This document shows positions 1-64,000 of a stretch of DNA of 64,000 bases, one piece after another (within the stretch, counting starts at the first letter, position 1; each line of letters starts with the position of its first letter). Origin of the DNA: Embleya scabrispora (GTDB lineage: Bacteria; Actinomycetota; Actinomycetes; Streptomycetales; Streptomycetaceae). The translations under genes were made by a program, and so were the position numbers. The stretch covers positions 1,178,001 to 1,242,000 of the forward strand of contig NZ_MWQN01000001.1 in the NCBI RefSeq assembly GCF_002024165.1. The letters run 5' to 3'. The notes under the pieces were generated by a model. The model was not told the DNA's origin. It searched no databases and was given only the letters and a program-made list of their open reading frames with translations.

Positions 1-314
1 GCGTCTCCCTGGACGAGATGGTGGACTGGCTGATCGCCGCCGGGCACCCGATCCGCCGGTTCGCCGACTACGAGCAGTGGCGCATGCGCTTCGAGGCGGC
101 GCTGCGCGGGCTGCCCGAGGAGCGGCGGCGAGGCTCGCTGCTCCCGCTGCTCCCGGCCTACGCCCGACCGAGCGAACCGCGACCGGCCGGCGCCGTCCCC
201 AACGCCCGCTTCACCGCCGCGCTTGCCGCCGTCGGCGGCGAGCCCGTCCCGTCCATCACACCGGACTACCTCGCCAAGTGTGTCGCCGACCTGCGCGGCC
301 TCGACCTCCTGTGA
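1..314 (+). CDS. C-terminus of a thioester-reductase domain (NRPS or carboxylic acid reductase), 5' truncated
   Basis: Only the last ~103 residues are in the window; the frame is open from base 3 and stops at 312-314. The pattern of a Trp-x-x-Arg-Phe segment, an Ala-Leu-x-x-Leu-Pro stretch and a terminal Tyr-x-x-K...Asp-Leu-x-x-Leu-x-Leu is typical of the end of SDR-type thioester reductase domains that release NRPS or CAR products as aldehydes or alcohols. The catalytic part is off the left edge, so this is a family-level reading. It is followed 19 bp later by the 3' end of a convergent oxidoreductase gene. If it closes an NRPS, it could belong with the 3-hydroxyanthranilate pathway to its right. 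Confidence 0.55.
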   Translation, partial: VSLDEMVDWLIAAGHPIRRFADYEQWRMRFEAALRGLPEERRRGSLLPLLPAYARPSEPRPAGAVPNARFTAALAAVGGEPVPSITPDYLAKCVADLRGLDLL

Positions 315-332
315 GGCGGGGCGGCGTCCGGT

Positions 333-1313
333 TCAGCCGCCGGGCAGGAGCACCACACGTCTGCCGTGCAACCGGCCCTGTTCCATCCGCCGATGCATCT
401 CGGCGGCGGCGCTCAGCGGTTGTTGCTCGAGCGTACGGGCCCGGAGTCGGCCGTTCGCCAGGAGGCGGTTGATCGTGCCCGCCGCCTCGGCGAGTTCGCC
501 GGACGTGGCATGCGAGATGACGAAGCCGGCGATCGAACAGTCCTTCATGTAGAGGCGGCGCACCGGCACCACCGGATCGGTGCCGGTCGCCGCCAGGACG
601 ACGACCCGGCCGCGCGGGGCGAGCAGCTCGACCGCCTCGGTCAGGTCGTTGCGGCCGGAGCAGTCCAGGTGCACGTCGACTCCGCCGGGGCAGGCGGCGG
701 CGATCAGGTCGAGGAGCTTCGGGTCCCGGTAGTCGAAGGCCGCGTCGGCGCCCAGGGCCCGGCAGTGGTGGAGATCCGCGGCGGCGGCGGTGGCGATCAC
801 CCGGGCCCCGGCGTCGACGGCCAGGGTCACCATGGCGCTGCCGACGTTCCCGGCCGCGCCGAGCACCAGGACCGTGTCGCCGGCGGTGACCCGGCCGTGG
901 GTGAACAGGGCCAGATACGCGGTGGCGGCGGGATGTACCACGGCGACCGCCGCCGTCGGGTCGACACCCGCCGGGAGGGGGTAGAGCCGGTCGGCGGCCA
1001 CCACCGCCTGTTCGGCCGCCGCACCCGGCCGCCCGCCGTGGCCGAGGCTGTTGGCCCACACGAGATCGCCGACAGTGAAGCCCGGCGCACCCGGCCCGGC
1101 CGCTGCCACCGTGCCGACCAGGTCGCGGCTGATCACCAGCGGAAACCCGACGGGCGTGCGGAAGACCCCGGAACGAAGCAGGATGTCGACCGGGTTGACG
1201 GTGGTGCCGAGGACGTCCACCAGGACATCGGTCGGCCCCGGTGTGGGCGCCGGGAGTTCGCCGTAGCGGATGTTCTCCGCCGGTCCGAGCGAGTCGATGA
1301 AGGCTGCGCGCAT
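333..1313 (-). CDS. Medium-chain dehydrogenase/reductase, quinone-oxidoreductase-like
   Basis: This 326-aa zinc-independent MDR protein has an N-terminal GroES-like domain (about 1-125, with the TVNPVDILLR segment) followed by a Rossmann domain with the nucleotide loop GAAGNVG at 152-158. It lacks the structural and catalytic zinc ligands of alcohol dehydrogenases, so NADPH-dependent reduction of a quinone or enone is the likely chemistry. The ATG at 1313 is preceded by GAGAATTCGAG. The gene is convergent with the left-edge reductase and lies downstream of the pseudo-transposase in the same direction. Membership in the biosynthetic cluster is plausible but not shown. Confidence 0.8.
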   Translation of the reverse strand: MRAAFIDSLGPAENIRYGELPAPTPGPTDVLVDVLGTTVNPVDILLRSGVFRTPVGFPLVISRDLVGTVAAAGPGAPGFTVGDLVWANSLGHGGRPGAAAEQAVVAADRLYPLPAGVDPTAAVAVVHPAATAYLALFTHGRVTAGDTVLVLGAAGNVGSAMVTLAVDAGARVIATAAAADLHHCRALGADAAFDYRDPKLLDLIAAACPGGVDVHLDCSGRNDLTEAVELLAPRGRVVVLAATGTDPVVPVRRLYMKDCSIAGFVISHATSGELAEAAGTINRLLANGRLRARTLEQQPLSAAAEMHRRMEQGRLHGRRVVLLPGG

Positions 1314-1569
1314 GTGCTCGAATTCTCCGGTCCGGTCGGGGTGGTTCGGGCTCGCCCGATCTTCGGGCCCGCCCGATGTGGCGGGCCGGCCCGGTGTTCC
1401 TGTTCGTCCGGTGTCCGCCCGCGCGCCGTTCCATGCCGAAGCACCGGCGGCCGGGTGTGTGCCGTGGCCGCCTGCGCGCCGGCGGCGCCGGGACCTTCCG
1501 CGGGGCCGCCTCGGGAGCGAACGCGTGGGAGTACCGGCGCCGGCGGCGCGGCGGTGGATCGGCCGTACG

Positions 1570-2790
1570 TCAGGCGATGCTCAGCTTGTGCTCGGCGAGT
1601 TCGGTGACCGCGTGTGCGACCGAGGCGAGGGTGGCGTGTCGGTGCCAGCCCGCGAACGATCGTCCGGCGAAGTCCCGGATCCCCACCTGCTCGGCGCGCG
1701 GCATGCCCAGGCTTTCCACCCGCCGACTGAGCCGGATCAGGCGCAGCAGCGAGGCGTGGTCGGCGTTGGTCAGATCGGTCAGCCACAGCTCCGCCGGCCA
1801 TTGTCCGCCGATGCCGCCGACGCCGAGCAACAGGAAGTCCCCGATTCCGCTGCGGGAACGGCGCGTTCCGTCGGGGACGGCCGGCAGTCGGACCCGGACG
1901 GTGGCGACGAGTTCGGCGGCCTCGTCGGTGCCGGACGGAATGAGGAACATGCGCTTCCGGCCGACCTTGACGAGCCGTGCGATCCGGCTTGCCTGGAGGG
2001 GTTCGTCGCCCCACCCCGGTAAAGCCGGGTCGGCGGGGAGCAGCCAGGTGTCCTCGGCGACTTTGGATATGTGCGACACGCCCGCCGCACTCAGCTTCGA
2101 GACGACGCCGATGCCGTCCAGCCGCTCCGCATTCAACACCACCGGACAATCCGGTATTCGATGCCGCATGGCGGTTTCCAGATATGCCCGGACCATCGAA
2201 TCCTCCGGCGTGTCGTAGCCCGTCTCGGGCCCGGACGGGTCCCGTTCGCCCCGGCCGCGCGGCCTCGTGGGGGGCAGGTGCAGCCGCCAGTTGACCGGGC
2301 TCGCCGTGGTGGCGGACACCGCCCACACGCCGACCACCTGCTGCGCGGTCACCGCCTGTCCCCGCTCCCAGGAAAAGGTCCTGGCGACCCCGACGGAGTG
2401 GGTACCCGACTTCGGAATGATCATCGGCTGCAACACGCAGGCATGGGGGGACGTGTGCCGGGCGAGATAACGCCCGAGCGCCTCTCGCATCGGCTCCCAG
2501 TCCCACGTGGAGTCGTTGATGAAATGGTGCAGTCCCTGGTCGTTGACCTGCTTTCCGAGAAAGGCGGCGATATTCCGAACGGACTTCCGTCCCGGAGCAC
2601 CGAGCAATCCGCGGAGATACATGACACCTTTACGTCGTTGATCCGCCCTGGGCAGGGAGGCGAAAACAATCGGGGACACCTCGGCGACCAAACGATCGAG
2701 GGTCACCTTCCTGGCCGCCTCGGAATCCGGGCCACGGTCGGCGAACTTTGGCAGGCATGCATGATTCGGGCTGCCGTTGGCGAGCGCCAT
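1570..2790 (-). CDS. IS701-like transposase homologue, apparently catalytically inactive
   Basis: The 406-aa protein has the length and layout of IS701-family (DDE_5) transposases, including a clear HSVGVARTF block at about 131-139. The two family aspartates are missing: the usual Asp-Asp-Thr-Gly-Phe before HSVGVA reads QPMIIPKSGT (121-130), and the usual Ala-Asp-x-x-Tyr-Gly block reads LNAERLDGIG (219-228). The frame is intact and no terminal inverted repeats were seen. The ATG at 2790 has AGGAG 5 bp upstream; a GTG at 2796 is also in frame. An intact but active-site-free transposase next to a biosynthetic cluster suggests a domesticated DNA-binding protein. That role is inference. Confidence 0.7.
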   Translation of the reverse strand: MALANGSPNHACLPKFADRGPDSEAARKVTLDRLVAEVSPIVFASLPRADQRRKGVMYLRGLLGAPGRKSVRNIAAFLGKQVNDQGLHHFINDSTWDWEPMREALGRYLARHTSPHACVLQPMIIPKSGTHSVGVARTFSWERGQAVTAQQVVGVWAVSATTASPVNWRLHLPPTRPRGRGERDPSGPETGYDTPEDSMVRAYLETAMRHRIPDCPVVLNAERLDGIGVVSKLSAAGVSHISKVAEDTWLLPADPALPGWGDEPLQASRIARLVKVGRKRMFLIPSGTDEAAELVATVRVRLPAVPDGTRRSRSGIGDFLLLGVGGIGGQWPAELWLTDLTNADHASLLRLIRLSRRVESLGMPRAEQVGIRDFAGRSFAGWHRHATLASVAHAVTELAEHKLSIA

Positions 2791-3624
2791 TACCACTCCT
2801 GTTGCTGGACGGACAGTTTACTTCCGAAGGAAATCGGCAACGAAAAACGGCAGCCCGAAAGGCACGACGAGGCATGGTTGTGACACGCCGCGCGAGGGCG
2901 TCGTCGTCGAGGGCGAGATCGGATGCGAAAGGCGAGAGCGAGGGGCGGAGGTGGGGCGGGGGTGGGATGCACGGAATGCGGGGGGGCGCGACCGCCCGCG
3001 ACCCGGGGTACGCAGACCCCGGCGGCGCGTCGAGGCAGCCGGGCACCCGGACCGCTGCGGCGGACTGCACGTCAGGCGGGACGGGATCGTCGGGCGGTAC
3101 GCCGCAGGTACTGCCGCCGGCGGCGTACGAGGGCGCGGGGCGGCGCGCGGACTCGCCCCGGGAGGGCCGGCTAGCGCGTCCGAATTCTTCCGGCGATCAT
3201 GGCTCGACAACCAATACGGGTCGTTGGGGGAAATAAACCGACGGGTTTCTCGGCCCCGCTGCCACGATCGGGCCCGGCGACCTTTCCGGGTCGTGGAGCC
3301 GTCCGCTCGTATTCATTGATCCCCCTTCATCCGGTCGACCGATCGAGGGCCGCACCGGGACTTCCGGCAATGCCGTGGTGCCGCGGACCCGCATCCGCCG
3401 CACCCGACCTGCTGCCGTTTTCAGGTCAATGCGGTTCGAATTTAATCGCACGGTCGTTCGCCGGCAAGGTCGAGGCGCGGTCAGACTGGTCATCACCGGG
3501 TCAGGCCGGTCAGCGTTGCGGTCGGCTGCGCGCCGATAGTGCACGGCGTGTAATTTTCCCGAAACATACGAGCCGAGAACCCGGAAAGCGGGAATATTGT
3601 TGCGCGGACAATACCCGGGTACCG
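2791..3624. other. Non-coding stretch upstream of the IS701-like gene
   Basis: About 830 bp with no convincing gene. The part nearest the pseudo-transposase is very GC-rich; 3180-3600 is distinctly AT-richer and probably holds the promoter for the minus-strand gene. Open frames here lack ribosome sites and recognisable domains. Confidence 0.5.
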
Positions 3625-3651
3625 GCCGGTCGGCGGGGGGCGCCGACCGGC
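3625..3651 (-). terminator. Hairpin terminator of the core operon
   Basis: A perfect 11-bp inverted repeat (GCCGGTCGGCG, loop GGGGG, then its complement) begins 10 bp after the stop of the lyase gene, the last gene of the core operon. There is no T-tract, as is usual for actinobacterial terminators. Confidence 0.65.
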
Positions 3652-3661
3652 TCGGGCCCGC

Positions 3662-5047
3662 TCAGTCCCGGGGGTCCGCGCGCAGGGACCGCTCGACCAG
3701 GTCGGCGGCGGCGCCGGTGTAGCCGGCCGGGTCGCAGAGCCGGGTCAGCTCGGCGGTGTCGAGATGCTCGGCCACTTCGGGCAGGCTCGCGAGGTGGTCG
3801 GCGAGCGGGCGGCCCAGCCGGTCGGCCGCCTCGACGGCGCGGGTGAGCAGCGCCGCGGCGGCAGGCTTGCCCAGGTGCGCGGCCAGCACGCCGGCGACCC
3901 GTTCGGCGACGATCGCGCCGCCGGTGAGAGCGAGATTGGCGCGCATGCGCTCGGGCCGCACGACCAGGCCCTCGGCCAACTCCACGGCGGTGTGTGCGGC
4001 GCCGCCGGTCAGCCGCAGGCACTCGCGCAGCGGTTGCCACTCCGCGTGCCAGGCACCACCCGAGCGCTCGTCCTCGGCGAGCATGCACTGGGTCAACACG
4101 GCGGCCTGCGCGGGTACTTGCAGCGCGGCGCTGCGGATCAGCGTGGCCAGTACCGGATTGCGCTTCTGCGGCATGGCCGAGGAGGCACCCCGCCCGGGCA
4201 CGTGCGGCTCGACCACCTCGCCGACCTCGGTCCGGGTCGACGACTGCACGTCGACCGCGAACTTGCCCAGGGCGCCGGCGGTATGCGCCCAGGCCGCGCC
4301 GACGTCGGCGATCGGCGTACGCAGCGCATGCCACGGCAACACCTGTACACACAGGCCGGTTTCCGCGGCGAACGCGGCCACCAGCCGCTCCGGGTCGGCG
4401 CCCGCCTCGACGTAGCCGGCCAGGGTGCCGGCCGCACCGCCGAGCGAGACCGGCAGCCCGTTCGACACCGAGGCCACCCGCCGATCGGCGTCCAGGACCA
4501 GCCGCCGCCAACCCGCGGCCTTGAGCCCGAACGTGGTCGGCACCGCGTGCAGCGCGAGCGTACGCCCGGCCACCGGCGTGTCGCGGTGGCGCCGGGCGAG
4601 GGCGCCCAGGGCCTCGGCCACCCGGGCCAGGTCCGCGCGCAGCAGCGTCGCCGCGCGCCGCGCCACCAGCATCGCGGCGGTGTCGAGGATGTCCTGACTG
4701 GTGGAACCCAGATGCACGTGGCGGGCGGCGTGCGGATCGATCGCGGACACCACCCGGGTCAGCGCCCGAACCAGGGCGACGACCGGATTGGCGCTCTCGC
4801 GCGCGTCCACCGCCAGGGCCCGCAGGTCGAACCGGTCGGCGTGCGCGGCGGACGTGATCACCTCGGCCGCCGAGGCCGGCACCAGCCCGAGCGCGGCCTG
4901 CGCCCGGGCCAACGCGGCCTCGGCGTCCAGCATCGCCTGCAACCACGCCGCGTCGCCGACCGCGGCCTCCACCGGCGTGCCCGCGCGCACCGGCGACAAC
5001 AACCCGGCGTCCACGTACGAAAGTCGCCCGGCCGCGGCGCCGGTCAC
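3662..5047 (-). CDS. Aspartase/fumarase-superfamily lyase, candidate nitrosuccinate lyase (CreD-like)
   Basis: 461 aa, the usual length for the superfamily. Three conserved regions are visible: GSTSQDILDTA (114-124), GRTLALHAVPTTFG (161-174) and the signature GASSAMPQKRNP (287-298) with the mobile-loop serine. By sequence alone it would be called 3-carboxy-cis,cis-muconate cycloisomerase or adenylosuccinate lyase, but no protocatechuate or purine genes are nearby. Its GTG start overlaps by 4 bp the stop of a large FAD monooxygenase gene. That pairing matches CreE/CreD of cremeomycin biosynthesis, where the lyase splits nitrosuccinate to nitrous acid and fumarate. The superfamily is certain; the CreD role is inferred from context. 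Confidence 0.72.
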   Translation of the reverse strand: MTGAAAGRLSYVDAGLLSPVRAGTPVEAAVGDAAWLQAMLDAEAALARAQAALGLVPASAAEVITSAAHADRFDLRALAVDARESANPVVALVRALTRVVSAIDPHAARHVHLGSTSQDILDTAAMLVARRAATLLRADLARVAEALGALARRHRDTPVAGRTLALHAVPTTFGLKAAGWRRLVLDADRRVASVSNGLPVSLGGAAGTLAGYVEAGADPERLVAAFAAETGLCVQVLPWHALRTPIADVGAAWAHTAGALGKFAVDVQSSTRTEVGEVVEPHVPGRGASSAMPQKRNPVLATLIRSAALQVPAQAAVLTQCMLAEDERSGGAWHAEWQPLRECLRLTGGAAHTAVELAEGLVVRPERMRANLALTGGAIVAERVAGVLAAHLGKPAAAALLTRAVEAADRLGRPLADHLASLPEVAEHLDTAELTRLCDPAGYTGAAADLVERSLRADPRD

Positions 5048-7029
5048 ACCACGACCTCGATGTGCTCGCCCTCGGTCGCCGCGTCGATCTCGACCCGGCT
5101 CGGGCCGAGCGCGAGCACCGCTCGCGCGATCGCGTCCGCGTCGGCGATGGTCACCGAGTCCACGCCGGGCCGGATCCCGGCCGCGGTGACCCAGTGCACC
5201 GCCTCGGTGGGCACGCCGTACGCGAAGCGCCTGGGGTGTGCCCGGCCGTGCGCGTCGATCACCCGGTACGGCCGTTCGGTCACCGCCAGCCCACCGGTCT
5301 CGTAGTCGTACTCGTCCTCGCCCGAACTCGGGATGCGAAAGGTCGTACACGACTCGGTGTGCAGCAGATGGCGCAGTAGCGGATCCGCGGTGCGCCGCAG
5401 GTCGGGTTCCGGCAACCGCGCCTCGATCAGGATCTGCGCCCGCACCGAGGGCCCGGGGACCGTGGTGGAGTCGGCGATGAAGGAGGGGGTGCGGGTGTCG
5501 ATCCGGATCCGGGTGTCCGGGCCGGTCAATTCGAGCACGCCGGCCTCGATCAACGCGATCATCTGCTCGATCCGTCGTGGTGGCGGGCCGATCGACAGGA
5601 ACGCGTTCAGGGGGGTGTACCAGCGCTCCAGCTCGTCGCGGTGCGACGCCCCGTCCAGGCCGCCCTGGTCGACCGCCAGGCGGACCTCGTTGCGCAGGTC
5701 GCGCAGGACGTCCAGGGCGGCCTTGAACGGCCCGCTGACGTTGCCCTGGCGGGCCTGGCGCACATCCTCGGTGAGATGTGCCAGGAGCCATGTGCGAAAC
5801 GCGTCCCGGTCGGCGAACTCCCGTCCCCGGAGCGGATCGGCGATCGTGTCCCAGCTCCAGCGATCCGCGAGCGCAATGCCCCGGTCGGCCAGGACGGTGT
5901 CACGCTCGGCCGGCCCGGCGGTCAGATACCGCTCGGCGAACTCGCCGCACTCGTCGCCCCGGCCGGCCCGCCGGAGCAGCGTCTCGTAGTAGACCGTCTC
6001 CACCTCGCGGGCGATCAGCGGCCACAGGTCCTGCTTGAAGGAGATCGGCGCGCCCCGGCGGGAGCGAGCACGCAGCCCGGCCACGTAGTGCGGGGTCAAC
6101 AGGCGCGGGAAGTAGCGGCCGTGCGCGCCCTTCTCGTTCTCGCCACGTGCCTGATAGGGCAGACCGCGCCGAGAACTGGCGTACAGAATCGGCTCGTTGC
6201 CGCTCGACCGGTACACCGTGCGGTCGTCGACCCGCTCGAACCGGCCGCCCCGGCCCAGGGTGAACAGCGCGAGGTAGTCGAAGAAGCACAGGCCCAGGCC
6301 GCGCAGCAGTACGGGCCGGCCGGGCGCGACGCCGTCGAGGTCGGCGTCGGCCGGGTTGGTCGGGGTGAGGTAGGTCAGGTGGTTGATCCGCGCCAGGCTG
6401 GCCGTGCGCTCCTCCCGGGGCGTGGGCCGCGCCGCCACGTGTCCCTGGGCGAGCACGACCGCGTCCAGGGAGTTCAGCCGGGTCCCGTTGGCCAGTCGCA
6501 CCCCCTGCGGCCCGCCGGGAAATCCGTGGGTGTCGGCCATGGCCACGGCGCGCGAGCGGTGCTCGCGGATCTCCACGTGCGCGGGCGCGCCGTCCCGGAT
6601 CCGCCGGAAGCAGTCGGCGAAGTACCAGCCGCACAGGGTCCGCGTGGGATAGTCGTTCGGCCCGAGCCGGCCCGCCTCGGCGAGCGTGGCCGGGTCGTAC
6701 CGGTCCGCCTCGACGCCTCCGGCCGCGTGCCGCAGTGCGAGGTCCGCGGCCCATTCGTACAGGCTCGGGCCCGGCTCGATCGGCCCGTCGATCCGCGACG
6801 CGGCGTCGGAGAAGACGGTGGTCTGCGAGGCGACCGTGTTGGTCAGCAGATGCCGCGACTGTTCCATCCGCCAGACCGCGCCGGCGCCGGGCGCGGCCGG
6901 GTCGACGACGTGCACGACCAGGCTCTCGTGCGTCGGCCGGGCACGTTCGTTGGCACACAGCCGCTCCAGCACGGACAGCCCACGAGGGCCGGTGCCGATG
7001 ATGGCGATCTCGTGTGGCGTGGTGTTCAC
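5044..7029 (-). CDS. FAD/NAD(P)-binding monooxygenase, candidate L-aspartate N-oxygenase (CreE-like)
   Basis: 661 aa. It starts with a dinucleotide-binding fold, IAIIGTGPRGLSVLERL at about 8-24, typical of the large NAD_binding_9 flavoprotein family. A second glycine-rich segment (VLLRGLGLCFFDY) lies in the middle. The family includes CreE/FzmM enzymes that oxidise the amino group of L-aspartate to nitrosuccinate with FAD, NADPH and oxygen. The GTG at 7029 overlaps the stop of the aminodeoxyisochorismate synthase (GTGA), and its stop overlaps the start of the lyase in the same way, so the three are probably translated together. The length and the adjacent lyase support a CreE-type role. Without an alignment it could be another large FAD oxygenase. 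Confidence 0.7.
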   Translation of the reverse strand: MNTTPHEIAIIGTGPRGLSVLERLCANERARPTHESLVVHVVDPAAPGAGAVWRMEQSRHLLTNTVASQTTVFSDAASRIDGPIEPGPSLYEWAADLALRHAAGGVEADRYDPATLAEAGRLGPNDYPTRTLCGWYFADCFRRIRDGAPAHVEIREHRSRAVAMADTHGFPGGPQGVRLANGTRLNSLDAVVLAQGHVAARPTPREERTASLARINHLTYLTPTNPADADLDGVAPGRPVLLRGLGLCFFDYLALFTLGRGGRFERVDDRTVYRSSGNEPILYASSRRGLPYQARGENEKGAHGRYFPRLLTPHYVAGLRARSRRGAPISFKQDLWPLIAREVETVYYETLLRRAGRGDECGEFAERYLTAGPAERDTVLADRGIALADRWSWDTIADPLRGREFADRDAFRTWLLAHLTEDVRQARQGNVSGPFKAALDVLRDLRNEVRLAVDQGGLDGASHRDELERWYTPLNAFLSIGPPPRRIEQMIALIEAGVLELTGPDTRIRIDTRTPSFIADSTTVPGPSVRAQILIEARLPEPDLRRTADPLLRHLLHTESCTTFRIPSSGEDEYDYETGGLAVTERPYRVIDAHGRAHPRRFAYGVPTEAVHWVTAAGIRPGVDSVTIADADAIARAVLALGPSRVEIDAATEGEHIEVVV

Positions 7030-8978
7030 GGATGCACCCCTTCCGCGCCCGGTGTCGACACGGTCGCGCGGTGTTGCCCGGCGTCGAGCACGTCGGCGAT
7101 CAACGTGCCCAGGATTCGGGCGCCGTCGCGGGTGAGCACCGACTCGGCGTGGAACTGCACGCCCGCGAAGTGTGGTCCGCGCAGCGCGTGTACCTCGTTG
7201 ACGCCGTCCTCGCGACAGATCTCCACCGGGCCGACGTCGGGCAGATACGCGCGGTCGAACGCGCTGCGGGCCACGAAACTGTTGTAGAACCCGACCCGTT
7301 CGGGGCGGCCGAACAGTTCGATGTTCTTTTGCACACCCTGATGCGGCGTCGCGCGCCGGCGCAGATCCAGGCCCAGTTGGTGGCTGAGCACCTGATGGCT
7401 CAGGCACACCGCGAGGAACGGAAGCCGCTCGGCCAGCAGTTGCTTGATGCCGTCGTGCAGGCGCACGATCCGCGGATCGCCGTGGTCCAGCGGATCGCCG
7501 GGTCCCGGGCCCATCACCACGAGGTCGTGATCGGCGAACGAGTACGGCTGGTCGTAGCCGCGCACGCTCACCCGCAGCCCGAGCGAGCGCAGTTGGTGTG
7601 CGATCATCGCGGTGAACGCGTCCTCGGCGTCGATCACCAGGACGTGCCTGCCGGCCAGGCTCGGGAACTCCCCCGCGTCGCTCCCGGGTCCGTCCAGCCA
7701 GAAGCGGGCCAGGTCGGTATTGCGCTCGCGCAGCGCGGCCCGTACCCGTGCGTGCCCGCCCAGGGAGCGCGCCGGCGCCGGCGCCGAACGCGGGGCGCCC
7801 AGCAGGCCGTTGGCCTTGACCCACGTCTCCGCCACCTCGGCGGCCGGTTGCGAATCGCGCACCAGCGTGGCGCCGACGGCGATGGCCATCCGCCCGGAGG
7901 CGTCGATGTCGGCGGTGCGGATCAGGATCGACGAGTCCAGCGTGTGTCGTCCGGCGCCGTCGCGGCCGAACAGCGCGAGCACCCCGGAGTAGTAGCCGCG
8001 GCCCTCCGGTTCGTACCGGGCGATCACCCGGGCGGCGCTCTCCACCGGACTGCCGGTGACCGTCGGCGCGAACAGCGTGGTGCGCAACACCTCGCGGATG
8101 TCGCGGTCGGTGCGCCCCTCGATGAAGTATTCGGTGTGCGCGAGCCGGGCCATCTCCTTGAGGAACGGGCCCACCACCCGCACGCCCCGGTCGCAGACCC
8201 GGGACATCATCTTGAGTTCCTCGTCCACGACCATGTACAGCTCGTAGGTCTCCTTGCGGTCGTGCAGGAAGTCCATGACGCCGGTCAGCGTGGGCCCGGA
8301 GGTGGGATACCGGTAGGTGCCGCTGATCGGATTCATCACCGCCACGCCCCGACGCAGGCTCAGGTGCAGTTCCGGGCTGGCGCCGACCAGGGTGCGGGCG
8401 CCGGTGTGCACCAGGAACGTCCAGTAGGCGCCGGATTCGTGCGCGAGCAGGCGGCGCAGGAACGCGGCGGCGGTAGCCGGGGTGTAGTCGGTGATGTCGG
8501 CGAGGAAGCGGCGCTTGAGCACGAAGTTCGCGCCCTCGCCGGCGCTGATCTCGTCGGTCAGCACGTCGGCGACCAACGCGGCGTAGGCGTCGTCGTCGAT
8601 GTCGAAGTGCCCGTCCGTCCAGTCGATCTCCGCGTCGGGCAGCCGGCCGAGCACGTCGGCGCGGGAGAGCGTGGCCTGCTCCCGGACGGTCAGCGTGACC
8701 AGTGGTGCGCCGTCGTCGGGCGCGGGCAGGCCGCGTTCGGCGAGTTGCCGGTACGGCAGCAGCGCCAGCACATCCGGGCCGGCCGGTCCCGACGGCGAGT
8801 CGGGGATGGGGATGTCGGCGACCCGCTCCACCACGCCGATGTCCCCGGTGAGGATCTCCACCCGGTCGCCGGCGGTGACCGTGGGGCGGTACAGCAGCGC
8901 GAACGGCGGCGGGTCGGCGGCCAGGACCCGTTCCAGCAGGGCCCGGGCCGAGTCCTCGGCCGGGGGTGTGCGGCTCAT
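7026..8978 (-). CDS. phzE: PhzE-like 2-amino-2-deoxyisochorismate synthase (fused TrpE-like and amidotransferase domains)
   Basis: 650 aa, with a chorismate-binding domain (to about residue 425) and a class I glutamine amidotransferase domain (about 455-640). The first has [19 protein letters not shown] and a [11 protein letters not shown] block. The second has the oxyanion strand MGPGPGDP, the nucleophile in [10 protein letters not shown], and the FHAESV His/Glu. The domain order and the CLSHQ nucleophile site are those of PhzE, which makes ADIC from chorismate and glutamine. The ATG at 8978 overlaps the isochorismatase stop. No PhzF, PhzB or PhzG is present, so ADIC goes to the aminobenzoate branch rather than to phenazines. 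Confidence 0.9.
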
Positions 8979-9676
8979 CTCGCCGCCCCGATCCTCGTCG
9001 CCCGGACCCCGGCGGGCGACGCGTCCTGCGCGGCCGGCACGAGCGGGCCGTCGTCGGTGCGCAGCCCGCGGGTGGTGGCGACCACCGCGCACTGGAGGGC
9101 GGCGTATTCGAGGGCGAGCGCGTGGTCCGCCGCGGAGAAGTCGGCGACCGCGTCGGCGACCAGGAAGGTGCGGATGTCGTTGGTGAACGCGTCCACGGCG
9201 GTCATCAACACCCCGACGTGCGCGTAGATCCCGCAGACGACGAGTTGATCGCGGCCGCACGCGCGCATGCGCTCCAGCAGGTCGGAGCGGAAGAAGGCGC
9301 TGTAGCGCCACTTGGTGAGCAGCCAGTCCTCCGGACGCGGGGCCAACTCGTCCACGATGGCCCGGTCCTCGGCGGACACGCGCATGCCCGGACCCCAGAA
9401 GTCCAGGAGCAGGCCGCGCTGTTCGGCGGTCATGGATCCCGGCTGGGCGGTGAACGCGACGGGCATCCCGAGGTGGGCGCAGCGTTCGCGCAACAGCACG
9501 ATGTTGTCGATCAGTTCGCGGCGCTGGGCGGCGGCGAACGGGCGCACGAAGTAGCGCTGCATGTCGTGCACGAGCAGGACCGCGCGGTCCGGATCCACCG
9601 TCCATCGGGCGGTGTTGGCCGGCAGATCGCTCTCGCCGGGCAGCGGATATGGGGCAATGTCCGGGATACCGGGCAT
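8975..9676 (-). CDS. phzD: PhzD-like isochorismatase (ADIC to trans-2,3-dihydro-3-hydroxyanthranilate)
   Basis: 233 aa, very PhzD-like from the first residues ([14 protein letters not shown]). Catalytic positions are in place: Asp38 in [10 protein letters not shown], Lys121 in [10 protein letters not shown], and the cis-peptide segment CGIYAHVGV (147-155). It hydrolyses the vinyl ether of 2-amino-2-deoxyisochorismate, releasing pyruvate and DHHA. The start chosen is the ATG at 9676, preceded by GAGAGGA; an in-frame extension to 9712 adds residues not seen in the family. It sits 13 bp after the SDR and overlaps the PhzE-like gene by 4 bp. Confidence 0.9.
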
Positions 9677-9689
9677 GATCGCTATCCTC

Positions 9690-10460
9690 TCAGGCGCCGA
9701 GCGTGGCGCCACCGTCGACCGTGAGCTCGTGCAGCGTGATGTGCCCGGCCTGGTCGGACAGCAGGAACAGCACCGCGGCGGCGACGTCCTCGGGCCGGGC
9801 GAGTTTGCCCAGCGGGATGCCGACGCGAAATGCGTCGGGGTCGCCCTCCAACGTGTGCCTGCGTCCGCTGTCGTCGTGCCACATCGACCACAACATCGGC
9901 GTGTCGGTCGACCCGGGCGCGACCACGTTGCAGCGGATGCCGTACCGGGCCACCTCCAGGCCGAGCGACTTGGTGAACATCGTGGCCGCGGCCTTGGAGG
10001 CGGCGTAGCCGGCCATCTTCGCGCGCGGGGTGCTGCCGCCGTTCGAGGACACCGTGACCAGCGCCCCCTCGCCGCGCGGCGCCATCCGGTCGACCACGGC
10101 GCGGGACATGTGGAACACCCCGCCGACGTTGACCGCGAACATGTCCGCCCAGTCGCGGTCGGACATCTCGCGGACCGGGCCGAGGCGCAACACGCCGGCC
10201 GCGTTGACCAGGAACCGCACCGGGCCCAGCTGCGCCTCGACCGCCGCCACGGTGGCCTCGACCTCGTCCGCGTCGGTGACGTCGGTGGGGAAGGCGGTCA
10301 CGGGCAGGCCCGCGGCGACCAGTTCCGCGACGTACTTGCGCAGCCGGTCCGCGTCCCGGTCCACCGCCGCCACCGCCGTGCCGCGCTCGGCGAGCGCGCG
10401 CACGACCGTGCCGCCGATCCCCCCGGCGGCGCCGGTGACCACCGCGACCTCGTTCGTCAT
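9690..10460 (-). CDS. EntA/DhbA-like SDR, predicted DHHA dehydrogenase (gives 3-hydroxyanthranilate)
   Basis: 256-aa classical short-chain dehydrogenase with the cofactor loop TGAAGGIG (9-16), NAAG, and the catalytic Ser plus YAASK. The serine neighbourhood ([15 protein letters not shown]) closely follows that of 2,3-dihydro-2,3-dihydroxybenzoate dehydrogenases. Next to PhzE/PhzD homologues, the expected substrate is the amino analogue, DHHA, oxidised with NAD+ to 3-hydroxyanthranilic acid. The same three-step route is known for benzoxazole antibiotics such as A33853 and caboxamycin. The ATG overlaps the DAHP synthase stop (ATGA). Confidence 0.85.
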
Positions 10461-11698
10461 GTCGATTGCCCTCCTGTCGCTTGGTGTGCCGGGCCCGACC
10501 CGGCCTCGGCCGCCGTCCACGCGTCGGGCGCGACCTCGGCGTCCCAGGCGGCCAGGACGAGCAGTGCCTGCTCCGCCGTCAGGCGCGGATCGCAGAAGCT
10601 GGTGTAGACCTCGCCCACCCGGTCGGCCTCCCACGTGTCGAACACGCACTCGGTGACCTGGTCCGGGGTGGTCTCCAGGTGCACGCCGCCCGGGTGTTCG
10701 CCGGCCTCGGCGAGCACCGCCCGAAACGCGGCGACCTCGCGGCGGAGCGTGCGCACGTAGCGCGTCTTGTAACCGCGGTCGGTCACCACGGTGTTGCCGT
10801 GCATCGGGTCGTTCAGCCACACCACCGGATGCCCGGCCGAGCGCACCGCGCGGACCAGGGCGGGCAGTCGCTCGGCGATGGTGTCCGCGCCCATCCGGAT
10901 GATCAGGGTGAGTCGGCCCGGCACCCGGTCCGGGTCCAACCGCAGGCACAGTTCGGTCAGTTCGGCCGGGTCGATGTCCGGGCCGACCTTGACCGCGACC
11001 GGGTTGACCACCTTCGCGAGCAGCGCCACGTGCGCGCCGTCGACCTGGCGGGTGCGCTCCCCGATCCACGGCCAGTGCGTCGAGGTCAGCAGCAGGTCGC
11101 CGGACTCGGTCCGGCGCACCAGGGGCAGTTCGTAGTCGAGGACCAGCGCCTCGTGGCTGGTCCACACCGGCACCCTCGGGTGGGCGGCCCGGTGCCGGTC
11201 CAGGTGTCCCATGATCTCGGAAGCGGCCAGATAACCGGTGACCAGGCGCAGCGGATCGGGCCGCCGCTCCTCCGCCACCGGTTTCGGGCCGTTGATCAAG
11301 TGACCTCGGTAGACCGGCAGTTCGACGCCGCCGACATACTCGGTCGGCCGGGATCGGGGCTTGGCGAACTGGCCCGCGATGCGTCCTACGCGCACGACCG
11401 GGCGCCGGCCGAGCCGTTCCATCGCGCCGGCGAGCAGGTCGAGGACGGCGATTCGGCGGGCGACATCGGCCTCGCCGCACTCGCCGGGATCCTCGGCGCA
11501 GTCGCCGGCCTGGATCAACTCCGCCGCGCCGGCGCTCACCTGCGCGAGGCCGCGGCGCAGCGTACGCACGTCGGTTTCGCCGACCAGGGCGGGGCGTCCC
11601 GCCAACGTTTGTCGAACACTGTGGATCTGGGCGTCGTCCTCCCAGTCCGGCTGTTGCGCGGCCGGGTGCCGCGGAATCGGCAGCAGGTCACTGGTCAA
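10457..11698 (-). CDS. phzC: Class II 3-deoxy-7-phosphoheptulonate (DAHP) synthase
   Basis: 413 aa, plant/actinobacterial type II DAHP synthase. Visible family blocks are QAGDCAED, VGRIAGQFAKPRS, LIIRMGAD, WLNDPMHGNT and HLETTPDQVTEC. It condenses PEP and erythrose 4-phosphate; pathway-dedicated copies commonly raise chorismate supply in aminobenzoate and phenazine clusters. The start is TTG at 11698, chosen because GGAG lies 6 bp upstream; a GTG at 11725 is also in frame. It is the first gene of the six-gene core operon and overlaps the SDR start. Confidence 0.9.
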   Translation of the reverse strand: MTSDLLPIPRHPAAQQPDWEDDAQIHSVRQTLAGRPALVGETDVRTLRRGLAQVSAGAAELIQAGDCAEDPGECGEADVARRIAVLDLLAGAMERLGRRPVVRVGRIAGQFAKPRSRPTEYVGGVELPVYRGHLINGPKPVAEERRPDPLRLVTGYLAASEIMGHLDRHRAAHPRVPVWTSHEALVLDYELPLVRRTESGDLLLTSTHWPWIGERTRQVDGAHVALLAKVVNPVAVKVGPDIDPAELTELCLRLDPDRVPGRLTLIIRMGADTIAERLPALVRAVRSAGHPVVWLNDPMHGNTVVTDRGYKTRYVRTLRREVAAFRAVLAEAGEHPGGVHLETTPDQVTECVFDTWEADRVGEVYTSFCDPRLTAEQALLVLAAWDAEVAPDAWTAAEAGSGPAHQATGGQST

Positions 11699-12041
11699 TG
11701 CCGGCTCCAGCGATTGAATGCCCACCCGGACGGCCGCGGCTATTCGGCGCGGCCGTCCGGTCTCGGAATTTACTTGGACGGTGATCCGAAACGACTGAAG
11801 AGAACACGCCCCCACCCTCGCTCTTTTGTCCGAGCGCGCCAAGGGCGGGGGTTCCGGTTCGTCAGGTCGATGCGAGTCTGTCAGCTGGCCGGCCATCCGA
11901 CGGATTCGCGAAAATCGGCTTGACCGAGGATTTACCGTCTGCGAGGGTGCCGGTATGAGGCCGAAATCCCGGGCCGAAAACGGGGCGAAGGCGCGTACCG
12001 GGAAATGAATTCGAAACCCGGCCGGGGCCGCCCGGGATCGT
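11699..12041. other. Promoter-containing gap upstream of the core operon
   Basis: About 340 bp between the DAHP synthase start and the end of the SnoaL-like gene on the same strand. The AT-richer part (about 11760-11950) is the likely site of the core-operon promoter. No gene and no strong operator repeat was found. Confidence 0.4.
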
Positions 12042-12437
12042 TCAGCTCGTGCCCGAGGGGTTGGAGATCACGTACCGCCAACAGCCGTCGGCCCCCCGCC
12101 GGGCGACATCGGTCGCGGTGCCCTCGATGTGCACGTGGACACCGTCCGGGCCGACCCCGTCGTGTACGTAGTCGTTGATCACCAGGGCGATGTCGCCGAC
12201 CACGTAGACGTTGCGCAGCGAGACGGCGATCGGGACGCGATGGCGCAGCACCGTCGGCAGCGCGGCCCGCCGCTGCGCGCCCTGTGTGGTGACCCCCGGC
12301 TCGCGCACGTGCATGCCCTCCGGTTCGAAAAGCTCCTGGAGCAGTTCGAGGTTCCGGTCGTTGAAGGCGCCCACGAAGGTGTGCAGGAGCTCGGCCGGCT
12401 CGGCGGGAAGGCGTACGTCGTTTCGAATGGCAGACAT
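12042..12437 (-). CDS. SnoaL/NTF2-like (DUF4440-type) small protein
   Basis: 131 aa with the alpha-plus-beta-barrel pattern of the NTF2 superfamily: an N-terminal helix ending in FVGAFNDRNLELLQELF, then strands with HVREPGVT and DGVGPDGVHVHIEGTATDVARR, ending in WRYVISNPSG. Such proteins act as small cyclases, isomerases or binding proteins and are frequent in biosynthetic clusters. It is shorter than PhzA/PhzB and does not resemble their active-site region. It starts divergently from the flavodoxin-like gene about 200 bp away, so the two may share a control region. Confidence 0.7.
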   Translation of the reverse strand: MSAIRNDVRLPAEPAELLHTFVGAFNDRNLELLQELFEPEGMHVREPGVTTQGAQRRAALPTVLRHRVPIAVSLRNVYVVGDIALVINDYVHDGVGPDGVHVHIEGTATDVARRGADGCWRYVISNPSGTS

Positions 12438-12637
12438 GGTTCGAGTACAGCATCGGGCGGTCGAGTCGGACAGAATCGAGGGGCATGTCTGTCACCTCGG
12501 TTTTTCCCGCCCCGGCTTGCCGCGACGGACCTGACAGATCCCGAAACCATGGCTGGGCCGATCTTTTGTCGGCCCGGCATGATGTCGACGATATCTGCAT
12601 ACGCCGAGACGATATCGGCTCACCGGGAGCGTACCCC

Positions 12638-13306
12638 TTGACCAACATCTCCATCATCTTCCATTCGCGCAGCGGTAACATTTACCAGCTCGTCGAAAAG
12701 GCCGCGCAGACGGCTCGGGCCGCGGGCGCCGAGGTGCGCGTGCGCAAGGTGGCCGAGTTGCCCGATCCGATGATCCTGGACAAGCAGGCGTATCAGGATC
12801 TGGCGACCGCCACGGCGGACATCCCGGAGGCGGGCCTGGACGACCTGGTGTGGGCCGACGCGATCATGATCGGCACGCCGGTCCACTACGGACTGCCCGC
12901 GCCGCAGATCCTGAACTTCTTCGACCACACCGGACCGGTGGCCATTCCGGGCAAGTTGATGAACAAGGCGGTCTCGGCGTTCGCCTCCGGGTCGATGCCG
13001 CACGCCGGCCAACAGGCGACGATCCTGGCGCTGCACAACGCGTTCTGCCACTGGGGTTCGGTGATCGTCTCCAACGGTTCGGCCGCGGCGGTGCTGCACC
13101 AGCCCGGCAACGGCGCGCCGTACGGCACCGGCACCATCTCGCGGCACGAGGCGAACAGTGTCACCGACGACAACCTCGGCGCGATCGAGTACCAGACGCT
13201 GCGCACCCTCCAGGTCGCGGGCGCGCTCAAGCGCGGGCTCGAGCCGGAGCCGGGAATCACCCTGGTGAGCGAGGAGCGGCTGCGCAAATTCGGCCTCGAC
13301 ATCTGA
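12638..13306 (+). CDS. WrbA-like flavodoxin-fold NAD(P)H:quinone oxidoreductase
   Basis: 222 aa. The FMN phosphate loop is HSRSGNIYQL near the N-terminus; the body has MIGTPVHYGLPAPQI and FASGSMPHAGQQ, all typical of WrbA-type flavoproteins. The family does two-electron reduction of quinones. No ATG fits; TTG at 12638 is preceded by GGGAG at 9 bp and begins the conserved part, so it is taken as the start. A quinone reductase would suit a pathway with o-aminophenol, o-quinone or diazoquinone intermediates, for tailoring or self-protection. Confidence 0.8.
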   Translation: MTNISIIFHSRSGNIYQLVEKAAQTARAAGAEVRVRKVAELPDPMILDKQAYQDLATATADIPEAGLDDLVWADAIMIGTPVHYGLPAPQILNFFDHTGPVAIPGKLMNKAVSAFASGSMPHAGQQATILALHNAFCHWGSVIVSNGSAAAVLHQPGNGAPYGTGTISRHEANSVTDDNLGAIEYQTLRTLQVAGALKRGLEPEPGITLVSEERLRKFGLDI

Positions 13307-13365
13307 GGCGAGCACGATCCGGCGACGCGCGCCTTCCGGCGACACGAACGAACCGAGGAACCCGC

Positions 13366-14166
13366 ATGACATTTCGCGACACCGCGTGGCCGGAGGGTAC
13401 GCCCTGCTGGGTGGAGGTCCGGGTCGGTGATCCCAAACACACGAGCGCGTTCTACGGAGCCCTGTTCGGGTGGGACTTCCTGGACCGGGGCGAGGAGTAC
13501 GACCATTACCTGACGGCGAGTCTGGACGGTCGCACGGTCGCCGACATCGGTCCCCGGTTCGGGGAGCCGGCGAACGCGCCGTCGGCGTGGCTCGTCTGCA
13601 TCGCGGTCGAGAGCGCCGACGCGGTGGCGGAACGGATCGTCCGGGCGGGCGGGACGCTGACGGTCGCGCCGACCGACGTCGGCACGCACGGCAGGTTCGC
13701 GGTGGCGGCCGACCCGGGCGGGGCGGTGTTCGGGATCTGGCAGGCGGACGAGTACTTCGGCGCCGAGGTCGCGGACGTACCCGGCGCGGCGGTATGGCAC
13801 CGGTGCCTGACCCGGGACTTCGGCGCGGCGCAGGCGTTCTATGTCGAGGTGTTCGGCTACACCGTCACGCCGGAGCCGTCCGGGTCGGGCGGACCGGACG
13901 GTGGCGGCCCGGACGCGGCGGCGGGCGTCGTGCTGCGGCTCGACGGCCGTCCCGTGGCCGGCCTCGCCCGGGCGGGTGCGGGAGCGGTGTCGCACTGGCT
14001 GGTCACCTTCGGGGTCGCCGAGTTGGCGACGGCGGTGGCGAAGGTGACCGCGTCGGGTGGTTCCGTCCTGACCGGCCCCTACGACACTTCACGCGGCCCG
14101 AGCGTCCTGGTCGCCGACGAGCAGGGCACCCCGTTCGAGGTGGTCGCGGTGAGCGCGGCGACCTGA
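13366..14166 (+). CDS. Two-domain VOC (glyoxalase/bleomycin-resistance fold) protein
   Basis: 266 aa with two VOC repeats. Each half has the pattern of a W/H-containing first strand, a DxxxxxAFY(G/V)xxFG helix and a closing DPxGxxFxxW or DEQGTPFEVV strand (about 12-125 and 137-264). The family covers antibiotic-binding resistance proteins and some metal-dependent lyases or isomerases. The ATG at 13366 has GAGGAA just upstream. It is probably transcribed with the flavodoxin-like gene (59-bp gap) and is followed by a strong hairpin terminator. A resistance or tailoring role is possible. Confidence 0.75.
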   Translation: MTFRDTAWPEGTPCWVEVRVGDPKHTSAFYGALFGWDFLDRGEEYDHYLTASLDGRTVADIGPRFGEPANAPSAWLVCIAVESADAVAERIVRAGGTLTVAPTDVGTHGRFAVAADPGGAVFGIWQADEYFGAEVADVPGAAVWHRCLTRDFGAAQAFYVEVFGYTVTPEPSGSGGPDGGGPDAAAGVVLRLDGRPVAGLARAGAGAVSHWLVTFGVAELATAVAKVTASGGSVLTGPYDTSRGPSVLVADEQGTPFEVVAVSAAT

Positions 14167-14180
14167 CGGGGGACGGCACT

Positions 14181-14227
14181 CGACATCGTCCCGGAGTCCG
14201 CTTCGTGCGGGCTTCGGGACGATGTCG
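14181..14227 (+). terminator. Long hairpin after the VOC gene
   Basis: Inverted repeat with 13-bp perfect outer arms (CGACATCGTCCCG and its complement), extended inward with one G-T pair, starting 15 bp after the VOC stop codon. It ends the flavodoxin/VOC transcription unit and marks the edge of the core block. Confidence 0.75.
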
Positions 14228-14350
14228 TGTCCGGCGTTCGACGGTCCTCCCGACCGCTGCGTCCACACGTGGGTACGAAGCGTGAACGGGGCCCGAGAGT
14301 AAGGGAGTTGCCCACATCCGGGGACGCGTGTCATGGCATGCTGCGCGTCA

Positions 14351-14634
14351 TGGTGGGTGATGCGCTGTCGGGGCGGTTGGTGTCGGATCGTCTGTGGGAG
14401 TTGGTGGTTCCGTTGTTGCCGGGTTTCGGGGTGCGGCGGCAGGGGGGTGGTCGGGCGCCGGTGGAGGAGCGTGCGGTGTTCACGGCGGTGGTGTTCGTGC
14501 TGACCAGCGGGTGTGCGTGGCGGCAGTTGCCGGCGTGTTTCGGGGTGGCGTCGCCGACGGCGCATCGTCGGTTCACGGTGTGGACGAACGCGGGGGTGTG
14601 GCCGCGGCTGCGGCGGGCGGTGCTCGACCACCCG
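14351..14634 (+). mobile_element. Truncated IS5-type (DUF4096) transposase fragment, left copy of a 284-bp inverted pair
   Basis: The fragment encodes the N-terminal domain of an IS5-family transposase (SDRLWELVVPLLPGF, then TSGCAWRQLPACFG and TAHRRFTVWTNAGVW). It lacks the whole catalytic region. The open frame around it runs 14227-14709 but only this segment is transposase. The same 284 bp appears in reverse at 23324-23607 with the same two end points, and the flanks on either side of the two copies do not match. Confidence 0.8.
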
Positions 14635-14729
14635 GACTCCCGCGACGAGATCGAGTGGGGCGAGGCGATCGCCCTGGCCGCCACCGCCCGGCGCACACGA
14701 GACGCCTGAGCACCGCACGGACACGACGA

Positions 14730-14763
14730 GGGGCCCGCGCGCCGACGTGCTCGCCCGGGCCCC
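14730..14763 (-). terminator. Hairpin downstream of the N-acetyltransferase gene
   Basis: GGGGCCCG and CGGGCCCC arms about 18 bp apart, 24 bp past the NAT stop codon on the minus strand, in the position expected for a terminator between the NAT and the transposase remnant. Confidence 0.5.
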
Positions 14764-14786
14764 GCACCACATTCCGATCCGTGTCG

Positions 14787-15587
14787 CTAGTCGAATGCGA
14801 TCTGCACCGTGCCGTCGGTGATCACCTTGACCGGCAGTCGGTCGAGCTTGATGCCGAACCACTTGTCGTACGCGGTCAACAACTCCTGCTCGTCGGTGAT
14901 CGTCACGCTCTCCCGTCGGTCGCCCTCGACCCGGCTGAACCGGTCCTCCTTGAGGGTGACCCGGCCGGTCTCGGTCGGCAGCGAGCAGAACAGGTTCTGC
15001 AGGAACGGCGAGTCGGGCGCGGTGCGATACCACCACAGCGTGGGCGCGAAGTCGGACAGCTCGCACGGCACGTCGTAGACCCGGTACAGCGCCGTGTCGT
15101 TCGCCACGACGTCGATGCCGCCGTCGTCGGCCCGCTCGATCCGGAACGCCCCGTTCGGGTCCTCCTGGACCGCGTCGGTGTCCAGGGACAGCGGGTACCT
15201 GCTGTTGCGACCGAAGCCGACGTCGACGAGCCATTCCCCGCCGTCGATCCGGACCTTGAGCGCGAGATGGCACAGCGGGGCGGTGAGATTGCCCTTGATC
15301 CACACCCGACCCGGCATTATCGAAACCTCATAGCCGAGGCTTTGCAACAGGAAGGAAAGTGCCGGATTCACTTCGTAGCAACCACCGCCCCGACGCTCGT
15401 GGACGACCTTCGCGACCACCCTTTCGTCCATCAGGATGTCTTCACCGAGGTGATAGCTCAAATTCTCGAAGGGAACCGCGAACAAATGCCTCCGGTTCAA
15501 CTCGCGCAGCGACTCCAGGTCGGCCCGCTCCGGCCGTTCCGCGGCGATGCGATCCAGGTATGCGGATACCATGGCGTCGTCGATCAC
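14787..15587 (-). CDS. Arylamine N-acetyltransferase family protein
   Basis: 266 aa, normal NAT length. The catalytic triad is visible: Cys70 in RRGGGCYEVN, His107 in PLCHLAL and Asp122 in WLVDVGFG. NATs transfer acyl groups from acyl-CoA to arylamines; in ansamycin pathways the same fold makes the closing amide bond on an aminobenzoate unit. In a cluster that should make 3-hydroxyanthranilate, it could acetylate the amine (protection) or form an amide in the product. The GTG at 15587 overlaps the stop of the amidohydrolase gene (GTGA). Confidence 0.88.
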   Translation of the reverse strand: MIDDAMVSAYLDRIAAERPERADLESLRELNRRHLFAVPFENLSYHLGEDILMDERVVAKVVHERRGGGCYEVNPALSFLLQSLGYEVSIMPGRVWIKGNLTAPLCHLALKVRIDGGEWLVDVGFGRNSRYPLSLDTDAVQEDPNGAFRIERADDGGIDVVANDTALYRVYDVPCELSDFAPTLWWYRTAPDSPFLQNLFCSLPTETGRVTLKEDRFSRVEGDRRESVTITDEQELLTAYDKWFGIKLDRLPVKVITDGTVQIAFD

Positions 15588-16600
15588 GTCAGCGATCCCC
15601 TTTCAGATTCCGAGTGGTCCGCGAATCGCGGGAAGAGTTCGGCCGCATTGCCCAACTGGATGCGGGTCAGCTCGTCCGGCGAGAACGCCCCGTGCTCGAC
15701 GATGAATCGGCCGTTCTCCGCGCTGAACGATTCCGGCATGAACGGGAAATCGGAGCCGACCAGGATCCGGTCCGGCCGGGCGAACGAGCGCACCGAGGCG
15801 AACGCGTGCGGATCGCCGATCATCGCGGTGTCCGAGTAGAGCCTTTGCAGGTAACCGATCGGATCCTCCGGGAGCCGCTCGGCGAGGTCGGAGACGATCA
15901 GCGGCCCGAGCGCCAGGCGTCCGGCGAAGTACGCCATGCCACCGCCGCCGTGGGACAGGATCAGCCGCAGGCCGGGGTGCCGCTCCAGCGTGCGGTTGTA
16001 CAGGAGCTGCGCGGTCAGCCGGACCGTCTCGAACGGGAACTCGCAGAGCGAGGCCGGGAGTCCGAAGGCGGGCTGGCCGGTGGACGGGGGCACCGTCGGG
16101 TGCACGAACATCGGCACCCGGCGGCGTGCCGCCTCGGCCAGGAACTCGTCGAGCGACGGGTCGCCGAGGTAGACCCCGTTGTAGTTGGTGATCAACCCGA
16201 CGCCGTCGAGGCCGAGCACGTCCTGGCAGTACTCCAACTCGGCCAGGGCCGCGTCCACGTGCGGCAGCGGCAACACCGCGAACGCGCCCAGTCGACCCGG
16301 ATGCCGGGACACCAGCTCGGCCATGAACTCGTTGATCCACCGGGCCAGATGGGCCCCGGTGTCCGCGTCCACCGCCGGCACCCCCGGCCAGATGTTGACC
16401 ACGGCCGCCCGGATTCCCTGCCGGTCCATCATGTCCAGGCTGGTTTCGATTTTCCACGCCGGTTTGTCGACGCCGGGCAACGTCGATGCGAACCCGAGTC
16501 TCCGCAGTTCCTCGACATAGAATTCGGGAACGATGTGGTGATGTACGTCGATGGCGTTCGACCAAGGCGTGCCCACGGCCACGGAAGCGCTTGTCCGCAT
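15584..16600 (-). CDS. Amidohydrolase-2 family decarboxylase-like protein (ACMSD / gamma-resorcylate decarboxylase type)
   Basis: 338 aa TIM-barrel metalloenzyme of the PF04909 type. Metal ligands are recognisable: IDVHHHIVP (17-24), MFVHPT (His168), LSHGGGG (His218) and VGSDFPF (Asp285). Relatives decarboxylate aromatic or dienyl acids such as aminocarboxymuconate semialdehyde, salicylates and resorcylates. Here a plausible job is removal of the carboxyl group from a 3-hydroxyanthranilate-derived intermediate to leave an o-aminophenol. The ATG at 16600 has AAGGAA upstream. It is the first gene of a two-gene minus-strand unit with the NAT and is divergent from the KAS III gene. Confidence 0.82.
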   Translation of the reverse strand: MRTSASVAVGTPWSNAIDVHHHIVPEFYVEELRRLGFASTLPGVDKPAWKIETSLDMMDRQGIRAAVVNIWPGVPAVDADTGAHLARWINEFMAELVSRHPGRLGAFAVLPLPHVDAALAELEYCQDVLGLDGVGLITNYNGVYLGDPSLDEFLAEAARRRVPMFVHPTVPPSTGQPAFGLPASLCEFPFETVRLTAQLLYNRTLERHPGLRLILSHGGGGMAYFAGRLALGPLIVSDLAERLPEDPIGYLQRLYSDTAMIGDPHAFASVRSFARPDRILVGSDFPFMPESFSAENGRFIVEHGAFSPDELTRIQLGNAAELFPRFADHSESERGSLT

Positions 16601-16864
16601 GAATTTCCTTCGTCCAGACGGTCCGGCACAGCAATACTCGACCCTACGTTCGGCATCGGGGAGTGTCGATGTGCCGGCGGGAAGTCTGTCACCTTCTGCG
16701 GACCGGTCGGTATCCGCGCCGCCGACCGAGATGACAGTTCCCGATGCATTGTCTGGAAATCCCGCGACACCGCTGCCAATCTTTCCGGGCAGAGCAGCCG
16801 CACCGGGCGTCGATCGGGTCGTCGGCCCGGATTGCTGTTCCGCGCCGACACGAGATGGGTGAAT

Positions 16865-17887
16865 ATGACTACGCACGCAGTCGGAGCACCGGGTGGGGAC
16901 GCGGTCGGGATCCTCGGTACCGGCTCCTACCTCCCCGGCGACGTGGTGACCAATACCGACGTCGGCACACCGGCCGGAGTGACCGACGAGTGGATCACCC
17001 GCAAGACCGGGATCCGCGAGCGCCGTTGGGCCAAGGCCGACGAAGCCACCTCGGACCTGGCGGTGATGGCCGCGCGAGCCGCCCTCGGCAATGCCGGCGT
17101 CCGGGCCGAACAGGTCTCGCTCGTGATCGTGGCGACGTCCACGCCGGACTCGCCGCAACCCCCCACCGCCGCCGCCGTCGCGGCCGAACTCGACGTCCCC
17201 GCGGGCACCCCCGCGTTCGACCTCAACGCCGTGTGCAGCGGCTTCGTCTTCGCGCTCACCACCGCGGAGCGGATGATCCGGGGCACCGGCGGCCACGCCG
17301 TGGTGATCGGCGCCGACATCTACTCGCGCACCCTCGACCCGAGCGATCACCGCACCGCGGTGCTGTTCGGCGACGGCGCGGGCGCGGTGGTGCTCGGCCC
17401 CGGCGCCGGTCGCGGGGTGCTGGCCACCCGACTGGCCACCTATCCGGCGGAGCGTCAGTTGATCCGGGTGCCCGCGGGCGGCTCCCGGATCCCGGCCTCG
17501 CCGGCGTCCCTCGACCAGGGACTGCACTACTTCCGGATGGACGGTCGGGCGGTGCGCGACTTCGTGGCCGAGCAGGTCGGCCCGCTGATCCGCGCGTTCC
17601 TGGCGGAGCACGCGCCGAACCCCGCGCGGCCGCCGCACTTCGTACCGCACCAGGCCAACGGCCGGATGATCGAGGCCCTCGCCGACGACCTCGGCTTCCC
17701 GATCGAGCGTACGCACACCACCGTGGAACGTTTCGGAAATACCGGCGCGGCGTCCATACCCATTTCCCTGGATGCCGCCGCCGACCGCCTCCGAGCCGGC
17801 GATTCGGTACTGCTCGCCGGTTTCGGCGGGGGTATGGCCGTCGGTCTGGCACTCGTCGAATGGGACGGGCCACGCGGCGCGGATTGA
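16865..17887 (+). CDS. 3-oxoacyl-ACP synthase III (KAS III / FabH family)
   Basis: 340 aa with the full Cys-His-Asn triad: Cys124 in LNAVCSGFVFA, His262 in VPHQANGRM and Asn292 in FGNTGAASIP. There is no PKS, ACP or other fatty-acid gene in the window. Stand-alone FabH homologues in natural-product clusters often catalyse unusual C-C, C-O or C-N acyl transfers, so an acyl-transfer step onto the aromatic unit is a reasonable guess. It begins a plus-strand unit with the SRPBCC protein, the AMP ligase and the flavin hydroxylase. The ATG at 16865 starts the conserved part; the long upstream open frame is antisense to the amidohydrolase. Confidence 0.88.
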   Translation: MTTHAVGAPGGDAVGILGTGSYLPGDVVTNTDVGTPAGVTDEWITRKTGIRERRWAKADEATSDLAVMAARAALGNAGVRAEQVSLVIVATSTPDSPQPPTAAAVAAELDVPAGTPAFDLNAVCSGFVFALTTAERMIRGTGGHAVVIGADIYSRTLDPSDHRTAVLFGDGAGAVVLGPGAGRGVLATRLATYPAERQLIRVPAGGSRIPASPASLDQGLHYFRMDGRAVRDFVAEQVGPLIRAFLAEHAPNPARPPHFVPHQANGRMIEALADDLGFPIERTHTTVERFGNTGAASIPISLDAAADRLRAGDSVLLAGFGGGMAVGLALVEWDGPRGAD

Positions 17888-17964
17888 CCACGTCCCGCGA
17901 CACCTGACGAATCCGACCACCGTTTCGTTGTACCGGGTGGTCGGCGCCCGGGATGATTTCATCC

Positions 17965-18504
17965 ATGAGTGAAAGCAGCGTTACCACCCCCCTGTTCGAG
18001 GTCGATTTCGAAACGCGCGTGGGGAAATCACCGGCGGCCGTCTACGCCGTGCTCAGCGACCTGCCGCGCTGCCGCGAGTGGAGCGAGGAGTGCACCGGCG
18101 GGGAATGGGTCGAGGGCGCGCCGGGGGCGGTCGGTTCGGTCTTCCGCGGCGAGAACTTCCGTCGTACGGACGTGGTTTCGTGGGCTCCGGTGGTCCGCGG
18201 CGTCTGGCACACGCACGCCGAGGTGGTGGCCGCCGAACCCGGGCGCCGCTTCCGCTGGGCGATGCGGACCAACGACGGACGGGCCCAGGACAGCGTCTGG
18301 GGATTCGACATCGCCCCGGCCCCGGGCGGATCCACACTCGTGCACACCTTCCGGATGGGCACCGCCACGGAGGGAATCCGGGGCATCACCGCCGAGATGA
18401 CCGAGGACGAGAAGAAGAGATTCTTCGCCGAATGGGGAGCGAAGCTCGAAAAGGACATGGCGGCCACCGTGGCGCGGCTCAAAAAGGTCATCGAGGCCGA
18501 CTGA
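17965..18504 (+). CDS. SRPBCC (START/polyketide cyclase-like) protein
   Basis: 179 aa with the helix-grip pattern: an N-terminal strand VDFETRVGKSPAAVYAVLSDL, CREWSE, a central GSVFRGENF strand and a C-terminal amphipathic helix rich in Lys and Glu. The family includes aromatase/cyclases and ligand-binding proteins. Two in-frame ATGs exist (17953 and 17965); the second fits the sequence better. It lies between the KAS III and AMP-ligase genes in the same direction. Confidence 0.7.
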   Translation: MSESSVTTPLFEVDFETRVGKSPAAVYAVLSDLPRCREWSEECTGGEWVEGAPGAVGSVFRGENFRRTDVVSWAPVVRGVWHTHAEVVAAEPGRRFRWAMRTNDGRAQDSVWGFDIAPAPGGSTLVHTFRMGTATEGIRGITAEMTEDEKKRFFAEWGAKLEKDMAATVARLKKVIEAD

Positions 18505-18557
18505 GCGCACCTCGACCGGCCGACGCCGAAATGACACAGGTGAATCGAGAATGACAC

Positions 18558-20144
18558 ATGCTTCTGCAGCGCATAGGTAATCGCGGCATACGCCTGGGCA
18601 CGCTGTTCGACCGGGCCGCCGCCAAGTACCCGTCGAACGTCCTGATGCTCGACCACGACTTGGACATCGCCCCGGAACGCGGCCGCAGCATGACGATCGC
18701 GGACGCCGCCGAACTGGTGAGCGACCTCGGCACCCGGTTGTGGCGCGCGCGGGTACGGCCCGGCGACCACGTGGTGGTGTACAAGAGCAACGCGTTCGAC
18801 ATCACCCTGCTGGCCGTCGCGGCCGCGCGGATCGGTGCCGTGCCGGTGCTGCTGTCCCCGTACCTGGACGGCGAGACGGTGACCGCGCTGCTCGACCGGG
18901 TCGAGCGGCCGGTGCTGATCACCGACGTCGCCAAGCTCGAATCCGCGCTCCCCGACTCGGTGTTCACCCACGCCGACCGGGTCCTGCTGGCCGCGGGCGA
19001 ACACCCGCGCGCGACGAGCCTGGCCGAGCCGGCCGCGGCCCCGCACGTCCCGGCGCTGTGGATGCCGCCGGAGCACCCGACGCTGGTGACGCACACCTCG
19101 GGCACCACCGGAATCCCGAAGCTGGCCGTGCACACCGGCTACAGCCTGGAGGCCCGCTACCGGCCGCAGGCGCTGGCGACGACGCTGATGCGCCGGCGCG
19201 AAACGGTGGCCATGCACGTCTCGTTCGTGCACTCGAGGCTGTTCACCGCGCTGGCCATCTCGCTGCTTCGCGGCTTCCCGGTGGCGGTGCTGGCGAATCC
19301 GGACCCCGAGCACGCCGCGGCCTTGTTCGCGCGCTGGCGGCCGGCCGTACTGGAGGCGCACCCGAACACCTACCTCAGCTGGGAACCGCTCGCGGACGAC
19401 CCGCGCGCGCCGCTGTCCAACGTCAAGTTCTTCAGCAGCACCTTCGACGCGCTGCACCCGCGCACGGTGCGCACCCTGATCGGCGCGTCCCGGCGCCGCG
19501 CGCCGAGGTTCGGGCAGATCTACGGACAGAGCGAGGTCGGCCCGAGCGTGGCGCGCTCCTACGGCCGCAACCGCTCGCCGGAAGCCGACGGACGGTGCGT
19601 GGGCATCCCCTTCCCCGGGATGACGGGGGTGCGGGTGATCAGCCGGGACGGCAATCCGCCCTCGCCGACCTCGCCCGGGTTCATCGAGATCAGCAGCGAC
19701 GGTCGTATCCGCACCTACCTGGGCGAGCAGGAGCGGTTCCACAAGCAGGCCGACCGGGAGTGGTGGCGGATGGGCGACCTCGGCTACCGCACCCGGTGGG
19801 GTTGTCTGCACCTGATGGACCGGGAGGTGGACGAGATCCCCGGCTTCGGCAGCACGCTGGACGTGGAGGACCGACTGTTCACCCGGCTCGACGAGTTGGC
19901 CGAGGTGGTCATCGTGCCGATGCCGCAGGGCCCGCCCCGACCGGTGGTGTGCACCAAGGACGACCGGCCGTTGGACCACGCCGCCTGGCGGGCCGCGGTG
20001 GTCGATCTGCCCCCGATGGCCGAGCCGACGCAGTGGCGCAGGGCAGACCTGCCGCAGACGGCCACCACCAAGATCAAGCGCCTGGAGCTGATCCGACTGC
20101 TCGACGGCGCCTCCGGCGGGTCGCAGGTCGGGGAACCGGCGTGA
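18558..20144 (+). CDS. AMP-forming acyl-CoA synthetase family ligase; candidate diazotase (CreM/AvaA6-like) or aryl-acid activator
   Basis: 528 aa ANL-superfamily adenylating enzyme. Motifs: P-loop THTSGTTGIPK (178-188), YGQSE (322-326), GDLGYR (406-411) and the C-terminal catalytic-lysine segment TTKIKRLEL. The usual hinge motif is present but divergent (DREVDEIPGFGS). ANL ligases usually activate carboxylates as acyl-AMP or acyl-CoA. In cremeomycin and avenalumic-acid diazo clusters, a member of this same family joins nitrous acid to an aromatic amine using ATP. This is the only ANL gene in a window that also has a CreE/CreD-like pair, so either role is open. Its stop overlaps the start of the flavin hydroxylase (GTGA). 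Confidence 0.75.
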   Translation: MLLQRIGNRGIRLGTLFDRAAAKYPSNVLMLDHDLDIAPERGRSMTIADAAELVSDLGTRLWRARVRPGDHVVVYKSNAFDITLLAVAAARIGAVPVLLSPYLDGETVTALLDRVERPVLITDVAKLESALPDSVFTHADRVLLAAGEHPRATSLAEPAAAPHVPALWMPPEHPTLVTHTSGTTGIPKLAVHTGYSLEARYRPQALATTLMRRRETVAMHVSFVHSRLFTALAISLLRGFPVAVLANPDPEHAAALFARWRPAVLEAHPNTYLSWEPLADDPRAPLSNVKFFSSTFDALHPRTVRTLIGASRRRAPRFGQIYGQSEVGPSVARSYGRNRSPEADGRCVGIPFPGMTGVRVISRDGNPPSPTSPGFIEISSDGRIRTYLGEQERFHKQADREWWRMGDLGYRTRWGCLHLMDREVDEIPGFGSTLDVEDRLFTRLDELAEVVIVPMPQGPPRPVVCTKDDRPLDHAAWRAAVVDLPPMAEPTQWRRADLPQTATTKIKRLELIRLLDGASGGSQVGEPA

Positions 20145-21613
20145 GTACCATCGCCGTCGCCGGCGGCGGCATCGGCGGCCTCGCCTCGGCGCTCGCCCTG
20201 GCCGCCCGCGGCCACGACGTCGTGGTGTGCGAACGCAGCCCCGAATTCGTCGAGTTGGGCGCCGGCATCCAGCTCGCCCCCAACGGGATGCACGCGCTCG
20301 ACCGCCTCGGTCTGGCCGAAGCGGTCGGCCGGATCGCCGTCCCCGTGGGCGAACTGCGCTTCATGGACGGGGTCACCGGGGAACACGTGGTGGCCATGCC
20401 GCTGGATCGGCGCTACCGCGACCGCTTCCGCAACGCCTACGTGGTGGTGCACCGGGGCGAGTTGTACCGGCTGCTGCTCGACGCCTGCCGAAGCCGCGCG
20501 GGGATCGAACTGCGGGCCTCGCACCCGGTGGTCGGCTACGCGCACGAGGCGGACGCGGTACGGGTGTTGCTCGCCGACGGGGCGAGCCTGGGCGCCGATG
20601 CGCTGATCGGCGCCGACGGGCTGCACTCCGCGATCCGCGCGCAGTTGGTCGGCGACGGCGCGCCGCGCGACGCCGGCATCACCGTGTACCGCTCGATCGT
20701 GCCGATGGAGCGGGTGCCGACCGAACTGCGGCACATGTCGGTGACGTGGTGGGCCGGGCCGGGGCGGCACTTCGTGCACTGTCCGATCGCCGGCGGCCGC
20801 TTTCTCAATCTGGCGCCCAGCGCGGAGAACGCGCCCGCCGAGACCTTCTCGGGGGTTTCGGTGCCGGCGTCCGAGGTGCTCGGCGAGTTCGGCGCGCTCT
20901 GCGAGAGCGCACGGCGGCTGCTCGAACTGGGCGCCGACTGGAAGGCGTGGGTACTGGTCGACCGGGAACCCGTGGACGGTTGGACGGACGGACGGGTCGC
21001 CCTGCTCGGCGACGCGGCCCACCCGATGCTCCACTACGCGGCCCAGGGCGCCTGTATGGCCCTCGAGGACGCTGTGGTCCTGGGCGACCTGTTGGACTGC
21101 CCCGCGGGGTGGTTCGCGGCCCGCCTGGGCCGATACAACGCCGTCCGCCGCGAGCGCACCGCGCGGGTGCATCGGCTGGCCCGGGACAGCATCGCGCTGT
21201 GGCACGCCGAGGACGCGGCGGCCGAGGCCCGCAACAAGACGCTGTCCGCGATGTCGCCGGCCGAGTTGTACGACTTCGTCGCCTGGCTGCACGGCACCCG
21301 GGAGTTCGCCGGCTCGCCGTCCGTCACTCCGGCGATCCAGGACCCCGCGGAAAACTCGGCCTACACCCTCGGCGGCCGGCTGGACCCGACCGAGACGCCG
21401 AACCCGAGGACACCGTCCCGGTCGCCCCGAAGCGCGGCCGCCGGCTCACCCGCGTCCGCACGAAGTGCCGGTACGTACACCCTCGGCGGGTGGCTCGAAC
21501 CGGCCGAGGACCCGCAACCGGTCACGCCGCCCCGGTCGCCCCGGAATCCGGCCGCCGGCCCGCTCGCGTCCCCGCGAAGCACGGGCACGAAGGAGTCGCC
21601 GAAGACCCTGTGA
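20141..21613 (+). CDS. FAD-dependent aromatic hydroxylase (salicylate / 3-hydroxybenzoate hydroxylase type) with a repeated C-terminal tail
   Basis: 490 aa. The first ~395 residues form a normal group A flavin monooxygenase: GGGIGGLASALALA at the N-terminus, GADGLHSAIR in the middle and LLGDAAHPMLHYAAQGA near 290. Group A enzymes hydroxylate phenols and can decarboxylate salicylate-type acids while hydroxylating. The last ~95 residues are a Pro/Ser/Arg-rich tail made of two similar 38-residue units, each starting near TLGG. The GTG start overlaps the ligase stop. It could oxidise the aminophenol ring in the cluster's product. Confidence 0.85.
   Translation: MSTIAVAGGGIGGLASALALAARGHDVVVCERSPEFVELGAGIQLAPNGMHALDRLGLAEAVGRIAVPVGELRFMDGVTGEHVVAMPLDRRYRDRFRNAYVVVHRGELYRLLLDACRSRAGIELRASHPVVGYAHEADAVRVLLADGASLGADALIGADGLHSAIRAQLVGDGAPRDAGITVYRSIVPMERVPTELRHMSVTWWAGPGRHFVHCPIAGGRFLNLAPSAENAPAETFSGVSVPASEVLGEFGALCESARRLLELGADWKAWVLVDREPVDGWTDGRVALLGDAAHPMLHYAAQGACMALEDAVVLGDLLDCPAGWFAARLGRYNAVRRERTARVHRLARDSIALWHAEDAAAEARNKTLSAMSPAELYDFVAWLHGTREFAGSPSVTPAIQDPAENSAYTLGGRLDPTETPNPRTPSRSPRSAAAGSPASARSAGTYTLGGWLEPAEDPQPVTPPRSPRNPAAGPLASPRSTGTKESPKTL
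21362..21589 (+). repeat. 114-bp in-frame tandem duplication in the flavin hydroxylase tail
   Basis: The word TACACCCTCGGCGG occurs at 21362 and again at 21476, exactly 114 bp (38 codons) apart, and the sequence after each word stays similar through a Pro/Arg/Ser-rich stretch. It is a diverged tandem repeat that keeps the reading frame. Confidence 0.7.
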
Positions 21614-21693
21614 ACCGTGTGACGTCGGCCGATCCGTCCTCGGCCGCGGCCGTGCCCGGCGCCGGCGGGCCGGGGAGCCGCCGAGCGCACGGG

Positions 21694-22803
21694 TCAGGCC
21701 GAGACGCGCTTTTGTGAGGGATACACGTAGGGCGCCTTGCTCCGTCGTTGGGCCAACTGCGCGCGCCCCGCGCCGGCGGCCAGGAGTCGCTTGGGTCCGA
21801 CGGCCCACGGCGGATCCGTTTCCGCCCCGGACGCGTCGAACAGCGCGGCGGCCTTCGCCGACAACCGTCTACAGGCCGCCTCGTCGCCCAACTGGGCGTG
21901 CGCGCGCGCCTCGTGCGAGGCCAACAACGAGCGCAGCACGGTCGGCGCCGAGGCATCCGCACCGGCGTCGGCGAGCCGGATCAGCCGCAGCGCGTCCAGG
22001 CCGTTGCCGCCGCGCATCAGGTGGTAGCTCAGACAGGACAGGATGTACGCGCCCAGGTTCGGGTCGCCCGCGAGGCTGGACGCACGCAGGCCGGCCAGCA
22101 GGTATTGCTGGCCCTGCGCCCGCTTGCCGTGATCCGCGGCCAACCACCCCGCGAGTTGGGCCAGTTCGGCGATGGCCCCGTACAGCCGCCTGGCGGTCGG
22201 TGCGTCGAAGGACGCGTTTGTGGTCAGGTGTCGGGCCCAACGCAGCTCGTGCACCACCCAGTTCAGCACGAGGGCGCAGTTCTGCGCGTCGCCGAGGCGG
22301 CGCAGCCGGGCGATCCGGCCGAAGAGCATGTCGATCATCTCGGGATCCAGCTCGGCGCCCTCCGTCCGGGCGGAAGCCGGTCTGCTCTCGGCGGTCAGCC
22401 AGTCCACGGCGAGCAGGACCAGGCCCGAGCCGGGCACCAGGAAGGGCGCCTGCAGTTGTTCCTCGTCGTCCTGCTCGACGAGCGGACGGAGGATGCGGTC
22501 GACGTGCTCCTCGGACCACGGTGGGCTCAGGCGGAGGTCGCTGTCGTTTCCCGTCGATTCCGCCTCGGGAAAACGCTGCGGCCAGATATGGCGGATTTCG
22601 ACCACTCGGCCGAGACTCTCCGATAAAATGGTTGCCACGAAGCCGGGTACCCGCCCCCGCGGATATGCTCCCTTGATCCAACCGTACGGCGCCTTGAGAC
22701 TGACGGTGCCATCCCCGTACCGTCGATTGATTTCTCGGGCCAAACGCTCCGGAGTCCATTGCAGGATTTCCAGAGATATTGCGAGTCGAGAGTCTTTCCC
22801 CAT
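21694..22803 (-). CDS. Regulator with N-terminal HTH-like domain and C-terminal TPR-like helices
   Basis: 369 aa. The N-terminus (LAISLEILQWTPERLAREIN, then a Gly-rich turn and YGWIKGAYPRG) fits a helix-turn-helix of the kind found in streptomycete TPR regulators such as NsdA. The rest (about 170-350) is all-helical with repeated Leu/Ala patterns. The ATG at 22803 has GGGGGAG 8 bp upstream. It is convergent with the flavin hydroxylase and lies at the inner edge of the right inverted repeat, next to a clear palindrome in its own promoter region. A cluster-linked control role is likely; the family assignment is moderate. Confidence 0.6.
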   Translation of the reverse strand: MGKDSRLAISLEILQWTPERLAREINRRYGDGTVSLKAPYGWIKGAYPRGRVPGFVATILSESLGRVVEIRHIWPQRFPEAESTGNDSDLRLSPPWSEEHVDRILRPLVEQDDEEQLQAPFLVPGSGLVLLAVDWLTAESRPASARTEGAELDPEMIDMLFGRIARLRRLGDAQNCALVLNWVVHELRWARHLTTNASFDAPTARRLYGAIAELAQLAGWLAADHGKRAQGQQYLLAGLRASSLAGDPNLGAYILSCLSYHLMRGGNGLDALRLIRLADAGADASAPTVLRSLLASHEARAHAQLGDEAACRRLSAKAAALFDASGAETDPPWAVGPKRLLAAGAGRAQLAQRRSKAPYVYPSQKRVSA

Positions 22804-22880
22804 CGGTGCATCTCCCCCTTGAAACGCTCCTTTGAGTGTGCGGCCGGATGCCGCCATGATATGGATCAAGATTGTCACAT

Positions 22881-22902
22881 CTGTGGCATCAAAACGCCAC
22901 AG
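22881..22902. promoter_or_regulatory. Perfect palindrome upstream of the TPR regulator
   Basis: CTGTGGC, 8-nt spacer (ATCAAAAC), GCCACAG: a 7-bp perfect inverted repeat in an AT-richer patch about 80 bp upstream of the regulator's start codon. Position and symmetry suggest an operator, possibly autoregulatory. Confidence 0.45.
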
Positions 22903-23323
22903 CGTGCTTCCGTGTCTTATATGGTTCGGCCGGCGGGCCGGGGGCCGGCGGGGGACCGCGTCCCCTGCGGAGAGTCGCGAAGAGCGGGTGGCCCGGCCTG
23001 TGCCGCAGGTGCCGGGACCCGCCGCAGAGGGCTGTCCGGGTGGGGCCCGCGCCCATTCTCCCGGGCTCCGCCAACCCTCCTGACCTGCACGGAAGTCGGC
23101 TGATCGAGGGTTGGTACGCGGCAGGCCGGAGCGTTCCACCGAGGCCGACGGCGCGCTTCCCGAACGTCACCCAGCGGGGCCGGCGAGGGGGTGTCGAGGG
23201 GGCCGCCGGCTCATTCTCGCTCTGAGATGAACGGCCGGATCCCGCCGGTCCGGATCCGCGTGCCCCGGTCCGGCCGGCGACCGGAACGGCCGCCTGGCGC
23301 CGCGCGATTCCCTCGCGCGCATG
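22903..23323. other. Gene-free gap between the regulator promoter and the right transposase remnant
   Basis: About 420 bp of very GC-rich sequence. Open frames here are long only because stop codons are rare. No ribosome site with a plausible protein was seen. Confidence 0.4.
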
Positions 23324-23607
23324 CGGGTGGTCGAGCACCGCCCGCCGCAGCCGCGGCCACACCCCCGCGTTCGTCCACACCGTGAACCGACGATGCGCCG
23401 TCGGCGACGCCACCCCGAAACACGCCGGCAACTGCCGCCACGCACACCCGCTGGTCAGCACGAACACCACCGCCGTGAACACCGCACGCTCCTCCACCGG
23501 CGCCCGACCACCCCCCTGCCGCCGCACCCCGAAACCCGGCAACAACGGAACCACCAACTCCCACAGACGATCCGACACCAACCGCCCCGACAGCGCATCA
23601 CCCACCA
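23324..23607 (-). mobile_element. Truncated IS5-type transposase fragment, right copy of the 284-bp inverted pair
   Basis: Same 284 bp as 14351-14634 but in the opposite orientation, and apparently identical base for base. It encodes the same N-terminal transposase segment and stops at the same point, after the Leu-Asp-His-Pro codons. Together the two copies enclose about 8.7 kb holding the NAT-to-regulator block. Confidence 0.8.
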
Positions 23608-23740
23608 CGACGGGCGGGCGCACCACCGGACAGGTGACCCCATATGAGACGGAAGCCTGCCACTGCGGACGCAACGCGGCCCGCTCGGAGACACTTTGGG
23701 ATCCGGGGGTGATTTTCGGAGACGATGTCACATATAGGTA

Positions 23741-23777
23741 GATGACGGCACCATCCATTTCGGATGGTGCCGTCATC
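23741..23777 (-). terminator. Perfect 16-bp hairpin downstream of the NmrA-like gene
   Basis: GATGACGGCACCATCC, loop ATTTC, then the exact complement. It lies 27 bp past the stop of the NmrA-like gene (minus strand) and works on either strand, separating the third cluster block from the transposase remnant. Confidence 0.8.
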
Positions 23778-23803
23778 TCCCGTCTACGGGCCTGCTCCCG
23801 TGG

Positions 23804-24532
23804 CTACTTGCTGCCCCAGGACCCGATCCGCATAACTTCCTTCACGAGCACGTCACGAAAGGTCGGGACACCCTTCGTGGTGAACACCGCGGTGACCGTT
23901 CGGACATGCTCGTTCTCGGTCACCTCGCGCAGGAGGGAATGCGCCAGATCGATGCGCGAGGTATACAGACCCGGCGTCTCCGGTGCGGCGAAGTGGTATT
24001 CGGTGAGCGTGTCCGTGTTGTAGAGCGCCGACGGCCGGATGATCGTCCAGTCCAGGTCGGTCGCGCGCACGATCTGCTCCATGCGAAGCATGTCCGCGTA
24101 GAGCGTGCGACCGATCCTGGTCAGCGTCGGGTAGATCATGCGCCGATAGAGGAAGGACTCCTGGAGCGGCTTTTCCCCGGCCGAGGGGGGAGAGCTGACC
24201 GCAAGCAGTCGAGAACTCACACAGGCCAACCGCTTGACGCCGTGCGCGGACATCGCGTCGGTGATATTGGTGAGCCCCCGGGAAAGCACCGTGACGGGCT
24301 CCCGCCCATAGGGTATTCCCAGGATGGAAATGATCGCGTCCTGCCCGATCACCGCCTGCTCGACCGCGTCCTTGTCGAATACGTCCGCGCCGACCGTCCG
24401 CAGCAGTGGGTCGCTCAGCGGAAAACTGTCGGGCCGGCGGACGACGGCGGTCAGCTCGTGACCATCGGCGATCGCCAGTTCGGAGAGGCGCCGTCCGGTC
24501 GAACTATTCGCTCCGAATACAGCGATCTTCAT
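23804..24532 (-). CDS. NmrA-like / atypical SDR NAD(P)-binding reductase
   Basis: 242 aa. Rossmann start MKIAVFGANSSTGRRLSELA (GxxxxxG type), AVVRRPD after strand 2, a VGADVFDKDAVEQA segment and IIRPSALYN near 190, as in NAD(P)H-binding extended/atypical SDRs. The catalytic Tyr-x-x-x-Lys is not obvious, so it may be a redox sensor or a reductase with a divergent site. It is the last gene of the minus-strand unit that starts with the MFS exporter or the oxygenases. Confidence 0.75.
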   Translation of the reverse strand: MKIAVFGANSSTGRRLSELAIADGHELTAVVRRPDSFPLSDPLLRTVGADVFDKDAVEQAVIGQDAIISILGIPYGREPVTVLSRGLTNITDAMSAHGVKRLACVSSRLLAVSSPPSAGEKPLQESFLYRRMIYPTLTRIGRTLYADMLRMEQIVRATDLDWTIIRPSALYNTDTLTEYHFAAPETPGLYTSRIDLAHSLLREVTENEHVRTVTAVFTTKGVPTFRDVLVKEVMRIGSWGSK

Positions 24533-24602
24533 AGGCTTTTTCCCATCTCGGCGGGGTGAACGCGGCTCCGAATTTTGTGGATTTCCGGCTGCTGCCGGCG
24601 GA

Positions 24603-25367
24603 CTACGGCTTGGTGGCCGTGAAGAGACCGAACGGCGGGTTCGCCACGAAGTCCGCCCAGTAGCCCTTCGTCGATACGCCCGCGACGTGTCCCGGGGCCA
24701 GATTCGGCCGGCGCCGGATGTCGACCAGCCCGGCCCGGGCCATGGCCTCCTCGGTGATACCGGCGGGCCAGAAGAACCCGTCGAAACCGACCGGCGGTTC
24801 GACATCCATTTGGATGTGGATGACCTGGAGGTCCCCGTGCTTTTCCTTCGGGGTGATGGACAGGCCGTAGCGCGGGTAGACCGACATCTTCTCGATGTCG
24901 ATGTCCGGGTTGGAGCACAGCGCCACCATGGTGCCGCCGGACTTGAGGTTCCGGGTGCAGCGCAGAACCATCTCGTAGTACTCCTCGACGTCCTTGGCGT
25001 GCACGAACGCCCAGATCGGCGCGACGACGTCGAACTCACCGAGCACGGGCAGCCGCGCGGCGTCCCAGACGTCGAACGTGATGCCCAGCGGGTCCTTCTC
25101 CTCGACCTCCCGGGCGCAGTCGATCATGCTCTTCTCGATGTCCACACCGACTACGTGCTCGGCGCCCAGACGCTTGAACAGGCGCGAGTAGTAGCCGGTG
25201 CCACAGGCCACGTCCAGCACCGACTTCCCGGTCAGATCGGGAAGGCCCCCGAGCAGTGTCTCCCGTTCGACGAAGGCGTAGGGAAGGTTCTTCACGCTGT
25301 CGTACTGGGTGCTCGAGGCCTGGTACTGCTCGCTGATCCTGTCGAGGTGGACGGTCTTCTGCATCAT
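24603..25367 (-). CDS. Class I SAM-dependent methyltransferase
   Basis: 254 aa. SAM motif I is VLDVACGTGYYSRL (50-63), followed by VVGVDIEKSMI (motif II) and FDVWDAARLPVLGEFDVVAPIWAFVH. The start is the first of two adjacent ATGs (25367/25364) preceded by AAAGG; the in-frame extension upstream lacks family sequence. Flanked by a reductase and two 2OG oxygenases, it is most likely an O- or N-methyltransferase acting on the cluster's aromatic intermediate. Confidence 0.85.
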   Translation of the reverse strand: MMQKTVHLDRISEQYQASSTQYDSVKNLPYAFVERETLLGGLPDLTGKSVLDVACGTGYYSRLFKRLGAEHVVGVDIEKSMIDCAREVEEKDPLGITFDVWDAARLPVLGEFDVVAPIWAFVHAKDVEEYYEMVLRCTRNLKSGGTMVALCSNPDIDIEKMSVYPRYGLSITPKEKHGDLQVIHIQMDVEPPVGFDGFFWPAGITEEAMARAGLVDIRRRPNLAPGHVAGVSTKGYWADFVANPPFGLFTATKP

Positions 25368-25458
25368 CCCTGACCTTTCTGGGGAACAGCACGGTTCTGG
25401 AAAACAGCACGGTGAACCGACCGGAGTCGGGCTTGCGACCTCCATGGCGCGGAGGGCA

Positions 25459-26454
25459 TCAGGAGAAAATCTTCTGGACCTTCCGGGACACCCATTCGCT
25501 CACCGTCACGGTGTCGAAACGATCCACCGCGGACGATTCGGAGAACGGCTGCATGGGCTCGATCGAGGCGTCGTAGTTGGGCAGGTAGAAATACGGCATG
25601 GTCAAGCGGGAAGTGGTGTCCCCGCGCTCCGGATTGACGACCCGGTGCATCGTCGAAACCCAGCGGCCACCGGTCCACAGGGCCATCAGGTCGCCGAGGT
25701 TCACCACGAAACTCCCCGGAATGGCGGAGACATCGCGCCATTCGGTGCCCTGGAGCACTTGGAGTCCCTTGCGGTCGTCCTCCATGTGCAGGACGGTGAC
25801 GCTGCCGAAGTCGGTGTGCGGACCCCGGCGCAATTGTCCCGGCAGCGGCGGCTCGATTTGCGGCGGGTAGTAGTTGACCGCGACCGACGAACCGTGGTGG
25901 TCGTGCTTGTCCTCGAAGAAGTCCTCGTCCAATTCCAGGGCCAGGGCCATCAGTCGCATGAGATCCGCGCACAGATCCCCGACCACCCGCATGTATTCCT
26001 GCCAGGTGGACCGGAAGTCCGGCGGGTTCTCCGGCCAGATGTTCTTGTGCGTCCAACTCGCCCACTCGTCGCCGAGTTGCCCGCGTTCCTGGTCGCTCAA
26101 CTCGCCGGTGACATGCGCGGCGAAGGTCTCGCACAGGTCCGGCGGCGTCTGCAGATCCAGGCTCCGGGCGAGGGTGCCGCCGGCGCGGCGATATCCGGAT
26201 ACCCCGGGGCGGTTCGCGATGAGGTCCTTCTCCTCCTCCGGGAGTTTGAAGAAGGAATTGGTTCGGTCGAACATGCGGTCGATGAGTTCTCGGGGCACCC
26301 CGTGACCCACGATGATGAAGAATCCGGAACTCGAACACGCATTGCCGATCGCCTTGGCGATGGCTGCCCGCCCGCGAGCCGTGTCCCTGGACGAAAGGTC
26401 GATGACCGGCACGAAACCGTCGGCCACGGTGACGGTCGACTCGTCACTACCCAC
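25459..26454 (-). CDS. 2-oxoglutarate/Fe(II) oxygenase, isopenicillin N synthase-like (copy 1)
   Basis: 331 aa. The N-terminal DIOX_N domain begins VPVIDLSSRD; the iron facial triad is His213-x-Asp215 (GPHTDFG) and His270 (TMHRVVNP), with the 2OG-binding Arg283 in SRLT. It should couple 2OG decarboxylation to hydroxylation, desaturation or ring chemistry. The start is GTG at 26454 with AGAGGAAG 6-7 bp upstream. It closely resembles the next gene upstream throughout, so the pair arose by duplication. The leader between them carries an unusual AGAG-rich repeat. Confidence 0.9.
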   Translation of the reverse strand: MGSDESTVTVADGFVPVIDLSSRDTARGRAAIAKAIGNACSSSGFFIIVGHGVPRELIDRMFDRTNSFFKLPEEEKDLIANRPGVSGYRRAGGTLARSLDLQTPPDLCETFAAHVTGELSDQERGQLGDEWASWTHKNIWPENPPDFRSTWQEYMRVVGDLCADLMRLMALALELDEDFFEDKHDHHGSSVAVNYYPPQIEPPLPGQLRRGPHTDFGSVTVLHMEDDRKGLQVLQGTEWRDVSAIPGSFVVNLGDLMALWTGGRWVSTMHRVVNPERGDTTSRLTMPYFYLPNYDASIEPMQPFSESSAVDRFDTVTVSEWVSRKVQKIFS

Positions 26455-26461
26455 GGGATAC

Positions 26462-26560
26462 TTCCTCTCTGACTCTCTGACTCTCTGATGCTCTGACTCT
26501 CTGATGCTCTGGCGATGCTCTGACGCTCGGACTCTCCGACGCTCGAACTTCGATGACTCC
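26462..26560 (-). repeat. Degenerate AGAGAGTC/AGAGCATC tandem repeat in the leader of oxygenase copy 1
   Basis: On the minus strand, units of about 8-9 bp (CAGAGAGT, CAGAGCAT) repeat roughly ten times and run into the ribosome site AGAGGAAG of the oxygenase gene. The units are purine-rich and Shine-Dalgarno-like. Unit number can change by slippage, so it may affect translation. Confidence 0.65.
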
Positions 26561-26834
26561 GACGCCGTGAATCCCCGACGTTTCCGGGATGTTTCACCGC
26601 CGGCATTCCCGAACTCTCGGCCGCGACCGGCGCCACGCTTTGACACTAGGCGGGGTCGCCGGCGCCGGCCATGCCCGGCGGCGGAATCTGTCAACTCATC
26701 CGGAGGCGGCCGAATTTCGCGCTCGATTTCGCGAAAAGCCAACGACGGATGGCCGATCCGCGCGATGAACAACCCCCGCGAGGGAGCGGTTCATCGGCGG
26801 ATCGGCCGCTGGAAGGAAAGGCCCCTCCTATGCA

Positions 26835-27842
26835 CTACGCGTCGGTAGCGAACAACTTCTGTATTTTTCGTGACATCCACTGCCCGGCCGTCACCGTGTC
26901 GTACCGGTCGATGGCGCGTGTCTCCCGGAAGGGACGCATCGGCTCGATCGGCGCGTCGTGGTTGGGCATGTAGAAGAACGGGATGGTGAGTCGGGACGAG
27001 GTGTCCCCGCGCGCGGGGTTGACCACCCGGTGCATCGTCGACACCCACCGCCCGCCGGTCCACAGGGCCATCAGGTCGCCGATGTTGACGACGAACGTGC
27101 CCGGGATCGCCGGGACGTCACGCCACCTCGTCCCGCCCTGGAGCACCTGGAGGCCGCCGCGTTCGTCCTCCTGGTAGAGCACGGTCAGCCCGCCGAAGTC
27201 CGTGTGCGGGCCCCGGCGCAGCTGTCCCGGCAGCGGCGGCTCCAGTTGCGGCGGGTAGTAGTTGACCGTGACCGACGAGCCGTGGTGGTCGAACTTGTCC
27301 TCGAAGAAGTCCTCGGCCAACCCGAGCGCCAGGGCGAACAGCCGCATGAGATCCGCGGACAGCTCCCCTATCACCGCCATGTACTCCTGCCAGACCGGCT
27401 TGAAGTCGGCCGGTTCCTCCGGCCAGATGTTGGCCAGCGTCCAGGTCGCCCACTGGTCGCCGAGCCGACGACGCTCCTCGTCGCCCAACTCGCCCGTGGT
27501 GTGCGCGGAGAAGGCTTCGCACAGGTCCGGAGGCGACTCCCGACCGATGCTGCGCGCGGTCGTGCCGCCCATTCGGCGGAAGCCGGATACGCCGGGGCGA
27601 TTGGCCACCAGGTCCTTCTTATCGTCCGGCAACGTGAAGAAGCCGTAGGTCGCCGTGTACATGCGGTCGACGAGATCCGCGGGGACACGGTGGTTGACGA
27701 TTATGAAGAACCCGGAATCCTCGCACGCTCCGCCGATGGCGTCGGCGATCGCGGCGCGCCCCCGGGCGCTGTCCCTCGAAGACAAGTCGATGAGCGGCAC
27801 ATAGCCGTCCACCACGGTGACCGGTGGCCGATCACAGTCCAT
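26835..27842 (-). CDS. 2-oxoglutarate/Fe(II) oxygenase, isopenicillin N synthase-like (copy 2)
   Basis: 335 aa from ATG 27842 (AGGAG 7 bp upstream; a TTG at 27848 is in frame). The facial triad is His213, Asp215 (GPHTDFG) and His271 (TMHRVVNP), with Arg284 for 2OG. Long blocks are shared with copy 1, such as NRPGVSG, PPLPGQLRRGPHTDFG and GGRWVSTMHRVVNP. The clearest differences are at the N-terminus, in the 95-150 region and at the C-terminus. Two such enzymes in tandem suggest successive oxidations of one scaffold. Confidence 0.9.
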   Translation of the reverse strand: MDCDRPPVTVVDGYVPLIDLSSRDSARGRAAIADAIGGACEDSGFFIIVNHRVPADLVDRMYTATYGFFTLPDDKKDLVANRPGVSGFRRMGGTTARSIGRESPPDLCEAFSAHTTGELGDEERRRLGDQWATWTLANIWPEEPADFKPVWQEYMAVIGELSADLMRLFALALGLAEDFFEDKFDHHGSSVTVNYYPPQLEPPLPGQLRRGPHTDFGGLTVLYQEDERGGLQVLQGGTRWRDVPAIPGTFVVNIGDLMALWTGGRWVSTMHRVVNPARGDTSSRLTIPFFYMPNHDAPIEPMRPFRETRAIDRYDTVTAGQWMSRKIQKLFATDA

Positions 27843-27881
27843 GACCAATCTCCTTCCCAGCCGCTGCTCTCTCGGTATTTC

Positions 27882-29381
27882 TCAGGAACGCACTTCGACG
27901 CTCGGGGCCGCCGTCTCCGGTTGGGCGCTCGGCGCCGTCTGCTTGCCGCGGGAGATCAACCCCACGGCGAGGGCGCCGACGGCGAGCACTCCGAAGGCCA
28001 CCCAGAGCGCCACCGAATATCCGTGCACGATCCCGGACTTCACCGCGGCCTTGCCGTTTCCGTGGTCGTCCAGGTAGGACGAGGTGACACTGGTCTGAAT
28101 CGAGTTGAACAGGGCCGTACCGAGTGCGGCGCCCACCTGCTGGACCGCGTTGTACGCCGCGGACGCGATGCCCGCCTCGTGCCAACCGACGTCGACCATG
28201 GCCAGGTTCGTGGCCACCGCGAGCAGGCAGCCGAGGCCGATCCCGGTGAGGATCTGCGCGGGAACCAGATAGGCCGTGAACACGTGCGAGCTGTCCGCTT
28301 CGAGCTGGGTGAGGATCAACAACCCGGCGGCGGCGGAGAGCAGGCTGAACACGATCAGGAATCGCGGGGCGACCCGATTGTGCAGCTTCGCGGCGATCAG
28401 CATGGAGCCGATGATCGTGCTGACCGCGTTCACGAGCAGCGACATGCCGGTCTTCACCGGCGAATACCCGAGAATCGTCTGCGAGTAGTAGCTCATGAAC
28501 AGGTAGAAGCCGTAGATCGAGATGAACATCACCCACACCGACACGAAGGCCGCGCCGCGCACCCGGTGCAAGACGATGTGCAGGGGCATCAGCGGGTTCT
28601 TCGACTTCGTCTGCACACCCACGAACAGGGCCAACAGCACGATGCCGCCGAACAGCAGGAGCAGGACCAGCGGGTCGTCCCATCCGCGCGGCTCGGCCTG
28701 GGTGAACGCGTAGACCATCGCGACCAGACCGCTGGTGCTCAGCAGCACGCCCGGCACGTCGATGGTGCGCAGACTGCCGCTGGGTTCGTCGCGCAGGATC
28801 AGCGGGGTGCCGGCCAGCGCGATCAGGCACATCGGGATGTTGATGTAGAGGCACCAGCGCCAGTCGGCGTATTCGGTGAGCAGACCGCCGGCCACCACGC
28901 CGAGGGCCGCGCCGCCCGCGCCGACCGCGGCGAACACGCCGAAGGCCTTGCCACGTTCGACCGCGTCGGTGAACGTCAGGGTCAACAGCGAGAGCGCCGC
29001 CGGGGCGAGCAGTGCGGCGAACAGCCCCTGGGCGGCGCGTGCCCCGACCAGGGTGCCCACGTTCTCGGCGAGGCCGCCGACGGTGGAGGCGACCGCGAAG
29101 CCGAGCAGGCCGATCGCGAACGACCTGCGGTGGCCGAGTACGCCGCACACGCGTCCGCCCACGAGCAGTAAGCCGCCGAAGGCCAGCGCGTACGCCGTGA
29201 TCACCCAGTGTCGGTTGGCGTCCGACATACCCAGGTCCTGCTGTGCCGAAGGAAGCGCGATGTTCACGATCGTCGCGTCCAAAACGATCATCAACGTGGC
29301 CAGGCTGATCACCGGGAGGGTCCACCATCGCTTGTTCGACTGCGCTGGGGACTCGAAGGCTTCCTGCTGAATGTCCGTCAC
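27882..29381 (-). CDS. MFS exporter, DHA2 (EmrB/QacA) family
   Basis: 499 aa with about 14 hydrophobic segments. Family marks: LDATIVNIALPSAQQDL in TM1, GGRVCGVLGHRR at the loop 2-3 motif, and AAQGLFAALLAPAAL in motif C. Drug:H+ antiporters of this group usually export the cluster's own product. The start is GTG at 29381 with a GAG site 6 bp upstream; a TTG at 29387 is possible. Direct GGTCTAG repeats sit 17-43 bp upstream of the start, and a TetR gene is divergent, so repression by that TetR and relief by the product is the likely control. Confidence 0.88.
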   Translation of the reverse strand: MTDIQQEAFESPAQSNKRWWTLPVISLATLMIVLDATIVNIALPSAQQDLGMSDANRHWVITAYALAFGGLLLVGGRVCGVLGHRRSFAIGLLGFAVASTVGGLAENVGTLVGARAAQGLFAALLAPAALSLLTLTFTDAVERGKAFGVFAAVGAGGAALGVVAGGLLTEYADWRWCLYINIPMCLIALAGTPLILRDEPSGSLRTIDVPGVLLSTSGLVAMVYAFTQAEPRGWDDPLVLLLLFGGIVLLALFVGVQTKSKNPLMPLHIVLHRVRGAAFVSVWVMFISIYGFYLFMSYYSQTILGYSPVKTGMSLLVNAVSTIIGSMLIAAKLHNRVAPRFLIVFSLLSAAAGLLILTQLEADSSHVFTAYLVPAQILTGIGLGCLLAVATNLAMVDVGWHEAGIASAAYNAVQQVGAALGTALFNSIQTSVTSSYLDDHGNGKAAVKSGIVHGYSVALWVAFGVLAVGALAVGLISRGKQTAPSAQPETAAPSVEVRS

Positions 29382-29882
29382 AACCAACTCGCACTTCGGT
29401 CTAGGTACTCGAACAATGGTCTAGTAGTCGACGAGCGTACTACAGCCCGACGCGCGGTAACGGTGCGAATCCGCGCGCCCGGCAGCCTGCACGGAGCCAC
29501 CCGGGAGGACCAACTCCCTTAGAAATCAAGCAAGTTCGTGATAGCGCCCGCATCTCGATTCGCCCCGGCGGCGGCGCGGCTCACCCGTTCGCAGGGGAGG
29601 CGGTTCGTCCTCGCCGGTGGCGGGCCGTCACCATGGAGAGGCGGTGCGCGGTCGGGCCCGACCGGCACCGCATCCGAGCCCGCGCCCGCTCCCGCGCGAA
29701 TCGGGGGTCCGGCTTCCGTTTACCGGGGTCCCGACGCCGAAATGCACGACAGCGGAGCGGAAACGGATCGGCCCCGACCCGACGAACCGCACGGAGATCG
29801 GAACTGCCTCGGCCACGGGTCATGCCAGACTCGGGCGGGGCACGCGGTGATACGTTGTGCGCACCTTTATCGAGGCGGCCAC
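29382..29882. promoter_or_regulatory. Divergent control region between exporter and TetR gene
   Basis: About 500 bp without a gene. The AT-richer end next to the exporter (29395-29450) has GGTCTAG at 29398-29404 and 29418-29424, exactly 20 bp (two helical turns) apart, and a GTAGT...ACTAC inverted repeat at about 29425-29444. These are good operator candidates for the adjacent TetR protein. The rest is GC-rich with no clear signal. Confidence 0.5.
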
Positions 29883-30617
29883 GTGAATATGGAGGTGAAG
29901 GTCATCGTAGATAAAGAGCAGAATTCGGGTAGCCACGCCGGCCGGAGCGTCGGCAATGTCTGGCTGCGCCCCACGCGCGGAAACAAAAGCGGCGAGCCGC
30001 CCCTCACCCGGGCCCGCATCATCCAAGCGGCCGTCGCCCTGTTGGACGAAGAAGGCATGGAACGGCTGACGATGCGTCGGCTGGCGGAAAAGCTTCAGGT
30101 GGGCGCGACCACGCTCTACTGGCACGTGGCGACGAAGGACGACGTCATCGACCTGGCCGTGGACGCGATCTTTGGTGAGGCACCGGTCCCGACCGGGCAC
30201 GCCGCAAGCCCCCGGGACGATATCGCGGCACTGATCAACGATTGGCGACAGGCCATGCTCCGCCATCCGTGGGCGGCCACGGTGCCTTCACGACAGCGCC
30301 CGCTGATAGGCCCGAATTTCCTGACCTGGATGGAATTCCTGCAATCGGCACTGCTCCGTGCCGGGCTGGCCGAGAATCGACTGAACCCGGCGACCTGGGC
30401 ACTCTATAACCATGTGATGGGCGCGACCGCCACCCAATCCAGCCTCCAACTTTCACCGGAGGAGACCCGGATCGGCCAGGAATACCTGGAAAGCCAACGC
30501 GACTGCTATCCGACCGTCGCCGCCCACAACTACATCGCCGACACCGACTGGGACCACAGTTTCGCCGTCGGCCTCGAATTCCTCCTCGACGGAATGGCAA
30601 CCCACGTCAACCCCTGA
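29883..30617 (+). CDS. TetR/AcrR-family repressor with tetracycline-repressor-type C-terminal domain
   Basis: 244 aa. The HTH is in LTRARIIQAAVALLDEEGMERLTMRRLAEKL...LYWHVATKDDVIDLAVDAIF, residues about 39-95, closer to TetR itself than to QacR. The C-terminal half is helical, with PWAATVPSRQRPLIGPN typical of the TetR_C_1 domain. GTG 29883 (GAGGCGG upstream) was taken; ATG 29889 is also in frame. It is divergent from the exporter it probably controls. About 40 N-terminal residues precede the HTH, longer than usual. Confidence 0.85.
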   Translation: MNMEVKVIVDKEQNSGSHAGRSVGNVWLRPTRGNKSGEPPLTRARIIQAAVALLDEEGMERLTMRRLAEKLQVGATTLYWHVATKDDVIDLAVDAIFGEAPVPTGHAASPRDDIAALINDWRQAMLRHPWAATVPSRQRPLIGPNFLTWMEFLQSALLRAGLAENRLNPATWALYNHVMGATATQSSLQLSPEETRIGQEYLESQRDCYPTVAAHNYIADTDWDHSFAVGLEFLLDGMATHVNP

Positions 30618-30687
30618 CCGAAACCACCCGCCCCGTCGCCGCGTGGCTCGCCCGAGCCGGCGGCGCCCCTCGCCCCGAACCTCGGGC

Positions 30688-30735
30688 ATACGACATGTGC
30701 GGACCGAGACAAGTCTCGATCCGCACATGTCGTAT
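30688..30735. terminator. 48-bp near-perfect palindrome between tetR and tRNA-Leu
   Basis: Arms of 23 nt with one mismatch: the outer 16 bp (ATACGACATGTGCGGA and its complement) are perfect and an inner CGAGAC/GTCTCG continues the stem to a very small loop. It lies 70 bp after the tetR stop and 37 bp beyond the 3' end of the tRNA on the other strand, so it can end both transcripts. Confidence 0.75.
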
Positions 30736-30772
30736 ACAGCCGGTGGCGATGATGCCCGCCGATATTCCTCGG

Positions 30773-30856
30773 TGTCCGAGGGGGGACTTGAACCCCCAAG
30801 CCCTTTCGGGCACTAGCACCTCAAGCTAGCGCGTCTGCCAATTCCGCCACCCGGAC
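30773..30856 (-). tRNA. tRNA-Leu(GAG)
   Basis: An 84-nt cloverleaf on the minus strand: acceptor GTCCGGG pairs with CTCGGAC plus discriminator A; D-arm GGCGGAATTGGCAGACGC; anticodon stem CTAGC/GCTAG enclosing loop TTGAGGT (anticodon GAG, reads CUC); long class II variable arm GTGCCCGAAAGGGCTT; and a T-arm with GGTTCAAGTC. CCA is not encoded. It is the only RNA gene seen in the window. Confidence 0.97.
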
Positions 30857-31099
30857 GAGTGGTGCGCGGGGGTTGCGCCCCGCGTGCATGGCAAGGATAG
30901 CAAGGTTCGGGAGAGCTTTGCGACACGGTTACCTGTTGGTTGGTTTGGCCGGATCCGAGGGGTGGTTTGTGTCGATCGGGTGATGGGGTGTGGGTGTCGG
31001 CGCGGCGGGTGAACATTCCTGGGAAGCGTGTACAGCGGTGCCGTCGGGCGGGTCGCCGGTGGTGTCGACGGGCGGTGCTCATCCCGGGAGGGGAATCCC

Positions 31100-31267
31100 A
31101 TGCAGCTCGGCAGGCCGGTGGCGACGGGTGAGGTCGTGGAGCGGACTCGACGGGACGAGGGGGTGGTCGGCGCGGCGGCGACCGGGTCCGGGGACGGGCG
31201 GGAGCGCGGCGAACGCACCCTCCCGGTGGCGCCGGCCGAGGTGCCGTCGGCGGCCGGCGGGCGATGA
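31100..31267 (+). CDS. Small hypothetical protein, coupled to the next gene
   Basis: 55 aa, rich in Gly, Arg and Glu, with no recognised domain. The ATG at 31100 has GGGAGGGGAAT upstream, and its stop overlaps the ATG of the following gene (ATGA), which is the main reason to believe it is translated. It could be a leader peptide that couples translation. Confidence 0.4.
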   Translation: MQLGRPVATGEVVERTRRDEGVVGAAATGSGDGRERGERTLPVAPAEVPSAAGGR

Positions 31268-31926
31268 TCGGCCGGCGGCGGCTGCCGGAGGAGCGGCCGG
31301 GCGTCGCGCCCGTGGGGTACAAGGTCGCCGGGCTGCTGCTGTCGGTGGACGGTGATCGGGCCGCCTTCGCCGGGGTGTCGATCGGACGGAGCCGGGCGTA
31401 CGGGGTCGACGCCGAGGCGCACTGCGCGTACGGGCGGCGGCACGCCCCGCCGGCGCCGCGCTGCGACTGCGGGTTTTACAGCCTCGCGGACCGGGCGGAG
31501 GCGCGCGCCCTGATGTGCGCCACCGAGTATCGGCACGCGGCGCTGCTGCGGGTGGACGTGCTCGGCCGCTACATCCGCTACGAGCGCGGCTTCCGGTCCG
31601 GCCGGCAGCGGGTCACCTCGGTGTGGGTGGGCGCGTGCCGGTGTGGCAATCCGGCCGAACTCCTCGTCGACGCCGGGACCGGGGTGGTGGGACGGCGCGG
31701 CCTGGTCGGCAGCTGTACCGGGTGCGCGGTCGGGCGGGTGGGGTTGTCGTTCGGGTCGTACGCGCGCCTGGCCGGCGTGCCGGTGGCCGCCGACGCGAGC
31801 CCGTACGTGCCGCGCGGCGAGGACGACCTCGTCCCGCAGCTGGTCGCCGAGGTCACCCTGCTCCAGGCCCGGCTCGACCGCTGCCAGGAACAACTCGGCC
31901 GCCTCCTCGGGGCGGATCCCGAGTGA
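31264..31926 (+). CDS. Conserved-type hypothetical with Cys-rich, zinc-ribbon-like spacing
   Basis: 220 aa, function not recognised. Cys/His pairs occur at HCAYGRRH, CDCGFYS, CRCGN and CTGC, spaced like one or two zinc knuckles. A C-terminal helix (LVPQLVAEVTLLQARLDRC) looks coiled-coil. The protein is probably cytoplasmic. It is translationally coupled to the small gene before it and to a membrane-protein gene after it (GTGA overlap). Confidence 0.6.
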   Translation: MIGRRRLPEERPGVAPVGYKVAGLLLSVDGDRAAFAGVSIGRSRAYGVDAEAHCAYGRRHAPPAPRCDCGFYSLADRAEARALMCATEYRHAALLRVDVLGRYIRYERGFRSGRQRVTSVWVGACRCGNPAELLVDAGTGVVGRRGLVGSCTGCAVGRVGLSFGSYARLAGVPVAADASPYVPRGEDDLVPQLVAEVTLLQARLDRCQEQLGRLLGADPE

Positions 31927-32273
31927 CCGGGCCCGACGAGGCGCCCGGGTCGGACGTGCACGCGGTGCTCGTGGGCTGGGCGCTGTTCCTCGGCGCGGTG
32001 CTCCTGGTCGTGGTCGACTGCACCGTCGTGCTCGCCGGCTACTGGAACGCCACGAACGACTGCATGGAGCGTTGGGGCTGCCGGGAGCCGACCGTCGGGC
32101 CGGCCGACGGCTCGCTGGTGGCGTTCGGCACGAGTCTGCTCGCGCTGCTCCTGGCCACGCTGTCGATGGCCCTGCCGGGATGGTCGCTGCGCGCGGTACG
32201 GCGGTGGCTGGGCCTGGTGACCGTGGCCGGCCAGGTGATCGGGGTCGTGGTGGTGGTCGACGCCACGGGTTGA
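31923..32273 (+). CDS. Small integral membrane protein, unknown function
   Basis: 116 aa with three predicted membrane segments (VGWALFLGAVLLVVVDCTVVLAG; GTSLLALLLATLSMALPG; LGLVTVAGQVIGVVVVV). A short external loop between the first two has two cysteines (NDCMERWGCRE) that could pair. The GTG start overlaps the preceding stop. No family recognised. Confidence 0.6.
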   Translation: MTGPDEAPGSDVHAVLVGWALFLGAVLLVVVDCTVVLAGYWNATNDCMERWGCREPTVGPADGSLVAFGTSLLALLLATLSMALPGWSLRAVRRWLGLVTVAGQVIGVVVVVDATG

Positions 32274-32311
32274 TCGGGAAGCAACCACCGTGCCCGTCTG
32301 TTCTCGCTCGT

Positions 32312-33526
32312 GTGAGCGAGACGGTGAACACGACGACGACATCGACCGGGGCGGCCCGCCCGCCCGGGGGCGGGGCTTCGGCCGCGACGGGCCGCGCGGC
32401 GGTGGACGTCGTGGTGATCGGCGCCGGACAGGCCGGGCTGGCCGCGGCCTACCATCTGCGTCGGTCGGGGTTGTCGTTCGTGGTGCTCGACGCCGACGAG
32501 GGGCCGGGCGGGGCGTGGCGGCACCGCTGGCCGACCCTGCTGATGGAGGCCGTACACGGCATCCACGAGCTGCCGGGGATGGCGGTGCCGGACATCGACC
32601 CGGCGCGGCCGGCGTTCGAGGCGCTGCCGGCGTATTTCGCGGCGTACGAGGCGGCTTTCGAACTCGCGGTCCTGCGGCCGGTGGTGGTGCGCGCGGTGCG
32701 GTCGGGGGTGGGCGGCGAGCAGGCGCCCCCCGGCGTGGCGCGTGGCGCCCGTGACGTCGACGGCTCCGAGGCCGGCTCCCCCGCCGAGTTGTTGACGGTC
32801 GAGACCGATCGCGGCGTCTGGACGGCACGGGCCCTGATCAACGCCACCGGGACCTGGCGGCATCCGTTCATCCCCTACTACCCGGGAGCCGGCGAGTTCC
32901 GGGGTCGGCAACTGCACATGGCCGACTATCGCGGCCCGGCCGAGTTCGCGGGGCAGCACGTCGTCGTGGTCGGCGGCGGCACGTCGGCGATCCACGCGCT
33001 GGCCGAGATCGCCGAGGTCGGCACCACCACGTGGGTGACCCGCCGGCCGCCGGTGTTCCGCGAGGGCGACTTCGACGTCGAGGTCGGCAGGGCCGTGGTG
33101 GCCCGGGTGGAGGAGCGGGTCCGGGCGGGGCTGCCGCCGGAAAGCGTGGTCGGCGTCACCGGGCTGCCGCCGACCGCCGCCGTGCGGGCCGCGCGCGAGC
33201 ACGGGGTGCTGACCCGACTGCCGATCTTCGACCGCGTCACCCCGCTCGGCGTGGCCTGGGCCGACGGGACCGAGATCCGCGCCGACGCGATCGTGTGGGC
33301 GACCGGATTCCGGGCGGTATTGCGGCACTTGGCACCGCTGGACCTGCGCGAGCCGGGCGGCGGGATCCGTATGGAGGGCACCCACACAGCGCGCGACCCG
33401 CGCATCCACCTTGTGGGGTACGGTCCTTCGGCGAGCACGATCGGCGCCAACCGGGCCGGCCGCGCCGCCGTACACGACCTGAAGGCGCTGCTCTCCACCG
33501 AGAGCGACGCCCACATCGCGGCCTGA
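32312..33526 (+). CDS. Flavin-containing monooxygenase-like (CzcO type) oxidoreductase
   Basis: 404 aa. It has two dinucleotide-binding motifs: FAD site VVVIGAGQAGLAAAYHL near 33-49 and NADP site VVVVGGGTSAIHAL near 212-225. A GTWRHPF segment sits between them and an ATGFR motif (WATGFRAVL) follows near 330. This architecture is that of class B flavoprotein monooxygenases and related CzcO-like proteins that oxidise N, S or ketones. GTG at 32312 or 32324 could be the start. It lies 141 bp upstream of a terpene synthase in the same direction, so it may oxidise the terpene, but the link is only positional. Confidence 0.8.
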   Translation: MSETVNTTTTSTGAARPPGGGASAATGRAAVDVVVIGAGQAGLAAAYHLRRSGLSFVVLDADEGPGGAWRHRWPTLLMEAVHGIHELPGMAVPDIDPARPAFEALPAYFAAYEAAFELAVLRPVVVRAVRSGVGGEQAPPGVARGARDVDGSEAGSPAELLTVETDRGVWTARALINATGTWRHPFIPYYPGAGEFRGRQLHMADYRGPAEFAGQHVVVVGGGTSAIHALAEIAEVGTTTWVTRRPPVFREGDFDVEVGRAVVARVEERVRAGLPPESVVGVTGLPPTAAVRAAREHGVLTRLPIFDRVTPLGVAWADGTEIRADAIVWATGFRAVLRHLAPLDLREPGGGIRMEGTHTARDPRIHLVGYGPSASTIGANRAGRAAVHDLKALLSTESDAHIAA

Positions 33527-33667
33527 CCCGAAGCCGGTCCGCGAGCACCGGGCACGTGCCGGCACAGGTGCCCGCACACGTATCACCGTACGTGTCGAAG
33601 CGCCCGTCGACGTCACCCTCCGCACACACAAAGGATCTTGCGCCGACGACGCCGATGCGGCATAACA

Positions 33668-34807
33668 ATGATCACGCAACCGGTGGGAGACCAGGTGCCG
33701 CAGGATGTGCTGTTCTCGATACCGTTCGAGGCCCCGATCAGTCCGTACCTGGACCACGCCCGCAGCCGCCACCTCGACTGGGTCCGCGAACGCGGACTGA
33801 TCCGCACCGAGGACGGCATGCGCGAATACATCGCGTGGGACCTGCCGGAAGCGGTCGGCCGCACCTACCCGCACGCGTCCGCCGACGACCAGTTCCTGTT
33901 GATGAACTGGTTCGCCCTGGCCTTCCTGTTCGACGACGACTGCGACACCGGCCCGGGTACCGAGGCGTACTCCCGCACCGACGCCAAGCCGAGCCCCGCC
34001 GCCGCCGTCGTGCGCCCCCGTTCCCCCGAACGCCCCGACCGCGTCGCGGAGATCGCCCGCGAGCTGATCACCGTCCCGTTCCGCGAACCCGGCACTCCGC
34101 CCGACCTGGTCTCGCCGATCACGCTGGCCTGGTCCGAGGTGTGGGCCTCGATGTCCGAGGGCACCTCGGTGACCTGGCAGAACCGATTCGCGGCGAACTG
34201 GGCCAGATTCCTGGCCGCGCACGCGTCCGAGATGCGGATGAGCGAGTCCCGCGCGGTGCCCGACCTCGACTCCTACCGGGTGATGCGCCGCAACACCGCC
34301 GGCATCCCGCACTCGCTCGACGCGATCGAGCGCAGCCGTCGCTTCGAGGTGCCCCCGCAGATCCAGGCCCATCCGTTGATGCGCCGGCTGCGCGAGGCGG
34401 CGACCGACACCATCGCTTACATCAACGACATCCAGTCGCCGGGCCGTCGGGGCCGTCGGGTCGCCTCGCACAACCTGGTCGCGGTGCTGCGCGATCGGCT
34501 CGACTGCTCCTACGACGTCGCGCTGCGCGAGGCGACCCGGATGACCTACGAACAACTCGACACGTTCATGACGCTCCAGGCGTACATGCCGCAGATCTGC
34601 GGCGAACTCGGCCTGGGCACCGCCGATCGCATCGCGGTGGAGATGAGTGTCGAAGGCATGCGCAACTGGATCCGCGGCTACTACGACTGGGGCCTGCGCT
34701 CGGGCCCGTACACCGTGCCGGACGTCGTCCCGGACGAGCCGATGCACGGCCGCGCCGAGGAGTCGGCCGACCCGACGACCGCTCCGCTCCGTAGTCGAAC
34801 GGCCTGA
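33668..34807 (+). CDS. Class I terpene synthase with an altered NSE motif
   Basis: 379 aa, normal for bacterial class I cyclases. The aspartate-rich motif LFDDDCD is at 87-93; the pyrophosphate sensor region YRVMRRNTAG at 203-212; and the second metal site reads NDIQSPGRR (253-261). Asn253 and Ser257 are kept but the position normally held by Glu carries Arg261, followed by the usual HNLV four residues after where GD normally stands. This should weaken binding of the third Mg2+, so the enzyme may be slow, differently metal-dependent or inactive. Product unknown; sesquiterpene size is typical. Preceded by a flavin monooxygenase. Confidence 0.85.
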   Translation: MITQPVGDQVPQDVLFSIPFEAPISPYLDHARSRHLDWVRERGLIRTEDGMREYIAWDLPEAVGRTYPHASADDQFLLMNWFALAFLFDDDCDTGPGTEAYSRTDAKPSPAAAVVRPRSPERPDRVAEIARELITVPFREPGTPPDLVSPITLAWSEVWASMSEGTSVTWQNRFAANWARFLAAHASEMRMSESRAVPDLDSYRVMRRNTAGIPHSLDAIERSRRFEVPPQIQAHPLMRRLREAATDTIAYINDIQSPGRRGRRVASHNLVAVLRDRLDCSYDVALREATRMTYEQLDTFMTLQAYMPQICGELGLGTADRIAVEMSVEGMRNWIRGYYDWGLRSGPYTVPDVVPDEPMHGRAEESADPTTAPLRSRTA

Positions 34808-34861
34808 CGCTCCGTCACCAAGCCTGACCGCCGGGCCGGTTGCCCGCCCCGCCCGCCCGGG

Positions 34862-35767
34862 TCACTGCGCCGGTCCCGGATCCGCGCTCGCCGCCCGGGC
34901 CATCCACCCCTGCGTCTCGATCGAGAAGACGTTCTCGCACCGCTCCACGAACCGGGCCTCCTCGGCCGGATCCAGCGGCATCCGGGCGACACGATCGTCG
35001 CGCAACCGCCGCAACTGCTCGGCCGTGCGGGCGAACGAGATCAGATTCTCCTGATACCGCACGCCGTACCCGTACAACATCACCGAGGCCGAAACGGTGG
35101 TCACCACGGGCACCCATGCCCCCGCCCCGGCGCCGCCGGCCGTGCCCGCCACCACCGCGAGGGACATGCCGGTGATCGCCAACACGAACTCGGCGAACTG
35201 GATCCGAACCAGCCCGCGCCGCATGCGGATCACCTGCGTGGCGTAGTAGCGATCCGCCTGCTGGTCGATCCGCTCCCGCACGTAGCTGTCCACGTCGTGC
35301 ACGGGCGGCGGCAGCGGATACGCCCCCGGCGCCGACTGCGGGAGCAGCGCGAGGAGTTCGGCGGCCGCGTCCTCGAGGGCGGCGCGCCGCCCGGTCAGCC
35401 TCGTCCGGCGCTCGGCCTCGGTGCCGGCGTAGGGTCGGCTTCTCGTCAGATACAGGTAGACCTCGCTTTTGAGCGCCTCGCTGACCGACCTCGTCCGAGT
35501 CCACGCCTCGATCCGCTCCGGTGGCAGGCGCAGCGACGTCACCAGCGGCACCAGCCCCACACACAGCGCGCCGACCAGCGACAACACCGTGCCGACGTCG
35601 CCGGACGCCTGGGTGCCGGCCGTCACCAGAACCGCGCCCGCCACACCCAGGATCAACCGGACCAGGCGCCAGCGCCGCACCGAGTTCTTGGCCGCCGAGG
35701 CGGCGAGAGACCACCGTCGTTGGGCGCGCCAGGTCTGTTCGAGCACCGGATCCGTACCACCGGTCAC
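34862..35767 (-). CDS. SLATT/DUF4231-like membrane protein of the conflict operon
   Basis: 301 aa. Two hydrophobic hairpins: segments at about 36-52 and 59-79, then again at about 190-240. Between and after them are charged helices typical of DUF4231/SLATT proteins, which are two-TM effectors that accompany nucleotide-sensing or conflict systems and are thought to act on the membrane. The GTG at 35767 overlaps the stop of the TIR gene (GTGA). It is the last gene of the five-gene operon. The SLATT assignment rests on topology and neighbours, not on an alignment. Confidence 0.65.
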   Translation of the reverse strand: MTGGTDPVLEQTWRAQRRWSLAASAAKNSVRRWRLVRLILGVAGAVLVTAGTQASGDVGTVLSLVGALCVGLVPLVTSLRLPPERIEAWTRTRSVSEALKSEVYLYLTRSRPYAGTEAERRTRLTGRRAALEDAAAELLALLPQSAPGAYPLPPPVHDVDSYVRERIDQQADRYYATQVIRMRRGLVRIQFAEFVLAITGMSLAVVAGTAGGAGAGAWVPVVTTVSASVMLYGYGVRYQENLISFARTAEQLRRLRDDRVARMPLDPAEEARFVERCENVFSIETQGWMARAASADPGPAQ

Positions 35768-37104
35768 GCGGGCCTCCAGGGCGGGTTCGGTGCCTCCGCA
35801 CGTCCGGCCAACTGCATCGCGCGGCCGTGCGTACGCTTCAACTCCCCTTCACCGGACCGGGTCAGCGGTGCCAGTTCGATCGCCTCGACCGCCACACCGG
35901 TGCCGGCCCGGTCGGTGACGAACAGCAGCAGCAGGCGAGGGAAACACGCCCGCAACTCGCGTACCAGCGTCACGTCCGGCGGGTGCCGGATGACCACCAC
36001 GACCGGCCCGGTCTCCAGGCCGTGCGCGTCGAGTACGTCGCGGAAACCCGCCTCGCCAGCCAACTCCGGGTCGTCGTAGCCGTCGTAGCCCAGATACCCG
36101 GCCACCGCGTCCCGGATCGCGGCGACCAGGTCCGCCGCCATCCGCGCCCCGGCGGGCACCGCGACCTCCAGGTGCGGCCAGGGACGCGGACGGCCGCTGG
36201 CGCGCAGCAGGTAGGCCCGGAGGGTACCGTCCCGGGTCGCCGCCAACACCGCGACCCGCCCGTCGGCACCGGCCCCCAGCTCGCCCAGCTGCGCGGCGGC
36301 GATCGCCGGGACCCGGGCGTACACCACACTCAGCTCGGCCACCGTGTACGCGGGATCCGGCCGCAGCACCGGCAGCACCTCGCCCAACGCCCGCACCAGC
36401 GGGTCCGGTCGCGGCGGCGGCACCGGGACGCGCTCGGTCAGCAGCGCCTCGCTCAACCGCTCGCGCAGCACCTCGCGATCCAACGAGCCGCACACCTGCA
36501 ACACGTCCGCCGCGGCCCGCAGTCGGTCCTCGTAGGCACCGTCCAGGGCGGTGGTGACCGCGTATCGGGTGGGCGAGGAACGGTCGAGATGCCACAGCCG
36601 GACCTGGTCGAGGTCGGCGCACAACTTGGCGGGCAGGCGGCCCGCGGTGATCTCGTCGTCGGCCCAGTCGCACATGTCCACCTCGCCCAGGTGGATCGCC
36701 TTGAGCGCGCTCGTCGGCAGGTCCGCGCGCCGAACGTCCGGCAACTTCAGTGCGATGAACCGGTATCGGGCGTCGACCCGCCGCCGACCGTCCGCGATGC
36801 CGGCCTCGTAGCCGACGTTCGCCGACTCCATCGCGTGTTGCGACAGCAGCAGCACGGTCGCCTGACTGCCGTGCAGTTCCAGGGCGATCTCCTGCTGCCA
36901 CGCGTCGCCGCTGCGCAGGAAATCCTTGTCGTACACGGCCTCGAAGCCCTCGGCCGCCAACCGCGCGACCAGCGCCTCGCGCGCGTCCAGGCAGCGACAG
37001 CAGACCGCGTCGGGCTTGGCGCGCGTGCTGTGGCTGACGAAGATCCGGGGCCGCGGCGGCCCCGGAGACGCGCCGTGCGGATCGGGGACACGCCGGATGG
37101 TCAC
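35764..37104 (-). CDS. TIR-domain protein (probable effector)
   Basis: 446 aa. The TIR domain spans about 19-160: box 1 RIFVSHSTRAK, box 2-like DKDFLRSGDAWQQEI, and the helix with the putative catalytic Glu100 in SANVGYEAGIA. TIR domains in bacterial defence usually degrade NAD+ or make cyclic ADP-ribose. The remaining ~285 residues are an unrecognised alpha/beta region (LRAYLLRASGRPRPWPHLEV; GPVVVVIRHPPDVTLV) that could be a sensor. Starts and stops overlap both neighbours by 4 bp. Confidence 0.82.
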   Translation of the reverse strand: MTIRRVPDPHGASPGPPRPRIFVSHSTRAKPDAVCCRCLDAREALVARLAAEGFEAVYDKDFLRSGDAWQQEIALELHGSQATVLLLSQHAMESANVGYEAGIADGRRRVDARYRFIALKLPDVRRADLPTSALKAIHLGEVDMCDWADDEITAGRLPAKLCADLDQVRLWHLDRSSPTRYAVTTALDGAYEDRLRAAADVLQVCGSLDREVLRERLSEALLTERVPVPPPRPDPLVRALGEVLPVLRPDPAYTVAELSVVYARVPAIAAAQLGELGAGADGRVAVLAATRDGTLRAYLLRASGRPRPWPHLEVAVPAGARMAADLVAAIRDAVAGYLGYDGYDDPELAGEAGFRDVLDAHGLETGPVVVVIRHPPDVTLVRELRACFPRLLLLFVTDRAGTGVAVEAIELAPLTRSGEGELKRTHGRAMQLAGRAEAPNPPWRPA

Positions 37105-39986
37105 GAGCCGCTCGCATACAGCTCGTCGGGGCCGAGCAGGCGGAACCACCGGTATTCGCAAGGGTCCAGAACGAGCATCGCGGGCGATCCCGCACGGATG
37201 TCCAGAATTTGCGGCCTCCGCGTGTCCAGGAGCTCCACCAGGGTGCCCTGCGGCGTGCCGGGCGTGGTCAGCGCGACGGCCCGGCGGATGTCGCCGAGGT
37301 TGGCCGCGCAGAGCACCACTTCGTCCTCGTGACGGCGCAGGAGCACGACGACGTCCTCGTGCAGGGAGGGCAATCGTGTGGCCGTGCCCCGGGCGAGCGC
37401 CGGCTCGTCGCGATGCGCGCGCAACATCGCGGCCAGCCGAGCGTTCGTCGGGCCGGACGGCAGCGTGGCGACGGCGCGAAGTCCGGGACGGGCGAGCAGG
37501 ATCGACGCGCATGCCCAGGTGAGCGGTGCGGCGTCCTCGGTCAGGACGGACAGGGACACGCTTCGGCCCAGGGCCCCTTCGTAAGGCGCGATGGAGCGCA
37601 TGCGGACCTCCTCCTCCGAGGGGTCCAGGATCAACGAGGCCTGGGGAACCCGAATCCCCCGGCCGCCCTGCGGGGGTGGACTCCTGGTCATCGCAGGCGG
37701 GAATCCGTCGTTCTCGTTCCACCCGGTGGGGCCGTTCGGCAGGTCACAGTCGAGCACCAGGAGCCGCCCCGGGTACTCGTCCACCGAATCGCGGAGGATT
37801 CCCAGCAGTTCGTTCCCCTCCGCAACCGGCGGAGCACCCCGCTCCACCACACTCCACCAGTACCGAGACCGCACGATCCGGATACCGAAGGCGCCCGCGG
37901 CCAGCAACGCGCGGCAATACCGGAGCACATTCGCCGCGTCGATCTCTCCCCTGACGCGCGCCACATGCTCCGTGGGAACATCCACCAGCACCCGCATGCC
38001 GGCGGCGCCGGCCGCGCGCATCCACACCCACACCTCGGCGTCGGGCCTGCCGTCGGCCGCGGCGATCGCCTCGGCCCGGAACGGCAGACACGCACAACCG
38101 ATCCCGTAGCGACGAAGCCGGGCGAAGTCGGCTGCTCCCGGGCCGAGGGGCATCGTCGCGATGAGGGCGTCCGCCACCCGATCGGTCGACGTCTCGTCCC
38201 TGCGCCGCGGGGTGACCAGGACGGATCGACCGTCTTGGGTGCGCAGTTCGACCGGGCCGCCCCGGCCGACGACGGTGAACGTCGAGTAATCCTTCGGCGA
38301 CACGCGCAACGGGCTGAACGGCAGCGGCACTTCGTCGGGCGGCTGGATCGGCAGGTCCCCCTCCCACCGCAACATCCGTCCGTCGGCGTCCACCGCCAGC
38401 GACGTGTGGCCGACGATCGCGAGCGAGGTGAGGTCGGCCCGAAGGGCCTCGCCCTCGACGGTCTGGGCGGGCCCCGAACTCGGCACGCGCACGAGCCGCG
38501 GGCCGGTCTGGGCCAGGACCAACGCACCGCCCGGCGCGCCGCCGGCGATCGCGGTGATCGGTCGTGGCTCGAAGCGCGAGTCGAAGCGTGTTCGCGCGCC
38601 CGTGGAGAGGTGAACGATCTCCACCTCGCCGCGGGCGGACACGATCAGCACCTCCTCGTGCCCGTGGCCGGCCTGGATCCGGGTGCCGGCCTCGGCAGTC
38701 CTGGACAGCTGCATCTCCAGGTCGGAGCGTGCTCCGAACGGGGTCGCCCAGACCCCGCGTTCACTCACGACGATCACGCGAAAGCCCACGATCGCCACCG
38801 CCCGGATCTTGCCCGGACGCAGTCGGCGTGCCCTCGAGAGCGACGTCTGCTCCACCACGATCACCTCGTCGCCCACCCTGAGCAGCACGATTCCCGAAGT
38901 GCCGTCCAGGTCCGACAACTCGGCGGCTTCCGCCAGCCGCTCGGTCGACCACACCTCGCCACGGAAGGAGCGCAGCAGTTCGGTCCCGCCCTCCGTCGGC
39001 CGCACCGCCGCTCGCAGGTCGCCGTCCGCCAGCGCCGCCGTGGCCCCGAACACGGTCCGGGTACGCAGCAACAGCCGCCGCTCGGTCGGAAGCTTGGACC
39101 CGGCCCGCCGCGCGGCCAGGTCCGCGAACACCACGATCGGCACGTGCACCGACTCGCCGGCCGCCAGCTCCACCGCGTATCCGCCCGAAGCCGGTTCGCC
39201 CGGTGCGGCCAGTTCCACCCGCACCCGTAGCCCACCCGGTACTTCGAGCACCCGATCACCGGGCTCCGGCGGTCGACTCAGCGTGAGCCCGTCCTCGTCG
39301 CACCGCACCCCCAACCGCACCCCTCGGCGTACCGTCGCACCGAAACCCGACGGTGTGCCCGTGCGCGTCGGGGGCTCGACACGCAACCGGGCCGCGGCCG
39401 AGTCGACCAACGTGCGGGCCGGCGCGCTGGTTTCGAGGACGCCCGGCAGTCGCGGCAGGAAGTGCACGAGCCAGCGGGCCAGATCATCGCCCGTCGTGCC
39501 GTCCGGCATGAGCGCGTACCGAAAGGCCGTCAGGTCCGGTTCGATGTCGCGAGGGTGGGCGCCCATCACCTCCGCCACCGCCAATCTGGTGTATCGCCGC
39601 ACCAGTTCGGGCGCCCGCTCCTGCATGTGCTCCGTGAGCCGAAGCACGCGCGCCCATCGGCGGGCGTCGAGCGCCAGCCGGGTACGCAACACGGCCGCGA
39701 CGTCCGGTGCCAGGACCAGGGCGTTCGGATCGGCCGACTCGACGAGCGGGGAGAACCACAGGTCCGCCTCCAGGCTCGCCGTGCTGTCGGGGACGAACTC
39801 GATCCGGGCACGTCGTACGAACACCGGTGCGGCACAGGGTGCCAGACACAACGCCTGGGCCAGCAGCGGCAACGCCGGTTGGCGCTCGGCCACGGTGCGC
39901 AGCAACTCCTCGGCGCCGAAGGGCTCGTCGGCGGCGTCCGCCCAGCCGCCCCGCACCGGATCGGGCCGGTCCCACCCCGCCGTCAC
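37101..39986 (-). CDS. Large third component of the MoxR-vWA system: helical N-terminus, propeller-like middle, degenerate GH13-like C-terminus
   Basis: 961 aa. Residues 1-210 are helical (LLRTVAERQPALPLLAQALCL; TRLALDARRWARVLRLTEHM). About 360-600 has repeated short beta strands with Val-x-Ile patterns and could be a propeller. From about 620 it resembles GH13 trehalose synthase/amylase: VLVDVPTEHV (region I-like), AGAFGIRIV (region II without the nucleophile Asp), RLLVLDCDL (region III-like) and an ANLGDIRRAVALTTPG C-terminal sheet with a DEPALARG lead-in. Catalytic residues appear lost. GTG 39986 overlaps the vWA stop. Possibly the target sensor of the operon. Confidence 0.65.
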   Translation of the reverse strand: MTAGWDRPDPVRGGWADAADEPFGAEELLRTVAERQPALPLLAQALCLAPCAAPVFVRRARIEFVPDSTASLEADLWFSPLVESADPNALVLAPDVAAVLRTRLALDARRWARVLRLTEHMQERAPELVRRYTRLAVAEVMGAHPRDIEPDLTAFRYALMPDGTTGDDLARWLVHFLPRLPGVLETSAPARTLVDSAAARLRVEPPTRTGTPSGFGATVRRGVRLGVRCDEDGLTLSRPPEPGDRVLEVPGGLRVRVELAAPGEPASGGYAVELAAGESVHVPIVVFADLAARRAGSKLPTERRLLLRTRTVFGATAALADGDLRAAVRPTEGGTELLRSFRGEVWSTERLAEAAELSDLDGTSGIVLLRVGDEVIVVEQTSLSRARRLRPGKIRAVAIVGFRVIVVSERGVWATPFGARSDLEMQLSRTAEAGTRIQAGHGHEEVLIVSARGEVEIVHLSTGARTRFDSRFEPRPITAIAGGAPGGALVLAQTGPRLVRVPSSGPAQTVEGEALRADLTSLAIVGHTSLAVDADGRMLRWEGDLPIQPPDEVPLPFSPLRVSPKDYSTFTVVGRGGPVELRTQDGRSVLVTPRRRDETSTDRVADALIATMPLGPGAADFARLRRYGIGCACLPFRAEAIAAADGRPDAEVWVWMRAAGAAGMRVLVDVPTEHVARVRGEIDAANVLRYCRALLAAGAFGIRIVRSRYWWSVVERGAPPVAEGNELLGILRDSVDEYPGRLLVLDCDLPNGPTGWNENDGFPPAMTRSPPPQGGRGIRVPQASLILDPSEEEVRMRSIAPYEGALGRSVSLSVLTEDAAPLTWACASILLARPGLRAVATLPSGPTNARLAAMLRAHRDEPALARGTATRLPSLHEDVVVLLRRHEDEVVLCAANLGDIRRAVALTTPGTPQGTLVELLDTRRPQILDIRAGSPAMLVLDPCEYRWFRLLGPDELYASGS

Positions 39987-40969
39987 CGCCGCACCTCCCC
40001 CCGCACCCGCCGGGTCTCCCGTCGGGCCGAGCGGATCGAGGTTCGCCGGTCCAGCGGCACCAGCGACACCCGCTGCCGCAACGACCACGGATGTGCCCGC
40101 GCCGGGTACGGCGTCACACAGACCACCGGGCAACCGGCCCGGCGCACCGCGTCGATCCAGTCCCCCCACTCGACGGGGCCCGCCGCCGCGTCCCCGCTGA
40201 ACGGCAGCCTCCGCAACCCCAGGTCCGAGATCAGCACCACCGGCGTTCCCGCCGCCGGCGGTCGGTAGGCCGCACGTTCACGCCGCCCGACCCACCGCAC
40301 ACCCCGCGCGGGTGTGCCCCAAAAGCGCAGTACCTCGACCCGGTCCCGACCGACCACGCCGGCGGCCAACTCGCGCAACCAGCGCTGATCGGCCCGAAAC
40401 GGCATCATGGACTCGCCCGTGTCCAAGAGGAGTTGTACGCCCTGGCGGGTGGTCGGCCGGGCCCGCCGGGGGAGTTCGCGCAGGAAGGATCGAGCCGCCA
40501 CCCGCCGGACGAGGGCCCGCTCGTCCACGGAACGACCGACCACGTCCGTCGAGCCGACCGCGAACATCACACCCGGCGCCCAACGGCCCACCCACGGCGG
40601 CTCCGGAGGACCGGGGCGCTCGTCCGTGCCCGCTTCGAGCAGGCGATCCACCTCGCCGGGCAGCGCCTCCCCCGGCGCGGCCGGCTCGATCGCCTCGTTC
40701 GACGCGTGGGGGCCGCGCAGCACCAACAAGGAGCAACCGGCGTCGGGCACACCCGGCATCGGGACGATCTCCCCCGGAGCCGGCGGCCCGGCCGGTTCGT
40801 CGGCCGACAACGCCTCGTCGAGGCCGTCCGCCGATTCCGGCGCGTCCGCGTCCCCGGCGATGCCGAGCATGCGGGCGATCTCGGCCGCCGTGTCCGCGTC
40901 GGTCACGTCGAGCGCGACGATCGCCCGGACCAGGTCGCCCAGATAAATCCGCCCCCGTGCGGTACTCAC
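39983..40969 (-). CDS. vWA-domain protein (SAV_2336-like), partner of the MoxR ATPase
   Basis: 328 aa. A short N-terminal helical region (DLVRAIVALDVTDADTAAEIARMLG) and a variable Pro/Glu linker precede a von Willebrand A-like domain from about 170. The MIDAS loop reads LLLDTGESM, D-x-G-x-S instead of D-x-S-x-S, so metal binding may be changed. VVLISDLGL (around 255) is the second strand of the fold. MoxR ATPases commonly work with a vWA adaptor. The layout recalls Streptomyces SAV_2336-type proteins. Overlaps both neighbours by 4 bp. Confidence 0.72.
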   Translation of the reverse strand: MSTARGRIYLGDLVRAIVALDVTDADTAAEIARMLGIAGDADAPESADGLDEALSADEPAGPPAPGEIVPMPGVPDAGCSLLVLRGPHASNEAIEPAAPGEALPGEVDRLLEAGTDERPGPPEPPWVGRWAPGVMFAVGSTDVVGRSVDERALVRRVAARSFLRELPRRARPTTRQGVQLLLDTGESMMPFRADQRWLRELAAGVVGRDRVEVLRFWGTPARGVRWVGRRERAAYRPPAAGTPVVLISDLGLRRLPFSGDAAAGPVEWGDWIDAVRRAGCPVVCVTPYPARAHPWSLRQRVSLVPLDRRTSIRSARRETRRVRGEVRR

Positions 40970-41892
40970 CCGTGCAGCCTCGCGCTCCCTCGGCCCTTGT
41001 CCAGGGCGACCTCCAGGACCAGGTCCCAGGTACGGCTCCCGGGCTCGACGCCGAGTTCGTGGCAGGCCCGCAGGGTGTCCAGGAACTCGGCCGTGCTGGG
41101 CCCCGCGGCCCACTCGGACTCGGCGGCGACCTTCAGCAGGTGCTCCGCCACCCGATCCGCCGTCGACTCGTCGTAGTCGGCGCCGAGATGGCCGCGGGCC
41201 ACGTTCAACAGGTGCTCCTTGTCCGGGGCTTCCAGTGACAGCACGATGCAGCGACGGACGAACGGCGCGGGCAACTCCCGTTCGTTGTTGCTGGTGATCA
41301 CCACCAGTGGCTCGACACCCGCACGCGCGCTCACCTCCTCGCCGTCCGGTCCGGGGAAGCTCAGCGTGTCCAGCGGTACGAGCAGGCTGTTCGGCAGGTC
41401 GGGATCGGCCTTGTCGATCTCGTCGATCAGCACCACGGATCCGGGCGGAGGCCCGCTGTCCCGGCCGGCCCCGGGTGCCGCCGGCTTCCCGTCCCGTGCC
41501 GGCGGAGTCCGGTAGGGGTCGAACGCCTTCCACAGCACCCCGGACGCGCAGTAGGCGCCGATCGTGGGCGCGACCTCGCGGGTCTGTGCGTCGTTGAGCC
41601 GGCGCATCGCGTCGAAGCGCCAGAGCAGGTCCTCGGGTTCGGTCCGCGCGGTGATCACCTCGGTGTGGCACAGTCGGCCGAGGTGGCGGGCGACGATCGG
41701 CGCGAGCGTGGACTTGCCGGACCCGGGCGGGCCGAACACCAGGAGCGGTCGCCGGGTCGCGAGCGCGACGTTCACGGCGAGCACGATCCGCTCGTCGTCG
41801 AACACGTATACCCCGTCGTCCGGGACCGCGCCGGCACCCGCGAACTCCGGGCCGGGCGCGGGGGGAAGCTCGCGGGAGGGGTCGAACGCCAT
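40966..41892 (-). CDS. MoxR-type AAA+ ATPase, first gene of the conflict operon
   Basis: 308 aa. Walker A GPPGSGKST (54-62), Walker B VVLIDEIDKA (153-162), sensor 1 VVITSNNERELP and the arginine-finger region PAPFVRRC. The insert between Walker A and B (TARTEPEDLLWRFDAMRRL) is typical of MoxR/RavA-like proteins. An unusually polar Pro/Gly-rich loop precedes Walker B. ATG 41892 was chosen over GTG 41904 because GGACAGG is better spaced. It would power remodelling of the vWA and effector proteins. Confidence 0.88.
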   Translation of the reverse strand: MAFDPSRELPPAPGPEFAGAGAVPDDGVYVFDDERIVLAVNVALATRRPLLVFGPPGSGKSTLAPIVARHLGRLCHTEVITARTEPEDLLWRFDAMRRLNDAQTREVAPTIGAYCASGVLWKAFDPYRTPPARDGKPAAPGAGRDSGPPPGSVVLIDEIDKADPDLPNSLLVPLDTLSFPGPDGEEVSARAGVEPLVVITSNNERELPAPFVRRCIVLSLEAPDKEHLLNVARGHLGADYDESTADRVAEHLLKVAAESEWAAGPSTAEFLDTLRACHELGVEPGSRTWDLVLEVALDKGRGSARLHG

Positions 41893-42049
41893 GGCTGTGG
41901 GCACCTGTCCAGTGTGCCGTCCGGCCCGGCGCCCGGGTGGGGATTCCGGCACAAGCGGGCCCGTCCGGGCCCGATTCGATCCGGGTTCGGTCACCGGTTC
42001 GCCTCCGTCCGGTGCCGGGCCGGTCGCCGGTCTGACAGGATCCGATGCC

Positions 42050-42616
42050 GTGCGGAAATCTCCGATCCACCTCGACGCGGACACCGCGGGTGTGCTGCGG
42101 CACGACCGGGTCGCGATCGCGGCCGGGTTCGCCGCCTACGCGGCCGTGCTGGTCTGGCGGGTCGGCGCGCAGGCGGTGTTGCCCGCGCTGCTGGTCTTCG
42201 GGGTGCTCGCCGTCGCGCTCGCGGTCTGCGACATCCGCCTTCTGCGGCTGCCCGACGCACTCACCCTGCCCGGATACCCCGTGCTCGCCGCGCTGTTGCT
42301 TATCCCCTTCGACGGGGACGCGTACGGGCGCGCGTTGATCGCGATGGCGGCCGCCTACCTGGGGCATCTCGCGCTCGCCCTGGCCGGTGTGGGGGTGGGC
42401 CTGGGCGACGCGAAGGCGGCGGGCCTGGTCGGGCTGGTGGTGGGCTGGTCGTCCTGGGCGGCGCTGATCCAGGCACTGGTGCTCGCGTACGTGGCCGTCG
42501 GCCTGTTCGCGGTGGTTCTGGCGGTCACCCGGCGCGCCGGGCGCGGCAGCTCGGTGCCGTTCGGGCCGTTCCTCCTGGGCGCGGCGCTGACCGCCGTACT
42601 GGTGCACGGCGGGTGA
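42050..42616 (+). CDS. tadV: A24 prepilin peptidase, TadV/CpaA type
   Basis: 188 aa with about six membrane segments. The two catalytic aspartates of the aspartic prepilin peptidases are visible: Asp61 in VCDIRLLRLPD and Asp120 in GVGLGDAKAAG (the GxGD motif). The N-terminal methylase domain of full PilD enzymes is absent, as in Tad systems. It should cut the leader of Flp-type prepilins encoded in the Tad operon that faces it. The GTG start follows a GGATCC run; the exact start is uncertain. It is transcribed divergently from the MoxR operon (157-bp gap). Confidence 0.88.
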   Translation: MRKSPIHLDADTAGVLRHDRVAIAAGFAAYAAVLVWRVGAQAVLPALLVFGVLAVALAVCDIRLLRLPDALTLPGYPVLAALLLIPFDGDAYGRALIAMAAAYLGHLALALAGVGVGLGDAKAAGLVGLVVGWSSWAALIQALVLAYVAVGLFAVVLAVTRRAGRGSSVPFGPFLLGAALTAVLVHGG

Positions 42617-42691
42617 TGGATCGTCGCGTGGTGTGTACGCCCTGGACGCGCCGCCGGCCGGGGGGCTCGTGCCCGCCCGGCCGGGTGCGGC

Positions 42692-45600
42692 TCAGTCGTC
42701 CAGCAGGTCGCGCAGCAACTCCACGGTGAGCGGCTCCGGTTCGGCGCCGAGACCGGCCAGCAGACCGTCCAGGCGGTCCACGTAGTAGTCCAACTCCGCG
42801 CGGTCGCCCGTTATGTGCGTCGCCCGGAACATGGTCCGGTAGAGCATCTGCGACTCCGGGCACACCACCAGACCGACCGAGCAGGCCCGCTTGGCGGCCT
42901 GCGGGTCGTGGTTGTCCAGGTGGTAGTCGGCCAGCCGGGCCGCCACGTCGACGATCTCGGCGATCATCTGCTGGCGGAACGGCTCGGCCCACACGTAGCG
43001 GCGCGGGCCCACCCCGTCGAACGGCGCGTCGCGCACTATGTCCAGCGCCCGCGCGTAGTCCATCGCCACCTCGTGGCTCCCGTACAGACCGGGCGCGACC
43101 AACTCGCGGAAGCGGAACCAGTCGCAGGCGAAGCCGGGCCCGAACGCGTAGCCCTCCCCGCCGGCCGAGGCGGGCAGGTGGCTCGTGCCGTCCTGGCTCG
43201 TACCCACCCAGCGCCGCAGTTGGCTGATCGCCGAGTTGCGCGCGGTCGCGGTGACGCCCAGCGGCCAGACGGCGGCGTCGAGTTCACGCAGCGGGCGACC
43301 AGGGTGCAGGGCGATCCACGCGGCGAGTTCGGTCAGTCGGGCGCGGCGGCCGTGCTCGACCTCCTCACCGACACCGATCAGGTCGACCTGACCCAGTATC
43401 CGGATCTCCGGGTAGGTCGGCGCGAAGCCCTCGGCGGCCTGGCCGATCGCGGCCGGTGCCTCGGCCGGCAACACGGCCACCGGAGGCGCCACATCCCACG
43501 CCGAGCCGACCTCGGGCGCGTCCGCCACGGCCGGATCGGCCTCCGGCGCGACCACCGGGAACATCCCGGAGTCCTCGGCGGTCGGGGCCTCCCGCACCTG
43601 CCCGGGGGCGCCCCAGTACTCGGCGGACGGCATCTCGACGCCGCCGACCACGTCGGTCGCGCCGACCGCGCCGGACGCCGCGACCGCAGAGCCGGAGGCC
43701 GCCGGGCCCGGCTCATCCGGTGCCGGGGCGATCCGCTCGCGCCCGCGGCCCTGCATCAGGTCGACCTCGTCGTCCGGGCCCAACACGTGGACTCCGGGGG
43801 CGGCGAGCACGTCCGCACGCACGCCTCCGTGCCCGTTGGCGGCGTGCGCCGCGTAGGTCTCGTAGGTACCCTCCGGGGCGTCGGCGACGTCCCACGGCGG
43901 GGTTTGCTCACCGGTGCTGGTCCGAGCGTCGATCGGCACTGCCGTTCCCTCGTCCGGGGCCTCTGCGGCCGCCACCGGTTCGGCCGACTGCCCGGCGTCC
44001 CCGGCGGATGCGTGGGGGTGGTCCTCGGGATCGTCCACCCCTTCGAGTCCTGTGTCGTCGTGCCCGTCGTCCCCGAACGAGAACTCCGCAGGCGGGGTCG
44101 CGGGACCCGGTACGGAGACCGCCTCGGGCACGGCGGGCGCGCCGAAGACCGGCTCACCGAGCGTCGAGTCCGCGGGGTCCGGTGTCCCGAACCCCGGCGC
44201 CTCCGCCGCACGGGCCACGAACCCGGCCGACTCCGAAGCCGGTTCCTCGTGGCCCGGGGCGACGACGACCGCCTCGTCGGCGGTCGGCTCGGCGTGGGCC
44301 GACCCGGCACGGACCGATCCGTCGGCGATCGGCTCCTCGAAGGATGGCGGCACCGAAGCTTCTCCGCCATATGCCGGATGCGGATAAGGCGGTTCCGCAT
44401 AGGGCGGTTCGGCATATGACTGTTGCGCGTATGCGTCTTCCGCGGCGACCGTGGGTCCCGGTTCCCCGGCCGGCGCCGGCCCCGGGCCGGCCACGGGCAG
44501 TTCGTACTCCCGGGTCGCCGCCGAGGGCGGGCCCTCCGAGCCGTTCGCCGACTGGAACAGCTCCGGTTCGGCGGCCCGTTCGGTCTCCGCGGCCCGGTGC
44601 GCGGTGCCGCCGGATCCCGGCCCGGGGTCCTCGTGCTGGTCGTCGGGCAGCCACGGCAGCGGCAACGAGCCGGTGTCCTCCGGCGATCCGCCACCGCGCT
44701 CGATCCGCTCCGGCGGGGCCAGCGGCATGCCCGCGACGGGGAACACGGCGGCTCCCCACGAGCCGGTGTCGGAAGCCGATCCCGACCCGCCGCGACCGGC
44801 GCGGCGCGTGCTCGGCGCGGGCCGCCCGGGTGCGCCGAACACACGCTCGTCGGGCTCGGGGTCGGTGGGGTCCGGCTGGTAGTACCCGGGCGAGACCTCG
44901 AACTCGGCCGCCACGTCGGCCACCGTCGCCCCACCGCCCCGGGCCGGTCGCTCCATCCCGCCGACCGCGGACCACGCGGCGGACGACATGCTGCCGCCGC
45001 CGGCGCCCACCTGGACCGACTCCGGTTCGCGCTCCGGCCGTTGGCCGGGAATCAAGACCTCGTCGGCGGGCACGCCGTCCAGGTCCTTGGACACGGTGAA
45101 CATGCTCACCAACGCCTGGTACTGCGGGTCCTCCAGGCGCTGGACGTGTACGTCGGTGTTGATCCGACTGGGCGTCACCACGCCCGGCACGGTGGGCAGT
45201 CGGGTCACCCCGAGCCCGCTGAGCCACGGCTCCGAGTGCACCGGCGCGACGATCGCGGCGGCGGCGCGCGGGTAGGTGTTGGTCAGCCGCTGGATGTGCG
45301 GGACGTGCGCCTCGGTCAGCGGCTCCAGGGACAAGACGATCTCCGGCGGCCACGTGTCGGGGAGGATTCCCTTGGTCCGGGCCTGGCGAGGCGAGGTCAA
45401 CTTGGCGTCGTCGAGCAGCCCGACCACCTCGTCCGACCAGGTGGCCAGCCGGCTCAGCGCCTCGTCGAGCGAGTAGGCGTAGCGGAGCTGCTGCCGTCCC
45501 TCGCGTTCCACGTCGCGCAGTTCACGACCGAAGCCGACCACCGTCACACACAGGTCGTCGCTCCACACGTTGGAGAGCAGCTCGACGGCGAGCGCGCGCA

Positions 45601-47446
45601 GCACCGCGAGGTTGTCCTCCCCGGATCCGTCGGTCAGGCCGACCACGCCGAGCGATTCCAGGTCGACCAACAACTGCCGTCCGTCGTCGGTTTCGCCGAG
45701 CACCGCGAGGGCCGGATAGGGCGCAGGTACGTTGGCCGCCGCGCTGGTGTGCAGCAGCTCGGCGTCGGCCGGGCAGGTCCAGTGCATGTGGTCGCCGTGT
45801 ACCGCCTCGAACGGGTACAGCGGCGGCGATGGAGCGGCCAGGTGCAGTTCGAGTTGTTGATCGGTGAGTTGTACCGAGTCGATCAGGGGAAGCGTGCGGC
45901 CGGTGTCGGACATCCGGGCACACAGCGTGCGCAGCGTGCGGTCGAACAGGTCGAGCGCGTCCGGCGTTTCGGCCGCGCGCAGCTGCTGCTCCAGGTCGGC
46001 CGCCGCCGGCGCGGGCATCGCGATCCGGCGTCCGTCCCGACGCACCGACTGCTGGAGTCGGCGGCGTACCAGCAGGGCTCCGAGTACCGCCGCGGCGCCG
46101 ACCGCGCCCAGGGCGAGTGCGCCCACCGGTACCGAACTCTCGTCCCCACCCGGGCTCGGCGCCTCGGCGCGGCTGCCGGTGGGATTGGTGTTGTCCGTCT
46201 TCTTCGGCGTCTCGGTCGACACCGCGCCGGGCGCGCCCGCACCGTCGGGGGCGTTCGGGACCACGATCGGGTCCTGCTTGGCGATCTGCGGCGGGGTCTC
46301 GACGAACGGCTTCTGCGGCTCGGCGGGTGGTTGTTGGACCGGGGGCTGCTGTTGCTGGGGCGACTGCTGCGAAGGCTGTTGCTGCTGGGGTGGTTGCTGT
46401 TGCGGCGGCTGCTGTTGCTGCGGTGCCGGGTCCGCGCCGCCTCCGCCCGGGATGGACAACGTCCAGCCGGGCTGGATCGAGTTCGGATCGGTCAGTGCCG
46501 CGCCACCCGACTGCGGCTGGTCCTTGTTGGCGGCGAAGATCTCGGGGTAGCGGTCGCCGTCGCCCAAAAGTTCCTCGGCGATGTCCGACAACGTGTCGCC
46601 CGGCTTGACGGTGACCGTCTTCGGCAGCGCCTTGTGCTCCTCCCCCGGCACCTCCGGCGCGTGCGCGGCCTTGACCTCGGCGGGCGGCCCGGCGTTGGCG
46701 GGCAGTGCGAGCACCCAGCCCTCCTCGACGTAGTCCGCCGAGTCGAACCGCTGCCCGTTCGCCATCGTCTTGCCGTCGTTGAGCCTGGCGATCTCGTTCC
46801 AGCGTTTGCCGTCACCCAGCCGTTCCTCGGCGATCGTCCACAACGAGTCGCCGCGTTGCACGGTATGCGTGGGCCCGGCGGTCGGCCCGGGGTCCTGTAC
46901 CCGGACCGGGATTTCCTGCTCCACGGCTCGACTCGGCGCACTCGACACGTGTTCCGGCAGTTGCGGTGCGGCATGCGCCTCGCCGGCGGCCAGCGCGGTA
47001 CCGGTGGGGAGCATCAGCATGATGCCGCCGATCAGCGCGCCCGCCGCCTTCTGGCTCCAGCCCAGGCCGCGGATGCGCGGCGCGGACAACCCGCGTAGCT
47101 GGGCCGGGATTTCCACGATCACCGAGACGGCGAAGCACAGCCAGGCGCCCCAGAAGACGAGGGCGAGTGCCGCGAGGAAGCCGCGTCCGTCGTCGGGTTG
47201 GGTGAGGATCTTGCCGATCTCGTCGAGCGCGGGCAGCCGGTGCGGCAACACGTCGGTGGTGGCCACGACGAGGGAGGCGGGCAGTCCGACGAGCAGCGCG
47301 AGCAGCACCACGAGGCTGAGCAGGCCCCGGATCAGGTCGACGAGGAATCTTCCGGGTCCGCGACGCCTGCCCCGGTCGGCACGATTTCGTGCGTGTGCCC
47401 CGGTGCCCGGACCGGCGCCGGGACGAGGGCCTTGGGTAACGGTCAC
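42692..47446 (-). CDS. Giant membrane protein with two LysM domains and a C-terminal BTAD transcriptional-activator domain
   Basis: 1584 aa. N-terminal membrane segments lie at about 36-63, 90-112 and 134-155; LysM repeats at 193-248 ([20 protein letters not shown]) and 276-332 ([20 protein letters not shown]); then a Gln/Pro-rich linker, a further membrane segment near 445-465, a central conserved domain (about 480-840), a long acidic Ala/Pro/Glu linker, and a C-terminal winged-helix plus BTAD (about 1335-1584; [20 protein letters not shown]). LysM would bind peptidoglycan outside and BTAD is normally a SARP-type DNA/TPR module inside. The GTG overlaps the TadG-like stop. It probably scaffolds or senses the Tad machine. 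Confidence 0.85.
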
Positions 47447-47919
47447 GGTGCGTCCTCCGGGGTTCGGATCCCATGGACGAGCCCGGCACGGGCATGGCCT
47501 TTGACGGTGACGGTGGAGACGCCGAAGAAGGCGGCCACCTTGGTCTTGTATTCGAGGGTCACGTAGACGTCGATCTGGCGGCCGTCCTTGGTGACCACGG
47601 CATCCCGCCACTTCACCATGGTGTGAGTGTCGAGATAGTTCTTCGCGGCGGTCTTCGCGTTCTCTTCCGTGACCACGATCGCCGTCCCCGGGATGGCCTT
47701 GGTCGGATCGATCGCCTGTCCGGCCGCCCGGGCCGCCTCCTGGGCGAACGCGTCGGCCTTGGAGTCGGCGCGCAACTTGCCGCCTCCGTCGATGACCAGG
47801 CCGACGAGCAGGATGATCACCGCCATCATGATCGCGAGCATGATGGCGAGGCTGCCGCGATCACCGGGGTCGGGATCGACGTCGGCGCCGCGGACACGCG
47901 TGCGCGCCATGGATGTCAT
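47443..47919 (-). CDS. TadG-like pilus-assembly protein
   Basis: 158 aa. After a charged N-terminus comes DRGSLAIMLAIMMAVIILLVGLVIDGG, the hydrophobic start typical of Tad-domain (TadG/PF13400) minor pseudopilins, then a hydrophilic extracellular part ending in strands with VTKDGRQIDVYVTLEY. The ATG at 47919 has GGAGG 5 bp upstream and overlaps the TadE-like stop (ATGA). Third in a run of three pseudopilin-like genes. Confidence 0.8.
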   Translation of the reverse strand: MTSMARTRVRGADVDPDPGDRGSLAIMLAIMMAVIILLVGLVIDGGGKLRADSKADAFAQEAARAAGQAIDPTKAIPGTAIVVTEENAKTAAKNYLDTHTMVKWRDAVVTKDGRQIDVYVTLEYKTKVAAFFGVSTVTVKGHARAGLVHGIRTPEDAP

Positions 47920-48365
47920 CCGTTCCTCCCCCGGTAGGTGTCCAGCACCGAGGTGAAGGTGCCGTGCAGGGTCTTCGAACCCGGGATGCCGGGGAAGGCC
48001 ACATCGGACAACGACACGGTGCATGTGACCGAGACGGTGACGATGCCGGGCGTTCCGGGAGCGGTGTGGAAGCCCGGCAGCTCGACCTCGGTGTGCGGCG
48101 TGCAGTGAAGCCCGTCCTGGGCAAGAGAACTCGCCACGGCCGCCCGGGCATTCCGGTCCGCGTTCCCGGGGTCCCGGGCAATCGACGCCTCCCGGGCTCC
48201 CGCCTTCGCCGCCGCGTCCACACCGTTGCCGGCCACCGAGGTTCGGCCGAACGCGATGATCAGACACAGGAACGCGATCAACACGGGCGTGAGTATCGCT
48301 GCCTCCAGAGCGAACGACCCCTCGTCCGCCCCCAGGCTCCCCCTGTGCACCCTCGCCCCCCACAT
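47916..48365 (-). CDS. TadE-like pseudopilin (second)
   Basis: 149 aa. EGSFALEAAILTPVLIAFLCLIIAF is the TadE signature: a prepilin-like Gly-Ser-x-x-x-Glu then a ~20-residue hydrophobic helix. Two cysteines follow in the extracellular part (CTPHTEV and VSVTCTVSL). The ATG at 48365 starts 5 bp after the preceding gene ends. The Glu five residues into the mature sequence fits cleavage by the TadV-type peptidase nearby. Confidence 0.82.
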   Translation of the reverse strand: MWGARVHRGSLGADEGSFALEAAILTPVLIAFLCLIIAFGRTSVAGNGVDAAAKAGAREASIARDPGNADRNARAAVASSLAQDGLHCTPHTEVELPGFHTAPGTPGIVTVSVTCTVSLSDVAFPGIPGSKTLHGTFTSVLDTYRGRNG

Positions 48366-48370
48366 GTCAG

Positions 48371-48811
48371 TCAGCCCGAACTCGTCCACTGCTCGACGAC
48401 GCCGTCCGCGTGCTGGGTGATGGTCAGACTCCCGATCCCGGGCACTATCGACAACGACGTACCCCGAACGGTCACCCGGATCCGCCCCTCGGTCCGTCGA
48501 TCCGGAATCACCTTCGGATCCTTGAGCATTCCCCCACCGAGGTCCTTGACCACATTCCGGCCGCGCTCTTCCGCCTTCCCGAAGTCCCCCTTTGTCGAGC
48601 GCCCCACCTCGACGCCCTCCTGAGCCGCCTGCAACGCCACTTCCCGGGCGTACCACCACAGGCAGACCTGGATCACCGACAAGAGCACGAGAATGAACAC
48701 GGGGAAGATGATCGCCATCGAAATGGACATGCTGCCGCGATCCGACCCGCCTGCCTGGCGCAGGCGGCGTCGGATCGCGGCGATGGGTCGGCTTCGTCGC
48801 ATGTCGGTCAT
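48371..48811 (-). CDS. tadE: TadE-like pseudopilin (first)
   Basis: 146 aa. A basic N-terminus is followed by DRGSMSISMAIIFPVFILVLLSVIQVCLWWY, a TadE-type helix with the P-V-F motif; here Ser replaces the usual Glu+5. The mature part is helical (REVALQAAQEGVEVGR) then beta. ATG at 48811. It sits directly downstream of the pilin-like gene. Confidence 0.82.
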   Translation of the reverse strand: MTDMRRSRPIAAIRRRLRQAGGSDRGSMSISMAIIFPVFILVLLSVIQVCLWWYAREVALQAAQEGVEVGRSTKGDFGKAEERGRNVVKDLGGGMLKDPKVIPDRRTEGRIRVTVRGTSLSIVPGIGSLTITQHADGVVEQWTSSG

Positions 48812-48830
48812 CGAGACGTCGTCCGCGTTA

Positions 48831-49127
48831 TCAGCCCGGGTCCGGCTTCTCGTACTTGTCGTCGGACGTCTTCAGGTCGTCGCGATACTTCTTGTACATC
48901 GTGATGATCACCGCGGCGATGCTGACGGCGGCGACGATCAGCACCGCGACGATGATCGCCGTCTCGATGCTCACCGCGCCGTGGTCGCGCTCCTTGCGCA
49001 GTCGCCGATAGCGGTCCACCAGACCACCGGTGACCACCAACACGAAGGCGACCGGAGCCGGGGCGACTCTGTGCACGGCGGTCTCGACACGATCGAGCAC
49101 CGCGGGGGACGAGGAACCGGTTGACAT
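48831..49127 (-). CDS. Flp-type pilin-like protein
   Basis: 98 aa. HGAVSIETAIIVAVLIVAAVSIAAVIITMY is a Flp-like hydrophobic core with Glu five residues after the Gly cleavage site (G-A-V-S-I-E). A ~50-residue N-terminal leader with its own hydrophobic stretch is much longer than in classical Flp prepilins, where the leader is about 10-20 residues. The Lys/Asp-rich tail is soluble. ATG 49127 has AGGAG 8 bp upstream. It is probably the main filament subunit of this Tad system. Confidence 0.7.
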   Translation of the reverse strand: MSTGSSSPAVLDRVETAVHRVAPAPVAFVLVVTGGLVDRYRRLRKERDHGAVSIETAIIVAVLIVAAVSIAAVIITMYKKYRDDLKTSDDKYEKPDPG

Positions 49128-49171
49128 TGCCTGTACTCCTTCCGGAGATGGGCTCGGAATCCGAAGGTCGT

Positions 49172-50047
49172 TCATACCGAGAACATCCGGGATATTGCCG
49201 GGAATCCCAGGAGGATTCCCATGATCACCACGAGCATCGTCCCCGGAACGGTGAGCCGTTCCGAGTCCGCGTTCGCCTTTTCGTGTTCGTTCGCGAGCAG
49301 TTCGACGCGCAGGGACTGGGACCGGGCGCGCAACGTGCCGTACACGGCGGCGCCTTCGGTCCCGGCCATCTCGATGATGTCGGCCACGTCGGCCAGTTCG
49401 GGCAGGTCCAGGTCCTTGGCCAGGTCGCGCAGTCCGTCCCAGGGGTCGGCGCTGCCCACGCGGGCCCGTGCCAACGCGTCCTGGATCCGGGCGAAGGCCC
49501 AGCCGTCCCCCACGGCCGCGGCCCGTTCCAACGCCTCCGCCGGGCCCGCGTCGCCCGCCCTGCCCAGCGCCACCAGGTCCAGGTAGGCGGCGGCCGCGTG
49601 CTGGAACTCGATCCGGGCGGACTTGGCCTGGTCGCGCAGCGCGAAGTCGGGGATGAACCACATCCCCGCGGCCACCGCCAGGGACAGGAACAGCGGTACG
49701 TAGAAAGCGATCCCGATCCCCGCCGCGGTCAGCACCGCCGAGAGCATCGCGGGCAGCAGCAACCCGAGCAGGGCCAACAGCGCCTTGGTGCGCACGAACT
49801 GCGCGACGGTCTCGCCGACCAGGTCGAGTTCGCGGTGCGGCACCCGGAAGCCGGGGATGTGCCGGACCATGGCGACCAGTCGGTCGTCGTACTTGCTGCC
49901 GGTCTGCTCCGTACGCCGCTTTGGCATCCCGGACAGGCGGTGCAGCGCATTGCCCAGGTCCGGCGGCGCGGGCCACAACTCGCGGACCAGCACGGCCACT
50001 CCGGCGCCGAGCACACACCCGCTGACGATCACCTCGGGTGGGATCAC
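49172..50047 (-). CDS. tadC: TadC, inner-membrane platform protein (T2SS F family)
   Basis: 291 aa. A GspF/T2SSF domain with membrane segments at the N-terminus, at about 95-140 (LLALLGLLLPAMLSAVLTAAGIGIAF) and at the C-terminus (TMLVVIMGILLGFPAI), and a cytoplasmic helical bundle with AAAAYLDLVALGRAGD and EMAGTEGAAVYGTLRARS. GTG 50047 gives the GTGA overlap seen throughout this operon; GTG 50053 is also possible. Confidence 0.85.
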   Translation of the reverse strand: MIPPEVIVSGCVLGAGVAVLVRELWPAPPDLGNALHRLSGMPKRRTEQTGSKYDDRLVAMVRHIPGFRVPHRELDLVGETVAQFVRTKALLALLGLLLPAMLSAVLTAAGIGIAFYVPLFLSLAVAAGMWFIPDFALRDQAKSARIEFQHAAAAYLDLVALGRAGDAGPAEALERAAAVGDGWAFARIQDALARARVGSADPWDGLRDLAKDLDLPELADVADIIEMAGTEGAAVYGTLRARSQSLRVELLANEHEKANADSERLTVPGTMLVVIMGILLGFPAISRMFSV

Positions 50048-51015
50048 GACCACTCACCCCGCAATACGGGTGCGGTGTGCACACCCTGCTCCTGTTGCAC
50101 GTCCACCGCCCTGGCCGCCTTGACCACGCTGCGCGGATCCGCCACCAGGAAGCGGGGCTTGACCCGGTCGGCGGCCAGCGAACGCATCCAGACCAGGGTG
50201 CCGACGTAGGCGATCGCCATCAGCAGCAGGACCATCTGGCCGAGTGCGGTGCCGTACGGCGCGGCATAGTCGCGGTTGATCACCACGACCAGGGAGGTGA
50301 CCCCCAGGGTGATGTAGGTGATCCAGCGCACGGCCATCCGGGCGCCGGCCCGGTCCGCCTCGATCGCCCGGCGCTGGCGCACCTCTTCGCGCACGGTCGT
50401 CGCGAGGTCCTTGAGCGCCATCGCAAGGCCGGGCCCGCGGTCCGAGGAGCGCAGGATCAGCGCCGCCGCGATCTTGTCCGCCGTGGCGTCGCCCAGATCG
50501 GCGGCGAACGCCCGCAGCGCCTCCTCGGGGCGCCACCGGGACTGCAATCGGCTGACCAGGTCGCCGACCTCCTCGACGATCGGCTCCGGGCAGGTGGCCC
50601 GCGAGGTGAGGATCGCGTTCTCGAGGCCGGCGCCCAGTTCGATCAGGTCGGCGATCCGTCGGGTCCACTCGGCGAGCGCGTCCAGGCGCTTGATCACACT
50701 GTGGTCGCTCTTGGTGGGCGCGAGCAGCCAGGGCAGCCCGGAGAACGCGGCGATCACCAGGAGCCCGGCGCCCAGGAATCCGGTGAACAGCCAGACCAGC
50801 GCGGCGACCACGACTCCGACCGACAGGCGGACCCGGCGGGCGGTGCGTTGCCGCGCCGTCACCGGTCCGGACCGCATCCGGCGGATCGCCGTCTCCATGC
50901 GGCCCGGCGGCTTGGGGGTCGGGTCGTCGTAGGTGCCGACGAGCCCGACGATCAGCCCGATCACCCCGCCGACCAGCAGGCATCCGCACACCGCGACCAA
51001 CAGCGCGTCACCCAT
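50044..51015 (-). CDS. tadB: TadB, inner-membrane platform protein (T2SS F family)
   Basis: 323 aa. An N-terminal TM, two TMs near 70-100 (GVVVAALVWLFTGFLGAGLLVIAAF) and two at the C-terminus flank a cytoplasmic GspF domain with LAEWTRRIADLIELGAGLENAI and DLATTVREEVRQRRAIEADRAG. It works with TadC as the platform the ATPase acts on. Spaced 4 bp from the TadA stop. Confidence 0.87.
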   Translation of the reverse strand: MGDALLVAVCGCLLVGGVIGLIVGLVGTYDDPTPKPPGRMETAIRRMRSGPVTARQRTARRVRLSVGVVVAALVWLFTGFLGAGLLVIAAFSGLPWLLAPTKSDHSVIKRLDALAEWTRRIADLIELGAGLENAILTSRATCPEPIVEEVGDLVSRLQSRWRPEEALRAFAADLGDATADKIAAALILRSSDRGPGLAMALKDLATTVREEVRQRRAIEADRAGARMAVRWITYITLGVTSLVVVINRDYAAPYGTALGQMVLLLMAIAYVGTLVWMRSLAADRVKPRFLVADPRSVVKAARAVDVQQEQGVHTAPVLRGEWS

Positions 51016-51019
51016 ACGA

Positions 51020-52927
51020 TCACCCGCCCTGGTGCAGCTTGAGCCGCAACGGGCGCCAGCCGTGCGGTTCGTCCAGCAGATGCGGACTGAACCCGGCCCG
51101 GATCAGATCCGGCATGTCCGAGGGGTACATCCGGGCCGTGGCGCGCGGATCGTCGGCGGTCGGCGCGAAGATCGTGTTCACGGCCGGGCGGCGGTGTTCG
51201 CCCATCCCGGTCACCTCCAGGACGTGCGAGACGAAGCGATGCCGTTTGCCGCCGATGGCCGTCTCGTCGATCATCCGCACGAAGACGACGTAGTCGACGG
51301 CGTTGGAGGCCAGCCGGTAGGCCAGTTCGGGACTCATGTGCGCGCCGTACTCCAGGCAGAGTTCGGCGATCCGGTCGAAGATCATGTCCGGCTCGCGCAC
51401 GTGCAGCGTGCACATCGAGCCGCCCTCGCCGTTGGTCATCACGCGCAACATCGGCACGATCTCGCTGGAGCGCACCTCGCCGACGATCATCCGCGACAAC
51501 GACATGCGCAGCGCGGAGGGGATCAGTTCGCCGATGGTCAACTCGCCCGCCGACTTGCCGTCGATGCCGCGTTCGCCGTTGCCCTCGCGGGCCTCGATCG
51601 CCACGACTTGGCGCAGGTGGCCCAACTCGTGCAGGAACAGTTCCAGTTCGGTTTCGAAGGTGCCGATCCGCTCGTCCCGGGGGATCTCGTGGGACAACGC
51701 GCGCAGCAGCGAGGTCTTGCCGACGCCCTGGGTGCCGCAGATGATCAGGTTCTTCTTCGCCCGGACCAGCGAGCCGAGGAAGGCGGCCAGTGTGCGGTCC
51801 AGCGTGCCCAGTCCGATCAGTTCGGCGAGGCGCACGTCGCGCACCCGGTGCCGGCGGATGGTCACGTAGGTGTGCGGGGTGACCTCGGTGATCGCCTGGA
51901 GCCGGGAGCCGTCCGGCAGTCGCAGGGCCAGAGTGGGTTGCGCGGTGGACAGGGTGCGCTCGCCGCTGCCGTGCCGCCGGGCCAGGTCGCGCAACAACTC
52001 GCGCAGCTCGTCGTCGGAGGCGGTCAGCGGGGGCACCTGGACGCGGGGGCGGTCCGCGTAGTCGACCCAGACCGTGTCGTAGCCGTTGACGAGGATGTTC
52101 TCCACGGCCGGGTCGGTCAGGTACGGCTCCAGCGGCCCGGCTCGGAACAGCCAGTCCCACACCGCGCGCGCCATCGCCCGGTCCTCGGCGGGCGTGGTGG
52201 AGATGCCGCGCTCGCGGGCGGTGATGTCCGCCCACTCGGCGACCACCTGGGCGACGATCGCCCGACCGCGCTGTTCCCGGTCGCCGGTGGTCATGCCGGG
52301 CGCCGACTTGTCGAACTCGTGCAGCTGTTCGGCCGCCCGGTCCTTCAGGATCCGCACCACGGCCGGATCCACGACCGGTTCCCCGGACGGGTTGCGGGGC
52401 GGACTGGGCGCGGTGGTGAGCGGGGCGTGCGGGCCGGTGCCGGTGGGGGCGGGCGCCGCGGACGGGCGGCGGCTGACCGTGCCGACGCCGTTGGCGCTCA
52501 CGCTCGCGGTCGGCGGCACGGTGAACATGCCGTCGCGCGAACCGGCGGGGCGGGCGGCGCCGTTGACGTGCCCGTTCGCGCCGGGCACGACGTGCGGTGG
52601 GGTCGGCACGGCGTTCGGCGCGGACATCGTGCTCGGCGGAACGGGCGTGCCGTTGGCGGGGGTCGGCGGCGGGACGTGGCCCACGGCGGGCGTCAGCGAG
52701 CCCGCGCCGGCCGACCAGGTGTGCTCCGGGCCGGTCGCGGGATCGGCGCCGGCCCGTTGGAAGCCCTCCGGCCAGGTGCGCAGCGGGGGCGGCGCGTAGA
52801 ACACGTCCTCCGCTTCGGGACGCCCCGGGACGACGTGTATCTGCGGATGGCCGCCGGTCTCGGCGGGGGGCGCGGGTTCCGGTTTGTTGTGCGGATCCGG
52901 GTGCAGAGGACGGGCGTTATCGAACAT
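51020..52927 (-). CDS. tadA: TadA/CpaF-family secretion ATPase with a long disordered N-terminus
   Basis: 635 aa. About 185 N-terminal residues are Pro/Ala/Thr-rich and probably disordered; the CpaF-like N-domain follows (GPLEPYLTDPAVENILVNGYD), then Walker A GTQGVGKT (398-405), the Asp/His boxes (LHELGHLRQVVAIEAREGN) and Walker B SRMIVGEVRSSEI. It hexamerises to drive pilus assembly. It overlaps the CpaE-like stop by 11 bp. Confidence 0.92.
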   Translation of the reverse strand: MFDNARPLHPDPHNKPEPAPPAETGGHPQIHVVPGRPEAEDVFYAPPPLRTWPEGFQRAGADPATGPEHTWSAGAGSLTPAVGHVPPPTPANGTPVPPSTMSAPNAVPTPPHVVPGANGHVNGAARPAGSRDGMFTVPPTASVSANGVGTVSRRPSAAPAPTGTGPHAPLTTAPSPPRNPSGEPVVDPAVVRILKDRAAEQLHEFDKSAPGMTTGDREQRGRAIVAQVVAEWADITARERGISTTPAEDRAMARAVWDWLFRAGPLEPYLTDPAVENILVNGYDTVWVDYADRPRVQVPPLTASDDELRELLRDLARRHGSGERTLSTAQPTLALRLPDGSRLQAITEVTPHTYVTIRRHRVRDVRLAELIGLGTLDRTLAAFLGSLVRAKKNLIICGTQGVGKTSLLRALSHEIPRDERIGTFETELELFLHELGHLRQVVAIEAREGNGERGIDGKSAGELTIGELIPSALRMSLSRMIVGEVRSSEIVPMLRVMTNGEGGSMCTLHVREPDMIFDRIAELCLEYGAHMSPELAYRLASNAVDYVVFVRMIDETAIGGKRHRFVSHVLEVTGMGEHRRPAVNTIFAPTADDPRATARMYPSDMPDLIRAGFSPHLLDEPHGWRPLRLKLHQGG

Positions 52928-53897
52928 GGCCGGCCTCCTCGCCGGCCGGGCGGTGCGCCGGTTCGGCCTCGGCGGGTGACTCGGAGTGGGGTTCGGGACG
53001 CGGCTCGGTCTCGGAGCGGCGGATGTACGCCGCCGCCTGGGCCCAGCCGTCGCTCGGCGCCGGCGCCTCGGGACCGGCCGGCAACTGCCCGCCGGACGTG
53101 GGGCGCGGCGCCAGTCGCATGCGCCGCTGTGCGGCCAGGTTGATCGCCGCGTCCGCGGTGGTCCGCGCGGCCCGCATGTACCTCGAACGCAGGAAGCGTT
53201 TTCCGGTGTCGCCCTCGCCGTCGGACAACACCCGCGCGCGTTCCGGGTCGAACGGCACCAGGCCGAGCACGGGCGCCTCGAGGTGTTTGCCGATCTCCTG
53301 GCGGGAGTAGCGCCCCTGTTCGATCACCACGAGGGCGATCGAGTCGGATCCCGTCCCGTGCGTGTCGAGGTCGTTGCGCAGCGCGGCCAGCCGGGGCTGG
53401 GCCTGGGCCAGCGAGGGCAACGTGCCGCGCACGACCGGGAGTACCAGGTCGGCGCGGCGCGCGACGATCGCCGAGGCGCCCGTGGTGCCGCGCCGGCCGA
53501 GGTCGACGATCACGTCGTGCGGGATCTGCTGATTGCCCAGTCCGGCGGCGAGTTGCGAGATCGGATCCCAGGTGTAGGCCAGTCCCGAGGCCTGGGTGGG
53601 GTCGACCAGGCCCGGCAACAGCAGGCGTTCGCGGCGGCCGTCGGACAGGTCGACGAGTTGCCGGAAGAAGGCGTCGACCAGATTGCCCTGACGGTGTGCC
53701 ACGCCCAGCTGGTGCAGGCCGTATTCGGCCGAGACCCGACCCTGGAGCGCGCCCGCGAGGATCGAACCCCCGTCCGGATCGGCCTCGATCAGGATCACCC
53801 GGCGTCCGGCGGGCAGCGGCCAGGTGAGCAGGAGGGCCAGCGCGGTCGAGGTGGCGCCGGGCGCGCCCGTGCCGCCGGTGACCGCGACGACGGTCAT
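52917..53897 (-). CDS. cpaE: CpaE-like MinD/ParA-fold protein without the Walker A lysines
   Basis: 326 aa. The ParA/MinD P-loop position reads GGTGAPGATSTAL (8-20): both the signature lysine and the GKT lysine are absent. Later strands keep the fold (VILIEADPDGGSIL; DVIVDLGRRG; LVLPVVRGTLPSLAQ). CpaE proteins position Tad/Flp machines at the cell pole or septum; loss of ATP-binding residues suggests a scaffold rather than an ATPase. A ~60-residue Pro/Glu-rich tail ends it. The ATG overlaps the CpaB stop. Confidence 0.78.
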   Translation of the reverse strand: MTVVAVTGGTGAPGATSTALALLLTWPLPAGRRVILIEADPDGGSILAGALQGRVSAEYGLHQLGVAHRQGNLVDAFFRQLVDLSDGRRERLLLPGLVDPTQASGLAYTWDPISQLAAGLGNQQIPHDVIVDLGRRGTTGASAIVARRADLVLPVVRGTLPSLAQAQPRLAALRNDLDTHGTGSDSIALVVIEQGRYSRQEIGKHLEAPVLGLVPFDPERARVLSDGEGDTGKRFLRSRYMRAARTTADAAINLAAQRRMRLAPRPTSGGQLPAGPEAPAPSDGWAQAAAYIRRSETEPRPEPHSESPAEAEPAHRPAGEEAGHVR

Positions 53898-54646
53898 GGG
53901 GTGCCTCCGGCCTTGCCCGGCGCGGGGTTGGGCGCCGCGTCCGCGTTTCCGGTGTTGAGCACCACGATGGAGAACCGGCCGTCGACCACCTGCAGGGCGA
54001 GCGTGGGGCCGTCCTTGGCGGGCACGGCCACGTCCAGGACGGCCTTGCCGGAACCGGAGTTCGGGTCGGCGGCACTGGCTCGGATCACGGTGGCCGCGAT
54101 GGTGACGGGCTGCGCCGGCACCGCGTTGGCCCCGGCGGGCGCGGCGACCGCCGTCACGACCAGGATCCGGGTGCCCGGGGTGACCCGCTGTACCGGCATC
54201 CTGGTGGCGTCCACGGCGATCGGGACCAGCGTCTCGCCGGGTTGGATCGCGATCTTCTCGGTGACCTGATCCGAGGTCAGCAGGGAGCCCGCGCGCAGCT
54301 CGACGGCGGCGCGTTTGCCCACGATGACGCCCTTGGAGCCGGACCCGATCGGGCGCAGACCGGGCGCGTCGTTGATCTCCACGACCCGCAAGTCCTCGGC
54401 GGTGATCGTCTGACCGTAGGGCACCGTGCGGGCCACGGCGAGCACCGGCACCCGTTTGTCGCCCATCTGATAGAACGCCGCCGAGCCCAGTCCGCCCGCC
54501 GCGATCAGCGCGACCGAGAGCGCGATGAGCGCGGGCCGCCGGCGTCTGGCGCCGAGGCTGCGCGTGGGCGTGACCGGCATCGCGCCGGCGGTCGCTCCCG
54601 GTGTCGCGACGCCGTTGCCCGATGGCCGTTCCGTAGCTGCCTTCAC
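53894..54646 (-). CDS. cpaB: SAF-domain protein, CpaB/RcpC-like
   Basis: 250 aa. One membrane segment (LIALSVALIAAGGLGSAAFY) and an exported SAF/beta-clip domain with VPVLAVARTVPYGQTITAEDLRVVEI and VIVGKRAAVELRAGSLLTSDQV, as in Tad CpaB/RcpC proteins that may bind peptidoglycan around the secretin or pilus. No secretin is expected or seen in this monoderm-type locus. GTG 54646 has GGAG 6 bp upstream. First gene of the Tad operon. Confidence 0.8.
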   Translation of the reverse strand: MKAATERPSGNGVATPGATAGAMPVTPTRSLGARRRRPALIALSVALIAAGGLGSAAFYQMGDKRVPVLAVARTVPYGQTITAEDLRVVEINDAPGLRPIGSGSKGVIVGKRAAVELRAGSLLTSDQVTEKIAIQPGETLVPIAVDATRMPVQRVTPGTRILVVTAVAAPAGANAVPAQPVTIAATVIRASAADPNSGSGKAVLDVAVPAKDGPTLALQVVDGRFSIVVLNTGNADAAPNPAPGKAGGTP

Positions 54647-55165
54647 CACCGGCTCCGCCCCCTTGCTCTGCCGGGTCCACCCAGGTTCCGTGCGGACCGT
54701 GATCCACTTCGGAGCTACCGCTCGTATCTTCCACCACACACACTGTCAGGTGAATGGTGAACGGCTCGAAAACCGCCGCCGAAGTTGATCATTCGATGCA
54801 TTCCGCGACGTCGACGCACCCCGTCAACCAGCACGATCGCGGACGCCATGTGACGAACCCGACCCCACCCAAGATCACGGGCAAGCATCTCGTTCCGGAC
54901 ACCGAACGGGCCCCACGATGGTCCCGAAACGAGCCCCGCCGCAAGCACTTTCGGGCAATTGTTGGCCGGCCGGGTTCGGACCGCACCGCGCGCGCCCGAA
55001 CGTGATATCGCGCGGCCGAGCCGACGCCGCGCACGGTACTCGATCCGATGTACGAAGAACTCCCGGGTTCCACGCGCCAATCCGGCAAAACGGCGGATGT
55101 GTCGTCATGTCGACGCGGCGACGATCGGGCGTCGTGACGGCGACGCCCGGAGCAGTCACAGGAGT
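54647..55165. other. Intergenic region upstream of the Tad operon
   Basis: About 520 bp with no convincing gene. On the minus strand CTGACA and TACGAG, 17 bp apart near 54725-54755, could be a weak promoter for the Tad operon. The AT-richer centre (54720-54960) is consistent with a control region. An 83-aa plus-strand frame here has no ribosome site or domain. Confidence 0.35.
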
Positions 55166-56455
55166 TCAGTCCCGTCGGCGGATCGCCCGCACCGGCAGGT
55201 GTCCGGGGCGCGGGAGCGCGCTCGTCCTCGGCCGGGACGGCTTGCCGGGCACCGGCTCCAGATGCCACCGCGCGCACACCGTCGCCACGGTGGTCACGAT
55301 CTGGGCCAGGAACAGGTGTTCGCCGACACACCGGTGCACGCCCGCGCCGAAGGGCATGTACACGCCGCGCGCACGCCCCCGGAAACCGGGCTCCGCCCAG
55401 CGGTCCGGATCGAAGCGCTCGGGCTCGGGGAACAGCTCCGGATCCCGGTGCAGCGCGTGATGGCTGTACAACACGTCGCCGTCGGCCGGGATGTGATGCC
55501 CCATCACGTCGACGTCGCGATTGGCCCGGCGCACCACCAGCCAGGGCGCGTACAACCGAAGCGTCTCGTCGACAACACTCCTTGTATATACGAGGGCGCC
55601 CAGGTTCTCCGCGATCGGCGGCCCGCCGGCCAGTACCTCGTGCAACTCGGCGTGCAGCCGCTTGCGGACGTCCTCGTCGCGGCCGATCTCGTGAAAGACC
55701 CACGAGAGGGTGGCGTTGGTGTTGTCGTTGCCGGCGATCAGCATGGACACCACCTCGTCGCGCACCGCCTCGGGCGACATGCCCATCCCGACGAACTCGC
55801 CGAGCAGCCCCTGCCCCGAACCCGCGTCCACCGCCGCGGCGATCGCGTCGCGCAACCGGCCCCCGGTCTCGGCGAAGCGCCGGTTGCCGGGAGTGGGCAA
55901 CCGCCGCGCCCACTCGGGCAGCACCGTGCGGGTGAACACCTCCTGGATGAACACCGGCAACGAGCGCCGCACTTCGGCGACGGCGGCGTCCGCGGTCGGG
56001 TCCTCACCGAAGATCAGCCGACCGAGCGTGGTCAGGCCGAGTTCGCTCATCTCCCGATCGAGCGCGAGCGTGGACCCGGGCAACCACTGCGCGCTCGCGT
56101 CCTCGGCCCGACGCCGGATCACATCCACGTACGCGCCGATCCGGGACCGCTGGAACGCGGGCTGCAGGGTACGCCGTCGGGCCCGATGCAGCGGCCCGTC
56201 GGAGGCGGCCAGCCCGTCGCCGATGTGCAACCGGGCCTGCTTGAAGAAGCCGTCGCGCTCGACGGTGTCCGCGTGTTCGACGAGCACGCAGCGCACGAGC
56301 GCGGGATCGTTGAGGACGTACAACTCCTTCGGCCCGACCCGGATCCGCACGATCGGCCCGTGCGCCCGCAACGAGGACACGAAGTCCCACCGCCCGCGCA
56401 ACAACGCCGGGGTATGACCGAGCAACGGCACTGCGCCCGGGGCGATCGGAACCAC
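55166..56455 (-). CDS. Cytochrome P450 with an atypical I-helix
   Basis: 429 aa, soluble bacterial P450. Heme ligand motif FGAGVHRCVGEHLF near 365-378, ExxR in VDETLRLYAP, and an I-helix reading AGNDNTNATLSW, in which the conserved oxygen-activating Thr after the acidic residue is replaced by Asn. RMIs of this kind occur in P450s with substrate-assisted or unusual reactions. Starts at GTG 56455. It stands alone: no ferredoxin or other biosynthetic gene is adjacent. Confidence 0.9.
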   Translation of the reverse strand: MVPIAPGAVPLLGHTPALLRGRWDFVSSLRAHGPIVRIRVGPKELYVLNDPALVRCVLVEHADTVERDGFFKQARLHIGDGLAASDGPLHRARRRTLQPAFQRSRIGAYVDVIRRRAEDASAQWLPGSTLALDREMSELGLTTLGRLIFGEDPTADAAVAEVRRSLPVFIQEVFTRTVLPEWARRLPTPGNRRFAETGGRLRDAIAAAVDAGSGQGLLGEFVGMGMSPEAVRDEVVSMLIAGNDNTNATLSWVFHEIGRDEDVRKRLHAELHEVLAGGPPIAENLGALVYTRSVVDETLRLYAPWLVVRRANRDVDVMGHHIPADGDVLYSHHALHRDPELFPEPERFDPDRWAEPGFRGRARGVYMPFGAGVHRCVGEHLFLAQIVTTVATVCARWHLEPVPGKPSRPRTSALPRPGHLPVRAIRRRD

Positions 56456-56757
56456 GCGGCAACTCCTCGACGGGGATGGGGACGAGACGACGCGATCCCC
56501 GAAGCGGCCGGGGCCCGCGGCCGGCGTCCGCGCCGTGCGCCGGTGCGGGAGGGGTCCCGGGCCGGTGCGCCGACGTGATCTACGGCGGGCTCGAGCGTAT
56601 TGGACACGGTGAGCGGGGCGGTGGGGGCCTGGACCGGCCGGGGCCGGGGCTGGTTCGGGGGCGGGTGCCCGCGGGTCGGGCCGGGTGTGCCGGGGGCATA
56701 ACGGCTGGCGTGGTCACGGCCGGCCGTGCGCCCTGTACGCCACTTGCCGCCCCCGTC
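56456..56757. other. Gap between P450 start and small exported protein gene
   Basis: About 300 bp, very GC-rich, holding the presumed P450 promoter near 56456-56600. Nothing else recognised. Confidence 0.3.
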
Positions 56758-57132
56758 TCACGGCCTCGCGTCCGGCTCGCGCCCCGTGCGCGGGAGCACT
56801 CCCGTTTCGGGCCCCCTTCGGCCCGTGACCGGCTTCGGGTCCACGCGTGCGTTCCGCTCCAGGTCCGACTTCCTGGCCACGAACGGCTTCCCCGGCGTGA
56901 CCACCGTGGGCCGACCCGTCGCCGCGCGCGGCCGGTGCGTCGCGGTCGGGTCCGCGGTCGGTTCGACCACCGAGGTCACCGAGGCGGGTACCGACTTCGG
57001 CTCCCCGGCGCCCGAGGCGGAGGCGACGCCCACCCAGGCCCCCACCGCGATCCCGACGGTGGCGAACACGGCGGCGACCGGCCCCACCAGACTCATCGCC
57101 TGCCCGCGCGGCCGGCTTTGACGATTCGTCAT
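56758..57132 (-). CDS. Small membrane-anchored or exported protein, unknown function
   Basis: 124 aa. A basic N-terminus and hydrophobic stretch (MSLVGPVAAVFATVGIAVGAWVGVASASGA) look like a signal peptide or anchor; the remainder is Pro/Arg/Thr-rich and low in complexity. ATG 57132 has GAAGGGG about 10 bp upstream. No family recognised. Confidence 0.5.
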   Translation of the reverse strand: MTNRQSRPRGQAMSLVGPVAAVFATVGIAVGAWVGVASASGAGEPKSVPASVTSVVEPTADPTATHRPRAATGRPTVVTPGKPFVARKSDLERNARVDPKPVTGRRGPETGVLPRTGREPDARP

Positions 57133-57434
57133 GTGCGTACCCCTTCACTGGCCCCGATCCGACCCGAACCCTCCACAAGACACATACGCCCGCCGGCCGG
57201 GCCGCGTTGCACCGCCGACCCACGCCGCGCACGTGCGCAACATCTCCGAACCGCCGTGCAACCCGGGGCCGGCGGCGCGCGTATCCCCTGTGACAGCACC
57301 CTCGAAATGCAGGCGGACAGACGCCCCGGCAAGGGCCGGGCGCTCTCGAACCATGCCCGCGGGGGATCCGGTGAGGAGGAGATCACGGTGCGCGATTCCC
57401 GCGACCACCCCCTGGCGACTCCGCTGCCGCCCGC
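57133..57434. other. Divergent gap before the sigma-factor gene
   Basis: About 300 bp between divergent genes; probably carries the promoters for the small exported protein and the SigE-like sigma factor. No distinct repeat or box was identified. Confidence 0.3.
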
Positions 57435-57944
57435 GTGAGGGGGGCAGCCCGCGAACGGGAGTTCCGCGAGTACGCCGAGGCCCGCCAGGCCCAGCTGCGT
57501 CGATCCGCGTACCTGCTGTGCGGCGACTGGTACGAGGCCCAGGACCTCACCCAGACCACACTGATGAAGATGTACACGGCGTGGGGCAGGCTGAACCGCG
57601 ACGGCAACGTGGACGCGTACGCCCGCGTGGTGCTCACCCGTACGTACATCGACCAGCACCGCAAGGGCCGTTGGCGCGAGGAGCCGGTCGACGAACTCCC
57701 GCAACGGCAGAGCGACGAGTCCTGCTCGCCGGACCTGCGGCTGACCCTCCAGGCGGCGCTGCTCCGGCTGCCGCCTCGCTATCGGGCCGTACTCGTGCTG
57801 CGCTTCTGGGAGGACTGGAGCGTCGAACAGACGGCGGAGGCCCTGCGGATCAGTACCGGCACGGTCAAGAGCCAGAGCGCGCGCGGCCTGAACCGGCTGC
57901 GCGAACTCGTGGGCGAGCAGATGTGGGAGCTGTCCGAGCGGTGA
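57435..57944 (+). CDS. SigE-family ECF RNA polymerase sigma factor
   Basis: 169 aa. Region 2 includes LLCGDWYEAQDLTQTTLMKMYTAWGRL and the region 4 HTH is RYRAVLVLRFWEDWSVEQTAEAL...STGTVKSQSARGLNRL, the layout of the short SigE-type sigmas common in Streptomyces. The first in-frame GTG (57435) is used, with no strong ribosome site, so the start is tentative. The next gene, 8 bp on, encodes a membrane protein likely to be its partner. Confidence 0.9.
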   Translation: MRGAAREREFREYAEARQAQLRRSAYLLCGDWYEAQDLTQTTLMKMYTAWGRLNRDGNVDAYARVVLTRTYIDQHRKGRWREEPVDELPQRQSDESCSPDLRLTLQAALLRLPPRYRAVLVLRFWEDWSVEQTAEALRISTGTVKSQSARGLNRLRELVGEQMWELSER

Positions 57945-57952
57945 GGCCGACC

Positions 57953-58432
57953 ATGAACGATCGCGACCTGTTCCGGCTGATGCTCGATCAGCCCGAGCCC
58001 GACTTCCCGAGCGTGGTGGACGCGGCCGTGGCGGGTGGCAAGCGGATCCGCCGACGCCGCCGCGCGGCGGCCCTCGGCGCCGGGGTGGGCGTACTGGTGA
58101 TCGCCGCCGCGGGACTGTTCCTGATGCCCCCGCACCAGGCAACCGTGCGACCGGCGACCGACGTTCCGCCCGCGGCGACGACGGGAACGATCGGGACCAC
58201 GGGGACGATCCTGCCGAACCCCGCGACGGACGCGCCGGCCTCCGCCGAACCCGCCTCCGCGACACCGGAGTCCACCCTCGACCGGCCGACGGCCCGGGCG
58301 GAGACGCGGCAGGAGCAGACCCCGCCGGAGACGCAGTCGAAGAACGGCGGCCGCACGACCCCGCCGACCACCACGCTCGAAGACGAGCGCAAGGCCAAGT
58401 GCATGGCCGCCAAGGCGCCCAAATGCTGGTGA
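57953..58432 (+). CDS. Single-pass membrane protein, probable partner of the sigma factor
   Basis: 159 aa. About 35 cytoplasmic residues (NDRDLFRLMLDQPEPDFPSVV), an RRRRR stop-transfer block, one membrane helix (AALGAGVGVLVIAAAGLFLM) and an extracellular Thr/Pro-rich tail ending in two Cys-Lys motifs (KCMAAKAPKCW). Such genes commonly follow SigE-family sigma genes. No zinc anti-sigma motif (HxxxCxxC) is present, so an anti-sigma role is only suggested by position. Confidence 0.65.
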   Translation: MNDRDLFRLMLDQPEPDFPSVVDAAVAGGKRIRRRRRAAALGAGVGVLVIAAAGLFLMPPHQATVRPATDVPPAATTGTIGTTGTILPNPATDAPASAEPASATPESTLDRPTARAETRQEQTPPETQSKNGGRTTPPTTTLEDERKAKCMAAKAPKCW

Positions 58433-58528
58433 ATGGCCGGAAATTGAGGGATTGCGTAGTCCCCCGCACCCGCGCTCGGCCCCTAATCTGATCCCGGATC
58501 ATTCGTCCGGAGTGAGGAGAGGGCCGGC

Positions 58529-58819
58529 GTGGACAGCACTGACCCGTGGACCGTGGATCGCATCGCGCATGCGCTCCCGCACCCCGAAGCCCGCCACGAA
58601 TTCCTGCGCCTGGTGAATCTGACGCCGATCGGCGATCTGCCGGGCCTGCTGGCCCGCTACGTACAGGCGGCGGAGGAGCTGATCGCCGGCCTGCCGCACG
58701 CGCGCGCCCTCGCGGCGCAGGTTCGAACCACGGGCCTGGACCCGGACCTCGACGAGGTGGACGAAGAAATCGTCCGCAAGTGGATCTCCCGCGGCCGAGC
58801 GCAAAGCAGTGCCGCGTGA
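58529..58819 (+). CDS. Small helical protein, possible antitoxin
   Basis: 96 aa, mostly alpha-helical and acidic at the end (GLDPDLDEVDEEIVRKWISRG). GTG 58529 has GAGGAGA 9 bp upstream. Its stop overlaps the GTG of the next small gene, the usual arrangement for type II toxin-antitoxin pairs. No HTH or AbrB/RHH motif was recognised. Confidence 0.5.
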   Translation: MDSTDPWTVDRIAHALPHPEARHEFLRLVNLTPIGDLPGLLARYVQAAEELIAGLPHARALAAQVRTTGLDPDLDEVDEEIVRKWISRGRAQSSAA

Positions 58820-59061
58820 CGTGGCGCCCGAGGATCGGCATCGAGCACCAAGAGGTCATCGACCGCTTCCCCGAAACCACGCTCAACCACTGGGGAATGC
58901 TGCTGTACAAACTGGTCTGCGACCCGTACACGGCCACCGTCCGCTACGGCGAGGACGACCGAATCGTCCGCACCGCAGCGGCGGGGCCCCTGATCGTGGT
59001 GGTACTGCTCAACGAAGGGACGACAACCGTCACCGTGTTGCAGGTCGTACACCTGGGTTGA
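58816..59061 (+). CDS. Small beta-rich protein, possible RelE-like toxin partner
   Basis: 81 aa with a helix (ETTLNHWGMLLYKLV) followed by strands ending in GPLIVVVLLNEGTTTVTVLQVVHLG, which resembles the final strands of RelE/ParE proteins. It lacks the basic active-site residues of typical RelE toxins and is short, so the call is weak. It is coupled to the gene before it, and its 3' end overlaps the convergent exported-protein gene by 32 bp. Confidence 0.42.
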   Translation: MTWRPRIGIEHQEVIDRFPETTLNHWGMLLYKLVCDPYTATVRYGEDDRIVRTAAAGPLIVVVLLNEGTTTVTVLQVVHLG

Positions 59062-59335
59062 CCTTGTGCTTACCGCCGCCCGGTACGCAGTAGTGGTCGG
59101 CCACTTCACCCATCACGCCGTCGTGCCGCTGCCGGTGAACCTTCGACTCACCGTTGCGCCCGACGTGGTTACCGCGCTTGGCCTGCTTGGCCTGCTTGAC
59201 CTCGGGGTCGAGGACGCGACACACCTTGCGCACCTGCGGATGCTGACCGGGAATCGCATACGCGGAGGCCACGCCCGCGAAGGCGAGACCGAAACATGCC
59301 ACAACCATGATCGCTGTCTTACGGATCCTGCTCAT
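59030..59335 (-). CDS. Small secreted basic protein
   Basis: 101 aa with a clear signal peptide (KTAIMVVACFGLAFAGVASA, cut after AYA). The mature part is His/Lys/Gly-rich with two cysteines (KVCRVLD and HYCVPGG) that may pair, and a hydrophilic tail. No enzyme motif. ATG 59335. Function unknown. Confidence 0.65.
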   Translation of the reverse strand: MSRIRKTAIMVVACFGLAFAGVASAYAIPGQHPQVRKVCRVLDPEVKQAKQAKRGNHVGRNGESKVHRQRHDGVMGEVADHYCVPGGGKHKVNPGVRPATR

Positions 59336-59629
59336 TCGGCAGAAGATAGCGGAGCCGGCCCCGGCACACTAACCACGTCCCCGATCCATTTCCCCAACCC
59401 ACATCCACAGGCCCCCCGCCCCACCACACCCAGCCACAAACCACGGACCACCAACCCCACAAAGCCGCAGCAACCAACGACACGGCAGCCGCGCACCCAA
59501 CGGCACCACGGTCGGTCGGTCAAGCACCCAACGGCACGGCGGTCGGTCGGTCGGGCGGGCCGCCAACGGCACGGCTGGCGGTCGGGCGGTCAACGGCAGG
59601 TCGGTCGGGCGGGCCGCCAACGGCACCGC
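59336..59629. other. Leader of the repeat region
   Basis: About 290 bp: first an AT-richer, A/C-rich stretch, then from about 59490 imperfect copies of a GGTCGGTCGG...CCAACGGCAC unit about 50-60 bp long, which seem to be ancestors or degraded versions of the 8-bp array that follows. Confidence 0.45.
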
Positions 59630-59959
59630 GGGCGGTCGGGCGGTCGGGCGGTCGGGCGGGCGGTCGGGCGGTCGGGCGGTCGGGCGGTCGGGCGGTCGGG
59701 CGGTCGGGCGGTCGGGCGGTCGGGCGGTCGGGCGGTCGGGCGGTCGGGCGGTCGGGCGGTCGGGCGGTCGGGCGGTCGGGCGGTCGGGCGGTCGGGCGGT
59801 CGGGCGGTCGGGCGGTCGGGCGGTCGGGCGGTCGGGCGGTCGGGCGGTCGGGCGGTCGGGCGGTCGGGCGGTCGGGCGGTCGGGCGGTCGGGCGGTCGGG
59901 CGGTCGGGCGGTCGGGCGGTCGGGCGGTCGGGCGGTCGGGCGGTCGGGCGGTCGGGCGG
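59630..59959 (+). repeat. Tandem array of about 40 copies of the 8-mer GGGCGGTC
   Basis: Three units, a 4-bp partial unit (59654-59657), then 37 further perfect units and a partial end. All copies look identical. Because 8 is not a multiple of 3, every frame repeats after 24 bp (Arg-Pro-Pro-Asp-Arg-Pro-Thr-Ala on the minus strand), which makes stop-free but probably meaningless open frames. The unit has G3 and G2 runs on one strand. Confidence 0.95.
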
Positions 59960-60304
59960 ATCGCAGGGCCACGGGCTACCCATGTCAAGAGCCAATGTCT
60001 CGCAACCATCCGATCCCCACACACCGCGCGCCACACCCCCACGCCCCGCGCCTCACCCTTCTACGCTCCATCGCCCCATCGCATCACCCACACGGCCCCA
60101 CCCCCACACATGCCGCCGTCGCCCCGCCCGCAGGCAACCCCACAACCCCAACTCCCGCACCAAAGGGGCGATCCCACGGCATCAACCCCCACCCTCCACC
60201 CCGTCCTCCCACCACATCCGCCATCCAGTCGGGTGGTTGACCGCCCACCCCTCCGCCTAAGCTGCCGCCCGCTCCGCCGTCGGCAGCCCACGGAGGGACC
60301 CCAC
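59960..60304. other. C-rich non-coding stretch between the repeat and the Mrr-like gene
   Basis: About 345 bp rich in A, C and CCAC words. No gene recognised. The last 60 bp before 60305 contain a GGAGGG ribosome site and presumably the promoter of the next gene. Confidence 0.35.
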
Positions 60305-60865
60305 ATGCCCCGAACCCGCACCCGCGCCAAGTTCCGCGGCTGGGCCATAGCCCCGTTGGCCGCCGTCCCGGCCATCGCGCTGCACGACCTCTTCGACTCC
60401 TTCGGTATCAACGGCACCGACGCCTGGCTGGCCACCTCCGCCGCCCTGGCCCTCCTGTGCGCGACCATCCACCTCGCCACGTCAACCCTCAACCAACGCC
60501 ACGACCCCCCGGACGACCGCGACTTCGAACTCCAGATCGCCGACCTCTGCCGCCGCGACGGCCTCCTCGCCGTCCAGGTAGCCCCCGACGCCAACGTCAA
60601 GGCCTACCTCCCCAACGGCAGTCTCGTCCTGATCAGCTGCGCCCCCATCCCCCACGAGGCCCGCCCCCTGGACCTCCACGACTTCATCGGCACGGCCCAC
60701 CACAACCACCAGGCCGACATCCCGATCTTCATCACCCGCCACGGATTCACCACCGAGGCCCGCCGATTCGCCCGCCACCACGGCATCGTCCTACTCGACC
60801 AACCCCGCCTATACCAATGGCAACAGGGCCACGGCCTGACCACTCTGGTCACCACAACCCCATAG
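60305..60865 (+). CDS. Membrane-anchored Mrr-like (restriction-endonuclease-fold) protein, active site degenerate
   Basis: 186 aa. Two hydrophobic segments near the N-terminus (IAPLAAVPAIALHDLF; WLATSAALALLCATIHL) are followed by a soluble domain. Its end (IFITRHGFTTEARRFARHHGIVLLDQPRLYQW) is the typical Mrr_cat C-terminal pattern. The usual Asp...Gln-x-Lys strand reads VKAYLPNGSLVLISCAPI, without the lysine. Such proteins are common in Streptomyces. ATG 60305 has GGAGGG about 9 bp upstream. Confidence 0.65.
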   Translation: MPRTRTRAKFRGWAIAPLAAVPAIALHDLFDSFGINGTDAWLATSAALALLCATIHLATSTLNQRHDPPDDRDFELQIADLCRRDGLLAVQVAPDANVKAYLPNGSLVLISCAPIPHEARPLDLHDFIGTAHHNHQADIPIFITRHGFTTEARRFARHHGIVLLDQPRLYQWQQGHGLTTLVTTTP

Positions 60866-61081
60866 CTCCATAACCCCACCCACCAACTCCCCCACCAACA
60901 CCCCAGCCACCAGCACGAATCCGCCCCCGCCAAACCACCCCGGATCCACTCCCACCAAGCGACCGAATCCCGCCACCCGCAGTGATCTCCCGAAGACGCT
61001 TACGACCCACCCGATCAAGTGCAATGATGCTTCGGCAGATCAATAGCGCACCGAACTCCGAAGATCGCACCTGCTGCGGGG

Positions 61082-62170
61082 GTGGCAGTTTTGGCCCGAC
61101 CCACCAACACCCAACTCCCAGCAACCCTGCTGGCAGCTTTGGCCACACTCACCCTCCTGGCCACGGCCTGCTCCTCGGACAACAAGCCCAAAACCCCCAA
61201 AATCAGCCAAGCCGCCCCCAAAACCGCCGCCGCCCCCCTTCCAGAGGCACCCCAGGTACCAGCGACTGCTCCTCCGCCAATCAGTGAAGCCGAAGGAGCG
61301 GGTATCTCGCAAAGGTACTTCGACCTGAGCAAGAAGGCGACGGCGTCGCACGATGTAAAAGCGCTGGAGGATATCCAAACCGGGGCCATGCTTGAAGTGT
61401 CCCGAGCGCGCCAGGAAAGAATCCTCAAGTACGGTGACAATGTCCCCAGTAGCGAGGAACAGGCGGCCAACGACGACATTCAGGTCGTCGCACCTCAAGG
61501 TACGCCGAGCGGGAACGATCGGTGGCTCCTCGCAGTCGGCCGTCAATCCTTGAGCGGAAGATCCAGAACTTCCATCGGCGTGCTACAGCAGGCCCGGGGC
61601 TCCGGCCCTTGGAGAATGTCTTTTCTAACCTATACAGGGGTCGATCAAAAGTTTCCGACAATCAATCAAATATCCACTCTAAACAACTCGGTTGACCTCA
61701 ACGAAAATACTATCGATTACGGCGATGACACCTGCCGGAACTTTACTGCCTACATGAACGGCGATGGAGCCTCGACAACGAATTGGGGGCCGCGCGCCAA
61801 GTCCGCTCGCCAGGTTGCCGAGCAGAACAAGCAAGGCATGGTGCCACTGACAGCCGGTGGTTCCGTCACAGCCAGAACTGAGCCCATGGTCAACGGCAAA
61901 ATTCCAGCCTGGAAGACCTCCGATGGCGACAAGCTTGTCATGTGTACTACCAAGACAACTTCTCACCTGACGCCGGGACCTTCCGGAGTCATCACGGTCA
62001 CTCGCAGCGAGGGCCTTCAGAATCTCAATGGAAAAACCACGAAATGGAAAACACTTGATCTGACCACTGTAAATATGGTGGTACTCAAGGTGCCAACTGC
62101 AGCAGCTTCACCCGTCGACATCGTCGCCGAATCTTATCGAGCTCTTTCCGGCGATGGAATCTCTGCCTGA
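61082..62170 (+). CDS. Exported lipoprotein, unknown function
   Basis: 362 aa. A signal peptide ends in LLATACSS, a lipobox-like site (Cys near residue 31). A Pro/Ala-rich stalk follows, then a mixed alpha/beta domain with repeated Thr/Asn/Asp-rich segments (TGVDQKFPTINQIS). GTG 61082 is the most likely start, but its ribosome site is poor. DNA here is visibly less GC-rich than the rest of the window. It is followed 55 bp later by another exported-protein gene, probably in one transcript. Confidence 0.72.
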   Translation: MAVLARPTNTQLPATLLAALATLTLLATACSSDNKPKTPKISQAAPKTAAAPLPEAPQVPATAPPPISEAEGAGISQRYFDLSKKATASHDVKALEDIQTGAMLEVSRARQERILKYGDNVPSSEEQAANDDIQVVAPQGTPSGNDRWLLAVGRQSLSGRSRTSIGVLQQARGSGPWRMSFLTYTGVDQKFPTINQISTLNNSVDLNENTIDYGDDTCRNFTAYMNGDGASTTNWGPRAKSARQVAEQNKQGMVPLTAGGSVTARTEPMVNGKIPAWKTSDGDKLVMCTTKTTSHLTPGPSGVITVTRSEGLQNLNGKTTKWKTLDLTTVNMVVLKVPTAAASPVDIVAESYRALSGDGISA

Positions 62171-62225
62171 AAATCTATCACCCGCAGATTACTTCTGACC
62201 GCCAGTGCGACCCCAAGGAGGCTTC

Positions 62226-63008
62226 ATGACTACTTCGCGATTGACCAAAGGAGTCATCCTGGGGTGCACTGCGGGTCTAACGGCAGCAGTCCTGACACTT
62301 CCATCGGCTTCTGCCGGCGTGAACGAATGCGGTGATCTCATCATCTGCATCGATATTCCAACCCCGGGCAATGCCACCGTCAGTGGAGGAACGGGTGGAG
62401 GGGGGCAAGGTGCCACAGGGGGTGGATCGGGTCCCAGCAACCCCTTCCCCGACTCGGGAGCCGGGGGTATCGCCGGAGCCACCACCGGTAACACCACTGC
62501 GGGTGGTGGGGGTGGCGCTTTGACAGCCGCCCAAGTGGCGGCTCTCGCCGTTGCTCAACTCGAGCTTCGCAAGCCCAAGGTATTCATGACTCCCGGCGAG
62601 GGAAAAATTGGCCTCGTCGGTCTTCCCGTTTGGCTTTGGATCGACACCTCCGATCCACACAGATGGTCCCGCGAAGGAGTGGAGAAAACACTCAAAGTGG
62701 GCGATGTCCAAGTGACTGTGACGGCATATTCGACCAGCGTCACCTGGGATATGGGCGACGGGCATGAAAAGACATGCGAAAATCCGGGAAGGGAATATAC
62801 ACCTGCTGACGGAAGCAAGGAATCACCCTTGTGCGGTTACAAGTACACCAAAAATTCCGGAAGCCAGCCCAAGGACAAGTACACCGTGACGGCGACGGTA
62901 AATTGGAAAGCATACTACGTGGACGGCGGAGGTCGACATGAACTCTCCGACCTGGCGGGCGCATCGTCCACCACCGCCCGGGTAGGCGAACTGCAGGTGA
63001 TGAACTAA
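62226..63008 (+). CDS. Secreted protein with a Gly-rich linker and an Ig/PKD-like domain
   Basis: 260 aa. The signal peptide is near VILGCTAGLTAAVLTLPSASA; a Gly/Ser/Thr-rich linker (about 50-95) follows, and then a beta domain with VTAYSTSVTWDMGDGHEKTC, whose W-D-M/F-G-D-G pattern is the core of PKD folds, and a CENPGREY...PLCGYKY cysteine pair. ATG 62226 has AAGGAGG 5 bp upstream. Together with the lipoprotein before it, it looks like a cell-surface module. It shares the lower-GC composition of that gene. Confidence 0.75.
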   Translation: MTTSRLTKGVILGCTAGLTAAVLTLPSASAGVNECGDLIICIDIPTPGNATVSGGTGGGGQGATGGGSGPSNPFPDSGAGGIAGATTGNTTAGGGGGALTAAQVAALAVAQLELRKPKVFMTPGEGKIGLVGLPVWLWIDTSDPHRWSREGVEKTLKVGDVQVTVTAYSTSVTWDMGDGHEKTCENPGREYTPADGSKESPLCGYKYTKNSGSQPKDKYTVTATVNWKAYYVDGGGRHELSDLAGASSTTARVGELQVMN

Positions 63009-63569
63009 ATTCTCCCCATCAGCACAGCCGACCCGAAAATAATTCGGCCATCAACCATTTCGCGAGCGGCGGTCATTCCGGCTGGTTGCAATCCTCCAAA
63101 AAAGTTTGACGCACCCTCATTTAAGCAATCGACCTCCAAGCTGAACTTCAAGAGCGAGACAAGAGCCAAGCCACCGATGGTCAACTGGCTTTGTGCTGTT
63201 GTAAGTGGTCAGCGTGTAACGAACACGGGGATGCCGTGGGCGAGTTCGACAACCAGCCAGTGAAAAGTGGGGCGGCCAGCCGAGCAGCCGCCTGCATCTG
63301 CCACTCAGCCCGTAGTGGGTGAACGTTCACGTGTGAGATTGCGGAACATAAGCGCAAGGCAACGTTAGGCATCAGTGGGATCGACACCGCCGTGGGATGG
63401 AATTTCCGTTGCGGTCAGGCGACGGTCCAGCCTGGGGTTTTGTCCATCGTGGTGGCTTGGGCGGGGGTGGTTTGGGTGGCTTGGAAGTCGGCTGCTCGGG
63501 GGCAGGGAGGCTAGGTTGCTGCCTCATAGGCGGGCGTTTTTGGGGCTGCGCCGTGCAGTGTTGAGCCGG
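63009..63569. other. Non-coding or decayed region
   Basis: About 560 bp with no convincing gene; first AT-richer, then GTG/TGG-rich. The stretch after 63370 may be the decayed 3' part of the pseudogene that follows on the minus strand. Confidence 0.4.
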
Positions 63570-64000
63570 GTAGGCCGCAGGTTGTCACCACGGCCTTTTG
63601 CGGGCGGGTGGTGGTCAGGTCTGCCTTGTGTATGTGGGCGTCGGTGAAGGTTGCCTGGGTAAGGTTGGCTCCCGGGGGGCGACGAACGAACAGTCTCCGC
63701 TCATTGCTACGGACACCGTGTGGGTGTACTGCCGGAACACGCTGCCGAGCGGTTTGCGGTCGATGAACCGGTGTTGAAGAGTGTGCAGCGTTTGAGCGTG
63801 TAGTTCGTGAATGCCGTTCCCGTGTGCCGCGACGCGGTGTATCGCACGCCCGTGGACGTGCACTCGTCGAACACCGCGTCCTCGTTGACGGCCTCGGTCC
63901 AGGTCACGTCCAGGGACGAACAGCGCGTGTGCTGCGCGGTGTTTCCTCAGCTCTGTCCCGTGCCAGTCCTCGTCGCGGAACGCGAGCGCCTCGTCGGGGA
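63570..64000 (-). pseudogene. Frameshifted pentapeptide-repeat protein gene, continuing off the right edge
   Basis: Reading the minus strand from 64000, pentapeptide-type sequence appears in three different frames: DEDWHGTEL near 63960, then DVTWTEAVNEDAVFDECTS and HTGTAFTNYTLKRCTLFNTG (about 63907-63760), then GANLTQATFTDAHIHKADL (63672-63613). At least two frameshifts and an in-frame stop separate them. The A(N/D)LxxA(T/D)F pattern is the classic right-handed beta-helix repeat. The 5' end lies outside the window. Confidence 0.65.

Follow-up and report, generated by a model that had tools for sequence, protein, structure and literature searches.

A nybomycin-type gene cluster of Embleya scabrispora combines 3-hydroxyanthranilate genes with a putative nitrous-acid enzyme pair that probably supplies one nitrogen of the antibiotic

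The window, a stretch of 64,000 nucleotides of the Embleya scabrispora genome, carries a six-gene operon. The gene order, four 4-bp overlaps, and one 13-bp gap described in an earlier sequence-only reading were all reproduced exactly. The operon comprises the following genes:

3662..5047, minus strand: putative nitrosuccinate lyase (CreD type), nybA homolog (NF052556, 5xny match, tree)
5044..7029, minus strand: putative L-aspartate N-hydroxylase/nitrosuccinate synthase (CreE type), 661 aa, nybB homolog (8cp2 match, residues, tree)
7026..8978, minus strand: PhzE-like 2-amino-2-deoxyisochorismate synthase (chorismate_bind and GATase), nybD homolog (Pfam, NCBIfam)
8975..9676, minus strand: PhzD-like isochorismatase giving DHHA, nybE homolog (Pfam, cluster comparison)
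9690..10460, minus strand: DhbA/EntA-like SDR, DHHA to 3-hydroxyanthranilate (3-HAA) (TIGR04316, 343 bits, cut-off 300)
10457..11698, minus strand: class II DAHP synthase, nybF homolog (Pfam, weaker NCBIfam match), with an uncertain TTG start (alternatives, GTG at 11725 and ATG at 11896)

All six families were backed by Pfam, while NCBIfam placed the SDR and the lyase above cut-off, gave weaker matches for three genes, and gave none for the FAD enzyme. The six genes showed dN/dS values of 0.13 to 0.20 against Embleya hyalina. Of the four genomes compared, only the two from Embleya couple PhzE directly to CreE; an opposite-strand quinone-reductase gene separates the two genes in Streptomyces sp. 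NRRL B-1347 and in Streptomyces albus subsp. chlorinus.

Sequence comparison identifies this operon as the precursor-forming half of a nybomycin cluster spanning positions 333 to 30617, whose other genes are the following:

333..1313, minus strand: MDR/PIG3-like NAD(P)H:quinone oxidoreductase, nybC homolog, candidate reductase (cluster comparison, linkage counts)
1570..2790, minus strand: DDE_5 "transposase-like" gene, DDT motif lost, cluster linked
12042..12437, minus strand: SnoaL/DUF4440-like, nybJ homolog
12638..13306, plus strand: WrbA/FMN_red quinone reductase, nybI homolog
13411..14166, plus strand: VOC protein, nybH homolog
14787..15587, minus strand: arylamine N-acetyltransferase, nybK homolog (acetoacetyl transfer proposed in print)
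15584..16582, minus strand: nybL homolog, read as an ACMSD-type decarboxylase (PDB matches)
16832..17887, plus strand: KAS III/acetoacetyl-CoA synthase, nybM homolog
17965..18504, plus strand: SRPBCC protein, nybN homolog, putative member of the nitrogen-installing module (linkage counts)
18558..20144, plus strand: ANL-superfamily ligase, diazotase related, nybO homolog, candidate nitrite-activating enzyme
20141..21613, plus strand: FAD monooxygenase, nybP homolog (nearest 3-hydroxybenzoate 6-monooxygenase, 400 bits, below the cut-off of 459)
21694..22803, minus strand: nybQ homolog (cluster comparison)
23804..24532, minus strand: NAD(P)-binding protein, nybR homolog
24603..25367, minus strand: SAM methyltransferase, nybS homolog
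25459..26454, minus strand: IPNS-like 2OG-Fe oxygenase, nybT/U homolog
26835..27842, minus strand: second IPNS-like 2OG-Fe oxygenase, nybT/U homolog
27882..29381, minus strand: MFS transporter, nybV homolog
29883..30617, plus strand: TetR regulator, nybW homolog, cluster edge

The comparison covered all of nybA to nybW except nybG, and 22 nyb genes of S. albus subsp. chlorinus NRRL B-24108, a strain in which the proteins agree in length with the published nyb table, were matched at about 59 to 87% protein identity in nearly the same order. The set in E. hyalina is 89 to 100% identical to that of the window, and nybomycin production has been reported for both E. hyalina and E. australiensis. 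The 24 cluster genes tested against E. hyalina had dN/dS values of at most 0.36. The arrangements differ in that nybC lies between nybB and nybD in the published cluster (BGC0001965, PMC6265801) but beyond the lyase here, the nybH-nybI-nybJ block of S. albus is inverted relative to the window, and the SDR gene, inside the operon here, has a 70% homolog about 9 kb beyond nybZ in S. albus. That cluster also has nybX to nybZ, for which tblastn gave no match at 1e-5 in any of the three stretches searched (the window, E. hyalina, and B-1347). Deletion of nybWX raises the titer in print, so that nybX is dispensable for the product; nybY and nybZ may contribute to production.

A 66% homolog of the DDE_5 gene adjoins nybA in S. 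albus, as in the window. The DDT motif of this "transposase" is lost in 21 of 22 copies from these clusters, and the gene, which shows purifying selection, is found repeatedly near PhzE, a count to which 12 PhzE entries were added by eye (some for a DDE match on the contig) and which was repeated on the unpicked 96 PhzE matches.

The lyase scored 727 bits on the nitrosuccinate lyase model NF052556 (cut-off, 650), whereas two PcaB controls remained below it (510 and 564 bits), and its best PDB match was CreD (5xny). In a tree restricted to those named aspartate-nitrosuccinate (ANS, i.e., CreE/CreD) pathway loci with numbers divisible by 3, near-copies dropped, the window lyase grouped with the solved CreD and 52 other lyases from ANS contexts. 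One branch (SH-aLRT 100, quick tree) split these 54 sequences, one of them (L225) assigned by default since its stretch held no context gene, from 12 with a PcaB context. The window lyase has 55 to 59% identity to the PcaB proteins of this genome and of Streptomyces halstedii and most catalytic residues in common with them; these residues alone do not tell CreD from PcaB and were rejected as a discriminator. The PcaB model TIGR02426 was also set aside, the window value (353.6) being too near its cut-off (355.75), leaving NF052556 to decide.

The sole PDB match of the FAD enzyme was 8cp2 (616 bits). It keeps 12 of the 13 aspartate N-hydroxylase residues named in PMC10404684, the exception being Arg597 at the tunnel entrance, replaced by Ala. 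Five of the 8cp2 residues (Arg13, Arg276, Asn413, Arg416, and Arg577) are kept in all 31 clusters that combine 3-HAA and ANS genes. A paralog at 6.37 Mb (40% identity) was rejected as a second nitrite enzyme, most aspartate-pocket residues being lost: in 4 of 4 copies, only Arg577 of the five was retained. The CreE tree took loci with even numbers and those with PhzE, near-copies dropped; 27 of the 32 sequences in the clade of the window were labeled 3-HAA linked, or 30 of 32 with three others whose contigs equal those of linked clusters in length. All trees were quick IQ-TREE runs (LG+G4, SH-aLRT only), with long-branch warnings for the CreE and ligase trees. NybB and NybA thus look like a generator of nitrous acid from L-aspartate. 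Because of the lyase score and tree and the aspartate-binding residues of the FAD enzyme, the sequence-only reading, which had joined 3-HAA genes to a nitrous-acid pair, withstood comparison of the lyase with PcaB and of the flavoprotein with the CreE clade. Its enzyme assignments held, by Pfam and NCBIfam for the other genes, and we regard the 3-HAA genes, the CreE/CreD assignment, and the cluster identity as strongly supported by sequence. Elsewhere in the genome, an SDR/PhzD-like locus at 5.93 Mb was rejected as a second such cluster, gene order and first residues marking it as a catechol siderophore set.

CreE-PhzE linkage was found at least 34 times among 391 genomes, counted from the best 114 of a larger number of CreE matches and the best 96 PhzE matches. 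Within 11 kb of CreE, the 31 3-HAA+ANS clusters carried an SRPBCC gene in 21 cases, a quinone reductase in 22, and a NybO-type ligase in 23, against 5, 5, and 7 of the 68 named CreE loci that showed no PhzE, a recount confined to about 10 kb. With five close relatives of linked loci removed, the latter fell to 0, 0, and 4 of 63. The comparison loci were the best 80 of 87 named CreE loci, and the count of 63 omits 17 of these (PhzE in view, contig of a linked cluster, or close relatives). The 31 clusters, among them that of the window and the nearly identical one of E. hyalina, were chosen for the linkage, so CreE and PhzE are not independent evidence here. In two loci (L121 and L140), PhzE adjoins CreE, yet genes for the SRPBCC protein, the reductase, and a NybO-type ligase are all lacking. 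In the 31 fetched stretches, the reductase was absent from 8, the SRPBCC gene from 4, the ligase from 2, and the SDR from 5, and CreD was missing in 3 and fragmented in 1. The alignments of ligase, SRPBCC, and DDE proteins to outside references were judged in part by visual inspection.

That no characterized cluster joins these two pathways, as first supposed, did not survive comparison: the combination is already present in the pzm, nyb, and stn clusters. The pzm cluster (PMC9323291) was represented by S. halstedii NRRL ISP-5068 (L166/L167), which agrees with the pzm table in gene lengths and order. This cluster shares with the window the 3-HAA genes, CreD, CreE, a NybO-like ligase, SRPBCC, quinone reductase, and DDE genes. 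It lacks the nyb-type set of N-acetyltransferase, KAS III, and 2OG oxygenase, and the S. halstedii counterpart has two NybO-like ligases where nyb has one. Its product is a C-4 hydrazone: penzonemycin carries an acylated nitrogen at C-2, a hydroxyl at C-3, and the hydrazone nitrogen at C-4. For stn and Mycobacteroides abscessus MAB_0284c-0305 (PMC11206028, PMC6265801), the likeness comes from published tables rather than sequences. These list homologs of CreD, CreE, the ligase, SRPBCC, quinone reductase, 3-HAA, and "transposase" genes, with no acetoacetyl or oxazoline genes among those examined, and annotate the pair as PcaB and a hydroxylase rather than as a source of nitrite. The cremeomycin pathway (CreE/CreD/CreM) shares the nitrous-acid pair and the ANL ligase family, but its aromatic amine arises by another route and it ends in a diazo compound. 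Among the 26 window ORFs scanned, Pfam showed no 3-amino-4-hydroxybenzoate synthase family. NybO, an ANL ligase with its ATP motifs in place, is related to the ANS-linked ligases, in a diazotase-family comparison made without a CreM sequence; pzm18 has 48% identity to CreM (PMC9323291). The published nyb product has no N-N bond.

From these sequence comparisons, aspartate-derived nitrous acid probably becomes one of the two nitrogens of nybomycin, the aryl nitrogen at C-4 of 3-HAA. DAHP synthase, PhzE, PhzD, and the SDR would provide the path from chorismate to 3-HAA, while the FAD enzyme would oxidize L-aspartate to nitrosuccinate and the lyase would free nitrous acid, all of whose later fates we infer. 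NybO would activate nitrite with ATP and, together with the SRPBCC protein NybN, nitrosate 3-HAA at C-4, ortho to the hydroxyl. The nitroso intermediate would be reduced by the quinone-reductase-like NybC or NybI to 2,4-diamino-3-hydroxybenzoate, which NybL may decarboxylate to 2,6-diaminophenol. The published late steps would follow, namely two acetoacetyl transfers, ring closure, N-methylation, and oxazoline formation, with the former 3-HAA hydroxyl as the oxazoline oxygen. We put the probability of this whole explanation (a nybomycin cluster, a 3-HAA route, and C-nitrosation from nitrous acid) at roughly 0.62.

The 3-HAA route fits the failure of [13C6]anthranilate to be incorporated into nybomycin (PMC6965495). 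The C-4 nitrogen of penzonemycin, together with two NybO-like ligases in its S. halstedii counterpart cluster against one here, supports the C-4 reading. Against the route count the SDR, missing from the published S. albus cluster table although that BAC makes nybomycin, and the incomplete modules and CreD gaps of some clusters. To our knowledge, the characterized relatives of NybO make diazo groups and not C-nitroso groups, which also counts against it. In streptonigrin, an obligatory 3-HAA route fits poorly with 4-aminoanthranilate, which lacks the 3-hydroxyl, was isolated from the producer, and enters the antibiotic. A published link of nitrous acid to the second nitrogen of nybomycin was not found in the openly licensed literature.

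Other origins have been proposed for this nitrogen. The second amino group might come from transamination or ammonia, nitrous acid serving only transiently, by diazotization of an amine later lost or exchanged, or being used for a side product. The relatives of NybO are diazotases, diazotization in the ava and cma pathways serves solely for amine removal, the pzm authors favor a transamination for the C-4 nitrogen (PMC9323291), and the 2018 nyb authors propose ammonia supplied by NybL (PMC6265801). However, the Pfam scan of 26 window ORFs turned up no aminotransferase, and NybL resembles a decarboxylase: 25 of its 35 PDB matches, the best included, are named decarboxylases, while NCBIfam gave no match at 1e-20. 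Since both nitrogens are retained in nybomycin, it is hard to see where a net deamination would fit, and we consider these origins unlikely but worth keeping in mind. The 2018 paper also reads the lyase as PcaB-like (nybA with no stated role) and the flavoenzyme as a late hydroxylase (nybB, final hydroxylation). The identity and catalytic residues shared with true PcaB proteins speak for this, but the family scores, the tree, and the aspartate-pocket residues do not, and the pair is listed for stn and pzm as well, neither of whose products bears the hydroxymethyl group of nybomycin. We find this reading scarcely credible.

The same gene set bears on the product. The sequence-only reading had expected a new diazo, triazene, nitroso, or nitro compound, and the enzyme families would suit an o-diazoquinone, a triazene, or another N-N compound built from 3-HAA with nitrous acid, pzm showing that this core undergoes such chemistry. 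That expectation gave way to the match of the whole cluster to nyb, with its acetoacetyl, methyl, and dioxygenase genes all present and one ligase rather than two; nybomycin has no N-N bond, which makes a new diazo product here very improbable. The cluster could instead be silent, or diverted to a nybomycin analog in this strain, as the absence of nybX, nybY, and nybZ might hint, but its genes are under purifying selection, and the reported producer E. hyalina is nearly identical and likewise has no nybX to nybZ matches in the stretch searched. This, too, seems improbable.

Nybomycin, a "reverse antibiotic," acts on quinolone-resistant Staphylococcus aureus, and its biosynthesis is so far described only as a proposal. 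The cluster, the product, and the gene combination are already known, whereas the role of the nitrous-acid pair in nybomycin looks new. More tentatively, and at somewhat less than even odds, the conserved CreE/CreD/NybO-type ligase/SRPBCC/MDR-reductase module that recurs next to 3-HAA genes might perform ATP-dependent phenol C-nitrosation followed by reduction as a common source of the C-4 nitrogen in nybomycin, streptonigrin, and penzonemycin. On this reading, a second ligase, in clusters that have one, would diazotize the new amine; we know of no earlier case of a nitrous-acid pathway used for C-N instead of N-N bonds. The expression BAC has no 3-HAA dehydrogenase in its published gene table; therefore, adding one may raise titers. 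If nitrous acid does supply this nitrogen, the published roles of nybA, nybB, nybL, and nybN would change, it would become testable where nybomycin and streptonigrin obtain their second amino group, and carbon nitrosation would be added to a ligase family known for diazo groups.

The block at 333-30617 of the window, with its gene content and order, is the predicted nybomycin (nyb) cluster. Its conservation extends to E. hyalina, to Streptomyces sp. NRRL B-1347 and to Streptomyces albus subsp. chlorinus NRRL B-24108. Of these, S. albus supplied the cloned nyb cluster, whose expression gave nybomycin (PMC6265801), and the protein lengths in its stretches (L170/L163) agree with Table 1 of that paper (e.g., nybA 475, nybB 669, nybC 325, nybD 638, nybK 266 and nybP 476). 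Gene order matches that of the window apart from two differences, seen in both Streptomyces: their nybC is placed on the opposite strand between nybB and nybD, and their nybH-I-J block has the reverse orientation. No match to nybX, nybY or nybZ was found in the window, E. hyalina or B-1347 stretches, so the edge of the conserved cluster was placed at nybW. E. hyalina and E. australiensis are nybomycin producers according to the literature. The roles published in 2018 were final hydroxylation for nybB and ammonia supply for nybL, with none for nybA (PMC6265801). The features of the window are as follows.

333-30617: predicted nybomycin cluster
1570-2790, minus strand: DDE_5 'transposase' gene
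3662-11698, minus strand: six-gene operon (DAHP synthase, EntA/DhbA-like SDR, PhzD, PhzE, CreE-type flavoenzyme, CreD-type lyase)
25459-26454 and 26835-27842: tandem pair of IPNS-like 2OG oxygenases, about 72% identical to each other
33668-34807: terpene synthase gene, outside the nyb edge and adjoining a flavoprotein gene; among the compared stretches, shared only with E. hyalina

A nyb-like cluster in another genome (G187, L173/L054) carries NAT and KAS III genes in two copies each, an ACMSD-like gene, and the genes for 3-hydroxyanthranilate (3-HAA) and the aspartate-nitrosuccinate (ANS) pathway. Its CreD reads as two pieces, and neither a nyb-type methyltransferase nor a 2OG oxygenase was found in the stretch; its product may be a relative of nybomycin.

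The genome comprises 10,958,352 bases in 8 contigs, the window's contig accounting for 7,005,287. Just upstream of the window, a minus-strand gene run with one leuA-like start, read by eye (L013:5295-14875), looks like a further biosynthetic operon. The operon layout described by the sequence-only reading, with 4-bp overlaps at four junctions and a 13-bp gap at one, was confirmed, and family searches bore out the enzymes it had named. Its proposal that the last two genes convert aspartate via nitrosuccinate to nitrous acid also held at the level of sequence, and the predicted CreE/CreD-type assignment is sound. The lyase scored 727 bits on the NCBIfam nitrosuccinate lyase model NF052556 (cut-off, 650 bits), the S. 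albus nyb lyase 721 and the Streptomyces halstedii ANS lyase 750, whereas two PcaBs of pca operons, one from the window's own genome, fell below the cut-off (510 and 564). A tree of 66 lyases separated 54 from an ANS context (including the window, the solved CreD, and L225, assigned there by default) from 12 from a PcaB context on opposite sides of a single branch (SH-aLRT 100), placing the window lyase with CreD and outside PcaB, in line with the earlier CreD-like identification. The sole PDB match of the flavoenzyme was L-aspartate N-hydroxylase 8cp2 (616 bits). It retains 12 of the 13 L-aspartate N-hydroxylase residues that are named in PMC10404684 and were checked here, the exception being Arg597, at the tunnel entrance (PMC10404684). 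Across 31 clusters chosen for CreE-PhzE linkage, 11 of the 13 were invariant and Arg593 was present in 29. This flavoenzyme occurs in two of the four Embleya genomes examined, the second being Embleya hyalina NBRC 13850 (97% identity). An Embleya CreE paralogue (about 40%, four copies) has lost Arg13, 266, 276, 409 and 412, Asn413 and Arg416, and retains Trp51, Asn62, Val571, Arg577 and Arg593; at L016:8650-10620, most of the aspartate-pocket arginines of this paralogue are gone.

The combination of 3-HAA genes with CreE is common. In a sample of 391 genomes from the order, with the window's own genome excluded from the PhzE matches, a listed CreE lay within 45 kb of 34 of the best 96 PhzE matches. 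PhzE was linked to 18 of the best 20 CreE relatives and to 34 of the best 114, the share dropping with rank. In the CreE tree the window fell in a clade of 32 (SH-aLRT 97), of which 27 were labelled PhzE-linked and three more (L074, L078 and L080) lie on contigs equal in length to those carrying linked clusters; three linked CreEs (L121, L140 and G323) fell outside it. CreE is also present in the 3-HAA clusters of Actinokineospora globicatena (L165) and Kutzneria buriramensis (L086), CreD not being found in the stretches examined of either. The earlier claim that no characterised cluster joins 3-HAA genes to a nitrite pathway is contradicted by the penzonemycin (pzm) cluster, published in 2022 (PMC9323291), and by the streptonigrin (stn) and M. 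abscessus cluster tables, which carry the same combination under other gene names (PMC11206028).

These pzm, stn and M. abscessus tables also list a 'transposase' (PMC9323291, PMC11206028); that of S. halstedii, the only one compared, belongs to the family of the window's DDE_5 gene (41%). The window gene is under purifying selection, with dN/dS of 0.04 in the comparison with E. hyalina and 0.25 in that with B-1347, and across 21 clusters its divergence tracks that of CreE (Mantel r 0.85, a value reached in 0 of 2000 permutations). No second close copy was found in the genome, where other matches were short (28-39%), nor any exact inverted repeat of more than 10 bases shared between its two flanks. 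Among 22 cluster homologues inspected by eye, the first Asp of what we take to be the DDT catalytic motif, as read in an IS701-like ORF from the window's own genome, is gone in all and the second in 21 (G187 retains it); a later Asp is kept in most and is Asn in the four nyb copies. For 55 of the best 96 PhzE loci, a DDE relative lies no more than 47 kb away, and 56 of 115 DDE relatives are near PhzE, so that about half are situated elsewhere. We read the gene as a putative retired transposase retained as a DNA-binding protein of the cluster.

Nybomycin contains two nitrogens in its rings and lacks an N-N bond, and streptonigrin carries an amino group at C-7 and oxygen at C-8. Nitrous acid may be the source of a ring nitrogen in nybomycin. 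The 2,6-diaminophenol core proposed for it in print (PMC6265801) has the same pattern as penzonemycin (N at C-2, OH at C-3, N at C-4; PMC9323291) minus the C-1 carboxyl, and the streptonigrin substituents fit this pattern. NybL would be the decarboxylase required by the pathway: 25 of its 35 PDB matches are named decarboxylases, with ACMSD at the top, and it is therefore read as one. Labelled anthranilate was not incorporated into nybomycin (PMC6965495), which fits a route by way of the PhzD product, DHHA, and then 3-HAA. Among the papers listed from the CC-licensed literature, we found no published link of nybomycin or streptonigrin to nitrous acid, nitrosuccinate, nitrite, CreE, CreD, nitrosation or a diazotase, and the CC-licensed literature yielded no experiments on nybA, nybB or nybO.

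A rival source of the C-4 nitrogen is transamination, as proposed for penzonemycin by its authors (PMC9323291), and the incorporation of 4-aminoanthranilate into streptonigrin (PMC6265801) argues against an obligatory 3-HAA route in that pathway. Also counting against the proposed nybomycin route, the S. albus nyb table lists no DhbA-type DHHA dehydrogenase for BAC 4N24, yet the BAC produces nybomycin (PMC6265801). The S. albus homologue of this dehydrogenase (L241:10028-10798, 70% to the window SDR) lies about 9 kb past nybZ, among unrelated genes, and the heterologous nybomycin strains may be without it.

Three further genes accompany CreE in 3-HAA clusters. Within 11 kb of CreE in the 31 clusters, we found the SRPBCC protein (NybN) in 21, the MDR reductase (nybC) in 22 and the NybO ligase in 23, against 5, 5 and 7 of the 68 named CreE loci where the roughly 10 kb surveyed on either side showed no PhzE. 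The five of these with SRPBCC and reductase (L075, L077, L079, L081 and L089) are close kin of linked loci; without them the counts are 0, 0 and 4 of 63. Weighing against such a shared set, the stretches of some of the 31 clusters lacked the SDR (5), reductase (8), SRPBCC (4), ligase (2) or an intact CreD (4). In L121 and L140, likewise, PhzE adjoins CreE, yet their stretches hold no SRPBCC, reductase or NybO-type ligase, which we read as the same two precursors put to different use. All three genes occur in S. halstedii pzm and, per published tables, in stn, which unlike nyb have no acetoacetyl genes; NybN is thus unlikely to be merely a pyridone cyclase.

NybO keeps what are presumably its ATP motifs and late lysine. 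In the ligase tree, the NybO-type clade (29 members, SH-aLRT 100) has a sister clade (11 members, 96). Eight of the 31 clusters (L165, L166, G020, G058, G071, G164, G253b and G372) carry two such ligases, seven with one copy per sister clade and S. halstedii pzm with both in the NybO-type clade, whereas nyb has a single one. This suggests, from a pattern in very few products, one ligase per nitrite-derived nitrogen and two for two. The two-ligase clusters may use nitrite at two steps and form products with an N-N bond.

What the first reader, a model, noticed from the sequence alone, without database searches (positions are those of the whole stretch)
18558..20144. The only ANL ligase in the window is a candidate diazotase
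If nitrous acid is made, an enzyme must condense it with the amine. In the cremeomycin (CreM) and avenalumic-acid (AvaA6) pathways this is done by acyl-CoA-synthetase-like proteins using ATP. This protein has all adenylation motifs but a divergent hinge loop (DREVDEIPGFGS), and no carrier protein is seen beside it. Its neighbour, translationally coupled, is an aromatic flavin hydroxylase.
Basis: inference. Interest (0 to 1): 0.7.

Follow-up and report, generated by a model that had tools for sequence, protein, structure and literature searches.

The report
Nitrite-using diazo-forming ligase, Embleya cluster
This gene almost certainly encodes an enzyme that uses ATP to join nitrite to an aromatic amine and so make a reactive diazo group, in an undescribed antibiotic-type gene cluster; the enzyme type is known, but the cluster's product is not.

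Summary
The ORF is real: 528 aa, ATG at 18558, a 4-base overlap with the flavin hydroxylase, no carrier protein beside it. The diazotase reading is well supported. Its profile matches the solved nitrite-using enzyme Tri17 better than any annotated CoA ligase. It carries three motifs (DAxH, RCxG, DRxxD) present in all AvaA6/Tri17-type sequences checked and rare in 26 other adenylating enzymes of this genome (DAxH in 0 of 26); the 'divergent hinge' is one of them. The only nitrosuccinate lyase above cut-off in the genome lies 13.5 kb away. Of 79 distinct orthologs, at least 52 have CreE or CreD within about 10 kb. It is not an AvaA6 (67 bits, cut-off 975) but belongs, by gene content and size, with CreM-like Pzm18 of the published penzonemycin cluster. 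New points: 25 orthologous stretches hold a nitrate transporter/nitrate reductase module, 7 of them without CreE/CreD, a second likely nitrite source. The Embleya cluster replaces parts of pzm with KASIII, arylamine N-acetyltransferase, an ACMSD-like amidohydrolase and a carboxylic acid reductase, so its product should differ. Substrate and product are inferred; nothing was assayed.

The parts
18558..20144 (+). ANL-superfamily ligase, proposed ATP-dependent aryl diazotase (528 aa)
   Evidence: PF00501 2.7e-37; profile: 9xb8, then Tri17 9bq0/8tf7 rank above all CoA ligases; motifs; linkage
20141..21613 (+). FAD aromatic hydroxylase, overlaps the ANL stop by 4 bases
   Evidence: PF01494; NF006021 400 bits; homologs in 33 of 79 ortholog stretches
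17965..18504 (+). SRPBCC protein (179 aa), equivalent in position and size to Pzm19 (180 aa)
   Evidence: PF10604 4e-11; homolog in 69 of 79 ortholog stretches; PMC9323291 table 3
16832..17887 (+). KASIII-type ketosynthase with Cys-His-Asn residues, possible maker of the coupling partner
   Evidence: PF08545/PF08541, sequence; homologs only in E. hyalina, Actinopolyspora L069, L153, L161 among the ortholog stretches
15584..16582 (-). Amidohydrolase-2 family protein, ACMSD/decarboxylase-like
   Evidence: PF04909 1.8e-31; PDB best hits ACMSD ~1e-25
14787..15587 (-). Arylamine N-acetyltransferase (NAT), candidate N-acylation step
   Evidence: PF00797 3.9e-57; NF011621 103 bits, below cut-off
3662..5047 (-). 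CreD-type nitrosuccinate lyase
   Evidence: NF052556 727 bits, cut-off 650; PDB CreD 5xny 5.6e-162; only one above cut-off in the genome
5044..7029 (-). CreE-type FAD monooxygenase (661 aa), overlaps CreD and PhzE-like genes by 4 bases
   Evidence: PF13454; PDB 8cp2 8.7e-184; size and context match Pzm12 (659 aa), reported as CreE homolog
7026..8978 (-). PhzE-like ADIC/anthranilate-synthase type enzyme (650 aa, as Pzm6)
   Evidence: PF00425 + PF00117; table 3 of PMC9323291
8975..9676 (-). PhzD-like isochorismatase
   Evidence: PF00857 1e-41
9690..10460 (-). SDR dehydrogenase (256 aa, as Pzm8), last step to 3-hydroxyanthranilate
   Evidence: PF00106 1.4e-58
10457..11725 (-). Class II DAHP synthase, shikimate supply
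   Evidence: PF01474 3.4e-125
333..1313 (-). Zinc-type alcohol dehydrogenase/quinone reductase, Pzm13-like, conserved near the ANL in many orthologous loci
   Evidence: PF00107/PF08240
1..314 (+). C-terminal tail of a carboxylic acid reductase (1179 aa) that begins left of the window
   Evidence: NF041592 1484 bits; L206:14775-18311

Best explanation
The protein is an ATP-dependent aryl diazotase of the CreM/Pzm18 branch. CreE oxidises L-aspartate to nitrosuccinate and CreD releases nitrous acid (established chemistry of this pair; homology shown here). The ANL enzyme binds ATP-Mg, activates nitrite as an adenylate-type species (mechanism proposed for Tri17; inferred here), and the amine of an ortho-aminophenol made from 3-hydroxyanthranilate attacks it; loss of water gives a diazo-quinone/diazonium. 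No CoA or carrier-protein step is used. The most likely substrate is 3-hydroxyanthranilate or a close derivative after the coupled flavin hydroxylase, NAT or the ACMSD-like enzyme has acted (inferred). The diazo compound is then probably coupled to a nucleophile, perhaps a KASIII-made beta-keto compound, to give an aryl hydrazone related to but different from penzonemycin (inferred). The confidence given is for the diazotase function; for 3-HAA itself as the substrate I would give about 0.4.
For: Profile of 29 family members against the PDB: 9xb8 (2e-41; molecule name 'FadD', function not known to me), then Tri17 (1.8e-35), ahead of the best annotated CoA ligase 3g7s (6e-31) (identity of 9bq0/8tf7 as Tri17 from PMC11705231). 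Motifs DAxH, RCxG, DRxxD: 80/80, 79/80, 80/80 in the orthologs, 7/7 each in AvaA6/Tri17-type, versus 0/26, 1/26, 5/26 in other ANLs of this genome. Tree separates CoA ligases from AvaA6/Tri17 plus this family at 100/99. Linkage: 46 of 79 ortholog stretches hold CreE and CreD, 52 at least one, 33 hold PhzE/PhzD-type 3-HAA genes; E. hyalina keeps the whole arrangement. One CreD above cut-off in 10.96 Mb, 13.5 kb from the ANL. Relatives at 45-51% sit with other amine makers: type III PKS + aminotransferase, or PabAB + class IV aminotransferase. The published pzm cluster has the same parts and sizes.
Against: No assay. CreM and Pzm18 sequences are not held, so identity to them was not measured. 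Foldseek places the solved diazotase CmaA6 first, but aryl-acid adenylases score almost equally and the model is only pLDDT 75. The tree has long branches and midpoint rooting. 20 of 79 ortholog stretches show neither CreE/D nor NasC, partly because contigs or stretches end.
Confidence: 0.86

Rival explanations
1. It is an ordinary aryl-CoA or aryl-AMP ligase that activates the carboxylate of 3-hydroxyanthranilate (benzoxazole-type or starter-unit chemistry, as NatL2/BomJ do), and the ANS nitrite serves another enzyme.
For: Same superfamily; 3-HAA genes, a KASIII and an amidohydrolase are near, as in the A33853/nataxazole type of cluster; Foldseek hits include salicylate and benzoate ligases.
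Against: CoA-type hinge GR..D.I..G absent in all 104 family members, and DAxH/RCxG/DRxxD present. NatL2 is a PaaK-type ligase and NatAM has about 494 residues (PMC7204872); the window amidohydrolase has 332 and matches ACMSD. No other complete ANL in the 64 kb could use the nitrite. The KASIII and amidohydrolase are not conserved with the ANL; CreE/CreD and the SRPBCC are.
Confidence: 0.07
2. It activates nitrite but nitrosates something other than an aromatic amine (a hydrazine, hydrazone or carbon centre), as Tri17 makes N-hydroxytriazenes.
For: Tri17 is the closest characterised solved relative by profile and is promiscuous (PMC11705231).
Against: The varied neighbours of the family share the making of an aromatic amine (3-HAA, PABA-type, aminonaphthoquinone-type).
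Confidence: 0.05
3. It is a diazotase, but the diazo group is only a transient leaving group: the ANL is part of a deamination route, as in the avenalumic and p-coumaric acid pathways. (This is a variant of the best explanation and overlaps with it.)
For: Known use of ANL diazotases (AvaA6/CmaA6, PMC10777205); an NAD(P)-binding protein is nearby at 23804-24532.
Against: No comparison with AvaA7 was made; 3-HAA would lose its only nitrogen, which makes the dedicated amine supply pointless; the published relative pzm keeps the N-N bond.
Confidence: 0.1

Closest known systems
Pzm18 in the penzonemycin (pzm) cluster, Streptomyces sp. SCSIO 40020 (PMC9323291; UUJ74630.1)
   Same: Size (527 vs 528 aa), adjacent SRPBCC gene (180 vs 179 aa), CreD/CreE (459/659 vs 461/661 aa), PhzE-like 650 aa, SDR 256 aa, isochorismatase, DAHP synthase, quinone reductase.
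   Different: Window lacks acetolactate synthase and the pzm17 acyl-CoA ligase; has KASIII, NAT-family acetyltransferase instead of Pzm3, ACMSD-like amidohydrolase, coupled flavin hydroxylase and a carboxylic acid reductase. Direct sequence identity not measured; Pzm18 function itself untested.
CreM, cremeomycin diazotase (Streptomyces cremeus)
   Same: ANL ligase working with CreE/CreD on an o-aminophenol carboxylate; Mg-binding glutamate (CreM E352) has a likely counterpart in invariant E326 of YGQSE.
   Different: Precursor is 3,4-AHBA-derived in cremeomycin, 3-HAA here; CreM is 48% identical to Pzm18 by the paper, identity to the window protein not measured.
AvaA6/CmaA6 diazotases
   Same: DAxH, RCxG, DRxxD motifs in AvaA6-type sequences; ATP and nitrite use; CmaA6 (8ztz) is the top Foldseek hit.
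   Different: 25-27% identity to AvaA6-type; 67 bits against the AvaA6 cut-off of 975; works with a type II PKS there.
Tri17 (triacsin N-nitrosylase, PDB 9bq0/8tf7)
   Same: Closest characterised solved relative by profile; same motif set.
   Different: Acts on hydrazones; separate branch in the tree.

Membership tests
CreM/Pzm18-type ATP-dependent aryl diazotase | ANL fold with ATP/Mg motifs (P-loop, A5 Glu, A7 Asp, A10 Lys) | tested here: met
   E326, D407, K505 invariant
CreM/Pzm18-type ATP-dependent aryl diazotase | Motifs shared with characterised nitrite-using ANLs and rare in CoA ligases (DAxH, RCxG, DRxxD) | tested here: met
   80/80, 79/80, 80/80 vs 0/26, 1/26, 5/26 in controls
CreM/Pzm18-type ATP-dependent aryl diazotase | Genetic linkage to a nitrite-making system, conserved across species | tested here: met
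CreM/Pzm18-type ATP-dependent aryl diazotase | Sequence identity to CreM and Pzm18 themselves | not testable with these tools
   Neither sequence is held; gene sizes and content agree with PMC9323291
CreM/Pzm18-type ATP-dependent aryl diazotase | Nitrite- and ATP-dependent diazotisation of an aryl amine | not testable with these tools
   Needs purified enzyme
3-aminoavenalumate diazotase AvaA6 (NF058622) | Score over the curated cut-off | tested here: not met
   67.4 bits against 975
Aryl-CoA ligase | CoA-type A8 hinge GR..D.I..GG | tested here: not met
   Hinge is DREVDEIPGFGS; 0 of 104 family members have the CoA type
Benzoxazole synthesis pair NatL2/NatAM (BomJ/BomN) | PaaK-type ligase plus ~494-residue amidohydrolase | tested here: not met
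   Best PDB relatives are 9xb8/Tri17/FadD; amidohydrolase is 332 aa and ACMSD-like; NatAM size from PMC7204872
ANS nitrous acid pathway (CreE/CreD) | Nitrosuccinate lyase over curated cut-off plus adjacent CreE-type monooxygenase | tested here: met

The most novel reading that the evidence does not exclude
This diazotase branch is not tied to the aspartate route for nitrite: in part of it a dedicated nitrate importer and nitrate reductase, without a nitrite-consuming siroheme domain, feeds the same enzyme; and in the Embleya cluster the diazo product is captured by a KASIII-made beta-keto partner to give a new class of N-acyl aryl hydrazone.
Probability: 0.3. Interest if true: 0.62.

Novelty: new member of a known kind. 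Interest (0 to 1): 0.45.

Why it matters
Nitrite-using ANL enzymes are few and are sought as diazotisation catalysts. A large, well-marked branch (about 40% of sampled genomes of this bacterial family hold a relative at E<=1e-50) with simple sequence marks gives many testable enzymes. The pairing with a nitrate reductase module would answer how diazo clusters without CreE/CreD get nitrite, a point left open in the literature (PMC10777205) and so far argued, in what I could read, only for alanosine (PMC11705231).

Tried and rejected
Benzoxazole cluster (3-HAA + ligase + KASIII + amidohydrolase): rejected because the ligase is not PaaK-type, the amidohydrolase is short and ACMSD-like, and these genes are not conserved with the ANL. 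AvaA6 orthology: rejected by score. Structure search as a discriminator: weak, diazotases and aryl-acid adenylases score alike. CreM, Pzm18 and the cre cluster could not be obtained; the ~45-51% relatives fetched belong to naphthoquinone-, PABA- and anthranilate-like clusters, and no 3,4-AHBA-type one was identified. The first motif control parsed only 8 control sequences and was repeated with 26. 9xb8 ranks first by profile but its function is not known to me, so it is not used as evidence.

Full report
What is there. The ORF 18558-20144 (+) encodes a 528-residue ANL-superfamily protein. Its N-terminus is conserved in orthologs, so the ATG start is very likely right. A gene list made with a codon-usage model of my own (starts approximate) and Pfam/NCBIfam scans shows on the minus strand a 3-hydroxyanthranilate block of tightly spaced or overlapping genes: DAHP synthase, SDR, isochorismatase, PhzE-like enzyme, CreE, CreD. 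On the plus strand are KASIII, SRPBCC, ANL, flavin hydroxylase. NAT and an ACMSD-like amidohydrolase lie between, on the minus strand. The window's first 314 bases are the tail of a carboxylic acid reductase.

Organism. The window is G000:C1:1178001-1242000; Embleya hyalina NBRC 13850 carries a 97% identical ANL and the same order of genes.

Nitrite is made here. The lyase scores 727 bits against the nitrosuccinate lyase model (cut-off 650), matches solved CreD at 5.6e-162, and is the only one above cut-off in the genome. The monooxygenase next to it matches PDB 8cp2 and has the size of Pzm12, reported as a CreE homolog.

The ANL looks like a nitrite-using enzyme. A profile of 29 family members hits PDB 9xb8 first, Tri17 second, then CoA ligases. 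The solved diazotase CmaA6 is the top Foldseek hit of the AlphaFold model, though aryl-acid adenylases follow closely and the model has pLDDT 75. Three motifs set the family and AvaA6/Tri17 apart from 26 other ANLs of the same genome: DAxH (297-300), RCxG (346-349) and DRxxD (421-425). A maximum-likelihood tree separates CoA ligases from AvaA6/Tri17 and this family with 100/99 support, with the usual warning about long branches and rooting.

Linkage. Searches gave relatives at E<=1e-50 in 164 of 395 genomes of the family, in roughly three identity bands: at least 57%, 45-53% and 36-43%. For 79 distinct orthologs (at least 57%) with up to 10 kb on each side: CreE and CreD in 46, at least one in 52, a NasC-like nitrate reductase in 25, NasC without CreE/CreD in 7, SRPBCC in 69, hydroxylase in 33, PhzE/PhzD in 33. 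These are lower bounds; E. hyalina itself counts as 'neither' because its CreE/CreD begin just outside the stretch. Relatives at 45-51% lie with a type III PKS, cupin and aminotransferase (naphthoquinone-type amines), or with PabAB and a class IV aminotransferase (PABA-type), again with CreE/CreD in some. The amine maker varies, the nitrite maker recurs: what one expects of a diazotase.

A second nitrite source. The module downstream of CreD in many orthologous loci is a NarK-family nitrate/nitrite transporter (277 bits, cut-off 312), a NasC-like assimilatory nitrate reductase (719 bits, best family, below its cut-off of 1100), and a flavoprotein with NirB-like N-terminal and [2Fe-2S] domains but no siroheme domain. 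That would make nitrite and stop there (inference). Nitrate/nitrite reductases have been suggested as a source for alanosine (PMC11705231); I found no report for aryl diazotase clusters in the library held.

Comparison with the known. The published penzonemycin cluster contains the same set with nearly the same protein sizes: Pzm18 527 aa with Pzm19 SRPBCC 180 aa, CreD/CreE homologs 459/659 aa, PhzE-like 650 aa, SDR 256 aa. Pzm18 is called a CreM homolog (48%) there, its function untested. The window differs in KASIII, NAT, amidohydrolase, flavin hydroxylase and carboxylic acid reductase, and lacks acetolactate synthase and the second ligase. The product should therefore be related but not identical.

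What is shown and what is inferred. Shown: ORF, motifs, homology of CreE/CreD and the 3-HAA genes, conserved linkage, branch placement relative to AvaA6. Inferred: nitrite adenylation, the substrate, the order of acylation/hydroxylation, coupling with a KASIII product.

Noticed in passing
L069:12961-16428; L070:16334 onward; also L076, L084, L103, L142, L150: NarK-like transporter (in most), NasC-like nitrate reductase and a NirB-N-terminal-like flavoprotein lie beside the diazotase gene, in 7 stretches without CreE/CreD: a probable second nitrite supply.
   Followed up: partly
window 17965-18504: An SRPBCC protein is next to or near the diazotase gene in 69 of 79 orthologous stretches; its role is unknown.
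   Followed up: no
L092, L112-L116, L155, L159, L160, L162: Clusters with two diazotase-family ligases (about 65% plus 50-60% identity), which suggests two N-N bond steps in one pathway.
   Followed up: no
L117, L118, L120, L122, L123, L226: More distant ANL branch (37-41%) with two DegT aminotransferases, UbiA prenyltransferase and an amine oxidase; RDLG in place of RCVG in those aligned: a cluster type I could not match to a known one.
   Followed up: no
window 1-314 and L206:14775-18311: Carboxylic acid reductase opposite the zinc alcohol dehydrogenase at the left edge; may reduce the aryl carboxylate.
   Followed up: partly
window 14338-14709 and 22889-23776: IS4/5-family transposase pieces (DUF4096) around the NAT-KASIII-ANL-hydroxylase segment; a DDE_5 transposase at 1570-2790.
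   Followed up: no
window 24603-29381: Methyltransferase, two 2OG-Fe(II) oxygenases and an MFS exporter in one run, kept in E. hyalina at 98-99%; not shared with other diazotase loci, possibly a separate cluster.
   Followed up: no
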